From: a virus | Direction: 5' to 3' (one strand) | Virus record (IMG/VR): IMGVR_UViG_3300029911_000077 | Location: 1 to 40,880 of that record | DNA: 40,880 nt | In this document: piece after piece, positions 1-40,880 of the stretch | Layout of the letters: each line of letters opens with the position of its first letter | How positions within the stretch are numbered: position 1 is the first letter of the stretch | Notes under the pieces: model-generated | Databases searched by the model: none | Seen by the model: the letters and a program-made list of their open reading frames with translations, nothing else | Told to the model about the DNA's origin: nothing | Program-made: the position numbers and the translations under genes

Positions 1-1
1 C

Positions 2-688
2 GCCAGTGACGCTCGTGACGCCAGTGCCGCCCTACATCGTTTCGCGAAATGGTGCATCGCGCGTCAATATTGGTGGGATTGGGATTTATCGTTGATAAGC
101 GAAATAAACGCCGGGGCTCATCAAATAAAAGAAAATCGCGTTATTGCGTGGTCTGATCCTATCTATGACGCTTTCTTGTCAGGGGCGTCTTTTCTATTTT
201 GGACAGACAAGACGCTATATTGGGTTGCAAAACCGGATATTAAAACCGAAATTGTCAACGGCTCGCGACGTCTACATTGCGAGGACGGCCCCGCCGCTGA
301 TTTTGACAGTGAACCATTGTATTTTTGGCATGGAAACCTCGTTCCGAAACATTGGATCGAGGCCAAGAATGATCTGACCGCCGATGAGATATTCAAGGAA
401 GACAACGCCGAGATCCGACGCGCTGGTTGCGAAATCATCGGATGGGATCGCGTGCTGTCTGGCATTGACGCGAAAATAGTTGACACGGACGGAGACCCAA
501 TGATCGGCACGTTGTATCGAGGTCAAATACCCGGCGCGGTCGAATGCGGGTTCTTGAAAGTCTTGTGCGGGACAGGTCGTGAGTTCGTCATACCGGTATC
601 GCCCGAGATTAATACCGCGATCAAAGCGCAAGCGTGGGTGCAAAATGTTTCCTTTGAGAAGTGGATGCGCCCGGAGGTTCGCGGATGA
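2..688 (+). CDS. DUF6745-like protein, 5'-truncated by window edge
   Basis: The frame is open from the first bases of the window, so the true start lies to the left; the TTG at 92 is only an internal candidate. The first codons encode an Ala/Ser/Asp-rich tract from a degenerate 9-base repeat (gccagtgac-type), then a Trp-rich stretch. Further in are features I associate with DUF6745: a FWTDKTLYWVAKP-type segment, RRLHCEDGPAADFDSEPLYFWHG, an E-x-N-AEIRR segment and a GTLYR motif near the C-terminus. Such proteins occur in phages and GC-rich bacteria and have no established function. The gene is visibly less GC-rich than the late genes. Its stop overlaps the next start (ATGA). The family call is from memory of the motif pattern; the truncation is seen directly. 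Confidence 0.75.
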   Translation, partial: ASDARDASAALHRFAKWCIARQYWWDWDLSLISEINAGAHQIKENRVIAWSDPIYDAFLSGASFLFWTDKTLYWVAKPDIKTEIVNGSRRLHCEDGPAADFDSEPLYFWHGNLVPKHWIEAKNDLTADEIFKEDNAEIRRAGCEIIGWDRVLSGIDAKIVDTDGDPMIGTLYRGQIPGAVECGFLKVLCGTGREFVIPVSPEINTAIKAQAWVQNVSFEKWMRPEVRG

Positions 689-1080
689 CCATCGACACAA
701 GCACGGAAGCGGTGAAGGCGCAGGCGCAATTCTACCGCGAATATGGATTCCCCAAGGCCTCCGACCTTATTGACGCTCTAGTAGCGGAGAGGGATGACGC
801 AGAGCGTGCGATGACGCTAGGCGGCAATGCCGGGCGAGCCACGATGGAGGCGTTGCTATCCGCTCAATCTGACCTCGCCGCCCTCCGCGCGGAGAATGAG
901 GTTTTGAAGCGGGCGTTGGAGCCGTTCGCGAAAGTGGCGGAATGCGACATAGGCAAGGACGAAGGCGACGATGAACAGTTCATGCCTTTCCGATCGGGCC
1001 ATAACCGAGCGCCGAAGCTGCTCGTCGGCGATCTTCGCGCCGCCAAAGCCGCTCTCTCCACCAAGGAGCCGAACCTATAA
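685..1080 (+). CDS. Hypothetical coiled-coil phage protein, Ea22-like C-terminal half
   Basis: The start is ATG at 685, chosen because GGAGG lies 8 bases upstream and the codon overlaps the preceding stop (ATGA); a longer GTG start at 661 is possible but less supported. The product is about 131 residues, acidic and mostly helical. A leucine-heptad segment (AALRAENEVLKRALEPFAKVAE) in the middle resembles the 'leucine heptad then ALEPFAK' signature of Ead/Ea22-type early phage proteins. It is translationally coupled to its neighbours in a short plus-strand cluster that converges on the late genes. Function is unknown; it is probably an accessory protein rather than a structural one. Confidence 0.7.
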   Translation: MTIDTSTEAVKAQAQFYREYGFPKASDLIDALVAERDDAERAMTLGGNAGRATMEALLSAQSDLAALRAENEVLKRALEPFAKVAECDIGKDEGDDEQFMPFRSGHNRAPKLLVGDLRAAKAALSTKEPNL

Positions 1081-1097
1081 CCGATCCCCGCCCTGCG

Positions 1098-1358
1098 GTG
1101 GAGAAGGCGGCAAAGGAGATAGGCGCAGTCTATCCAAGGCTACCATTCAAGATTTCCCTCGCCAAGGCCGAGATCGATACCGAGGCCCTTCTCAAAGATT
1201 GGTTCGAATCCCACCCCGACCAAACAGATAACTATTGCTTCCTCTCACGCGACTTCATCGCCAGCCTAACCCATTTGCTCGAACCCGTCGAATGCTGGGA
1301 GTTTCACGTTGACGAATATAACCCGGCCGGAGGAAACTACGTCACACGGATGGGCTAG
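1098..1358 (+). CDS. Hypothetical small phage protein with ambiguous start
   Basis: The product is about 86 residues if translation begins at the first canonical start, GTG 1098. That GTG has no Shine-Dalgarno sequence. A good AAGGAG (1063-1068) instead sits 8 bases before an in-frame ATA at 1077, which overlaps the previous stop in the way ATGA junctions do, so a 93-residue product with an ATA start is possible. I do not recognise the protein. It is mixed alpha/beta in composition, with aromatic residues at the C-terminus and no signal peptide or membrane segment. It is the last gene of the plus-strand cluster and ends 15 bases before the end of the opposing late cluster. Confidence 0.6.
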   Translation: MEKAAKEIGAVYPRLPFKISLAKAEIDTEALLKDWFESHPDQTDNYCFLSRDFIASLTHLLEPVECWEFHVDEYNPAGGNYVTRMG

Positions 1359-1369
1359 GCCATCGTCGG

Positions 1370-1394
1370 CGCGCTACTCGAACCCCATAGCGCG
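1370..1394. terminator. Short inverted repeat at the convergent gene junction
   Basis: CGCGCTA at 1370-1376 is repeated inverted as TAGCGCG at 1388-1394 with an 11-base loop, exactly where the two opposing transcription units end. There is no T-run on either side, so it is not a classical intrinsic terminator. The stem is short and lies within the last codons of the minus-strand gene. It may act as a weak bidirectional terminator or be chance. Confidence 0.25.
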
Positions 1395-1511
1395 TAAGAC
1401 CCCGTAGCATACCAGTGACGCGACGATCACAGCCTCAACAAAGCTGATGGTCGCCGCTAATCCGTCCGGGCTCCTGCATTGCGTCGCCAGAATGATCGCC
1501 ATTTTGAGCAT
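1374..1511 (-). CDS. Tiny membrane protein at end of late cluster
   Basis: This 45-residue frame starts with ATG at 1511, directly after the TAA of the upstream gene (TAAATG), and stops with TAG at 1374. It has one clear hydrophobic segment (TISFVEAVIVASLVCYGVL) flanked by polar ends, so it is probably a single-pass inner-membrane protein. It is the last member of a run of tiny membrane proteins downstream of the endolysin, which makes a lysis or superinfection-related role possible, but no family is recognised. Support comes from the immediate stop/start junction and the membrane segment, not homology. Confidence 0.5.
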   Translation of the reverse strand: MLKMAIILATQCRSPDGLAATISFVEAVIVASLVCYGVLRAMGFE

Positions 1512-1772
1512 TTACGTGCCCCATAGCATCGATAAAAGCATAGCGAATTTACCTCGCGCCGCCAATATGATCGCCACCACGATGCCAATTATCCAGACGC
1601 CTGGACGAAGAAGTCGGCCGATGAACCCTAGCGCGGCAAGTCCTCGCCAAGCCGTGATCATCTCGCGAAGCGTGGCGACCTCTTCCGTCGTGAAGATATG
1701 AATGCTCTGGTCGTCCAACAGTTCCTTGAGCTTGGAAAGAGCGGCTGTTTCGGCGGCGTCGAATCCTGGCAT
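1512..1772 (-). CDS. Small membrane protein, holin-candidate
   Basis: About 86 residues from ATG 1772; a GAGG lies 11 bases upstream, slightly far. The N-terminal half is an amphipathic helix (LSKLKELLDDQSIHIFTTEE then VATLREMI) and the C-terminal third is one strong hydrophobic segment (VWIIGIVVAIILAARG), followed by a short basic tail. This arrangement, a helical cytosolic region then one or two membrane helices, resembles small phage holin-like proteins of the type '(E)xVxxLRxMI ... membrane segment'. It lies in the cluster downstream of the endolysin. Holin or lysis accessory protein is a positional inference. Confidence 0.6.
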   Translation of the reverse strand: MPGFDAAETAALSKLKELLDDQSIHIFTTEEVATLREMITAWRGLAALGFIGRLLRPGVWIIGIVVAIILAARGKFAMLLSMLWGT

Positions 1773-1816
1773 GACGGGTTGATCCTCGTTCTTAATTCGC
1801 CCTGCGATAGTCCATC

Positions 1817-2035
1817 CTAGCCCGCCGTGGCGAAACAAACGATACCACCCCACCAGAAATGGCAGGCGAGAAACCCGGCGACAAACCCGGCGATGAAGGG
1901 CAGCGGAGGCCACGCCTTGGTCGTGTCCCAGACTGTCCTCGATAGCGTCGCGCGTCCCGTTTTGATCGCGAACGCCTCAAATACGCCGAAGCTCGCGGCG
2001 ATGAGAAGAACCCAAAACCACCAAAATAATTCCAT
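1817..2035 (-). CDS. Small two-segment membrane protein
   Basis: 72 residues. The ATG at 2035 overlaps the stop of the upstream gene (TGATG), so it is translationally coupled. There are two hydrophobic segments, a Trp/Phe-rich one at the N-terminus (ELFWWFWVLLIAASFGVFEAF) and one near the C-terminus (PFIAGFVAGFLACHFWWGG), separated by a short basic loop. No family is recognised. With its neighbours it forms a string of tiny membrane proteins after the endolysin; one or more of these may be holin, antiholin or spanin subunits, or superinfection-exclusion peptides. Confidence 0.65.
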   Translation of the reverse strand: MELFWWFWVLLIAASFGVFEAFAIKTGRATLSRTVWDTTKAWPPLPFIAGFVAGFLACHFWWGGIVCFATAG

Positions 2036-2181
2036 CAGACAACTCCGAGGCGAATGCGCACATGTGCGATTATCCAGAACGCCGCCCACCCGGTCAATCC
2101 GACGACCGCGATGCCTAGGCAGGTGCAGAATATTAGAAACATTCCGAATGCGTTGAAAGCGTCTTGGAAGAGTCGCCGCAT
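2035..2181 (-). CDS. Tiny single-pass membrane protein
   Basis: 48 residues from ATG 2181, which overlaps the stop of the upstream gene (TGATG). After a short amphipathic N-terminus (MRRLFQDAFNAFG) comes one long hydrophobic segment (FLIFCTCLGIAVVGLTGWAA) and a basic tail. It is a member of the coupled small membrane protein run. I do not recognise a family; its size and topology would fit a pinholin-type or regulatory peptide, but nothing in the sequence proves that. Confidence 0.6.
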   Translation of the reverse strand: MRRLFQDAFNAFGMFLIFCTCLGIAVVGLTGWAAFWIIAHVRIRLGVV

Positions 2182-2408
2182 CACCGCCCCCGATGTTTTT
2201 TGAAATCGACGGCGACGTTCGCGCCGTCGCCGATTACATTGAGGATGGCGCTCGGCGTGAACGTCCGGGTCGCTAGCATACATCCCAGGTCGATCACGCC
2301 GACCGCCACGTCGGTCGGTAGGAAGCCCTGCAGCTGGCCGCCAAGCGCGTCGACCGGGGCGTTAATAGCCACGCACGCCGCGACGACGGCTAGCAGGTGG
2401 ACCGCCAT
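2181..2408 (-). CDS. Small membrane or exported protein
   Basis: 75 residues. The ATG at 2408 overlaps the TAA of the upstream gene (TAATG). A hydrophobic N-terminus (VHLLAVVAACVAINAPVDAL) could be a signal peptide or membrane anchor; a second moderately hydrophobic stretch lies in the middle and the tail is basic. It is coupled to both neighbours in the downstream lysis-side cluster. No family recognised. Confidence 0.6.
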   Translation of the reverse strand: MAVHLLAVVAACVAINAPVDALGGQLQGFLPTDVAVGVIDLGCMLATRTFTPSAILNVIGDGANVAVDFKKHRGR

Positions 2409-2746
2409 TAGCCGCCCGAGTTGATGAGCTGCTCGATTTCAAGAACCGTCTGCACGATGTTGGTTCCCGGCGCGGGATTGATAAGTGTCATTGCGAGCGC
2501 CGCCGCGTCGGAAGGTTCGCCCTGCTCGGTCGCCAATTTGGCCGCGAGCGTGGATAGGATTTGCGGATTGGTCGAAAATTGCAGAATCTGTTTGCAGATC
2601 GCGAGTTCGTCGGACAGATTAGGGTTGGCCGCGTTGCCGATCGAGTTGATGATCGAGGTCGCGCTCGCTCCGGTAATGCCGAGACTGGTTAGCGTCGAGG
2701 TGACGCCGGACAGCGCGGAGGAGACGTTAGCCCAATTGAAAGACAT
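2408..2746 (-). CDS. Hypothetical protein, 112 aa
   Basis: Starts at ATG 2746 with AAGGA 9 bases upstream. The sequence is rich in Ser, Thr, Ala, Leu and Asn, mostly helical, with no convincing signal peptide or membrane segment. It reads as short helical segments joined by Asn/Gly turns. It lies between the holin-like gene and the tiny membrane protein string. No motif was recognised, so function is unknown. The Shine-Dalgarno sequence, the length and the coupled downstream start support it as a real gene. Confidence 0.65.
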   Translation of the reverse strand: MSFNWANVSSALSGVTSTLTSLGITGASATSIINSIGNAANPNLSDELAICKQILQFSTNPQILSTLAAKLATEQGEPSDAAALAMTLINPAPGTNIVQTVLEIEQLINSGG

Positions 2747-2858
2747 TATGTGGTTTCCTTATGTGAGGTTTCTAGGGATGAATCCGACCGGCTCGGCGTC
2801 AACGTGGGTCGCGTCCCACGGGAGATGTCGGAACCGGGCGAAAGGGGTTCGAGGGTGA
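2747..2858. other. Intergenic stretch with small hairpin
   Basis: No credible gene is seen here. It contains a 6-bp perfect hairpin, CGTGGG at 2803-2808 and CCCACG at 2815-2820 with a 6-base loop, and the Shine-Dalgarno sequence of the downstream gene. There is no T-run after the hairpin on the minus strand, so termination is not well supported. Confidence 0.35.
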
Positions 2859-3044
2859 TTATTTGCTCGGGATGACGGTTCCCGGCTTGTTGGTGATGGC
2901 GGACCATACCGCAACACCAGCCGTCGCCACGGCCGTGGCGATGATGGTGTCCTGATCCGATGTGCCAAAACCGTAGTGCGTGGCGACGGCGACTATACCA
3001 GGGATAATAGCCCTGATAATCCCGGTGATTTGGTCAACGTTCAT
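2859..3044 (-). CDS. Holin-like small membrane protein
   Basis: 61 residues from ATG 3044, with AAAAGGA 6 bases upstream. It opens with NVDQITGIIRAIIPGIVAVA, a hydrophobic segment, followed by a short turn and a second segment (TIIATAVATAGVAVWSAI) and a basic tail. I associate this pattern (short N-terminus, 'VDQITGIIRAI-P', two membrane helices, about 60 residues) with small phage holin-like proteins found beside endolysins. It lies just downstream of the GH108 endolysin, separated only by a strong inverted repeat. It would form membrane lesions that release or activate the endolysin. Membership in a specific holin family is not proven. Confidence 0.65.
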   Translation of the reverse strand: MNVDQITGIIRAIIPGIVAVATHYGFGTSDQDTIIATAVATAGVAVWSAITNKPGTVIPSK

Positions 3045-3058
3045 GGCATGTCCTTTTG

Positions 3059-3108
3059 TGACGTTCGTCGAGTGCGGGGGCCACCGCGGCGCGCCTCGAC
3101 GAACGTCA
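3059..3108. repeat. Perfect 14-bp inverted repeat between endolysin and holin genes
   Basis: TGACGTTCGTCGAG at 3059-3072 is followed after 22 bases by its exact reverse complement at 3095-3108. On the transcribed (minus) strand the 3' arm ends about six bases before the AAAAGGA ribosome-binding site of the holin-like gene. The loop is GC-rich and contains its own GCGG/CCGC pairing. There is no U-run after it, so a simple intrinsic terminator is unlikely; an RNA structure affecting holin translation or transcript processing, or a protein-binding palindrome, are alternatives. Confidence 0.75.
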
Positions 3109-3138
3109 GGCAGGCCCGCGCGTCGCGGTGTTCGTATT

Positions 3139-3678
3139 TCATGTCGCGGATCTAGCCGCCGCGTTCATCGCGAGCGACTTTGCGTGGATGCCATTGAGCC
3201 GGTTTGTCCAGCCGGTCCCGAAATACCTCCACGTCGTGAGCCGCTGAAAAAACGACAGCCGCGCGGCGCATAGGCTGTTGATGAGATTAGGCGAGTTCGC
3301 GAAAGGCTTTAGAGCCGCCAGCGTCATCACGCCGAACTGTCCATCGTCGGCGACGCCGAGTTGACGCTGCAAATATTTGATCGCCGTCACTGGCCCGGAG
3401 CCCCAGCCGAAATCAACCATCACGAGATCGAGCCCGGCGTAGAGATCATCGCCGCGCACCGCGTCCCAGAATTGGGCGCGGTAGATCGCCTGGATATCGG
3501 CGTCGGAGGCGTCACGCACCGCAGCGTCGGGGCGGCCGTGGTGGATGAGCCACGCTGAATAGACGGCCTGGGTGACTCCCTTGAGCGTCGCGCCGCCGGG
3601 GTCGTGCGGGTTGTCGACATAGCCTCCCTCGAAACTTTCGGTTTCGGCGAAGCAGGCGAGAAAATTGGCGGCGCTCAT
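3139..3678 (-). CDS. Endolysin, GH108-type peptidoglycan hydrolase
   Basis: 179 residues from ATG 3678, with AAAGGA 8 bases upstream. The N-terminal half carries the glycoside hydrolase 108 signature: Glu17 in FEGGYV followed by DNPHDPGGATLKGVT, and an FWDAVRGDDL segment. The C-terminal half (about 100-170) has the QRQLGVADDGQFG then TLAAL pattern of the PG_binding_3 domain that follows GH108 in these lysins. Length matches the family (about 170-190). It cleaves the peptidoglycan glycan backbone during host lysis. There is no signal peptide, so it needs a holin or another export route; a holin-like gene is next. This is one of the most secure calls in the window. Confidence 0.92.
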   Translation of the reverse strand: MSAANFLACFAETESFEGGYVDNPHDPGGATLKGVTQAVYSAWLIHHGRPDAAVRDASDADIQAIYRAQFWDAVRGDDLYAGLDLVMVDFGWGSGPVTAIKYLQRQLGVADDGQFGVMTLAALKPFANSPNLINSLCAARLSFFQRLTTWRYFGTGWTNRLNGIHAKSLAMNAAARSAT

Positions 3679-3700
3679 TTGCGGAATCCTTTCACATACA

Positions 3701-4099
3701 TCACGATGGGTCGCTCAGGCGGCGGAACTTCCCCGCTTTGATGTCGTCGAAAATGGCCTTGACGCCGGGTACGACGCCGAGCCGCTCGCACGTCATTACA
3801 CCGTCGACAAAGACGACTGCGCCAACGAGGTCCGGGTCGCCGACGTGTTTGACGAGGGCCGCTTTGTCGCCGTAGGGAACATCCTGTGAAACAGGCGGCG
3901 AAAGCATATATAGCGCCCGTGCGAATTGGAATTGCTCGGGCGTCAGCCATTCCGCCGAGCCGTCCGCAATCGACGCCTGTAAATGGTCGACGTCAAGCAT
4001 CTGACATCGGGGCGGCGCATCGGCCGCTCGCGCATTCTCGACAGAGGAGAACCCGGCGAACACGCAAGCGAGCGCGGCGAGAAAGACGAGACTGGGCAT
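3701..4099 (-). CDS. Exported hypothetical protein
   Basis: 132 residues from ATG 4099, with AAAGGA 6 bases upstream. The N-terminus is a Sec signal peptide (PSLVFLAALACVFAGFSSV, then ARA before the predicted cut at ARA|AD). The mature part is about 105 residues, mixed alpha/beta, with two cysteines (one soon after the cut, one in the MTCERLG segment) that could pair in the periplasm. No catalytic motif or family was recognised. It lies between the endolysin and another exported protein; a periplasmic role during late infection is plausible but unproven. Confidence 0.65.
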   Translation of the reverse strand: MPSLVFLAALACVFAGFSSVENARAADAPPRCQMLDVDHLQASIADGSAEWLTPEQFQFARALYMLSPPVSQDVPYGDKAALVKHVGDPDLVGAVVFVDGVMTCERLGVVPGVKAIFDDIKAGKFRRLSDPS

Positions 4100-4115
4100 G
4101 TGCAGTCCTTTCAGG

Positions 4116-4538
4116 TCAGATGCAGCTAGGGACGCCGAGAGCTATAGCTTCACGGCCGGTCATATAGGTGAATGTCAATTGATCTAACGCGTGATGCGCG
4201 CGGACCCATCGGCCTATGCCCGGATGCGGCCAGAGGTATGTCGCCAGCACCCAGTTTGATGCTGGCCGGTAGGGAGGGCCACCCGGGCGTTGAACACCCG
4301 CGTGGAAGGCGAGCGTGGCGTCAGGGTAGATGCATACATGCGTTGACCCGAGCTTCATCGTGCAGGCGGATTCGCAGAGCCCCGAGATTGCCACGCGTTC
4401 ATTAAATATCCAGAAGTGATCGTAGTCTATGAGATAGCCGCCGGGGTCCACCTGGGCGAAGGCCGACGCGACGCCGAGCCAAAACAGCGCGCAAAACGCG
4501 ACGACGATAGGCCAGACGAGGGCGTTGAGCCAATTCAC
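4116..4538 (-). CDS. Exported protein resembling ClpP/crotonase-fold periplasmic proteins
   Basis: The start is GTG 4538, overlapping the upstream stop (GTGA), because it places a clean signal peptide at the N-terminus (hydrophobic residues 4-24, cut near AFA|Q at 28). The mature protein has GLCESACTMKLG with Ser57 and a downstream LAFHAG with His79. This 'G-x-C-x-SAC ... FHA' arrangement resembles COG3904-type predicted periplasmic proteins of the ClpP/crotonase fold, where Ser and His correspond to the nucleophile and base. Four cysteines are present. Substrate and activity are unknown. Carriage by a phage in its fibre/lysis region is unusual and may mean acquisition from an alphaproteobacterial host. 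Family call is moderate. Confidence 0.55.
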   Translation of the reverse strand: MNWLNALVWPIVVAFCALFWLGVASAFAQVDPGGYLIDYDHFWIFNERVAISGLCESACTMKLGSTHVCIYPDATLAFHAGVQRPGGPPYRPASNWVLATYLWPHPGIGRWVRAHHALDQLTFTYMTGREAIALGVPSCI

Positions 4539-4966
4539 GCAATATTTCCTATGTTGGAGAGATAGGTCGGCGCATGAGTTACGCCCGCGTCCGTGCTCCA
4601 ATAGGACGCGGAGCCGTCAGCGAGAGTGACCAGCGTGTAGATGGTCAGGGTTGCGGGGATGGTCATCAGCCCGCGCGCCACAGGGTTGAGCCCGTTGATC
4701 CGCAACCGGGTCCAGAAACCAGGAACCGCCGCCATGGTTGGGATGGTGTCGCCATTGGCGTCAGTTGTCGTTGCGCCAGTTGGTTCTTGATGCACGCCCA
4801 CGACGTTGAGGAAATAGCTCGCCATCGGATTTGGGTCGCCGGGAATGAGCCCCTGACTGACAAAGCCTGCCTGCACCTGGCCGCTGGCCGCACGGTAGAA
4901 GCCCATTGTCGTGGCGGCGGCGATCAGCGTGGGGAGGTCGGTAGAGTCGATGAGGAAGTCGGTCAT
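4535..4966 (-). CDS. Small fibre-associated virion-like protein
   Basis: 143 residues; ATG 4966 overlaps the upstream TAA (TAATG). There is no signal peptide, in contrast with its neighbours. The N-terminus is helical and acidic (DFLIDSTDLPTLIAAATTMG), the remainder beta-rich with LTIYTLVTLADGSASYWSTD-like strands. The coupling to the preceding fibre-like gene suggests a fibre accessory, chaperone or tip protein. No specific family recognised. Confidence 0.6.
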   Translation of the reverse strand: MTDFLIDSTDLPTLIAAATTMGFYRAASGQVQAGFVSQGLIPGDPNPMASYFLNVVGVHQEPTGATTTDANGDTIPTMAAVPGFWTRLRINGLNPVARGLMTIPATLTIYTLVTLADGSASYWSTDAGVTHAPTYLSNIGNIA

Positions 4967-6483
4967 TATTGTGGGCTCATGACAAAGAGACTATAGTAAG
5001 AAATAGATTTAATATGCGCATCCCAGAAAGCCGATGACCCGCTAGTTGATCCGAGATAGAAAGGCGATGTCGGCGTGCGGGTATTTGTATCCGTAGTTTT
5101 TGTGCCGTTCAGATCAATGATGCCTGCCGATGCTTTCCACGATAGCCCCGTATCGTTCGCCCCGGTCCATGTGGCCGTATTGCTGGAACTGAGAACCGAA
5201 GCAAGCGCGGTCGTAGCGTTGTTTCCCGCTGTCTTTCCGAGCATAACAGCGCCGTTCGCACTTACAAGCGTGGAGGCAGTCGAAGCAATACCGTCAGGCG
5301 TATTGATGACGAGCGCCCCGCCCGCCCCCTGCAACGCCACCAACGCCGGCCCAATGATCTGCACCACGTCCGCCGCGCGGGTGACGGCGCTTGCGGCGGT
5401 TGGGATCGCGCTCGTAGCAAACGCGCCCAATTCGACTTGCGGATATGTCATCGTGCCGAGGGACGTGACGGTCACAACGAGCGAGGTCGTCGAGGTCGTT
5501 CCGGTGTAAGTCGTGCGTGTTGGATAGGCGCTGCCGGTCATAACCTGCGTCAGCGCACCGGACAGCGTAAGGACGCCCGTGCCGTAGAAACTGACCGAGT
5601 AGGCCGAACCGCTGGCGACAGTGATCGTCTGCGTGGCGGGGGCGTTGCTGTTGAGGAACAGGTTCGTCCTACTCTCTTCGATCCGCAGCCCTAGCGGCGC
5701 GAGCGTGGTGGGGCTGTAGTCGAAAGCAGGTCCGAAAAAGGATGCGCTGGTCGTAGCGACCTGATCTTGAGCGCGGGGGGCTGTTTCGTAGGTGACGGCG
5801 GAAAGGGTGACGCCGCCCACATACATCGTCGAGTTGGCTACTCCATCTGGTCGCAGCCATGGATAAATTTGTGTGACCGTCGTTTTGAATGCAATATAGA
5901 TCTTAAACAAGCCCCCGCCCAACGAGATCGAACCATATGTTAAGTTGGAATACCCACCTATTGCAGCCGGTGCAGACGCCCCGCCAGTCGTGGCGTTGAA
6001 AGTCACCAATGCATAATCTGCCCCGTCCGTGAACGCGATAAGTGTGGTTGAAGCGGAAGTGCCGGCGGACATGTACGTGGAAAGAATATAATTCCCGCTT
6101 TGAACGCTAATTGGGTTGACTGCTTGAATCTGGGCAGTGCCACCATAACCCGTAACCTGCCAGAGATTGCCCGCTGGTGACGAAACAGCCGAAGCAGAAA
6201 CGATTTCGCTAGGCCCCTGCCACCCGAGGGTGTTGCTTAAAGCGTTGCTATACAACGCCAAATTATTCGGCGCATACGTAATCGCCCCCGTCGCGCCGGT
6301 GATCGTCCGCAGCGACGGGCCGCTGTAGGTGTAGTTCGCGGGGTCGAGAGCGCCGCCGAGAAAGTTTGTGTATACGGTCGGCTTTACGCCGCCGCTAAAC
6401 AGCAACAGTTCCTGCCCCGGCGTCGCAGCAATCGCCCCCGCCGCAACCAGCATAGCCCCAATAAAAGCGATCAGTCCCCGCAT
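4966..6483 (-). CDS. Tail-fibre/spike-like protein with signal peptide
   Basis: 505 residues from ATG 6483, five bases after the upstream stop. The first 20 residues form a signal-like sequence (GLIAFIGAMLVAAGAIA then ATP). The body is Ser/Thr/Gly-rich and beta-stranded. Residues roughly 235-340 contain a pattern common in phage head-spike or tail-fibre proteins: FDYSPTTLAPLGLRIEESRTN, then a QVELGAF segment and AVTRAADVVQI. The C-terminal part (about 350-505) looks like a LamG/concanavalin-type jelly roll. It probably binds host glycans, either on the virion or on the cell. The signal peptide is odd for a cytoplasmically assembled virion part. Confidence 0.7.
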   Translation of the reverse strand: MRGLIAFIGAMLVAAGAIAATPGQELLLFSGGVKPTVYTNFLGGALDPANYTYSGPSLRTITGATGAITYAPNNLALYSNALSNTLGWQGPSEIVSASAVSSPAGNLWQVTGYGGTAQIQAVNPISVQSGNYILSTYMSAGTSASTTLIAFTDGADYALVTFNATTGGASAPAAIGGYSNLTYGSISLGGGLFKIYIAFKTTVTQIYPWLRPDGVANSTMYVGGVTLSAVTYETAPRAQDQVATTSASFFGPAFDYSPTTLAPLGLRIEESRTNLFLNSNAPATQTITVASGSAYSVSFYGTGVLTLSGALTQVMTGSAYPTRTTYTGTTSTTSLVVTVTSLGTMTYPQVELGAFATSAIPTAASAVTRAADVVQIIGPALVALQGAGGALVINTPDGIASTASTLVSANGAVMLGKTAGNNATTALASVLSSSNTATWTGANDTGLSWKASAGIIDLNGTKTTDTNTRTPTSPFYLGSTSGSSAFWDAHIKSISYYSLFVMSPQ

Positions 6484-6487
6484 CGTC

Positions 6488-7078
6488 TCAGTCCTGCAAC
6501 ATGGTGTAAGTAAACACGAGATCTGTCGTGCTCGCGGGCGTCGGCGTGCCGGTCGTGACCGCACAAACGTAAAGATTGGTCGTCGGCGTCGTGTCGGCGT
6601 TCTTGACGGATTCGTTAACGCTCTGGCCAGATGTCGTCTGCGTCGTTCCCGCCGTCGCGGATGGCGTCAGCGTGATCGGGAAACCCGGCAGGAGGTTGGG
6701 GAGATCGGCCGAACTGAGCACAAAAGTTACGTGGTCGGTGCATGTCGAAGCTGGCGACTTGTTGAATACATAGATCGCCTCGGTGGCCGTCAGACCCCCC
6801 TTGGAGGCGATGCCGATATAATTCAAAATCCCGCTCGGCTGTACGGGGGTGCGGAAAATAGATACTGTCTGCACGCCGCCGACCGCCATATTAGCCGTAT
6901 AGGCGCTGTTCGTTACGGTCGGATTCGCGGAGATCGGACCGGCGTTGAGGCTGGCCGACGTGTAGCCCCCACCCGCAGGGCCAGAGCCTCCACCGCCGCT
7001 CGCGATTTGTGCGTCCGTACGTCCAGCGAAGATCGCGAACAGAATCGCCGCGAGGACCAGCTTCGCTAAAGATTTCAT
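6488..7078 (-). CDS. Exported Gly/Thr-rich beta protein
   Basis: 196 residues from ATG 7078 with AGGAG 6 bases upstream. The signal peptide is clear (SLAKLVLAAILFAIFAG, cut near TDA|Q). It is followed by a Gly/Ser linker and a Thr/Ser-rich beta domain with three cysteines. The 'NAGPISANPTVTNSAYTA' region recalls the N-terminal stretches of fibre proteins in this window. It lies between a coiled-coil exported protein and a fibre-like protein. Likely a fibre-associated or envelope-exposed protein; no family recognised. Confidence 0.6.
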   Translation of the reverse strand: MKSLAKLVLAAILFAIFAGRTDAQIASGGGGSGPAGGGYTSASLNAGPISANPTVTNSAYTANMAVGGVQTVSIFRTPVQPSGILNYIGIASKGGLTATEAIYVFNKSPASTCTDHVTFVLSSADLPNLLPGFPITLTPSATAGTTQTTSGQSVNESVKNADTTPTTNLYVCAVTTGTPTPASTTDLVFTYTMLQD

Positions 7079-7090
7079 GCGTATCTCCTA

Positions 7091-7165
7091 CTAGACGAAA
7101 CAGAGGATGACGGCGAACGCCCACGCTCCGAGGATCGCGGCGGCGGTGTATCGCCGCCACGACAT
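7091..7165 (-). CDS. Possible 24-residue membrane peptide
   Basis: A short frame from ATG 7165 to TAG 7091 encodes a basic N-terminus (MSWRRY) and one hydrophobic segment (TAAAILGAWAFAVILCFV). It fills the gap between two exported protein genes. No good Shine-Dalgarno sequence precedes it, and there are only 7 bases after the upstream stop, so reinitiation would be needed. Its topology (two arginines, then one helix) is that of a single-pass membrane peptide. It could be chance. Confidence 0.3.
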   Translation of the reverse strand: MSWRRYTAAAILGAWAFAVILCFV

Positions 7166-7172
7166 CGTAGGG

Positions 7173-7439
7173 TCACTTGCTTGGAGACGTCGGCGCATTG
7201 GCTTTCACCGCATCCGCTTTCAGCTTGTCGTTCTCCGCCTTGAGCGCGGCGTTCTCTTTCGCCAAGGCAATGATATCGTCAAATACATGTTGCTGCTGAG
7301 TGTTGAACGCCTGCCAATCCCGGTCGAGCGTCGAAAGAACCGTAGGCGGCGGAGTTGGCGTAGCCTGTTGCGCCCCGGCGGCGGCGGAATAGGCCATAGA
7401 TCCTGCAAATATGGCGTTTTTTAATAGGGTGAGTTTCAT
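7173..7439 (-). CDS. Exported coiled-coil protein, possible spanin-like
   Basis: 88 residues from ATG 7439. The N-terminus is a signal peptide (KLTLLKNAIFAGSMAYSAA, cut near AGA|Q). A Pro/Thr-rich spacer follows, then a single helix with heptads and a strong coiled coil (IIALAKENAALKAENDKLKA) and a Pro/Lys tail. An exported small periplasmic coiled coil would fit a spanin-type envelope-bridging component or a trimerisation partner of the neighbouring fibres. There is no lipobox cysteine, so an o-spanin lipoprotein is not supported. Function remains inference. Confidence 0.6.
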   Translation of the reverse strand: MKLTLLKNAIFAGSMAYSAAAGAQQATPTPPPTVLSTLDRDWQAFNTQQQHVFDDIIALAKENAALKAENDKLKADAVKANAPTSPSK

Positions 7440-7459
7440 TGCTGTTCTCTCAGGTGCGT

Positions 7460-10411
7460 TTAGTACACGACATTATACTGGTTGACGACGTTCGTCACCG
7501 TCCCGACATTAACCGCGTTCGTATATCCGTGCATATCATTTCCAATGACAATCGCGGAAGTCCCGGCTCCGAGCGCCACGCCGCTCGCCGAACCGCCCGT
7601 CACGTCGGATGTGTTTCCCTGAATAACTGCTCGGGTAGTCGTCCCGAGGTTGGTATAGAACCCTCCGGCTGGCCCAAACTGATGATTCCCGATCATCGTC
7701 ACGGTTGTCGTTGTCGCGCCGCTGGTGGTAGCATACGCATATCCGCCAACCGAGCCTGTAACGATGAAGTCGGTCAGCGTATTATTGCTCATTCGGTTAT
7801 CTTGTGCGGTCCCCGTATTCACTATCATTGCCGTATCGACACCATCGAATTGAGAATTGGCTAGTGTTACAGGGCCGTTGTCGGTAAAAGATCCACAACA
7901 GGCCGTGGCGAAGTCCTCTCCTATACCTTGGTTGTAGCCCCACGCCTGCTCGTTATCGAACAGTAGCCAGTCGCTATGCTGTACATACGCAACAAACCCG
8001 TTTAGAGCCACCCATCCGCGCAGATGGCTCGACGGCGACGAATCAGCATTCCACAACGCCCCTGAGTTCCAGTGGTTGTGGTCAATAGTGGTCCAGTCAA
8101 CGATAAAGTTGATGTAGTAGCAGGCGTAGATGCACGAACCGTTGTTTCGCTGCACATGAAGTCGCCCGACGCCAGAACTAGCATACGACCCTGCTAGCCC
8201 CATCGACTCATAGGAATTTGCGAAGAAATTATCCGCGATTGTTTGGTTTACGTTTCCGATTGTTCCGTTCGAAGTAAACAATGCAATCGTCGGCCCATAT
8301 ACGGTCGGCGATGCCGATGCGGCGCTCTGGCTGGGGTACCAAAACCCGCAGTTTCTCACCCCAGAATCATAGTCCAAAAGAATTGCTGCGTTCGTGTAAG
8401 CAACTGATCCAGAGCCCCACAATACCGCGAACACGGAACCTTTGCCGCCATACGCCATCGTGTTTGAGTCAAAAACGCTGCCGTTGTTGGCGCACTGTAG
8501 CGTAACGCCGGATTTCACTGTTACTTGGGATTTGAGATTGATGTAGCCCACACCCATCCAGACTACGCCGCCGCCTGCCGTGTTAGCGGTGTTTATAAAT
8601 CCCTGCACACAACTCGCCTCGTCGCCGCTGCTCGTAGTTGTGCTGACAGCGCATGACGAAGCGTCGTAAACGTTAGTCAACCCGCCGCTCGTGATCGTGT
8701 TGCATCCGAACCCCGTCGAGGTCGTCCACGTTAGGGCGCTCGATCCCGCCGAGCACGAGGGCATACTGACCGCGGTTGGCGACGCGGCCCCTGCCGTGGC
8801 GTTGGCGAGGACTGTATTCGCCGTCTGCGTGGCTAATTCCGCAAGCGTGATCGACGCTGACGGAAATGTCTGCGTCGCCAACCATGTATTGGCGTGACTG
8901 AGGTTGACGTTGATCGCCCCGGACGTGTTGGCGAGCGTCGTGCCGTCCGGCTTGACGCCACCGAGCACCGAGTTCGTCGCCGTGGGGAGAACATAGGCTG
9001 TCGCATAGGCCCCGGTTCCGAACGCCCCGCCCGCCGCCGAGGTCAAGCTCGACCCCGTGACGCCGCTCGCCAGCGTTGCGCCCGTCAGCGTCCCGGCGGC
9101 GGCCGCCACTGTACACGTCGATCCCAACGTGCAGCTTTGCCCGTTTACCGTTGTAGACGAGTAGACCAAATCCGCGTTGGTGACGAGCCCCGTCGCTGTA
9201 AACGTCGTGGTGACGGTGAAGCTAGGGGCGGTCAAACCGCTCGGCAGTGTCGTGGAGATCGACGGCGCGCCGCCAGAGGACGTGACTAGAACGCCGTTGT
9301 TCGCCGTCGCCAGCCCGGTAACGGTAGTCCCCGCCGTGCTATAGTAGGCGAGGTTGTTGGTCGATCCCGAGCTCACCGTGCCGCCGCCGCCGCCCGTCGT
9401 GCAGGCTCCCCCCGCATCCTGCACGCCCGTTGAGGACCATTGCAGGCAGTGCCCCGGCACAAGCGTTGGGGAATTGTTAGCGAGCACGATACCCGTCGAG
9501 GCGTTCGTGTTGACGCCGAGAGCCGGGGATACGCCTGTCCCGAGATTTATCGATGTTCCCCACGCCGACCCGGTGCTAACCGCCACGCCTGCGCCTGGGT
9601 ATATCATGCCTCCCCCACCAGAGCACGCGCCACCCGCGTCCTGCACGCCCGTTGAGGACCATCGCAGGCAATCGCCAATAGTAGGCGAGCCGTTGACCAG
9701 CGTCATTCCTCCCGAGGCGTTCGTGTTGACGCCAATCGCCGTCGCGACGCCACTTCCAGGATTAATAAACGTCGGCGCGGAAACCCCGTTGAACTCTGGG
9801 ATGCCAGCGGGGTTTGCCGTGCCTGTACCGCCGTTGATAGTGGGCAAAACAGCAACATCTTTGAGCAGCGTCCCTGTCGTGTTATTCCATATAGCGATGT
9901 CGCCCGCCGTAGTCGTGCCCGGTCCGACAATCCCTCCGGCTGCAAACGGGAAATTGTATGTCGTCCCGTTGTAAATAAAGGCTAAAGGTAATTGCAAGGC
10001 TCCGGCCGCCGCTCCAAAATCCAGAAGGCCGCCGCCCTGCGCATTCGGGTCGAGACAGAGATAGTGATAGCCTGTCGGGTTATCCGTCGGTCCATCGAAC
10101 ATGCAGAAATGTTCGCCGAGTGGGCCATTGCCATTGCTGGCGTATGGAGGCGTGTATGCGCCGTGACCCGCGCGCGAGGTAATCCCCAATTCGGCAGTAT
10201 TGGCGCCCAATCCGCCGCCGCCCGCGCCGCCTGCATCCATTACGATAGGTTGCGAAAATCCATCGCCGACATATTGCATTACGTGACCGGACGTTATCGG
10301 ACCGGCTTGTAGGATAGTAGATTGGGCAAACGCCAAAGACGGAGCCAGCAGGGCCAGCGCCATCGAAATGGCTGACTTCCAAGGCGCGCGGCGGGCCAAC
10401 CTGTTATTCAT
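7460..10411 (-). CDS. Tailspike/tail fibre with beta-helix C-terminus and signal peptide
   Basis: 983 residues from ATG 10411, overlapping the upstream stop (ATGA). Residues 1-29 are a signal peptide (SAISMALALLAPSLAFA|Q). Residues about 30-180 are homologous to the N-terminus of the 577-residue fibre at 32295-34028 (shared QAGP-T-GH, GITSR, GEH-C, TGYHY-C-DPNA-GGG, WNNT-GTLL). The middle is Gly/Thr/Ser-rich with a duplicated module of about 72 residues. From about residue 580 the sequence looks like a right-handed parallel beta-helix (regular Asn-ended turns such as IADNFFAN, IDHNHWNSG, MIGNHQFG, VIQGN), as in polysaccharide-degrading tailspikes. It is probably the main receptor-binding/depolymerase protein, corresponding in position to T7 gp17. 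Confidence 0.8.
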   Translation of the reverse strand: MNNRLARRAPWKSAISMALALLAPSLAFAQSTILQAGPITSGHVMQYVGDGFSQPIVMDAGGAGGGGLGANTAELGITSRAGHGAYTPPYASNGNGPLGEHFCMFDGPTDNPTGYHYLCLDPNAQGGGLLDFGAAAGALQLPLAFIYNGTTYNFPFAAGGIVGPGTTTAGDIAIWNNTTGTLLKDVAVLPTINGGTGTANPAGIPEFNGVSAPTFINPGSGVATAIGVNTNASGGMTLVNGSPTIGDCLRWSSTGVQDAGGACSGGGGMIYPGAGVAVSTGSAWGTSINLGTGVSPALGVNTNASTGIVLANNSPTLVPGHCLQWSSTGVQDAGGACTTGGGGGTVSSGSTNNLAYYSTAGTTVTGLATANNGVLVTSSGGAPSISTTLPSGLTAPSFTVTTTFTATGLVTNADLVYSSTTVNGQSCTLGSTCTVAAAAGTLTGATLASGVTGSSLTSAAGGAFGTGAYATAYVLPTATNSVLGGVKPDGTTLANTSGAINVNLSHANTWLATQTFPSASITLAELATQTANTVLANATAGAASPTAVSMPSCSAGSSALTWTTSTGFGCNTITSGGLTNVYDASSCAVSTTTSSGDEASCVQGFINTANTAGGGVVWMGVGYINLKSQVTVKSGVTLQCANNGSVFDSNTMAYGGKGSVFAVLWGSGSVAYTNAAILLDYDSGVRNCGFWYPSQSAASASPTVYGPTIALFTSNGTIGNVNQTIADNFFANSYESMGLAGSYASSGVGRLHVQRNNGSCIYACYYINFIVDWTTIDHNHWNSGALWNADSSPSSHLRGWVALNGFVAYVQHSDWLLFDNEQAWGYNQGIGEDFATACCGSFTDNGPVTLANSQFDGVDTAMIVNTGTAQDNRMSNNTLTDFIVTGSVGGYAYATTSGATTTTVTMIGNHQFGPAGGFYTNLGTTTRAVIQGNTSDVTGGSASGVALGAGTSAIVIGNDMHGYTNAVNVGTVTNVVNQYNVVY
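9411..9670. repeat. Near-identical DNA repeat inside the tailspike gene
   Basis: A 38-base segment at 9411-9448 recurs at 9633-9670 with two differences, and flanking positions (for example the GCGTTCGTGTTGACGCC segment near 9501 and 9717) recur at a similar spacing. The repeats encode two copies of a module with WSSTGVQDAGGAC and GVNTNAS motifs. This is recent tandem duplication in the fibre shaft and a likely site for length variation by recombination. Confidence 0.8.
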
Positions 10412-10560
10412 TTAGGTTTCTCGTGAGACCTGAGGGAATGTTGCGCGCGACCTGACTCGTGCCCAATGGGCTTGCCTTTGAACTCGACGCGCTGGGGCTT
10501 GCGCGGCTTGGGCGGCGGTCGGACGGCTTGATGGGCCGGGCTGGCGGGCGCGTCGGTCAT
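10408..10560 (-). CDS. Small basic proline-rich protein
   Basis: 50 residues; ATG 10560 overlaps the stop of the giant gene (ATGA) and its own stop overlaps the tailspike start (ATGA). The sequence is strongly basic and Pro/Lys/Arg-rich (VRPPPKPRKPQRVEFKGKPI) with no hydrophobic core, so it is probably disordered. The tight coupling at both ends argues for a real gene. Nucleic-acid or scaffold binding is possible; no family recognised. Confidence 0.55.
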   Translation of the reverse strand: MTDAPASPAHQAVRPPPKPRKPQRVEFKGKPIGHESGRAQHSLRSHEKPK

Positions 10561-13500
10561 TGGCCGACCCCGAGCTTCGCCATTTTTTGCCGCGTCGCGT
10601 CGGCCATGATCTGTGGATATTTCATGAAAAGCACCCCGCGCGCCGCCTCGCGGCTGTGTTCGACGATGGCCTTGACCGCATCGACGCGGACGCCAACGGG
10701 CCATTGACGCCAATCCGGTGAACGCACGAACACGTCGAGGCGCTGTTTCGCCATCCGGCCGGCGATGCGCGCGAAGTCATCATACTGCTGGTCTGTCAAT
10801 TGCACATTTCGGATGGTTCGATCAACGGGGGCTATCCCGATCCCAAGTTGCGCGAGCGATATGTTCACCGGGTCTTGGCTCATCCGCTGTTCGTAAATCG
10901 CGGTGGCCCCGGCGGCGATCAGCGCATCGCGCGACGGAATCGGCTGGCCCCAAATGTCGAGACGCGGAAACAGTTCTTCCGACATGCCGGGAGTTTTGGC
11001 GCGGATCGAGTCCATGACCGTGCGGGCCTGCCGAGAGTATGGGTCGCTTGCGCGCGCCATCTGCGCCATGCCGACGCTATACGGCACGAAAGACGATGCG
11101 AAATTCTGGATATAACGCTCGCCATAGCGGCCTGGGTCTTCAACGGCCTGGATCAGTTCGGCCGGCCCGCGCATGAACGACTCGTCCAGCACGTTTTGCG
11201 TGACCGCGTGCTGCATCAGCGCGGCGGCCTGCAGCATGTCGCCGGTCGACGCCGTGTGCGCCACGTCGTACAGATCGGCTGACATGCCGAGCAGCATCCC
11301 GAGCGGCCCGAGCCGGTTCATCGCATACCAAGTGTCTCCGATCCGAACGGAATGCGGCTGGTTTCCGGCCATGCGCCACATCGCGGCCTTGTTGCGATCC
11401 ATCGGGCCAGAGCCGCTCACGTAGCCACTGGCGGCGAGCGAGCCGAAGCCAATCGACAGCGCCGTGCCGACGATCATGCGGGCCTGCGCCATGTCCTGCG
11501 CGGCGACGCCGTTGCGGCCCATCAGGTCCGCGCGGATTTCCGACGACAGCAGGCCGGCGGGCGTCCGCTGCACGATGGACTGGTCGATGATATTCGCCGC
11601 GATGTGGACGAACGGGTCGATAAACTTGAGGATCGGCGTCTCGCCGAGGCCGGGCAGATTCGGAGCCCAATTGGTCAGTTTCGATAGGTGCTCGACGAAC
11701 TTGCCGGCAGGCCCCATGAGCGTGAGGTCCGTCGCCCCCTTCGTCGAGGCCGACATGATGTCATCGGGCGTGTTCAATCGCAATTGCGCGATCTTCGCCG
11801 CGTCGCCTTCGGCCTGCCGGTAGATCAGCGCCGATTTCTCGATGCTGTAATTCATGGCTCGAAAAAAGGTGTGGATAGATGCGATGGCGCGGCTCGGCGC
11901 GCGCGCAAGCTGCCCGATCGGGATCACGCCCCCTCGAACCCGGACGTCGAAGATAGCGCCCATCGGCGAATACATCGGCGCGGCGGTGCGCTCGCCGGCC
12001 GGCGTCGCCTCAAGCACCTTGCCTATGGCGAGCGCGCCGTCGAGCACTCCACGAAACGCGCCGAAGATCGCCGCCTTGGCGTCCGCGCGCGTCGCGCCCT
12101 CGTTCAGCATCTTGCCGGCCAGCGGGAGCGCCTGCTCCGGCTGATAGGGGAGGGCACGCACCTTGTCTTGGCCGGGAAGCCGCCCGGTCAGGCCGGTGCG
12201 GAAAGCGTCGGCCGCCGCTGTGACCGCCGGGATATAGCCAGACGCCGCGCCGCGTAGTCTGGCCGCCACCTCGCCGAAGCGGACTACGTTCGAAGTGTCG
12301 CGACCCATTGGGCCGCGCAGCGCGCCCAGCGCGGCGGCTGTGGTGGTTTCGAGCAAGCCCTTCTGCATCGACAGGATCATGTTGCCGATCACGTAGGTTG
12401 TATGCGTCGCCGGGCCGGAGATCAGCCCGTTGATCCAGTATTCCAGCAACATGCGACCGAACGAATGCTTCGCGGTCGCGTCGGTCAGATAGGCGATGGC
12501 TTCCGGCGTCTCGTAGGCCGCCAACAGCTTCATCTCCTGCGTCTTTTGGTAGAGCGTGCGGCCGGTCGCCGCGAGCATCACCTTGTCGATATCGCCCTGC
12601 ATCATGCGGAAGATGTTGAGCGCGCGGCCCGCCTCCGCCGTCGCGCCCATGATCGACTTAAGCACCATGTCGAGCCGGGCCTGTTCGGTCGCGAACGCCA
12701 GCACGCCTTCCGGCGACTCATCCTTGAGCCGCGAGATGCGCCCTACCTCGTTGGCTTGGTCGGTCAATAGCTCCTTGAGCGCCACGATCTGCTCGGCGTT
12801 CATCGCTCGCCCGCGCACCCAGCCATCGACCAAATCGGCCGCGCCAAACTTACCCATCGCCGCGGCTAGTTCCTGCGTTTGCGCCCACGTCGTCGGCGCG
12901 CGGCGGTCGCCGATGAAGTCGCCATTCGCCTCGGAGCGCGCCTTGATCGCCGCCCACACGTCGTCGGCGACGTTGATGTTGGCGCGCTTGAAATTGCCCG
13001 CCTTGTCTACGTAGGGGGATTCTCCGTCCCCGATGAGCCTGACGGGCCGGGGGGCGAGGGGGGCATCCCTAAGAGGGTCGCTAGATTCGGGTCGTCCGCT
13101 GGCGGAGCCTCCGGCGGTGGGCTTGCCGACTTCTGCCGGAGCTGCATTTCCGCCTGCGCGCTCCTGGCCGCCTGCGCCGCCCATGACGCCGCCGCCGGAC
13201 TGAGCCCCGGCTTGGCCGCCACCGCCGACCATTTCTGGTAATCCGACGTCGCCGCGTCCAACTTCTCCTGCGGCGTCGCCTCCTGGTCCTGCTGCTGCGG
13301 CTTCGACTTCTTGGACGGCTTGGGCGATTTCATCGGCGATCTCCGTCGGCGGTTGAGCGTCGTCAAAATGCGGCCGCTCGGCCTCGACCCGGTCGGCCGC
13401 GCCGCTCGCGTGTTCGTGCGGCGTCTGCTCGGCGGCTTCCGCGTGGAGGTCGTCGAGGCCGCGCCCCGGTTCCGCGTGCGGCGCGATCACCGTAGCGCGA

Positions 13501-16500
13501 TCTTTCGTCTCGTGCATGTATTCGAACACGCTGCGTAGCGCCGGACTGATTTCTACGTTCAGGCCCTCCACCCGATCGTAGAGAGGGAGCATCCAGTCGC
13601 GGAACATCTTGAACACGCCGTCGAGCGCGCGCGTCGGCGCGGTTCCCTCGTAAAGCCAGCGCATGTAGCCGTTGGCGAACTTCTCGTGCGCCTTGGTCGA
13701 GATCACGTTGTCCGCGCCAACGCCTGTTTCGCGCTTGGCAACCTCCCACATATCGCGCATCCGTTGCGGCGCTTCAGGATGTGCGGCGTCGCGCTTGAGC
13801 ATCTCGAAGAAATCGTGGCCGAGTTCGTGGATCGCCGTCGTCGCGTTGGCAATTTTCATCAACGTGATGATCGACCGCTGGCCGAGCCGCAAGAGGATGC
13901 GGCCGAACTGGCTCTGCTCAAGCTTGCGCTCGTCCTCATCTGGCTTCTCGGCTTCAATGGCCTGCGGAGCCTTTGACGGGTCTTTCGGCTTCAAGTCCTC
14001 CGTCAGCGCGGCCAGCTTCGCAGCCGCTTCGGCGTATTCCGCTTGGCGCGGCCATGTCGCCGCCGCTGCCTTCGACAGCGTGTCGTATTCTTTCTGGTTC
14101 CCCGCGATCTGCGCCTCGACGCGATCCGCCTGCGCCTTGATCTCCGCGAGCAACCCGGTGAACTTCGCCATCAGGCCGACCGGATCAGTCTCGCTGTTGA
14201 TGATGAACTCGTTCGGGCTGGCGTAAAGGCTATTTCCCTCAAGCTGTAGCTTGCCGACGGTGATGATGTTTTCCTCTTGCGACGCGCCGCCGTAGGAATA
14301 GCTGCGCCTCAATTCGATGCTGGCCGGGAAGCCGCCAATCTCGCCGAAGTTAAGTGCGCGGGCGCTATGGCTCAATTGCGGAGCAATCCGCAGCACGCCG
14401 TCACGCACCTTCTCGCCGGCTGCTTTCCGGTCCGTGAGCGTGGTCCCGTCGCTCAACGTGATCTTGAACTTGTCGCCGCGAATGTCCTGCACGCGCTCGG
14501 AATCCTCTTTCGCAGGCGCAAGGTTCCGCTTCAATTCTTCAATGTGAGATTGCAGGCCCTTCACCTGCCACGTCGCACGCTGCTTGGTCTGGTCGAAACC
14601 GCGCTTTTGCGCCGTCAGTTGCCGCACCTGCCGCGTCAGTTCGGCGTGCTGCATGATGCGCGGGTCGCCGGAGGCCGCCGCCTTGAGCATCTCGGCCTCG
14701 GGCAACGGGTTGTCGATGTCCTCGGCGACGCGGACGCCCTTCGATCCGCTGTTGACCTGCCCGATGAACTTCGCCTTGCGCTCTAAAAGCTGCCAGCGCG
14801 TCGCGTCCAGCGACCGTTCGGTGATGTAGCGCAGGATATGGACCTCTTTGTTGAGGTTGCCTTGGCGCAAAATGCGCCCATCGCGCTGTTCGATCTCCGC
14901 CGGCTTATGTGTCGGGTCCATGTGGTGCATGGCGATCAGGCGCTTCTGCGCGTTGGTGCCGACGCCCATCTTTTCCGTCGAGCCGATCAGCACGCGCGTC
15001 ACGCCGTCATTCATGCGCGCGAATAGGGCGCGCTTCTTCTCATCGCTGTCGGCGTCGTGGATGAACTCGATCTCCTTGCGCGGGATACCTTCGGCCACAA
15101 GCCGCTGGCGCATGTCCTCGTAAAGATTGATCGGTGGCGGCTTCCCGGCCGCGCTCTCGTCCTTCGGGACCACGGTGCGCAGCGCCTTCTGCTCGGCCTT
15201 GGTCAGATCGCCCCACGAACGCTGCCAGTCGCGGTCCTCAATGTTCTTCGTCGATCCCGCCGCGCGCGCCCAATCCATGCGCTCGTCGCCGGTCACGGCG
15301 TCCCAAGTCGCGGCGTAGCCTTCATCGCTCTCGGCGACCCTGGCCTTGGGCGTGCCGCGATCCATGAACACCATCTGCGAGCGCGCGTTCGGATCGTCCT
15401 TGTAGCGGTCGTATATGTCTTTGATGTTCTTGACCGCGAGCGCGATTTTGCCGTTCGGGTTGAACTCCATCGGCTTCGGCACCGCAAAGCCCATGATGTC
15501 GCCGTCGCGCAGCAAGCGCCCGTCGAGCGCGGCCTTGTTCCCGGCCCCCATGAGCGACAGCGTGTTGTCCTCGCCCTTCTCGCGCCGCAGGCCCTTGATC
15601 TCGGCGAGGCGCTCCACGATGCGCCGCACGGCGGCTTCCTCGTGCTCGGAAAGCTGCGCGGTGTGAACTTCGATCCCCGGCTTGCCGTCGCGCGTCATCA
15701 ACGCCGGGCGTGGCAGGTTCAACTGCTCGGCCGATTGCGAGTCGGCGATCTCGGAATAGAGCGAGATCAACTCGGGAATGTTGACGAACTTCGAGAACGA
15801 CGTGACGTCTTTGATCGACCTCCCGTCGGGAGCCATCTCGGGCTGCGTCACCACCTTGCCGAAGGTGTTGCCCCAAGCGTCGAACTTATCCAACCCGCGC
15901 TCTTTGAGCTTGTCGAGTTGCAGATAGCGCATCATGGTCCAAAGCTCGGCCATGCTGTTCGACATCGGCGTGCCGGTCGCGAAGATCGCCGAGCGCCCAG
16001 GCTTGCGCTGCTCGAGGTAGCGAATCTTCATAAACAAGTCCTCCGACCGCTGCGAGGCGGCGGAGGAAAGCCCGCGAATGTTCGAGTAGCGCGTCGGGAA
16101 GGCAAGGTTTTTGAACAGGTGCGCCTCATCGACGATCACTTGGTCAATGCCCGATTCCTCGAATGTCGTTCCCTCGTCCTTCACTTCGTCGTTCAACAGT
16201 TTTTGCAGTCGGGCGTTCATCTTCTCCATCGCGCTTTCAAGCTGCTTGACGGTGCGCGACTTCTTTGTTTCCCCCGCCGCACGATCCGCCGCCTGCTGCG
16301 CTTTAAGCGCTTCGCGATATTCCGCAAGCTGGTCTTGGATGAATTGGCCTTGCGTTTCGCTCGATACGCCGATGCGTCCGAACGCGCTGTGCGTGAAGAT
16401 CACGGCGTCCCAATCGTTCGAGGCGGTTTTGGCTACAAACGCGCGGCGCGCGTCGGGCGACATCTCGTCCTTGTTCGCCACTAGGATGTTGGCGTCAGGA

Positions 16501-19500
16501 TAGGCCTGAATGAACTCGGTCGAGAATTGGTCGAGCATGTGGTTCGGGACGGCCACGCAAGGCTTTTGAATAAGTCCCAGCCGCTTTTGCTCCATCGCCG
16601 CCGCTATCATCGTTACGGTCTTACCGCTCCCGACCGCGTGCGCGAGCAGCGTGTTGCCCTTCTGCAAGATGCGCCAGACCGCGTTCTTTCGGTGCGCGCG
16701 GTCGGTGAACATCGGATTGAGGCCCGGTAGCGTCAGGTGCGAGCCGTCGGCCTTCCATTGCACCAGATCGTTCATGGTCCGATTGTAGACGCCCTCAAGC
16801 AATTCGCCGCGCTGCTGGTCCGCGAACGCCCAAGGCTCCACGCCCTTGTCAGGGTCGCCGGAGAACATCGAGCGGATTTCCTCGATCTTCGCCGCGACTT
16901 CTTCTGTCTTGGCTTGGTTCACAACGCGCGTGTCGCGGTCGATCTGGTCATAGACCGTGATCTGATTGTTGTTGAACGCCGCCTTCATGATCGACTTGAG
17001 AGTGACGTCAGATCGACCGACGCCCCATTTCGTCTCTGCCGATGGCTTGAAGCGGTCAGCCTCGACGCGCCATTCCTTGTTGACCGGCAGCAATTCGACC
17101 TTCGGATTGACCGCGCCCAATTCCTTGAGGAAGTCGGCGTGGACCTGCGCGGGTATCCACGGTGCGCCCAACTGCGCCGTGATGTCTACGGCTGTCAGCA
17201 GGGGCGGCTGCACCTTTTCGAGCGCCGCGACGTTGCGCGCATAGGTCGGATCGGTCGCGGCGATGGCGCGCGCATCTTCCAACTTCTTGATGACGGTTCC
17301 CGACAGGTATTGATCGGCGGATTCCCATTCGCGCCCGTTCGGGTTCTGGTAGATCAGGTCGCCCAAGCGCGCGACAACCTCGTCCTCGTCCTTCGCTCCC
17401 ATAAGCTTACCGATCTCTTGCAGATCGACCTTGCCTTGGGTGTCAAGCACGGACGCCAGCGCGTCGGCGGAACTGTTGATCTTGCGGTCCACCGGCGCGG
17501 CGATGACGTCCTTGGTCTGGATCGCGGCGCGCGTCGCCGTATCCTTCTCAGGATCGTAATTCTCAATGGACGCAACCTTGTAGACGTCGGGGTCGTCGCG
17601 GAATTCCTCGAAGTTCGGATGCTTGATGCGAACCTGCGGGTTGCCGTCAGCGTCCAGCTTCTTCGAGACGATCTTAACCTCTTTGCGGATCGGGCCGTGT
17701 TTCGCCACGAACTCGTCGTAGGCGTCGCGCAGCGCCTCGCGCAGCTTCTCGGCGTCGCCGCCCTTGCCGAGTTGCGCCTTGAGCAGATCGTTGTAGATGT
17801 CGCGTATGCCGATCAGCTTCGACACGCGCGCAACGGTCTCCGGCGACATTTTCTGCGGCTCGCCAATGCCCTGAACGCGCCGGTAAATCTGGCCGTCTTT
17901 GAGAGCGTATCCGCCTTCTTTGACGTCCATTCCCATGTCGTCGCGATTGATGGTCGGCGGCGGCGGCGTGGCGCGCTTGGTGAAAGCGCCGGGCGGCATT
18001 TTTCCCGCCGCCTCGCCGATCTTGGCGCGCAAATCGTCCGGCTCGCCCATCAGCACGGGCTCGTTCGCTCCATACATCGAGCCTTTCAGCCGCATTTCGC
18101 CGAGCATCATGTCGGGGCGGTCGGCGAAATACTCGTTGATGTGCGTCGGGCCTTCCGGCGTCTGGATTTCCTTCGTGTCCATCCAGTCCGCGCTCGCGAA
18201 CGGAGCCTCGCCCGGAATCTTCTTGCGCAGGAAGATAATGTCGGTCGTGACTTCTGTTCCAGCGTTGCCGGCGAATGCGCCCTCCTTGCCGCCTGGCAAG
18301 CGGATCGCGCCCACAAGATCGGCGTCTTTCGCCAGCCGCGCGCGCACGTCCGAATTGGCCTTGTCCATCGTCCCCTTGGACGTGATGAACGCCACCACGC
18401 CGCCAGGGCGAACCTTGTCGAGCGACTTCACAAAAAAGAAATCGTGGATCAGGTGAGTGCCGTGCGGCTTCTCCGTCAGCGAATAGCTGCCGAACGGCAC
18501 GTTGGAGATCGCGAGATCGTAATAGTTCGACGGGCGCTTGAGCGTCTCGAAGCCCTGATTGTTGACCTCCGCGCCGCCGTATAGCGCCTTGGTGATGCGG
18601 GCGGACAGCGGGTCAAGTTCAACAGCGGTCCATGACGTGCGCGGCGCGACGCTATCGGGAATGAGACCGATGAAATGGCCGATGCCGGCCGACGGCTCGA
18701 TGGCCTCGCCGCCCTTGTAGCCGAGCGCCGTCAGCGCATCCCACATGCCCTTGACGACTTCCGGCGACGTATAGTGCGCGTTCTTCGTCGAAGCGCGCGC
18801 GGCGGCGTATTCCTCGTTGGTGACGAGAGCGCGAAACGCCTTGCGCTCCGCCTTGAACTCATCCTGCCGGTCGGCATTGAACATCTTTTCAGAGAACGCG
18901 CCCCAGCCGGTGTATTTGACCAGCTTCGCCTTTTCCTCTTGCGTCGCCTCGCGCGCCTCGTCCTCGATCAGCTTGAGCGTCTTGATCGCGTCGATGTTCG
19001 CCCGAATCTTCGCCTTCGGGCCGCCCTCGCCGATGGCGTCGGCGTCGGTGATGCGATAGTTCGCGCGCGACCGCTCCGCGATCTTTTGGCGCGCTTCTAC
19101 TCGTCCTGCGGCTGCGGCGTCGGTTGATGGATCAGGTCGTGCCTGATCAGTTCCGTCAGAGCTTCTTGGTGGCCCGCTAACACTTTCTCCCTCGCCAACT
19201 GGTCCAAGTCCCTCGTCTCGTCGAGCTTCTTGAACATTTCGTGGTTCATCGTCTCCGCCGCCGACTCCCCCACCGAGGTCAGTCGTGCTTGGAGTTTGCC
19301 GGATTGGCTTAGGCTCCGGTGCAGGCGTGGGTGATTCGCTTTCAGGAAGCTCTCGTGCTCCGCCGCGAACCGTCTCTCCATCGCGTCCATAATCGACACT
19401 CCATTCCGGCGCGCTCGCCCAGGCGTCATCGAACAACTTGAGCGCCCGATCCATCACGTCGCGGTAGATCGCGGTATCAGCCGGGTCGACCGATTCTTTC

Positions 19501-21956
19501 AGCCGCTTCACCGGCTGTCGCATCTCGTGCGCCTCGTCCATAACCCGCATCACGGGCTCAGGGACAAGCTGCAACTCCGCCGACATGCCGTCGCCAAGGC
19601 CTATTTGCAAGTGGATGGCGCGATAACCTTCCTTGCCCGGACGAATAAAGTCCTCGGCCTCGATTATTGCGCCCGTTGCCTTGATTTTGTCGAGAATGGC
19701 GTCTAGGTTTTGAACGTGGTCGACAACGATACGCGCGCCGAGATAGTCGGATATCGTGTTCGGGTTCCGCCTCTTCGCCGACAATTTGAGTTCGAGGCCC
19801 GGCAAGTCCTTTGCCCGCGCCCCATACACGCGCGCGCCGTCGACGCCCTTGACTAGCTCGTTAAGCCTGTCGAGAAGCTTCGGCTTGTTTTCCTCGGCGG
19901 CGGCCAGCAGCGCCTTGTAGTCGCTTGATCCTTGAATTATCTTCTTACCGGAGGCTTGGTCGATGTCCCCCAACGAAAAATCGGTGAAGCGCGTAATCTC
20001 TGGCCCCTCGAAGATCGACGGCGGCATCTGCCGCATGGTCGAGCTTTCCGACGGCTCCGCGCGCTGCGAATCCTGGATCAAAGGCTCGGGCTGGGAGGAA
20101 GGCGGCTGCTTCCCTTCCGAGTTCATGTTCGCGCCGCCGGTCTCCTCGGAGCTTGCCTCGCGGATGGGCTGTCCCACTTCCGAGCTTTCCAAGGTCTGAA
20201 CCGGCTCGGGCTCGGGTTCCGGCTCCGGCGCTTCCGCGATCTGCTCCTTTGCGATCGCATCGACGTCCGGCTCCGGGGATGCCGCGCGCCGTTGCGCCTC
20301 CGCCTCGGCCTCCGCCGGCACGACGGGCAACTCAGGCGGCAGCTCGACCGACGCGACCACTTCCGGCCCGGTCTTGGCGCGCTTTCCGCCCACGCGGCGC
20401 ACCTTGCCGTCCTCGCCTCTGATATCCGCGCCCTCGCGGCGATAGATTTCCTCCGGCGTTCCGATCTTGCCCTCGAACGCCTCCGAGCGCGCGGCCATGC
20501 GCGACGCCACGATGTGCCCCAGCGCCTCGGCTTCATCCGGCGGGCGTCCGGCGCTGATGAACTGGCGCTTGGCGTCGTCAACGATGGCCTGCAGGTCGCC
20601 GCCGCCGGCCGCCGCCTCGCCCTCCGGCGCGACCATCGCCCCGCCGACCTTCTCCGCCGCGCGCCGGTGCGCCGCGCTGATCTCTGGCGCGATGTCCGCA
20701 ATCTTGGCTTCTACGGCGGTAACTTGCGCGTCGAGCGCGCCGTCGTGCGGCAATTCGTCGGCGGCCTTCACGAGCGCGTCGCGCTGCGCGGTCAACGCCT
20801 CATATTCGCGGAACGCCTCGACGTGCGCGTCGCGCGCGAGCGGAGCCGGGTTCGGCAGTTCAGCCGTCCCGACGGTCGCTTGTTCCTCGCGCTGCGCGGC
20901 CTGCGCGGCCTGCTCCACGGCGGGCGGAGATTCCTCGTCGCCCATGAACGTCTTTTCGGTGCGAGCCGGGCCGCCCACGCCAAGCGCCCAGGCGTCGGTC
21001 AGCGTGGGGGGCCGCTCGCCATAAACGTAGTTTGCGTCGACGTCGGCCAGCGTGTGTTCTGGTCCGGCTGGCGGTTCGGTCACGGCTCCGTAAATGCCGC
21101 CCACGTCGTAATCCTGTCGCCCCCGGAACCGCTGACCTTGTTCCTCGAATGGCGGTTCTTGGGGTTTCAGCCCCATCACGTCATGTGCGGTAGTTCGCCC
21201 GAGCAAGCGCGGAATGATGCCCTCTATGGCCTCTCCGAAGCGATTTGGCTTGTTGAACACCAGACCGAAGCCGGTCGAGATCGCGACCTTGTTCCAATCG
21301 ACGTCGCCCTCGGCCGCCTCTTGCCCCAACTCCATGCCGCCCATCAACGCGCCGCTGAATAGCCGCTGCGTCGCCGGATTGACCATTAGACGTTGGAGCG
21401 CGGTCGAGTTCTCCGGCAGTTTCGCCGCCGCTGAAAAACCGCCCGGTTTCATCGTCAGCGCGAACGGAGCCATGCCGCCGAGAAATGTCGCGTAGGGGTG
21501 CTGCTCTTGGTCGAGGCGCTGCTGGCGCTCGTCTTGGCCTATCGACTCCACCCACGAATCCGGCAGCTTCGACAGGCCGTAATCCTGAGCCTTCTCAGCC
21601 GCGAACGATCCGCCGAACCCGCCGATCAAGCCGCCAGCAACGCCGCCGACCAATTCGGAAATGCCGGTTTCGCCGAGGCCTGGGACCAGAGCGCCCGCCG
21701 CCGCGCCGTAGGCCGCGCCCGCTCCTGCGCCAGCGAGACCGCCCGCCGCCGGGAGCGCGCCGCGCGCCGCGCCTCGCGTGAACGCGCCGGACGTTGATGA
21801 GCCTGTCGGGTCGACGGTCTGGCCATTCAGCAGTTTCGCGAACGGGTCGTTCTCGTCATCGGCAGGCGGCGGCGCGGCCTGATAGCGCAGCGGCTGGTCG
21901 CCGCCGCCTAAGACGCCCGCAAACGGATCGGCAACTTGACCATCGGCATCGGCCAT
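10557..21956 (-). CDS. Giant polyvalent protein: RelA/SpoT-like, adenine methyltransferase, SNF2 helicase, zincin, virion region
   Basis: 3799 residues from ATG 21956 (TAATG overlap with the transglycosylase gene). Approximate domains: 60-130, glycine-zipper hydrophobic segment; 385-520, helical polyvalent-type region; 650-850, RelA/SpoT-like nucleotidyltransferase with Asp737 in SDYLGARIV, G777-YRAIH and E794-L-Q; 985-1200, N6-adenine methyltransferase with E1087-PSAGIG and N1152-VPF; about 1240 on, N12-class methylase/helicase region (HINEYFADRP); 1770-2400, SNF2 helicase with GSGKT at 1776-1780, DEAH at 1943-1946 and QRDGRILRQG at 2357-2366; about 2640-2790, zincin with HELGH at 2710-2714; 2990-3799, helical region resembling C-termini of large podovirus internal proteins. 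Methyltransferase plus SNF2 recalls P1 DarB, which enters with phage DNA and blocks restriction. Position in the internal virion protein block suggests it is packaged and ejected. Two linkers (856-954 and 2875-2984) are overprinted by other genes. Confidence 0.9.
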   Translation of the reverse strand: MADADGQVADPFAGVLGGGDQPLRYQAAPPPADDENDPFAKLLNGQTVDPTGSSTSGAFTRGAARGALPAAGGLAGAGAGAAYGAAAGALVPGLGETGISELVGGVAGGLIGGFGGSFAAEKAQDYGLSKLPDSWVESIGQDERQQRLDQEQHPYATFLGGMAPFALTMKPGGFSAAAKLPENSTALQRLMVNPATQRLFSGALMGGMELGQEAAEGDVDWNKVAISTGFGLVFNKPNRFGEAIEGIIPRLLGRTTAHDVMGLKPQEPPFEEQGQRFRGRQDYDVGGIYGAVTEPPAGPEHTLADVDANYVYGERPPTLTDAWALGVGGPARTEKTFMGDEESPPAVEQAAQAAQREEQATVGTAELPNPAPLARDAHVEAFREYEALTAQRDALVKAADELPHDGALDAQVTAVEAKIADIAPEISAAHRRAAEKVGGAMVAPEGEAAAGGGDLQAIVDDAKRQFISAGRPPDEAEALGHIVASRMAARSEAFEGKIGTPEEIYRREGADIRGEDGKVRRVGGKRAKTGPEVVASVELPPELPVVPAEAEAEAQRRAASPEPDVDAIAKEQIAEAPEPEPEPEPVQTLESSEVGQPIREASSEETGGANMNSEGKQPPSSQPEPLIQDSQRAEPSESSTMRQMPPSIFEGPEITRFTDFSLGDIDQASGKKIIQGSSDYKALLAAAEENKPKLLDRLNELVKGVDGARVYGARAKDLPGLELKLSAKRRNPNTISDYLGARIVVDHVQNLDAILDKIKATGAIIEAEDFIRPGKEGYRAIHLQIGLGDGMSAELQLVPEPVMRVMDEAHEMRQPVKRLKESVDPADTAIYRDVMDRALKLFDDAWASAPEWSVDYGRDGETVRGGARELPESESPTPAPEPKPIRQTPSTTDLGGGVGGGDDEPRNVQEARRDEGLGPVGEGESVSGPPRSSDGTDQARPDPSTDAAAAGRVEARQKIAERSRANYRITDADAIGEGGPKAKIRANIDAIKTLKLIEDEAREATQEEKAKLVKYTGWGAFSEKMFNADRQDEFKAERKAFRALVTNEEYAAARASTKNAHYTSPEVVKGMWDALTALGYKGGEAIEPSAGIGHFIGLIPDSVAPRTSWTAVELDPLSARITKALYGGAEVNNQGFETLKRPSNYYDLAISNVPFGSYSLTEKPHGTHLIHDFFFVKSLDKVRPGGVVAFITSKGTMDKANSDVRARLAKDADLVGAIRLPGGKEGAFAGNAGTEVTTDIIFLRKKIPGEAPFASADWMDTKEIQTPEGPTHINEYFADRPDMMLGEMRLKGSMYGANEPVLMGEPDDLRAKIGEAAGKMPPGAFTKRATPPPPTINRDDMGMDVKEGGYALKDGQIYRRVQGIGEPQKMSPETVARVSKLIGIRDIYNDLLKAQLGKGGDAEKLREALRDAYDEFVAKHGPIRKEVKIVSKKLDADGNPQVRIKHPNFEEFRDDPDVYKVASIENYDPEKDTATRAAIQTKDVIAAPVDRKINSSADALASVLDTQGKVDLQEIGKLMGAKDEDEVVARLGDLIYQNPNGREWESADQYLSGTVIKKLEDARAIAATDPTYARNVAALEKVQPPLLTAVDITAQLGAPWIPAQVHADFLKELGAVNPKVELLPVNKEWRVEADRFKPSAETKWGVGRSDVTLKSIMKAAFNNNQITVYDQIDRDTRVVNQAKTEEVAAKIEEIRSMFSGDPDKGVEPWAFADQQRGELLEGVYNRTMNDLVQWKADGSHLTLPGLNPMFTDRAHRKNAVWRILQKGNTLLAHAVGSGKTVTMIAAAMEQKRLGLIQKPCVAVPNHMLDQFSTEFIQAYPDANILVANKDEMSPDARRAFVAKTASNDWDAVIFTHSAFGRIGVSSETQGQFIQDQLAEYREALKAQQAADRAAGETKKSRTVKQLESAMEKMNARLQKLLNDEVKDEGTTFEESGIDQVIVDEAHLFKNLAFPTRYSNIRGLSSAASQRSEDLFMKIRYLEQRKPGRSAIFATGTPMSNSMAELWTMMRYLQLDKLKERGLDKFDAWGNTFGKVVTQPEMAPDGRSIKDVTSFSKFVNIPELISLYSEIADSQSAEQLNLPRPALMTRDGKPGIEVHTAQLSEHEEAAVRRIVERLAEIKGLRREKGEDNTLSLMGAGNKAALDGRLLRDGDIMGFAVPKPMEFNPNGKIALAVKNIKDIYDRYKDDPNARSQMVFMDRGTPKARVAESDEGYAATWDAVTGDERMDWARAAGSTKNIEDRDWQRSWGDLTKAEQKALRTVVPKDESAAGKPPPINLYEDMRQRLVAEGIPRKEIEFIHDADSDEKKRALFARMNDGVTRVLIGSTEKMGVGTNAQKRLIAMHHMDPTHKPAEIEQRDGRILRQGNLNKEVHILRYITERSLDATRWQLLERKAKFIGQVNSGSKGVRVAEDIDNPLPEAEMLKAAASGDPRIMQHAELTRQVRQLTAQKRGFDQTKQRATWQVKGLQSHIEELKRNLAPAKEDSERVQDIRGDKFKITLSDGTTLTDRKAAGEKVRDGVLRIAPQLSHSARALNFGEIGGFPASIELRRSYSYGGASQEENIITVGKLQLEGNSLYASPNEFIINSETDPVGLMAKFTGLLAEIKAQADRVEAQIAGNQKEYDTLSKAAAATWPRQAEYAEAAAKLAALTEDLKPKDPSKAPQAIEAEKPDEDERKLEQSQFGRILLRLGQRSIITLMKIANATTAIHELGHDFFEMLKRDAAHPEAPQRMRDMWEVAKRETGVGADNVISTKAHEKFANGYMRWLYEGTAPTRALDGVFKMFRDWMLPLYDRVEGLNVEISPALRSVFEYMHETKDRATVIAPHAEPGRGLDDLHAEAAEQTPHEHASGAADRVEAERPHFDDAQPPTEIADEIAQAVQEVEAAAAGPGGDAAGEVGRGDVGLPEMVGGGGQAGAQSGGGVMGGAGGQERAGGNAAPAEVGKPTAGGSASGRPESSDPLRDAPLAPRPVRLIGDGESPYVDKAGNFKRANINVADDVWAAIKARSEANGDFIGDRRAPTTWAQTQELAAAMGKFGAADLVDGWVRGRAMNAEQIVALKELLTDQANEVGRISRLKDESPEGVLAFATEQARLDMVLKSIMGATAEAGRALNIFRMMQGDIDKVMLAATGRTLYQKTQEMKLLAAYETPEAIAYLTDATAKHSFGRMLLEYWINGLISGPATHTTYVIGNMILSMQKGLLETTTAAALGALRGPMGRDTSNVVRFGEVAARLRGAASGYIPAVTAAADAFRTGLTGRLPGQDKVRALPYQPEQALPLAGKMLNEGATRADAKAAIFGAFRGVLDGALAIGKVLEATPAGERTAAPMYSPMGAIFDVRVRGGVIPIGQLARAPSRAIASIHTFFRAMNYSIEKSALIYRQAEGDAAKIAQLRLNTPDDIMSASTKGATDLTLMGPAGKFVEHLSKLTNWAPNLPGLGETPILKFIDPFVHIAANIIDQSIVQRTPAGLLSSEIRADLMGRNGVAAQDMAQARMIVGTALSIGFGSLAASGYVSGSGPMDRNKAAMWRMAGNQPHSVRIGDTWYAMNRLGPLGMLLGMSADLYDVAHTASTGDMLQAAALMQHAVTQNVLDESFMRGPAELIQAVEDPGRYGERYIQNFASSFVPYSVGMAQMARASDPYSRQARTVMDSIRAKTPGMSEELFPRLDIWGQPIPSRDALIAAGATAIYEQRMSQDPVNISLAQLGIGIAPVDRTIRNVQLTDQQYDDFARIAGRMAKQRLDVFVRSPDWRQWPVGVRVDAVKAIVEHSREAARGVLFMKYPQIMADATRQKMAKLGVGQ
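13007..13333 (-). CDS. Overprinted gene inside the giant gene, second linker
   Basis: A second reading frame on the same strand encodes 108 residues from ATG 13333, with GGAG 7 bases upstream. It overlaps giant residues 2875-2984, where the giant frame is a Gly/Ala-rich low-complexity linker. The overprinted product has a Lys/Ser/Pro basic start (KSPKPSKKSKPQQQDQE), a helical centre with a SDYQKWSAVAAKPGLSP segment and an Ala/Gln-rich helix, and a Pro/Ser-rich tail. It looks more like an ordinary helical protein than the Arg-rich products of most shadow frames here. No family is recognised. The alternative is an accident of GC-rich linker composition. Confidence 0.45.
   Translation of the reverse strand: MKSPKPSKKSKPQQQDQEATPQEKLDAATSDYQKWSAVAAKPGLSPAAASWAAQAARSAQAEMQLRQKSASPPPEAPPADDPNLATLLGMPPSPPGPSGSSGTENPPT
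19097..19390 (-). CDS. Overprinted TnpV-like small protein inside the giant gene
   Basis: 97 residues from ATG 19390 with GGAG 8 bases upstream, in a different frame from the giant gene and covering giant residues 856-954, a Pro/Gly/Glu low-complexity linker between the RelA/SpoT-like and methyltransferase domains. The product reads as a normal helical protein and matches the layout of TnpV-type proteins from mobile elements: F15-LKANHPRLHRSLSQSGKL near residues 15-33, a spaced helix with acidic residues, then L71-A-x-x-QEALTELIRHDLI near 71-87. I know this 'HP-L ... SGKL ... QEA-E-I ... DLI' pattern from memory; no alignment was run. The function of TnpV is not established. The natural composition, start signals and motif together make it likely to be real. 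Confidence 0.55.
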   Translation of the reverse strand: MDAMERRFAAEHESFLKANHPRLHRSLSQSGKLQARLTSVGESAAETMNHEMFKKLDETRDLDQLAREKVLAGHQEALTELIRHDLIHQPTPQPQDE

Positions 21957-24900
21957 TACGGCGAAATCCCCATTGTCGTGTTGAACACCGGGGCTAGCGC
22001 ATCCTGTTTCGGCGGCTCATTTCCCACGTTTTCAGGCTTGCCGACAAGGCTCCCGCGCAGATCGCGCACGGTCCGCTCCGCCGAGAAGCCTGCCGGGCCG
22101 AAGTGTTTGTCGAAATATTGCATCGTCGCGTTCGTCGGGCTCTCCGACAAAATACTAAGCACATTAGCCCATTGTGTGTGCGTGATCGGTTTCCCGCCGA
22201 CGCTGGGCGGCTTTGTGACGTAAGACTGCCACGCCGCCGGAGCGACATTTGCAGGCGGTGGAGGAAGTGGCGCGTCAGGCGCTTCCTGCCCGCCCGCGCC
22301 GATCTGAAATTCGTTGATCTTCGCGCGGGGCCTCAATATCGTGAGCATTTGGTCCAGCTTTTTCTGATCAAACAGCGGGAAGTCCGCCATGTTCTTGTTA
22401 GCGTTGCGCCAATCATCCAACTGCCCATAGAACATGTTGAGGAACTTCAATTCGTAGATGCCCTTACCTTCCGGGTCTTTCACCTGGTAATAAGGCTCGT
22501 TCACGCTCTTATCGAGATAGTCCTTCGCGTAGCTTAGAACGCCAGCCTCACGTTGTTGCATCCCGAGTTCGCTCGTGGATTTCTTCGTCTTGTCGAGGAC
22601 GCCGAGCAAATGGTCTGAGCCCTTGGCCGTCAACTTTCCGTCGGCTTCCATCTTCAAGATGTCGCGCGGATCGCTGATCCGATCAGTCTCACTCTTGGGC
22701 TCGACGATGTTCTTGAGCGCGTCGGCGTATTCCGAGCCGTAGCTGATCGGGTTAGGGTTGCCGGATCGGCGCTCAAGAACGTCGCTCAACGTGTCGAATG
22801 CCTTTTCCGATAGCGGCCGGCGCGGGTCGGCCATTAGCGCGTTCAATTTCGCATAGGCCGCCGTGTAACTTTCCTTGCGCGCAGTCCCGAGAACGTCGTC
22901 TGTCGCCTCTTTCTCGCGCGCGGCCACGGCGCGTTGCTGCTCGCCGGCCGCCGCGATCTCGAACGCCGCGCGTTGTGTGATCTGGCGCTCGCCCTCGATC
23001 ATCTGCTCTGGCGTCAGACCCATGCCCTGCAAATGTTGCATCGCCGCCGACTGGCGGTCGTAGATCGCGTTCACCACATCCTCGGGCGTCTGCGGCGGCG
23101 CGGGAGGCGTCAACGCGGCAGGCGGAGATGTAGTGAGCGCGGCGTCGGTCGGCTTGACCGTTTCGAGGGATTCTGGCTCGGCCGACGGCGCGGCGTCCTC
23201 CCAGCCGGGCCGCGCCATCGTCCCGCTCGCCGACAGGGAGCCATGACCAAGAGGCTGCGTTGTGGCGGCGACGCCGGGCGCGCCCAGCCGCCCCAAGATG
23301 CCATTCACATATTGCGAGACGAATGTGCCTTGCCCGTCGTGGCGGTTCTCTTTCCACGGCGTCGCCGAGCCGGGCGGCGCGACGTTCCCCTCGCCGGAGA
23401 AATAAGCGACCGCCACTCGTGCGGCGTCGCCGTTATATTTCTGCGAGTAATATTCAAGGATGCGGTGGCCGACGCGCTTGTTGTCCTCGGGGTTGTCAAT
23501 CGTCTCCCCCGGCTTGGCGAACCGATTGAATGTGTCGGGGATGATCTGCATGTCGCCGTGCGCATTATCGACGCTCGTCGTCGTGTTCTTGCCGCCGCCG
23601 GATTCTTGGCCGTGGAAAGCGGGATAGAGATCATCGCCGGAATACTTCTTGCCGCTTGCCGCTGCCGGGGCTACGTCGCCCAATAGCCCACTGTAGCTCG
23701 CCGGATGAACACGGTCTGGCGACAATTTCGACGGGTCGACAGGTTGAAACTTCGCGCCGGTTTCATTTGCAAATTTTTTGATCCTGTCGTTCAGCCCGGC
23801 AAAATCAGCCCGATCACCAACGCCCATCACCGTGATGTCTGACGGTTTCGCGCCCTTCTTGATCGCCTCGCTGATTTGAGAGAAAGCGTAACCGACGTCC
23901 TTTGGGCTGTTTGACAGCCCTGTGGAGATGACAACCGGCTTCCCAGCAAGGGAGCCGTCAGGGAGCGCGTGCAAGACATCGTAAACCTGCTGCGGCGTGC
24001 GCCCGACTTTTGTGTCACCCGACAGCCCGTAGGCTGTTTTTACGCCTTCGCCGAGGCTGTCGCCGTAGACTTGGGCGTTCGAGGAAACCGGCGTCGTCTT
24101 GGGCGGGCCGCTCCCCGCCGCGTCCCAAGAAGCATTGCCGCCGCCTTTGCCGACAGCGCGGTCCGCCGCCTGGTGCGCCTTGTCGAGCGCCGCGCCAAAC
24201 GCGACGCCGAATTTCGCCTCGTTGGCGCGCACAAACGCTTCCGCCTTCGTCGGGTCGTTGACCTCAATTGTGTCGGCCTTCGAGATATAGGAGCGGGCGA
24301 CACTATCGCGCACGCTCTTTGCTGTGGCGTCATAGTTCGAGCCAAGTGCGGTTTTCAGTTTCGGGTCATCCAGCTTGGCGAACGCCCCGTCAGGGTCTTT
24401 CGTCGCCATTCCTTCAAGGCCGGATTTGTAGACGAGAGCCGCTTTATCCTTCGCTGCCGCGATTGAGTCGGGGTCGGCCTCCATACCGGCGCTTTGCAGC
24501 TTCTTGATCTCGCCCGACAGCGCCTTGTGATAGGAAACTTCGACTGTCGCCCAATTTCCGTCAGACCCCGCCGTGGCCGCCATCGAGTGCGCGACTTCGA
24601 TTCCGGCGTCTGCTGTCTTAGTCGCGAACTGCCGCCCTGCATCAATAAACGTCGTGTTCAACTGCCCGCGAATGTATCGGTCAAAGAACGGGCGGTTCTG
24701 GTTGTCAAAAAAATGCTGCTGATCGGGAGTCCCGAGTTGGTTGCGATATTTCGCGTAAATGCTGTCAAGCGTCGTGTTCGCGCTCTTCTGCGCGTCAAGG
24801 GCGTCCTGTCCCTGCAACGAGCGAATATGCTCGGCGAAGTCCGATGCTTCCTTCTGCGCATTGTTCGAGGCGTCGTCCGCTTGGACGTGGCCCCAAAACT

Positions 24901-25057
24901 TGCTGAGATCGACCGCGCCAGCGCCAGCCTTTTCCGCGCCCTGCGCAATCGCTCCACCGAAGGATGACGGATTGGCCTCGATGTGCTGGTAGTCGTCGGG
25001 CGGACGGGCATCCGGCTGAACGTCGTCCGCGCCTCCGGCGTAAGGGACTTGGGCCAT
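21956..25057 (-). CDS. Internal virion protein with SGNH/GDSL-like and lytic transglycosylase domains
   Basis: 1033 residues from ATG 25057 (TGATG overlap). Residues 1-300 are helical and rich in Gln/Ala/Asp, typical of ejected core proteins. Residues about 325-460 look like an SGNH hydrolase: G332-DSL (Ser334), a glycine-containing KVGRTPQQV segment, STGLSN with Asn383, and DRVH with Asp448 and His451. Residues about 475-600 are an SLT lytic transglycosylase: catalytic Glu485 in GQESGGG, then GDMQIIPDTF and VAVAYFSGEGN. The C-terminal 400 residues are helical. Position matches T7 gp15/gp16. It probably opens peptidoglycan during DNA ejection, and the SGNH domain may remove acyl groups from envelope glycans. 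The transglycosylase is secure; the SGNH call is moderate. Confidence 0.85.
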   Translation of the reverse strand: MAQVPYAGGADDVQPDARPPDDYQHIEANPSSFGGAIAQGAEKAGAGAVDLSKFWGHVQADDASNNAQKEASDFAEHIRSLQGQDALDAQKSANTTLDSIYAKYRNQLGTPDQQHFFDNQNRPFFDRYIRGQLNTTFIDAGRQFATKTADAGIEVAHSMAATAGSDGNWATVEVSYHKALSGEIKKLQSAGMEADPDSIAAAKDKAALVYKSGLEGMATKDPDGAFAKLDDPKLKTALGSNYDATAKSVRDSVARSYISKADTIEVNDPTKAEAFVRANEAKFGVAFGAALDKAHQAADRAVGKGGGNASWDAAGSGPPKTTPVSSNAQVYGDSLGEGVKTAYGLSGDTKVGRTPQQVYDVLHALPDGSLAGKPVVISTGLSNSPKDVGYAFSQISEAIKKGAKPSDITVMGVGDRADFAGLNDRIKKFANETGAKFQPVDPSKLSPDRVHPASYSGLLGDVAPAAASGKKYSGDDLYPAFHGQESGGGKNTTTSVDNAHGDMQIIPDTFNRFAKPGETIDNPEDNKRVGHRILEYYSQKYNGDAARVAVAYFSGEGNVAPPGSATPWKENRHDGQGTFVSQYVNGILGRLGAPGVAATTQPLGHGSLSASGTMARPGWEDAAPSAEPESLETVKPTDAALTTSPPAALTPPAPPQTPEDVVNAIYDRQSAAMQHLQGMGLTPEQMIEGERQITQRAAFEIAAAGEQQRAVAAREKEATDDVLGTARKESYTAAYAKLNALMADPRRPLSEKAFDTLSDVLERRSGNPNPISYGSEYADALKNIVEPKSETDRISDPRDILKMEADGKLTAKGSDHLLGVLDKTKKSTSELGMQQREAGVLSYAKDYLDKSVNEPYYQVKDPEGKGIYELKFLNMFYGQLDDWRNANKNMADFPLFDQKKLDQMLTILRPRAKINEFQIGAGGQEAPDAPLPPPPANVAPAAWQSYVTKPPSVGGKPITHTQWANVLSILSESPTNATMQYFDKHFGPAGFSAERTVRDLRGSLVGKPENVGNEPPKQDALAPVFNTTMGISP

Positions 25058-25638
25058 CAGATACCAACCCCGCCACTCGCGACATAATCAGAGCCAATAG
25101 CGCCGTTCGCCGCCGGGGCCGCCGCGCCAGTCCAGTTCAGCCCCTTGAAGCCGATGGCTGACGCGCCGGACAACATGCTTCCGGTAGCGCCTATCGCCGC
25201 CCCGATGGGAGCTTCGGCCGCTGTCGCCTGGTCGAGCCCGGCCTGCGCCTCGAAGCCGGTCGCCTGGGTCTGATAGCCATAGGCCTGCAGCTCGGCGTTG
25301 TTCGCTATGGTCTCCTGGTCCAACTGGCCCTTCTCGCGCGTCCCGGATTCGACATCTTTCGCCGAGCCGGTATTCACGTCCACGTTGTTCGCGGCGAGCG
25401 CCGTCTTGACCATGCCGCCCTCCTCGGCGGCTTTCAGTCCGGCCTGCTCCTGCTTCGCCTGCCCGGCTTGCAGCGCGTAGGTGGCGTTCTGCTTGGCGAT
25501 CTGCGCGTTGTTCTGCGCCACCTGCGCCTGGTAGGACGCGGCGTTGCCTGCCGCGATACCGCCCAGCACCGAGCCGCCGGCCGAGACGGCGGTTCCGATC
25601 AAGCCCAGAACCGGGGCGGCGGCAGCGAGGATCGCCAT
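25057..25638 (-). CDS. Internal virion protein, T7 gp14-like
   Basis: 193 residues from ATG 25638, immediately after the upstream stop, with GGAGG 8 bases upstream. The N-terminus is a hydrophobic Gly/Ala segment (VLGLIGTAVSAGGSVLGGIAAG), followed by a long Gln/Ala/Asn-rich helix (QAQVAQNNAQIAKQNATYAL) and a second Gly/Ala-rich stretch. Length (T7 gp14 is 196) and topology match internal virion protein B, which inserts in the outer membrane during ejection. Gene order (gp13-like, this, transglycosylase) agrees. Sequence identity to T7 is not claimed. Confidence 0.75.
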   Translation of the reverse strand: MAILAAAAPVLGLIGTAVSAGGSVLGGIAAGNAASYQAQVAQNNAQIAKQNATYALQAGQAKQEQAGLKAAEEGGMVKTALAANNVDVNTGSAKDVESGTREKGQLDQETIANNAELQAYGYQTQATGFEAQAGLDQATAAEAPIGAAIGATGSMLSGASAIGFKGLNWTGAAAPAANGAIGSDYVASGGVGI

Positions 25639-26178
25639 TCAGTCCGCCTCCGATCGATAGGCCATCGGGATCATGAAGCTGGTCCCTACTGTAATTCTCA
25701 AATCAGCATTACCCGCGATTTCGCGCGCGAGCAATTGCCGACCCTCGCGGGTTTCCGCCGGGCCTTCCCAAAGACAGCCGATAGCTTGAAAGCCGAGAAA
25801 GATCGCCAGCCGCAGCGACGCCTCGTCGCCCTCGAAGATCGACGCGCGCAGTTCGCGCCGGGTTCGCATCAGTCCGGCAATCTGGCGGCGCGCTTCGACG
25901 ATCACAGCTTTGGGATGGCGGGTCGCTTCCTCGGACAGCGCCAGCCAGACCATGCCCTCACCGTTCATCAGCGTGCCGGTCACGCCGCCGACCGCCGCCA
26001 CTTTGCCGTCGATCAGCCACGCCTTGCGAAAAGCGGATTGCTCAAAGCAGTCGATCAATTCGTGGTGCGGCTTCGCGGCGGCGGTCAGCAGCGCCGCGAG
26101 ATAGTCTCGGCGCATCACGCGCGCCATCTGCCCGCAATGAAACCGCTTGGCCTCCACGATCTCGAAGCGCGGGGTCAT
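25639..26178 (-). CDS. GNAT-fold protein, T7 gp13-like
   Basis: 179 residues; ATG 26178 overlaps the upstream stop (ATGA). The order of elements resembles a GNAT N-acetyltransferase: N-terminal helix (MARVMRRDYLAALLTAAA), strand pair (AWLIDGKVAAVGGVTG), strand (MVWLALS), helix (AVIVEARRQIAGLMRTRRELRASIFEGDEAS) and an L-x-x-FLGF-x-AIG ending typical of GNATs. The classic Q/R-x-x-G-x-A acetyl-CoA loop is not visible, so catalysis is uncertain. Many podoviruses have a GNAT-like gp13 homologue between tail tubular protein B and the internal core proteins, as here. It may be a morphogenesis factor. Confidence 0.65.
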   Translation of the reverse strand: MTPRFEIVEAKRFHCGQMARVMRRDYLAALLTAAAKPHHELIDCFEQSAFRKAWLIDGKVAAVGGVTGTLMNGEGMVWLALSEEATRHPKAVIVEARRQIAGLMRTRRELRASIFEGDEASLRLAIFLGFQAIGCLWEGPAETREGRQLLAREIAGNADLRITVGTSFMIPMAYRSEAD

Positions 26179-29100
26179 TGGCCGCCTCCGCCGCGCTTCT
26201 GCGGAGCTTGCATTTGCGGCGTGTCGCCGCTCAAGAGTTCACTGTAAATCGCCACCACGTTCGCAGGCAGAGGGTTGTCCTGCTGAATCGCAAGCTGTCC
26301 TGGCGTGACCGTGCCGCCCGCGAGCGCCGTCCGCACGTCGCCTGTGCGCAACGGCGTGCAAAGCGCGTTGTAGGGAACCGGCGGGAAATTCGGCGTTCCT
26401 GGCCCGCTATCTGGCAATGGGTTCATGTCCTTCCACGGCACGGCGATCTGCGGCGGGCTCAACGACGATCCGTCGCGCTGGTTCGAGCCGACCTTCACGC
26501 CGCGCGAGGCGTCGAGCCGCAACGTCGTCGCGGTCAATTTCTTGCGCTGGCCCTGCACCGTCGGAGCGCCGGTGTCGACAGGCACGTCCTGCGCCTGCGC
26601 CTGGAAACCGAGGCCCACCACGATGGCGGAGGCCGGCGTCGCCAGCGTGATTGTACCTACCGCGCTAACCACCGTAGGCGGAATCACGTTGCCGTCGGCG
26701 AGCCCCGTCACGGTTGCGCCCACCAAGTGCCGCATCCCACTGACGGTCGATGTCGGCGTCGTCTTGGTCCACTGGCCGGAAAGTATCGGCGCGAGCGGGC
26801 CGCCGGACGCGGATGTCACATCGACGAATGGGACGAGGACGTTCGCGATAACCTGTGTCGAGGACTGAAAGGCTGTGATGACCGCGATACCGCCGGCCGC
26901 GCGAACGACGGACCCAATGTCGGCGTTCGAGAATACAGGGGCTGACGCATTCAGCGTCGTGGCGTTGTTCAGAATCAGCCGTGCGCTCGCGCCGGAGCCG
27001 CCCGCGCTGCCGGCGGGATCATTGATAATGAGCAACGGTTGCGTATAGGCCGCGCCTTGGCTGACCGGGAACGAAACGCCCGTAAGCGCCCCCCCGGCGA
27101 ACGTCAGCACAGGAACGGCTCCCGCGCCTGGCCCCTCAAACTGATCCACCACCGTCCCGGTTGTGGCCGCCGAATAGCCGGAGCCGCCGACGATCCGCGT
27201 TGCGCCAGTCAAGCTCCCGAGCCCCATCGGCGAGCTAACGGTCAGTGTCGCAGCCGGCTCCGGTTGCGGATAGGAGAGGCCGCAATCGACAGCCCAGACC
27301 GATTCAGCCGTTGACCAGATGCGATTGTCCATGCGCTCGATCATGTAGGCTGTGTTCGCGGCGATCGTGCGCTTGGTCGCGAAATAGGCCGCGTTGACCG
27401 GCGGTTCGAGCACCGAGCAACAGCCGACGAACTGACCCTGCGTGTCGTGCCGCGCCCAGCCCTGCACCTTCTGCGTCTTGTAATAGGTGAGCGACAATAA
27501 GGCGCCATCGCTCCGCGCAGACCAGATAAGCCGGTAAGGCTTCTCGCAATAGGCGTTTGCGACGACGCTGTACCCCGAAAACAAGTGGGCGGACACGTCG
27601 GTCAGGTCTATCGGCTCCGACAGCGCGTATAGCTGATATGGCAAATCGTAATAATAGACGTTGTTCGGATCGACATAGAGCACATCGAAATTGATGAGAA
27701 GAGGCTGAATCAGTGGCGACGAGCCGGTGAACGCCTGCGGCACGTCGTTCTGGTTCGAGGGAGAGATCGGCTGCACATTCGTCGCAAACGAGCCAGAGCC
27801 AACCAGCATCCAGGCGCGCAACCCGGTCATCACGAGCAGGCCGCCCGAAGTCTGGATCATCCATTGCACGCCATTGACTTGCACTGCCCACGGAGAACCA
27901 GTGACGGCGTCCGAGGCGATGGTCGGATTGCGCACATCAAAATTAGTGAACGCACCCGGCTGCGAAAAGAAATAAGTGTCAGGGTTGTTCAACGTATTTG
28001 CGTAGCCGCGCCGCTCTTGGAAATAGGCAGGCAAAGATGGGTATGTGCCGGACTGCGGTCCTACTTGAAGCGTCAGCGCGGCTCCTGTTCCGTCTCCGGT
28101 GACGCTGATCGTGTCGCCGGCGTTATAATTCATGCCTTCGTCCTGAACGATGGCCCCGGTCACGCCGCCGTTGGATATGATCGCGCTGAGATTGCCTCCT
28201 GTCCCTGTCGCCGACGTAATACTTAACGTCGCTGTCGTATATCCGGTCCCGGTGGAAACCGCCGTCGCGCCAGTGATGACGCCGCGCGCGAATGGGTTCG
28301 CGTGCGTCGGGGGGGATTGCGAGAAGTCCGCCGTGATGTTGCTATCAACAAAAGAATTTCCGTAAGTGAAACCCGCATACCCAAATTGTGCGCCAGACTG
28401 GACGGGGGCTCCGTACCCCGGCAGCGCCTTGTAGACATAATATTCTTGCACGCCCGCAACCGGAGTCCAAGAAACCGTAATCGACCCAGCCGTCGAAGCG
28501 ACGTCTACCGCATTCGAGATTTTTGCTATCGGCGACGCGATGCTCTCTGTTCCGTCGGCTGGATTGATCGACGTGACGACATATTCGTAATTGACGCTCC
28601 CCGCAGCCGTGTAAACCCCCGATGTTGTCGCGGGCGGCAGAACAGAAGGCGCGGGAACGGTTGGAGAAAACGACCAATTCGTGTCCGAATTTCGCGTCAG
28701 GTCTTGAGGGACGTATTCCGTCGCGGTTGCTGTGTTCACGCAGCAGATCGACATGGCGTCCGCAGACTCAACGATTTTCAAGTAGGGAAGATCAGTCTCG
28801 GCGTAAGGCGTCGCCAACGTGTAAATGCGCGAGACGGTCCCGCCGCCAGTATAAGCGGCGAAAGACGTGGCGTCGACGGGGTTGCCGAAAACGTCGTAGA
28901 TCGTCAAAACATTCGAGACGATAGAATTAATGACGAAGGTCTCTCCATTGAACGGCGTCGCTCCCCCAACGCCAGAAATATAAATCCAATCTCCCGCGTT
29001 CAACGGCGGCGGAACCGACGTCGATGTTAGGTTGAACTTGGCGCCAACGCCGGAACCGCTAGTCGACGCCTGACTCACGGGATTGGTCGGCAGCGTCGAG

Positions 29101-30104
29101 TATTGTCCCGCGTTAGAAACGTAAACCGTGTTCGGCGCAAAAACGCCGGAGCAAACCAACCCGGTCCCACTTCCGCTCGTCGAGGCCTGCGTCAGCGCCC
29201 CAGCGGCGGGGTTCACCGTGTATGCGCCGCCTGATGTCACACTGATTGCATTGGCTCCCATTAGGATGCTGACGGTAGCTCCGGTTAACCCTCCTCCGGT
29301 GACAGGCTCGGCAGTCAACAAGGCTGGGTTGGTTGTGTAGCTGCCGGCCACAAGCACAGAATTGATGGAAGAAATAGCGCCACCACCGCTGACCGTTACA
29401 GAAAGCTGAAATCGCGTTCCTGTTCCCGTGGTCCCGGTGACAATCTGAGTCCCCGGCGTCCCACCCGATCCCGCCGCGACTACCGTCGGCGTTCCCGAAA
29501 CCTGCGTCGCCGCGATGGCTCCGCCCGCAGCGGATGAGTGCGTGCCGCCAGCGAAAACGACGGTATCGCCGGGGACGTATCCATGGCCGGGCGTCGAAGG
29601 ATAGGCGGACGAGACCGCCGTATTGGTCACGTTCACCACCGCCTGCGTTACATAGGTTCCGCCCGCGAGCGTGATCGTTTCGCCTGTGTTGTAGGAAACG
29701 ACGACACCAGCATTCAAAGCCGTCGCAGTCGATACGCCAAGAACATTATTGACGGTAATGGTCGCTGGATTGGCTAACGAAATGGCGGATATGCCAACAG
29801 GGACTTCGGTAACGAATGCCCCATTCGAAACGGCCCGCATGTAAAAGTTGCCAAATTCCAGCCCGAGGCCTTGATTATTCGAGAACTGAAACTCAATCAG
29901 TCGTGGCGGATAGCCGCGGCCCGTCTGCTTCGAGTATCCAACGAACGCCGTTCCAGCGCGGCTGCTGATGCCGCCGACGTAAGACACAAAGAAATTGCGG
30001 CACGTCGAGAGCGCCGAGTGATAGCGATCCACGTCCTGCCGGCCCATCATGGCCGGGGATATTTCTCCTGTCGTGAATGCGTTTTTACTTATTGCGACAG
30101 CCAT
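26175..30104 (-). CDS. Tail tubular protein B-like (gp12-type nozzle), enlarged
   Basis: 1309 residues. ATG 30104 is chosen because it overlaps the upstream stop (TGATG) and starts the conserved N-terminus: KNAFTTGEISPAMMGRQDVD, then RYHSALSTCRNFFV and GGISSRAGTAFVG. This matches the start of gp12-type nozzle proteins ('GELSP-L-GR-D---Y-----C-N--V-P-GG---R-GT-FV'). Residues about 100-400 and 1010-1100 are Gly/Thr/Ser-rich beta repeats with TSGSGTG-type motifs not expected in the core family (T7 gp12 is 794 residues). Family elements return in the second half (a GLRAWMLVGSGSFA segment and a YPPQ-like YAYC-KPYRLIWSARSDG segment). The extra beta repeats are probably insertions on the tail surface. 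Confidence 0.85.
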   Translation of the reverse strand: MAVAISKNAFTTGEISPAMMGRQDVDRYHSALSTCRNFFVSYVGGISSRAGTAFVGYSKQTGRGYPPRLIEFQFSNNQGLGLEFGNFYMRAVSNGAFVTEVPVGISAISLANPATITVNNVLGVSTATALNAGVVVSYNTGETITLAGGTYVTQAVVNVTNTAVSSAYPSTPGHGYVPGDTVVFAGGTHSSAAGGAIAATQVSGTPTVVAAGSGGTPGTQIVTGTTGTGTRFQLSVTVSGGGAISSINSVLVAGSYTTNPALLTAEPVTGGGLTGATVSILMGANAISVTSGGAYTVNPAAGALTQASTSGSGTGLVCSGVFAPNTVYVSNAGQYSTLPTNPVSQASTSGSGVGAKFNLTSTSVPPPLNAGDWIYISGVGGATPFNGETFVINSIVSNVLTIYDVFGNPVDATSFAAYTGGGTVSRIYTLATPYAETDLPYLKIVESADAMSICCVNTATATEYVPQDLTRNSDTNWSFSPTVPAPSVLPPATTSGVYTAAGSVNYEYVVTSINPADGTESIASPIAKISNAVDVASTAGSITVSWTPVAGVQEYYVYKALPGYGAPVQSGAQFGYAGFTYGNSFVDSNITADFSQSPPTHANPFARGVITGATAVSTGTGYTTATLSITSATGTGGNLSAIISNGGVTGAIVQDEGMNYNAGDTISVTGDGTGAALTLQVGPQSGTYPSLPAYFQERRGYANTLNNPDTYFFSQPGAFTNFDVRNPTIASDAVTGSPWAVQVNGVQWMIQTSGGLLVMTGLRAWMLVGSGSFATNVQPISPSNQNDVPQAFTGSSPLIQPLLINFDVLYVDPNNVYYYDLPYQLYALSEPIDLTDVSAHLFSGYSVVANAYCEKPYRLIWSARSDGALLSLTYYKTQKVQGWARHDTQGQFVGCCSVLEPPVNAAYFATKRTIAANTAYMIERMDNRIWSTAESVWAVDCGLSYPQPEPAATLTVSSPMGLGSLTGATRIVGGSGYSAATTGTVVDQFEGPGAGAVPVLTFAGGALTGVSFPVSQGAAYTQPLLIINDPAGSAGGSGASARLILNNATTLNASAPVFSNADIGSVVRAAGGIAVITAFQSSTQVIANVLVPFVDVTSASGGPLAPILSGQWTKTTPTSTVSGMRHLVGATVTGLADGNVIPPTVVSAVGTITLATPASAIVVGLGFQAQAQDVPVDTGAPTVQGQRKKLTATTLRLDASRGVKVGSNQRDGSSLSPPQIAVPWKDMNPLPDSGPGTPNFPPVPYNALCTPLRTGDVRTALAGGTVTPGQLAIQQDNPLPANVVAIYSELLSGDTPQMQAPQKRGGGGQ

Positions 30105-31012
30105 CAGTAAGCACTCGTGTTCCCTACCCCACAGCACGCATCGCAGCCGCTGTAGAGCATCCCATAGCCGCCGTCGCCGAGCGCGCCGATAGCTTGACTG
30201 TAACCGCCCATGTAGCCGCCGCCGACATTGCGAAAGCGCATCCAGTCAGGAACGAAATCGCTGTTGTGCCACCCTTCATTTCCATCGGTAACGCGCGCCG
30301 CCATGATCTTCGCAGCCGCGATCTTCATGTTGTCCTGCCTCATCGCCATACCCATCTTAGGATTGTTCTTCCACGACCATAGCGGAAGGGCGATCTCCGA
30401 AGCGAGATAGGCGACGAACGCCGCGCGAAACTGCGCATCCCAATTCGAGGGATAATTCATCAGCGCGGTATAGACGATAGATGCGCACGGCACGTTCGTC
30501 AGGATTACGCTGCGGCCTTGCGGCGACACGCCCTGCACTTCCCACGTCAGCGCGCCAGCCTGCGCGGGATAATTCGTATCAGTGGCTTCGAGCCAGCGCG
30601 CGGGACGAAGCTGCGCGCCGGGGACCGGGCTACCGAGGCCGCCGACAAGCGGAGATGTTGGGTTCGACGGCGTAATATTGCCGGGCGGGACCACGCTATT
30701 GCCGCCCGTCGGCGACCACGGCACGAACCGCGCCTTCATGCAGTCGTTCGGATAGGCGTATTCGTAGGTCCACGGCGCTATGACCTGCGTGGGCGTGTCC
30801 GGCGTCTGACCGGAGGCGTCGGCGAGAAGCAGGAGTGGGGTTTGCTTGCGAGCAAAATTCCAATGTACAGCGCGAAGCAACTGACGAAGGCATTGGCTGT
30901 AGGCGCGCAAAAGCACCTGCGCGGGCTTCGTTCCTTCTTGCAAGTCGCCTATTGTGAAATCCAGACCTATCGCGTCAAGGGCCTGGTTCGCTACATCAGC
31001 GGGCAAGTTCAT
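30104..31012 (-). CDS. Tail tubular protein A-like, third paralogue, extended
   Basis: 302 residues from ATG 31012, four bases after the upstream stop region. It starts with LPADVANQALDAIG, followed by an R-x-Y-x-x-x-L-x-x-LLRAVHWNFA segment and WTYEYAYPNDC. These are the gp11-type features shared with the two upstream genes. The C-terminal 120 residues are an extension not in the others: a KNNPKMGMAMRQDNMKIAAAK helix and a Gly/Tyr-rich tail with cysteines (GCDACCG). It probably forms the ring between portal/neck and the gp12 nozzle. Confidence 0.75.
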   Translation of the reverse strand: MNLPADVANQALDAIGLDFTIGDLQEGTKPAQVLLRAYSQCLRQLLRAVHWNFARKQTPLLLLADASGQTPDTPTQVIAPWTYEYAYPNDCMKARFVPWSPTGGNSVVPPGNITPSNPTSPLVGGLGSPVPGAQLRPARWLEATDTNYPAQAGALTWEVQGVSPQGRSVILTNVPCASIVYTALMNYPSNWDAQFRAAFVAYLASEIALPLWSWKNNPKMGMAMRQDNMKIAAAKIMAARVTDGNEGWHNSDFVPDWMRFRNVGGGYMGGYSQAIGALGDGGYGMLYSGCDACCGVGNTSAY

Positions 31013-31015
31013 GGC

Positions 31016-31630
31016 TTACCCCTGCTCTTTCTCTGCGACGCCGAAGGCGGCTTGCTCGTCGGCGGCGAGCGGTTGCAGCGCCTTGAGACCCACCAGCACC
31101 GGCGCGAGCCGCCGCCCTAGCGCCGCCGCGAACGATTCCACGGTGTCGACATCCCATGCCGTCAGATCGGTCACTTGCGCCGTATAGACCATAATCGCGT
31201 TCGGCACATTGCACAGGATTACCTGCTGCACAGGATTGTAGGTATTGTCGTTCGCCGTGGTGTAAACGACCGGCTGCGGATCAAAGTCCATGACAAAGAT
31301 CGCTTGCGGCTTAATCGCGCGCACTTTGAGACAATCCGCAGGATAGGCGTATTCGAACAGATAGGGCAGCGCGGGATAGGCGTTCGACCACACGGCGGGC
31401 GGGATATAGCCGCCGTCCGGGGCTTGTTTTAGCAGCGTCATGGAGATCGATCGCTCGGCGAAATCGAAATCGTCTTGGCGGAGGAGTTCGTCGCGGGTCT
31501 GCGCGTAAATGCGCAAACTAACCCGCGCGGCCTCTGACCCGTCATAGAGCGAGCCAATCGGCATTTTATAGCCGATGCGCGCGAGGCTCATGTTCACGAG
31601 ATCAGCAGGCGTCTGAATCGACGAAGGCAT
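31016..31630 (-). CDS. Tail tubular protein A-like, second paralogue
   Basis: 204 residues; ATG 31630 overlaps the upstream stop (TAATG). It has TPADLVNMSLARIG, an R-IYAQTRDELLRQDDFDFAER helix and YLFEYAYPADCLKVR, which are the same landmarks as in the neighbouring genes. T7 gp11 is 196 residues, so length fits. In T7-like tails gp11 forms a ring below the portal and contacts the fibres. Confidence 0.75.
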   Translation of the reverse strand: MPSSIQTPADLVNMSLARIGYKMPIGSLYDGSEAARVSLRIYAQTRDELLRQDDFDFAERSISMTLLKQAPDGGYIPPAVWSNAYPALPYLFEYAYPADCLKVRAIKPQAIFVMDFDPQPVVYTTANDNTYNPVQQVILCNVPNAIMVYTAQVTDLTAWDVDTVESFAAALGRRLAPVLVGLKALQPLAADEQAAFGVAEKEQG

Positions 31631-32199
31631 TATCCCATCCTACCTTCGGCGATTGTCTCAAACGCGCCGCCGGAGTTCAAGTAAGATTCCGCCGTGTCAG
31701 GGCGCCCGTAGAGCGCCATCGCGACCTCGGACGCCAGCAGGCGCACCATCGCCTCCCGGAACCCAACATCCCAAGTCGCCTCACTCGGCGCGTTGTTCAC
31801 GATGGCCTGCGCTCCTGCGAGGCTCGACCAGATCACCTTGGTCTGCACGCTTGCGACCGTCGTGTTGCCGATAGACCAATTCTGCGGCAGCGGGTTATTC
31901 GGATCGGCGAGCGCGGGCGGTTGCACCTGCATCACTTCGATGGCGGCGGCCGGATAGACATATTCGTAGGCCCAACCCAACGGCGGGGGGTTGCCGGTCA
32001 GCGCCAGCGTGAACACACTGCGCGCGAAATCCCAGCCGTGCTGCTTGGCGACGGTCTGGTAGCATGGCAGGTAGAGGCGTGAGAGAGCTTGCCCGGCGGC
32101 GGACGAGTCGAACGTCGGAGCCTGGCCTAAAACGGGCGGCAAATTGTCGCCAATCAAGGCAAGCGACTGGTTTGCTACGTCGTTTGAAGTGATTCCCAT
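31630..32199 (-). CDS. Tail tubular protein A-like, first paralogue
   Basis: 189 residues from ATG 32199, preferred over ATG 32211 because GGTGG lies just upstream and the family N-terminus (GITSNDVANQSLALIGD) begins here. It then has an R-LYLPCYQTVAKQHGWDFAR helix and LGWAYEYVYPAAAIEV. Length matches T7 gp11 (196). It is the first of three tandem paralogues leading to the gp12-like gene. Confidence 0.75.
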   Translation of the reverse strand: MGITSNDVANQSLALIGDNLPPVLGQAPTFDSSAAGQALSRLYLPCYQTVAKQHGWDFARSVFTLALTGNPPPLGWAYEYVYPAAAIEVMQVQPPALADPNNPLPQNWSIGNTTVASVQTKVIWSSLAGAQAIVNNAPSEATWDVGFREAMVRLLASEVAMALYGRPDTAESYLNSGGAFETIAEGRMG

Positions 32200-32294
32200 T
32201 GTGACCACCATAGGCGCGGATAACGGTCGTCAGATGAACGCCGCGGCGTCCGCTATCTTTGGCTTGGGCACGCTATCCCCAAATGCAATTGACC
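32200..32294. other. Short intergenic region before tail tube genes
   Basis: Ninety-five bases separate the fibre stop from the first tail tubular gene, one of the larger gaps in the late cluster. It contains a small palindrome (CGCCGCGGCG-type) but no convincing -35/-10 pair for a sigma-70 promoter and no terminator with a T-run on the minus strand. A phage-specific promoter cannot be excluded. Confidence 0.3.
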
Positions 32295-34028
32295 TCAGCT
32301 ACGTCGGAAATCGACCCAACCCGCCGTCGACAAGTTCATGCTCGATCCGGCAGTCGCACATCGGACGCCGAGATGCGCGGATGCGTCGGTGAGCGGCATG
32401 TGAAATGCTAGCTCTACGCTGCCCGCCGACACGTCGGCGCCCGCGTTGGTCGTCGGCGACGGCGCGAGGTCCGGTTCGTCGGGGGAGACTAGATTACACG
32501 CCCCCGACGCCGCTCCGGGCGGCGTGAATCGCCCCGTCCAGGTGTTCTTAACGCCGGTCGGCGTGCTTAATGCATACAGCGTCCGCGTCGTCGTCGGCGT
32601 CAACCCATTGATGTCGAGGACCGGCGTCGTGAGCCACGCCTGTACCGAGCCGCCCGCCACCTCGTCGGCGGTGTATGGATTCGGCGCGCCCGCTCCGCTC
32701 GTCGTGAAGCTGAATATCCGACGCGTGTAGGCCTGATAACCGGATGGGCAGTTAGCCGGCAGGAACGTTCCCGGCGCGGTGCGCGAGGCGTAGGAGCCGT
32801 CGCCTGATGTGCCGTGGCAGTCGTACATGTGATACGTCGCCGACGCCGTCAGCGTCGTTCCATCGGCCGAGCCGTTGATCGCGTTGCCGTTGGTCACGGT
32901 CCACGACTTCGAGAGGGTCCAGCCGATATAAACGGTGTTGCTTTGGTCCGCCGCCGAGAGAGCGGAGATCGTCATGACGGCGGTGGTGCTAGTCCCCGAC
33001 ATGCCCGAAGGAAGTCCGCCGGTGATCGCCCAGGGCGTGATAAAGCCGTTTGGGATGCTCGCGCACTGAAACCCAACGTTTGTGACCCATTGAAGTAACT
33101 GGGAAGATGACGAGCACGAGGGCACCGACACGTCGGCCTTGTTCGCCGTCACGCCGGAGGCGTTGCCGACCACTGTGTTTCCAGCGGATTGGGCCAGACT
33201 GTCGTAGGCTATTGCATTGGCGGCGATATTGCCGTCGCCAATTGTGTTGGCGGCAATCTTCGATCCCGTCACAGCGCCGGCCGAGATCGTGGTCGCCGGA
33301 AGAGTTGAGCCAGCAAGGTCTCCGGTCAGCGTCCCCACGTTCGCCGCCGCCGCGCCGCTGGCCATCTTGCCTGACGTGACCGCGCCGCTCGCAATGGTCG
33401 TCGCCACTGTGCCTGCGGTGGACGTGACGTCGCCGGTCAGCGCGGGCATTTTCGTGGACGGAAGATTGCCGGGAATGGACGAGAATACGAGCGGGCCTCC
33501 GTCCGCGAGAAGCGTCCCACTCGTGTTATTCCATACAGCGAGGTCGCCTACCGTAGTTGTGCTCGGCCCGACCACGCCGGAGCCGGCGGTGAACGGAAAG
33601 CTGTAGGGGACGCCGTTGAGGATGAACGTAAACGGGAGCGCCGTCGCGAGGCCGCCCTTTCCATAGGACATGAGGCCGCCGCCGGCCGCGTTTGGGTCCA
33701 TACAGAAATAGTGGTAGCCCGTCGCATTGTTGGTAGGGGCGTCATACAGGCAGGCGTGTTCGCCGTTGGGGCCGTGGCCGGAATTAGCGGAAGGATAGGT
33801 ATTGGTCGGACTGCGCGAGGTTATCCCAATCTCGCCGGGGTTCGCCTTGAGACCGCCGCCGCCGGAACCGCCGCCGTCCTGCACAAGGGGCTGACTAGAG
33901 CCGGAGCCGGAATACATCGGCTGATGGCCGGGCGTGACAGGGCCTGCTTGCAAAAGAGACGACTGAGCAAGAGCAGGCGACGCCGCGACTAGGGCGACTA
34001 AGAACACCCAAAGGCGCGGAAATCGCAT
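32295..34028 (-). CDS. Tail fibre-like protein with signal peptide, paralogous to tailspike N-terminus
   Basis: 577 residues from ATG 34028, with GGAG 6 bases upstream. The first 22 residues are a signal peptide (FPRLWVFLVALVAASPALA|Q). Residues about 23-175 match the N-terminal domain of the 983-residue tailspike at 7460-10411, including QAGP-TPGH, GITSR, GEHACLYD, TGYHYFCMDPNA-GGG and LAVWNNTSGTLL. The middle contains hexapeptide-like fibre repeats (AGAVTGSKIAANTIGDGNIA) typical of trimeric phage fibre shafts. The C-terminal domain (about 330-577) is beta-rich with cysteine pairs. It is separated from the tailspike gene by more than 20 kb. Likely a second adsorption fibre or an exported decoy, depending on whether the signal is used. 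Confidence 0.75.
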   Translation of the reverse strand: MRFPRLWVFLVALVAASPALAQSSLLQAGPVTPGHQPMYSGSGSSQPLVQDGGGSGGGGLKANPGEIGITSRSPTNTYPSANSGHGPNGEHACLYDAPTNNATGYHYFCMDPNAAGGGLMSYGKGGLATALPFTFILNGVPYSFPFTAGSGVVGPSTTTVGDLAVWNNTSGTLLADGGPLVFSSIPGNLPSTKMPALTGDVTSTAGTVATTIASGAVTSGKMASGAAAANVGTLTGDLAGSTLPATTISAGAVTGSKIAANTIGDGNIAANAIAYDSLAQSAGNTVVGNASGVTANKADVSVPSCSSSSQLLQWVTNVGFQCASIPNGFITPWAITGGLPSGMSGTSTTAVMTISALSAADQSNTVYIGWTLSKSWTVTNGNAINGSADGTTLTASATYHMYDCHGTSGDGSYASRTAPGTFLPANCPSGYQAYTRRIFSFTTSGAGAPNPYTADEVAGGSVQAWLTTPVLDINGLTPTTTRTLYALSTPTGVKNTWTGRFTPPGAASGACNLVSPDEPDLAPSPTTNAGADVSAGSVELAFHMPLTDASAHLGVRCATAGSSMNLSTAGWVDFRRS

Positions 34029-34053
34029 GGCCGTCTCCAAACAGGTAGGTTGA

Positions 34054-34239
34054 TTACTCGGTTCCGGCGTCGCTCGGCGGGGGCGGGGGCTCAACCGGCA
34101 TGGCGGCGATCTGCGCGATATAGAGCTTCGCGAGGTCGTGACCGGGCGTCAGAAGCTCCACCAGCTTGTTGAACTGCTCGTCGGTCAGGAACACGCCCTT
34201 GGGCGAGCGGTCCTCGTGCTGGTTCTGGAAGTGCGGCAT
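34054..34239 (-). CDS. Small hypothetical phage protein
   Basis: 61 residues from ATG 34239, one base after the upstream stop with GAGGA 8 bases upstream. It is polar at the N-terminus, with a central helix (TDEQFNKLVELLTPGHDLAKLYI) and a Pro-rich tail (VEPPPPPSDAG). No membrane segment or known motif. It is part of the run of small capsid-accessory genes. Confidence 0.6.
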   Translation of the reverse strand: MPHFQNQHEDRSPKGVFLTDEQFNKLVELLTPGHDLAKLYIAQIAAMPVEPPPPPSDAGTE

Positions 34240-34240
34240 G

Positions 34241-34546
34241 TCATGATTCCTCGTTTTCGTCGTCGGGGGATTCGTGGCTCTCATTCTCGACCGACATCTT
34301 CTCGAGCTGCAACTCGACGCGGTTCGCTCCGTTCTCTTTGTGGACAGAGATCACGGTGGCGAACGCGCGAATGTCGAGGTAGTCGCCCTCGTCGCAATCG
34401 GCGTCGAGGCCGAGTTTCGTCAGCTCCTCGTCGCACAGGCAAATGCGCAGCCCATAGGGATAACGGGCGCGCTCCGGCAGATCGAACGGCATGGGATGAT
34501 CCAACTGCCGTTCGTCGTCCATCTCCATATCGACGAGTTTGCCCAT
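34241..34546 (-). CDS. Capsid-staple-like small protein
   Basis: About 101 residues from ATG 34546, GGGGA 7 bases upstream; a GTG at 34552 overlapping the upstream stop is an alternative. The N-terminus GKLVDMEMD, followed by ARYPYGLRICLCDEELTKLGL, an acidic GDYLDIRAFATV segment and NRVELQLEKMS, matches what I remember of small phage 'capsid staple/stabiliser' proteins ('YPYGLR--L--E-L-KLG ... GD ... A-V--V ... ELQI--M'). These bind across capsomers to strengthen the head. The C-terminus is very acidic. Family call from memory without alignment. Confidence 0.6.
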   Translation of the reverse strand: MGKLVDMEMDDERQLDHPMPFDLPERARYPYGLRICLCDEELTKLGLDADCDEGDYLDIRAFATVISVHKENGANRVELQLEKMSVENESHESPDDENEES

Positions 34547-34548
34547 CG

Positions 34549-34935
34549 TCACATCCCCGGTGCGCCGCCGGGAGCGCCAGGCGCGCCTCCGGGGGGAGGC
34601 GGAGCGCCGCCGGGAGCGCCGCCTTCGGGAGGCGCACCTTCCTGCGGGCCGGCCATCTCGGCCTGCTGCGCGGCCTGCATGTCCTGCATTTCCTTGACGT
34701 GCCGCGAGTGCATCTGGTCACGCTCGGCCTTGTGGTTGCCGTGCATGTCGCGATGCTCCGTGCGGTGACGCTCGTGCATGTGCTTGGTCGCCTCGATGTG
34801 GCGCTCGTGCATCGACTTCATTTCGCCGATTTCGCCTTCGCCGCCCTCGGCCTTTTTCTCAGGCTTCTTTTCCTCGCGCTTTTCGGGCTTCTTTTCTTCG
34901 CGCTCGCCGCCGCCGTAGAGTGAACCTCGTGCCAT
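34549..34935 (-). CDS. His/Met/Glu-rich helical protein with Gly-Ala-Pro tail
   Basis: About 128 residues from ATG 34935, with AAAGG 8 bases upstream; a GTG at 34944 overlapping the upstream stop is an alternative. The N-terminal third is Lys/Glu repeats (EREEKKPEKREEKKPEKK). The centre is a helix with repeated MHERH-type units (HMHERHRTEHRDMHGNH), giving His and Met at regular spacings. The C-terminal third is collagen-like Gly/Ala/Pro repeats. The gene lies among capsid accessory genes. A metal-binding or disordered virion function is possible; no family recognised. Confidence 0.65.
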   Translation of the reverse strand: MARGSLYGGGEREEKKPEKREEKKPEKKAEGGEGEIGEMKSMHERHIEATKHMHERHRTEHRDMHGNHKAERDQMHSRHVKEMQDMQAAQQAEMAGPQEGAPPEGGAPGGAPPPPGGAPGAPGGAPGM

Positions 34936-34940
34936 GATCT

Positions 34941-35162
34941 TCACCTTTGCCGATAGAGATTGTGACGGCCAGCGGCGGCCTTCACTGAACTGAAAGGACG
35001 CGAGAGCGCGCCAGTGTCGCGGCTTTCGCTCTCATCGCCCTGTGCGGCCTCGTACGCGGCTGGGGCCTGCGCCGTCTTTGGCTTCCAGCGTTTCGGCGGC
35101 TTCTTGGCTTCGCTCATCGGTCCAGCCCTTGATGCGGCGTCGGCGACCGTGAGGGACGCCAT
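34941..35162 (-). CDS. Small basic hypothetical protein
   Basis: 73 residues; ATG 35162 overlaps the upstream stop (TGATG). An internal ATG at 35117 is an alternative. The composition is Lys/Arg/Ala-rich and disordered-looking (SEAKKPPKRWKPKTAQAPAA), ending with AAAGRHNLYRQR. No known motif. Coupling to both neighbours supports it as a gene. Confidence 0.5.
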   Translation of the reverse strand: MASLTVADAASRAGPMSEAKKPPKRWKPKTAQAPAAYEAAQGDESESRDTGALSRPFSSVKAAAGRHNLYRQR

Positions 35163-35332
35163 CAGGATTTCTCGCGGTAGAGCGACTTGCTCTTTTTCTT
35201 CTCCGGCAGCTTGCCGCCGGGGTCGGCGTTCGCGAACTCTTTGCCGACGCTTTGAGGGACGCCGCCCGCGCCCCCCTTTTTTGCCGCGGCGGCGAACATG
35301 AGCCGCCGCTGCGCTTCGCTGACGGCGGGCAT
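35162..35332 (-). CDS. DUF3008-like small basic protein
   Basis: 56 residues; ATG 35332 overlaps the upstream stop (TAATG). The sequence PAVSEAQRRLMFAAAAKKGG, then GVPQSVGKEFANAD and a Lys-rich tail (KLPEKKKSKS), matches the short DUF3008 pattern ('P-TSKAQ-RLM--A---P----GVP--V-KEF--AD-G-LP-'). It is widespread in phages and of unknown function. The length fits the family. Confidence 0.7.
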   Translation of the reverse strand: MPAVSEAQRRLMFAAAAKKGGAGGVPQSVGKEFANADPGGKLPEKKKSKSLYREKS

Positions 35333-35829
35333 TACAGCGTGCGGACCCAGGCCGCCTGCGAACCGAAATAGCGCCAGCAATAGCGCGTGTTCGCGACCAG
35401 CGCGGTCGGCGTCGCCAAGCCATAGGTCCCGGACGTAAGCGTCTGCCCGGTGTTGGCCGAGATCGTGATCGCGGTCTGCGTCTGCGAGTCCTCCAGGCAG
35501 AACCGCTGGCCGTCCGAAGGGGCCGCCATCAGAGTCAGCGTGCCGGTCGCGAGCGTGCCGGCCGGGTTCAGATAGAGTTCCGCAACGTAGACCGGGACCG
35601 TGATCGAAAACGCCGTCAGCGGCACCTGATAGGAATATTGATCGACGCCCGCAATCGCGCCAGGGGGCGCGAATTGGCTCTGCGCGGACGGCGCCCCGTA
35701 GGGGTTGACCTGCACGGTGTCGTTCTGGTGCATGGACGGCACAAGCGGCGAAACGACCTGCGCCGAGACAGCGTTGGCGAAGCCCAGCAGAGCGAGGCCG
35801 ATGACGAAACCTTTGAGCAAGTTCTTCAT
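35332..35829 (-). CDS. Exported beta-rich protein beside capsid genes
   Basis: 165 residues from ATG 35829, with GAGGAGG about 5 bases upstream. A signal peptide is clear (NLLKGFVIGLALLGFANAVSA|Q). The mature part is beta-rich, with a PYGAPSAQSQFAPPGAIAG region and a C-terminal domain containing two cysteines and Trp/Tyr-rich strands. It lies between small virion proteins and a DUF3008-like gene. No family recognised. It may be a virion protein that is, unusually, targeted to the envelope. Confidence 0.6.
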   Translation of the reverse strand: MKNLLKGFVIGLALLGFANAVSAQVVSPLVPSMHQNDTVQVNPYGAPSAQSQFAPPGAIAGVDQYSYQVPLTAFSITVPVYVAELYLNPAGTLATGTLTLMAAPSDGQRFCLEDSQTQTAITISANTGQTLTSGTYGLATPTALVANTRYCWRYFGSQAAWVRTL

Positions 35830-35839
35830 TCTGGCCTCC

Positions 35840-36157
35840 TCAGCCCGTGATCGAATAGTTGTAAGTGCTCGTATCGCTCGCCGTGGCTACGATGGTGAAG
35901 CCGGTGCCGGGCGTAATCGTCGTGATCGCCGGAACCGCGCCGACCGTGCCGCCGACGGTTTTCAGCGTGATGTTGATGTCCGACGTCGCGGTGACGTTGA
36001 CGTCGGCGATGGTGACGGTCGAGGCTCCGTTCGCCACGAACGATCCGGCGGAATATTTTATGCGGACAGCCTGCGGGCCGCCGTTGTCGAACATGAAATA
36101 TCCGATCTGGCCGGGGACGGTCAAAACGCCGGTGGTCCAAGTGACGGGAGCAGCCAT
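35840..36157 (-). CDS. Small beta-strand virion-like protein
   Basis: 105 residues from ATG 36157, with AGGAGG 7 bases upstream, inside the end of the preceding gene. The sequence is Val/Thr/Ile-rich beta (WTTGVLTVPGQIGYFMFDNG) with regular Gly turns and no signal peptide, consistent with a small decoration or Ig-like domain. It neighbours another beta-rich putative virion protein. No specific family. Confidence 0.6.
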   Translation of the reverse strand: MAAPVTWTTGVLTVPGQIGYFMFDNGGPQAVRIKYSAGSFVANGASTVTIADVNVTATSDINITLKTVGGTVGAVPAITTITPGTGFTIVATASDTSTYNYSITG

Positions 36158-36160
36158 TTG

Positions 36161-37066
36161 TCAGCCTCCTGATAGCGGGCCGATGGCCAGCGATTCGTTC
36201 GCGCCGCCGGTCTGGCTCACACGATAATTTATGACGCCGGACGTGTAGGCGATGCAGTTCGGGCGATATAGCACATTCTTTTCCGGTTCGCCGAACACTA
36301 ACGAAACTGGCGTCCCGGCGGTGTATTGCGCCAGCGCGCCGCCGCCGCCCTGGTTACAAATGATCCAAGTCAGGCCGCCGTCAAAGCTGCGCTCGATCTG
36401 CACGGTCGCGACGAACACGACGCTGGCTCCGGTGAACACAGCCGCCGCATCCACACCCGCCGAGACGGCGTTGGCGGCCAGCGCGAACCGCAGGAAGCGC
36501 GGATTCGGATCGGGGGGAACCGCCGTCGGCGCGGCGGAAAGTTGCACGACGCCCGGCTGGCCTGGCGAGGTCGAAGTCGCCGGGATGTCAAGCTGGGTGA
36601 TAGCAACCACGGTCGTATTGGCCGGCAGCGTCGTTTGCTCGTTGGTCGACGGCACGGTGACGGTCGCACCGAGCAATTGCGCGACGTTCGATCCGGGGGG
36701 CAGCGTGACGAACGCGGCGTAGGTCGAAAGGTTCGTCGCTTGGATCGCTAGCGCGGGCAGCGCCAGCGTGCCGGACGTTCCGGCGAAGGTCTTCCAAGTC
36801 GTGCCGGCGGGGATATTCTTGGAGTTGATCGCGCCGCCAATCGCCAGGCCGGTTCCGCTCGACACGGAGGCCGCCGCCGAGCCCGCCGTCGTGGTGAACG
36901 CTATGTTGGCGATCGAAGCCCAGATTGACCAGTTCATCGGGCCGCGAAACGCGAACGCATCGCCGGGGCCGACCGCCGACAGCACTCCGGACACAACGAC
37001 GCTGGCCTGATCGCCCGCATTCGGGAGGCCTGCGGCGTCAATGTTCTGGACGGCGGGGATGCCCAT
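36161..37066 (-). CDS. Putative beta-rich virion protein
   Basis: 301 residues from ATG 37066, four bases after the upstream stop. It is Ala/Thr/Gly/Val-rich and beta-stranded throughout. The C-terminal third (VQIERSFDGGLTWIICNQGG then YRPNCIAYTSGVINYRVSQ) resembles a phage 'sequence of repeats/discoidin-like' beta-sandwich in which a measured signal is given as 'ERSFDGG-TW', seen in many phage virion proteins downstream of the capsid gene. No signal peptide. A head decoration or neck-adjacent role is inferred from position. Confidence 0.6.
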   Translation of the reverse strand: MGIPAVQNIDAAGLPNAGDQASVVVSGVLSAVGPGDAFAFRGPMNWSIWASIANIAFTTTAGSAAASVSSGTGLAIGGAINSKNIPAGTTWKTFAGTSGTLALPALAIQATNLSTYAAFVTLPPGSNVAQLLGATVTVPSTNEQTTLPANTTVVAITQLDIPATSTSPGQPGVVQLSAAPTAVPPDPNPRFLRFALAANAVSAGVDAAAVFTGASVVFVATVQIERSFDGGLTWIICNQGGGGALAQYTAGTPVSLVFGEPEKNVLYRPNCIAYTSGVINYRVSQTGGANESLAIGPLSGG

Positions 37067-37072
37067 GTTCGA

Positions 37073-37843
37073 TCAGACCGGGTTATCGGCGTTGTATTGG
37101 CGCGCGGGCGGGTGCGACGTGCCAAGCACGCGGACGTGCGTGGCGTTCGGGTCGAACGGGTCGGCCTCGATGTCGAGCGCGTTGGCTACGGTTTCGTCGA
37201 ACCTGATTTCGCGGCGCGCGGGCGGCGCTCCTTCGATCAACAGGCCGCCGTCGGTAAGCCACGCCTCACGACGGACCTCGTTTTTTCCGTATCCATCCTT
37301 GCCGTATTTGTTGCCGCGCGAGCCGCGGAACTCGGCGTAGATGCGCTCGGCCATCTCGTTGAGCGGGATCATCGCGTCATTCGGCTCAAGGCACCAACGG
37401 AACTCGACCGGAACCGCCTTCTTGGTCGCCGGATCGCGCTTCCATGGGTCGATGATGTGGTCGGCCAGCACAACCTTGGAGCGGCATTTCCACTTCGGCC
37501 GGCGCGGGTCGCCCTTCGGCAGCGCGACGGCTTCGCGGATCAGCGCATCCATACGGTCCTGCGCCATGCGCCTCTCGGCCATGACCTTCGGATCGACGGG
37601 CTTGTCGCGCTTGTCGCCCTGATGCGACATTTCGGCGATGGCGAGCGCCAGCCCGCGCAGCAAGTCCTGCGCGTCGCCGGTCGGCTCAGCGTCGCTCCTG
37701 GACGACGCGAAGTGCGCGATGGCCGCCGCCGTGGCTTCGGCAGCGGCGACGCGCGCGGCCTCGGCGACCGCGTGCTTGAACTCCGGCGTCTCGGTAATAG
37801 GAACCGGGTTTTCGGCCCGGTTCGGCTTGATCGGCTCACCCAT
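37073..37843 (-). CDS. Hypothetical phage protein after the cement gene
   Basis: 256 residues from ATG 37843; the AAGGAA Shine-Dalgarno overlaps the stop of the cement gene 11 bases upstream. The N-terminal half is helical and charged (VAEAARVAAAEATAAAIAHF), the centre basic (PRRPKWKCRSKVVLADHIID), and the C-terminal half mixed with VPVEFRWCLEPNDAMIPLNE and AERIYAEFRGSRGNKYG. I do not recognise a family. It may be a head or head-tail protein. Confidence 0.6.
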   Translation of the reverse strand: MGEPIKPNRAENPVPITETPEFKHAVAEAARVAAAEATAAAIAHFASSRSDAEPTGDAQDLLRGLALAIAEMSHQGDKRDKPVDPKVMAERRMAQDRMDALIREAVALPKGDPRRPKWKCRSKVVLADHIIDPWKRDPATKKAVPVEFRWCLEPNDAMIPLNEMAERIYAEFRGSRGNKYGKDGYGKNEVRREAWLTDGGLLIEGAPPARREIRFDETVANALDIEADPFDPNATHVRVLGTSHPPARQYNADNPV

Positions 37844-37854
37844 GAACTCGTTCC

Positions 37855-38397
37855 TTACGCGAGGGCGAAGTTCTTCGCGCCAAAGTTCACGTCGTCGCGA
37901 GCCGTGGTCGGCATGGCGAAGGCGATGGTTCCGGCGGTGAACGTCGTGCCGGTCAAAATCTGGAACAACAGCCGCAGATAGCGCGGCAGCGTGCCGAACG
38001 GGAACGACGGCGGGTAGTCGAACCGGGCGACCGTCTTGGACGCGCCGAGGTTGGCCGCCGACATGTAGCCGCTCTCAACCAGCGTGATCCACGTTCCCGG
38101 CTGATAATTGCCGCCGGAGCCTTGATCGACAGCCGCCTGAAACTGGATATTCAGCGTCGCGGACGAGCCGGTCGTGAACGCCGTGCCGGTGGTGCAGAGC
38201 AACTGCGTCTTCTGCCGGCCGATGCCGAGGTCCGTTCCGAACACGGATCGCGTGCCGATGATGTTCGGGGGGGCCACGCCGACGCCGGCGCCGGTGAGGT
38301 CGATGACGTTCGAGGCGACGCCCGCGCCCGCCGCCGTGTTGGCGAGGGAGAGGGGGGCGCCGAATGGCACAAATTGAAGAAGGCCGTCGATTTCCAT
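37855..38397 (-). CDS. Capsid cement protein, Bbp16-like
   Basis: 180 residues from ATG 38397 with AAGGAG 7 bases upstream. The sequence has an ANTAAGAGVASNVIDLTGAG N-terminal loop, then a GTDLGIGRQKTQLLCTTGTAF strand pair, TLNIQFQAAVDQGSGGNYQP, and an LPRYLRLLFQILTGTTFTAG segment near the C-terminus. This pattern, immediately downstream of this type of capsid gene, is that of the Bbp16 cement protein of Bordetella phage BPP-1, which forms dimers or trimers on the outside of the head. The gene order (scaffold, capsid, this) supports the call. Confidence 0.8.
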   Translation of the reverse strand: MEIDGLLQFVPFGAPLSLANTAAGAGVASNVIDLTGAGVGVAPPNIIGTRSVFGTDLGIGRQKTQLLCTTGTAFTTGSSATLNIQFQAAVDQGSGGNYQPGTWITLVESGYMSAANLGASKTVARFDYPPSFPFGTLPRYLRLLFQILTGTTFTAGTIAFAMPTTARDDVNFGAKNFALA

Positions 38398-38421
38398 GAG
38401 ATTTCTCCTTCGCCTGCGCGA

Positions 38422-39465
38422 TCAGGTCAGTCGGCTTTCGGTGTTGAGAATTTGGTCCGAGATGTCGATCGGGATATCCCGCCACTTCATGACGGCGACG
38501 CCCGCGTACTGGTCGGGGCTCATCAGCACGTTGCGGTTGCGCATGGCCTGAACCTGCATCCAGTGGCCGAGCGTGCGGTTGACGAAGATGCGATGGCGCA
38601 CGCCGGGGTCGCCCTCGGGGTCGTCAGTCTCGGTGATGCCGGACGTGTCGCTGGTGAGCGATGGGAAGAAGAACTGCATCTCGGCGAGGGTCGCGAAGAT
38701 GTCGAGCGCGTTCGGCCCGGCGAGGCCCGCCGTGGTGACGTCGATGTTGGCGATGCGCCCGCCGTAGCGCCAGTCCTTCGGGCAAAGGCCGATCTGCTGG
38801 CGGAAGAAGCCGGTGAACGCCTCGTACTGGTTGCCCAGCGAGTCGTAGGCGGCGCGGACGTCCGACTTGTCCTCGAAGTCGAGGCCGGCGTGGGAGTCTT
38901 CCGGGTAGACGCAGAAGATGGTCTCCGGCCCGAGGCCGAGCCACCAGAGCGACGTGTTGGACGATCCAGTACCGCCGCCGTCGAACACGTTGGCCGCGTT
39001 CTGCGTGTTGGCTGTGTTGACCGAGTTGTAGAAGGTCGAGAGGCCCTGAAACGCCGCCGGGTTGGTGGCGGTGTTGCCGTAGAGCATCGTGAACTCGATG
39101 GTCTGGCCCATGCCTTCGAGGAACGCGACATCCTCGGAGCGCCGGAACTTCTCGGTGTTGCCGGTGCGCTCGGCGAGCGTGCGGTCGACGACCGAATAAT
39201 CGGTCAATTCGCCGATGGACACGCGGTCCTGCGCGGTCGTGCTCTTGCTCGACGGCGTGCCGGTGTTGATCATGCGCCACGAACCAGTCGGGATCGACGT
39301 GCGGTAAGTGAACATATGGGCGCTGCGCTCGTTCGCTTTCACGAACGGGAAATTTTTGTAGATGGCGAGCTTCTGGCTCATCATCTCGGCGACGCGCGGG
39401 ATGTTCCCCTGCACGTCCATGCGGGAGGCGACGTCAACGATTGTTGGGAATTGTCCGGTCGCCAT
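38422..39465 (-). CDS. Major capsid protein, HK97-fold, podovirus type
   Basis: 347 residues from ATG 39465, with AGGAG 8 bases upstream. It begins FPTIVDVASRMDVQGNIPRV, then RTSIPTGSWRMINTGTPSSKS, AERTGNTEKFRRSEDVAFLEGM and TMLYGNTATNPAAFQGL. These match the podoviral major capsid family I know from BPP-1-like and related phages (pattern 'VDVA-R-DP-G-I--IAE--', 'LP-G-WR--N-G---SKS', 'FR-SED-AFIE-M', 'YGN'). Length fits. It forms the icosahedral head. It lies between scaffold-like and cement genes in the expected order. Secure call. Confidence 0.92.
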   Translation of the reverse strand: MATGQFPTIVDVASRMDVQGNIPRVAEMMSQKLAIYKNFPFVKANERSAHMFTYRTSIPTGSWRMINTGTPSSKSTTAQDRVSIGELTDYSVVDRTLAERTGNTEKFRRSEDVAFLEGMGQTIEFTMLYGNTATNPAAFQGLSTFYNSVNTANTQNAANVFDGGGTGSSNTSLWWLGLGPETIFCVYPEDSHAGLDFEDKSDVRAAYDSLGNQYEAFTGFFRQQIGLCPKDWRYGGRIANIDVTTAGLAGPNALDIFATLAEMQFFFPSLTSDTSGITETDDPEGDPGVRHRIFVNRTLGHWMQVQAMRNRNVLMSPDQYAGVAVMKWRDIPIDISDQILNTESRLT

Positions 39466-39483
39466 TTCAAGCGCTCCTATTCA

Positions 39484-40335
39484 TCATTTCGAGGCGTAGA
39501 GGGAATTGGATGGCCGCTTGCCGTTGTTCTTGGTCGGCTGCGGAGGGACGTTCGGTTGCCTGGGCTCGTCGAGAACGCCGCCGAGCGCATGGAGTATTTC
39601 AACAAAAACCGGGTGATCTCCGGCCCCGGTGATGCGCACGAAATTCTCAACGCGCTCGGCTTGGGCGTTGTATTTTGGCGACCCAGGGACCGCGCCGCCG
39701 GCCAGAATCGACGTCGCGAGATCGCGCGCGCGAACGGCGACGCCCATTGCGGCGTCATGGCCGGAGCCGCCGACAAAGGGGCTGGCGAGGATTTCCTTGC
39801 GCCAGCCGGCGCGCGTGTCGTTCCAGACCTGCACCTGCTTGGCCGCCTGCTCCTGCACGAACGCGGTGGCGGCTTCGTTGAAATAGCCGACGGCCTTCTG
39901 CGCGGCCTCGGGCGTCAGCTTGTGCTCGCGCGCGAACTCGGTGAAGGCGGCGACCTTCTCGTCCTGCGGCTTGACGTGATCGGGGAAATCGAACTTGTAT
40001 TCGACCGGGGCTTCCGGTTCGGCCTCGGCGGCCTTTTCCTCGGTCGCGGGCTTCTCGGCGTCGGGCTTGGCCTCGACCTTCGTTTCCGGCTTGACCTCCG
40101 CGGGTTTGGCGTCCGCTGGCTTCGTCTCGACGGCGGGAGACTCGGCGGCCTTCTCGGCGGCCTTGGCCGGCTCCGCGCCGGGAGCCTTGAAGGTCTCAAG
40201 CAGCGTCGGGATTTCGTGGGGATGCTTCGGCGCTTCCGGCGCGGCGGCGACCGGTTCAACAGCCGGGGCGGCGACGGGCGCTTCGACGGCGGGAGCCGGA
40301 GCGTCGGGATTGACGATGGGTTCTTCGCCGGCCAT
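39484..40335 (-). CDS. Scaffolding protein-like
   Basis: 283 residues; ATG 40335 shares one base with the upstream stop (TGATG). The N-terminal half is Ala/Pro/Glu/Lys repeats (VEAPVAAPAVEPVAAAPEAP), disordered. The C-terminal half is helical: FTEFAREHKLTPEAAQKAVG, WRKEILASPFVGGSGHDAAM and NFVRITGAGDHPVFVEILH, ending in a short basic tail (NNGKRPSNSLYASK). A disordered acidic region, long helices and a basic C-terminus directly upstream of the capsid gene are typical of podoviral scaffolds (T7 gp9). It would be a head-assembly factor lost from mature heads. Confidence 0.75.
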   Translation of the reverse strand: MAGEEPIVNPDAPAPAVEAPVAAPAVEPVAAAPEAPKHPHEIPTLLETFKAPGAEPAKAAEKAAESPAVETKPADAKPAEVKPETKVEAKPDAEKPATEEKAAEAEPEAPVEYKFDFPDHVKPQDEKVAAFTEFAREHKLTPEAAQKAVGYFNEAATAFVQEQAAKQVQVWNDTRAGWRKEILASPFVGGSGHDAAMGVAVRARDLATSILAGGAVPGSPKYNAQAERVENFVRITGAGDHPVFVEILHALGGVLDEPRQPNVPPQPTKNNGKRPSNSLYASK

Positions 40336-40754
40336 CAGCGTTTGCCCTTCTCAGGCTTCGGCTTCGGGAAGCGGGGATCGTGTTCAATCCGCATCAGGCG
40401 CACGCCTTCAAAATCGCGGATCGTCCATTGGTCGAGGAAGTGGTCGGAAACCGACTTGACGCCAGCGCGGAAGAAACTCGCGTGTGGATCGGGAAAGCCA
40501 TTCGGACCCGCGCCGAATCGCGCGTCCATGATGCCGGCCGACTTGAGCAGTCCCCACATTTCGCGGCGACCGACCGGCGAAGCGAACGTCGCGCGCCACC
40601 AATCTTCGGCCTCGCGGTCGTCAAGCTCGGCGCGGCGCGCCTGCTGCTTGAGACGTCGCGCGTCAGCGGCGCTGTCGGGAGAGCCGGGATCCGGCTCCGC
40701 GCGCTCGGCGTCGTCATCGTCAGGTTCGAGCGGGTCAATTTCATCATTGCTCAC
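40335..40754 (-). CDS. Bbp19-like phage protein
   Basis: 139 residues from GTG 40754, overlapping the upstream stop (GTGA). The N-terminal third is acidic (EIDPLEPDDDDAERAEPD). The conserved part is near residues 50-120: WWRATFASPVGRREMWGLLK, a SAGIMDARFG segment, FPDPHASFFRAGVKSVSDHFLD and LMRIEHDP. This is the pattern of the Bbp19-like domain of Bordetella phage BPP-1 relatives ('FK-VL-T--GR-VLW-LL ... G ... -F-EG-R--G'), encoded just upstream of the scaffold. Function is unknown; it is often near portal genes. Confidence 0.75.
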   Translation of the reverse strand: MSNDEIDPLEPDDDDAERAEPDPGSPDSAADARRLKQQARRAELDDREAEDWWRATFASPVGRREMWGLLKSAGIMDARFGAGPNGFPDPHASFFRAGVKSVSDHFLDQWTIRDFEGVRLMRIEHDPRFPKPKPEKGKR

Positions 40755-40880
40755 GCATTCGCCCCTGGGAGGATGATCCCGCCGGGGCTGAGCGACGCGC
40801 GATAGCCAAACTTGCGGTTATCGCGCATGAACGGCTTGACGGGCTCGGGGATGATTGCGCCGGCCTTACCGGTCTTGCCG
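40751..40880 (-). CDS. C-terminal end of an upstream phage gene, 5'-truncated
   Basis: The frame is open to the right window edge and ends with TGA at 40751, overlapping the start of the Bbp19-like gene (GTGA). The last residues are basic and Pro/Gly-rich (PEPVKPFMRDNRKFGYRASL then SPGGIILPGANA). The product cannot be identified from 42 residues. In this gene order the portal or a small portal-linked gene is expected here. Confidence 0.6.
   Translation of the reverse strand, partial: GKTGKAGAIIPEPVKPFMRDNRKFGYRASLSPGGIILPGANA

Follow-up and report, generated by a model that had tools for sequence, protein, structure and literature searches.

A RelA/SpoT synthetase-like domain with a conserved donor site in a giant polyvalent protein of a phage, a candidate for injection into the host

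Introduction

Delivered enzymes of the alarmone type have been characterised for secretion systems and for the MuF toxins of prophages. RelA/SpoT domains have also been described in phage polyvalent proteins, for which an alarmone-like shutdown of the host was proposed, along with the suggestion that polyvalent proteins are cut by a metallopeptidase (Iyer et al. 2017, PMC5512222). The catalytic site of such synthetases has been described for S. aureus RelP, where R78 and R112 stack on the adenine of ATP, K80, K88, S84 and R91 bind its phosphates, D107 and E174 coordinate Mg, H190 contacts the ribose and Y151 the acceptor base (PMC5794853); the roles of synthetase residues were also drawn from PMC7983052. 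As for the product, the published signatures are SxH/IR for the makers of (p)ppGpp and GxN/YH for the makers of (p)ppApp, and motif swaps between these signatures failed to switch the specificity (PMC12226406).

Here we analysed a stretch of phage DNA, referred to below as the window, which is a 40,880-base IMG/VR virus record whose contig is a linear fragment. It encodes a giant protein, P0001, with a RelA/SpoT synthetase-like domain in its N-terminal part.

Results

The giant protein and its gene neighbourhood

P0001 and the genes that precede it are all read from the minus strand, and the ATG of P0001 overlaps the stop codon of the upstream gene by one base. The parts of the protein and its neighbours are as follows.

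10557..21956, minus strand: coding sequence of the polyvalent protein P0001, 3,799 aa, ATG start, no internal stop
19347..20039, minus strand: whole module, residues 640-870, including a conserved Ser/Thr/Pro-rich lead-in
19398..19955, minus strand: RelA/SpoT synthetase-like domain, residues 668-853 (modelled portion, pLDDT 88.9, pTM 0.84)
19566..19817, minus strand: match to the PF04607 RelA_SpoT profile, residues 714-797
13911..19238, minus strand: DarB-like methyltransferase and SNF2-type helicase region, residues 907-2682 (phrog_10089, 1596 bits)
13815..13829, minus strand: HELGH (HExxH) zinc-peptidase signature, residues 2710-2714 (motif)
10908..11642, minus strand: C-terminal region resembling the internal virion protein phrog_6651, residues 3439-3683
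21956..25057, minus strand: upstream gene, 1,033 aa, with a lytic transglycosylase SLT domain, overlapping P0001 by one base
25057..25638, minus strand: T7 gp14-like internal virion protein (PF24072, phrog_418)
25639..26178, minus strand: second internal virion protein (phrog_308)

Tail genes stand further upstream of the internal virion protein genes, an arrangement that places P0001 where T7 has its core protein genes. Of 12 records (the window plus 11 relatives), 7 encode a gp14-like protein. The gene shares the strand of the domain and precedes it by a few kb in G002, G007, G010 and G011. In G001 it is situated near the opposite contig end, as might be the case in a circularly permuted genome, and the G008 match to gp14 is weak and lies at a distance. 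The DarB-like core was matched by 102 phage records. Since the P0001 gene directly follows the gp14-like and transglycosylase genes and the protein is mostly DarB-like, P0001 is likely to be ejected into the host with the phage DNA, and this also leans on the established behaviour of P1 DarB and the T7 core proteins. Elsewhere in the window, three adjoining genes at 30104-32211 (minus strand) match one tail protein family (phrog_394) and are apparently tandem paralogues; a DUF6745 protein (61 bits) is encoded at the left end (2-688, plus strand), on the strand opposite to the structural genes; and directly downstream of P0001 stands a gene for a 983-aa protein (7460-10411, minus strand), which gave no Pfam, PHROG or NCBIfam match.

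A polyvalent protein combines a number of conflict-type domains within a single virion-associated chain, and this is what P0001 presents: a RelA_SpoT domain, the DarB-like methyltransferase/SNF2 helicase region, the HExxH signature and an internal-virion-like C-terminus, next to gp14 and SLT neighbours. HExxH motifs also occur in the polyvalent proteins of the relatives L002 (HEGSH), L015 and L017. Together with that of the window, they would fit the metallopeptidase proposed by Iyer et al., and a self-processing of the polyvalent chain is possible. The 3,888-aa polyvalent protein of L017 also contains, at residues 2463-2585, the central domain of the DNA polymerase III beta-clamp (PF02767, 35.8 bits).

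The domain is preceded by a Ser/Thr/Pro-rich lead-in of the form PPSxQ...STxPEP...SR..PPS...GP (window ~19960-20080), which occupies the equivalent spot in L002, L004, L005, L007, L008, L012 and L016 and can still be recognised where the identity of the domain falls below 40%. Its conservation exceeds that of a plain linker.

Identity of the domain

The sequence-only reading had proposed a RelA/SpoT-type nucleotidyltransferase domain embedded in a phage polyvalent protein, and this was borne out by both profile and fold. The PF04607 scores all exceed the curated cut-off of 27: 27.4 bits with the whole protein, 31.9 with the isolated domain and 33.6 when the genome was searched. Each of the eight members of the first round, seven relatives plus the window, also matched PF04607 individually. 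A single-sequence search of the PDB with the domain was only marginal (RelP, E 0.008), so relatives were brought in. The resulting profiles of 8 and 11 members match solved alarmone synthetases, the best being B. subtilis YwaC/RelP (1.6e-11 and 2.3e-12, respectively). Weak PDB matches to a homing endonuclease and to ribosomal protein S8 were put down to chance, since they disappeared with the family profile.

Two AlphaFold models of the domain (mean pLDDT 82.5 and 88.9, pTM 0.79 and 0.84) show a nucleotidyltransferase fold with the predicted order of elements helix-strand-helix-strand-helix-three strands-two helices. The best 50 PDB matches listed for the models are RSH, SAS or toxSAS synthetases, all with a probability of 1.00, and the best TM-scores by query length belong to SaEAS (8vx3, ~0.69) and CapRel (9erv, 0.68). 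In the viral library, the top matches with a name are uncultured-phage proteins of the RelA/SpoT, DdrB-like and ART-PolyVal-like kinds. Taken together, profiles and models confirm residues ~668-853 as a RelA/SpoT synthetase domain with a predicted nucleotidyltransferase fold. A chance match of motifs is ruled out by the PF04607 score, the family profile matches, the conserved columns equivalent to RelP positions and the fold matches.

Relatives in other phages

The domain alone as a query found nothing in viral contigs; the DarB-like core as a query gave L002, in which the core is 60% identical and the domain, at the same position in the protein, 58-60% identical. The alignment grown from L002 reached L004, L005/L011, L007/L015, L008, L009/L017 and L010, and then L012-L016. 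In all, the IMG/VR profile searches yielded 38 relatives or loci, and removal of near-duplicates left 24 non-redundant sequences, including the window, for the conservation counts given below. Compared with INPHARED phage records by tblastn, the domain gave no match; with L008 as the query, annotated RelA/SpoT proteins from Sinorhizobium phages are among the INPHARED matches. Two scans of genome-collection contigs confirmed no relative, and a megablast search with the first 24 kb of the window gave no match.

The RelA-like module precedes the methyltransferase in the window and L002, follows it in L011, and stands beside ParB-like regions in L004; such a varying order is expected for a shuffled cargo domain. 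In a second class of phage proteins the domain lies close to the C-terminus, and Arg-Leu mostly stands where the window has Val-Pro; this class comprises L044-L058 (~815-865 aa) together with L037-L041 and L046-L048 (~1,055-1,134 aa). L041, like L004, also matches the portal protein profile phrog_21.

The active site

Alignment to S. aureus RelP (SaRelP) placed its R78, K80, S84, K88, R91, D107, R112, Y151, E174 and H190 at R714, K716, G720, K724, A727, D737, R742, Y778, E794 and H810 of P0001, respectively. On this alignment the site is laid out as follows.

19785..19817, minus strand: R714, K716 and K724 of the ATP site
19731..19748, minus strand: D737, of the Mg-binding type, and R742, of the adenine-stacking type
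19611..19625, minus strand: acceptor loop with Y778, A780 in place of Ser, and H782
19560..19577, minus strand: E794-L-Q796-L-V798-P799, with a Glu of the Mg-binding type and Val-Pro in place of Arg-Thr
19527..19529, minus strand: H810, equivalent to the ribose-binding H190

The landmarks S736-D737-Y-L-G-A-R742, G777-Y778-R-A-I-H782-L783 and E794-L-Q796 had been located and numbered correctly in the sequence-only reading, and V798-P799 does stand at the position of the Arg-Thr, as claimed there.

The catalytic and donor residues proved to be conserved among the 24 non-redundant members, whose identity goes down to ~23%. K716, K724, D737, R742, Y778, E794 and Q796 are invariant in all of them, the counts for D737 and Y778 being biased by the search seeds ISDYLG and GYRAxH; R714 is kept in 23 members, and H810 varies in four. 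R714, K716, K724 and E794 never lay within a search seed, and R742 did so in the last scan only. When 11 members were aligned, seven of the eight SaRelP positions contacting ATP, Mg or the acceptor base fell among the 18 invariant columns (hypergeometric P ~7.5e-8); without the columns used as search seeds by then, it was five of six positions among nine invariant columns (~3.5e-7, hand calculation). A complete ATP/Mg site, with R714, K716, K724, D737, R742 and E794 as its putative residues, is therefore well supported, and by homology the pair D737/E794 would lie in one site.

Other positions are changed. The equivalents of the phosphate-contacting S84 and R91 are G720 and A727, which vary across the family. 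The Ser of the SxH motif is Ala in 23 of the 24 members, and the Asn preceding Gly-Tyr is not retained. At the Arg-Thr position, 12 members have Val-Pro and 10 have Arg followed by another residue, mostly Leu, so that Val-Pro is best regarded as a mark of lineage. Decay of the active site is ruled out by the same comparison, given the (nearly) invariant catalytic residues and a Val-Pro common to 12 members.

These changes bear on whether the domain might be a pseudoenzyme or a structural or regulatory relic that binds a nucleotide without transfer, for example as a sponge for host alarmones or a part in virion assembly. The substitutions at the S84, R91, SxH and QIRT positions would agree with this, as would the embedding of the domain in a very large protein. 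But the loss of catalytic residues expected of a pseudoenzyme is not seen: Asp and Glu of the catalytic pair, the two Arg that stack on adenine, the two Lys and the acceptor Tyr are (nearly) invariant even at ~23% identity, and we regard a non-catalytic role as unlikely.

The acceptor and the product

The acceptor side of the domain follows neither published pattern. Its syn3 motif is AxH, differing from both the SxH of the (p)ppGpp makers and the GxN of the (p)ppApp makers, and its syn4 residues are LV, differing from both IR and YH; the sequence therefore points to neither product.

The acceptor might instead be RNA. Just as CapRel and FaRel2, the domain could pyrophosphorylate the 3'-CCA of host tRNA, thereby blocking translation instead of making an alarmone. 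CapRel (TMq 0.68) is among the best folds by TM-score beside SaEAS (0.69), the ATP site and the acceptor Tyr are common to both kinds of enzyme, and the acceptor-side positive patch of FaRel2 is far smaller than in alarmone synthetases (PMC11782079), which would fit the loss of Arg. However, enzymes that act on tRNA do so through a strongly basic groove (PMC11559606), whereas the domain has a net charge of -2 and a pI of 6.0, as calculated from sequence, and most of the Val-Pro clade is neutral to acidic, L028 being basic. Moreover, CapRel of phage SJ46 has GxH and QLRT against AxH...VP here, and the sequence match to CapRel (E 0.19) is far weaker than that to RelP (2e-12). Modification of tRNA thus seems rather unlikely. 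The closer match to RelP and the neutral to acidic charge, both weak arguments, would favour a free purine nucleotide over tRNA as the acceptor.

HD hydrolases in related phages

A small alarmone hydrolase-like HD_4 protein with an intact HDxxED motif is encoded in three related records that also carry the synthetase domain.

G008:C1:22315-22863, minus strand: HD_4 protein
G009:C1:9828-10343, minus strand: HD_4 protein
G012:C1 near 8273-8539, minus strand: HD_4 protein

Two of these proteins, from G008 and G009, match SpoT over its hydrolase half, and all three contigs of this sub-clade with 15 kb or more of sequence downstream of the domain encode an HD protein. An HD_4 gene is absent from the window record, its closest relatives and the 87-kb relatives, and the HD protein was matched by 106 viral stretches. 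Because of this absence, and because hydrolases are common in phages, the link between hydrolase and synthetase is weak; the co-occurrence lends weak support to a nucleotide product, in that one clade only.

The HD hydrolases could also speak for an active domain that serves the prophage state or a conflict between phages, or for a self-restraining toxin with an immunity gene, comparable to MuF-Apk2. Temperate phages do have MuF-linked (p)ppApp synthetases accompanied by immunity genes (PMC12226406). Yet the Pfam search of P0001 gave no MuF match, the window record lacks an HD_4 hydrolase gene, the next downstream gene has no PHROG or NCBIfam match, and no integrase was noticed in passing in this partial record. 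We consider such a role very improbable.

Discussion

In this work, we obtained computed support for a RelA/SpoT synthetase domain in a phage polyvalent protein: its fold, its conserved donor and catalytic residues, and a gene located among those of internal virion proteins. Our inferences concern its activity and acceptor, the ejection and processing of the protein, and the gain for the phage. Because the donor site is intact, an active ATP-dependent 3'-pyrophosphokinase is the most likely reading, and we give about even chances to the full proposal that such an enzyme, of the RelA/SpoT type, is injected as cargo of an ejected internal virion protein and slows the host early in infection. Against it speak the loss of the S84 and R91 equivalents and the replacement of the SxH Ser by Ala and of the QIRT Arg by Val.

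According to this mechanism, the module would be one cargo among several in a giant internal virion protein, next to the DarB-like methyltransferase-helicase and a possible zinc peptidase. The giant protein would be ejected into the host together with the phage DNA, and inside the host the domain might be freed by proteolysis. It would then move pyrophosphate from ATP onto the 3'-OH of a purine (guanosine or adenosine) nucleotide, and the alarmone-type product would slow host transcription, translation or metabolism as the infection starts. If the domain is active, a stress-signal enzyme would arrive as protein before phage transcription, and a control system or nucleotide pool of the host would be turned against it within the first minutes.

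A bolder extension, which we hold to be distinctly improbable, would be that the domains with AxH...ExQ[ILV]VP belong to a pyrophosphokinase subfamily that is specific to phages and widespread, travels in ejected internal virion proteins and makes an alarmone or another 3'-pyrophosphorylated product with an acceptor specificity beyond the known G-, A- and tRNA-types. This enzyme would act before phage gene expression and, in one clade, be reversed by a phage hydrolase made later.

The domain represents a known kind and not a new one, since polyvalent RelA/SpoT domains were already described by Iyer et al. in 2017. Our searches found no earlier report of the subfamily and its context; the kind itself and the idea of host shutdown have been known since 2017 (PMC5512222). 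A literature search for an alarmone synthetase tested in an ejected T7-like core protein found none. We consider the interest of the finding moderate, its main source being a compact domain of ~190-230 residues with an intact conserved site, which makes the 2017 proposal directly testable.

As to the known systems, residues 907-2682 of P0001 resemble P1 DarB and the DarB-like antirestriction proteins, while tblastn with the RelA/SpoT domain matched no phage record of INPHARED. The exported (p)ppApp synthetases Apk1/Tas1 and Apk2 are likewise delivered domains, and Tas1 (6ox6) matches by fold; unlike them, the window protein lacks a MuF or PAAR part and the GxN/YH signature, and an immunity gene was not identified. 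The tRNA pyrophosphokinases CapRel and FaRel2 (toxSAS) are alike in fold and ATP site, but the window shows neither a visible antitoxin part nor a strong positive charge, and the syn3 and syn4 residues differ. RelP/SAS2 (S. aureus 6ewz/6fgj; B. subtilis YwaC 6fgk) gave the best profile matches and the best Foldseek E-values. The domain keeps the counterparts of R78, K80, K88, D107, R112, Y151, E174 and H190 and is changed at S84, R91, the SxH Ser and the QIRT Arg-Thr, with an identity of ~18%; unlike the embedded domain, RelP is a free-standing cellular tetramer. The polyvalent proteins of Iyer et al. share with P0001 a RelA/SpoT domain set alongside further conflict domains in a large phage protein of many domains. 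Those cases come from prophages of epsilonproteobacteria and spirochaetes and from MuF fusions, and are set apart here by their description, not by sequence; compared with them, the window presents a DarB-like protein within a T7-like internal virion cassette and the AxH...[ILV]VP variant of the domain.
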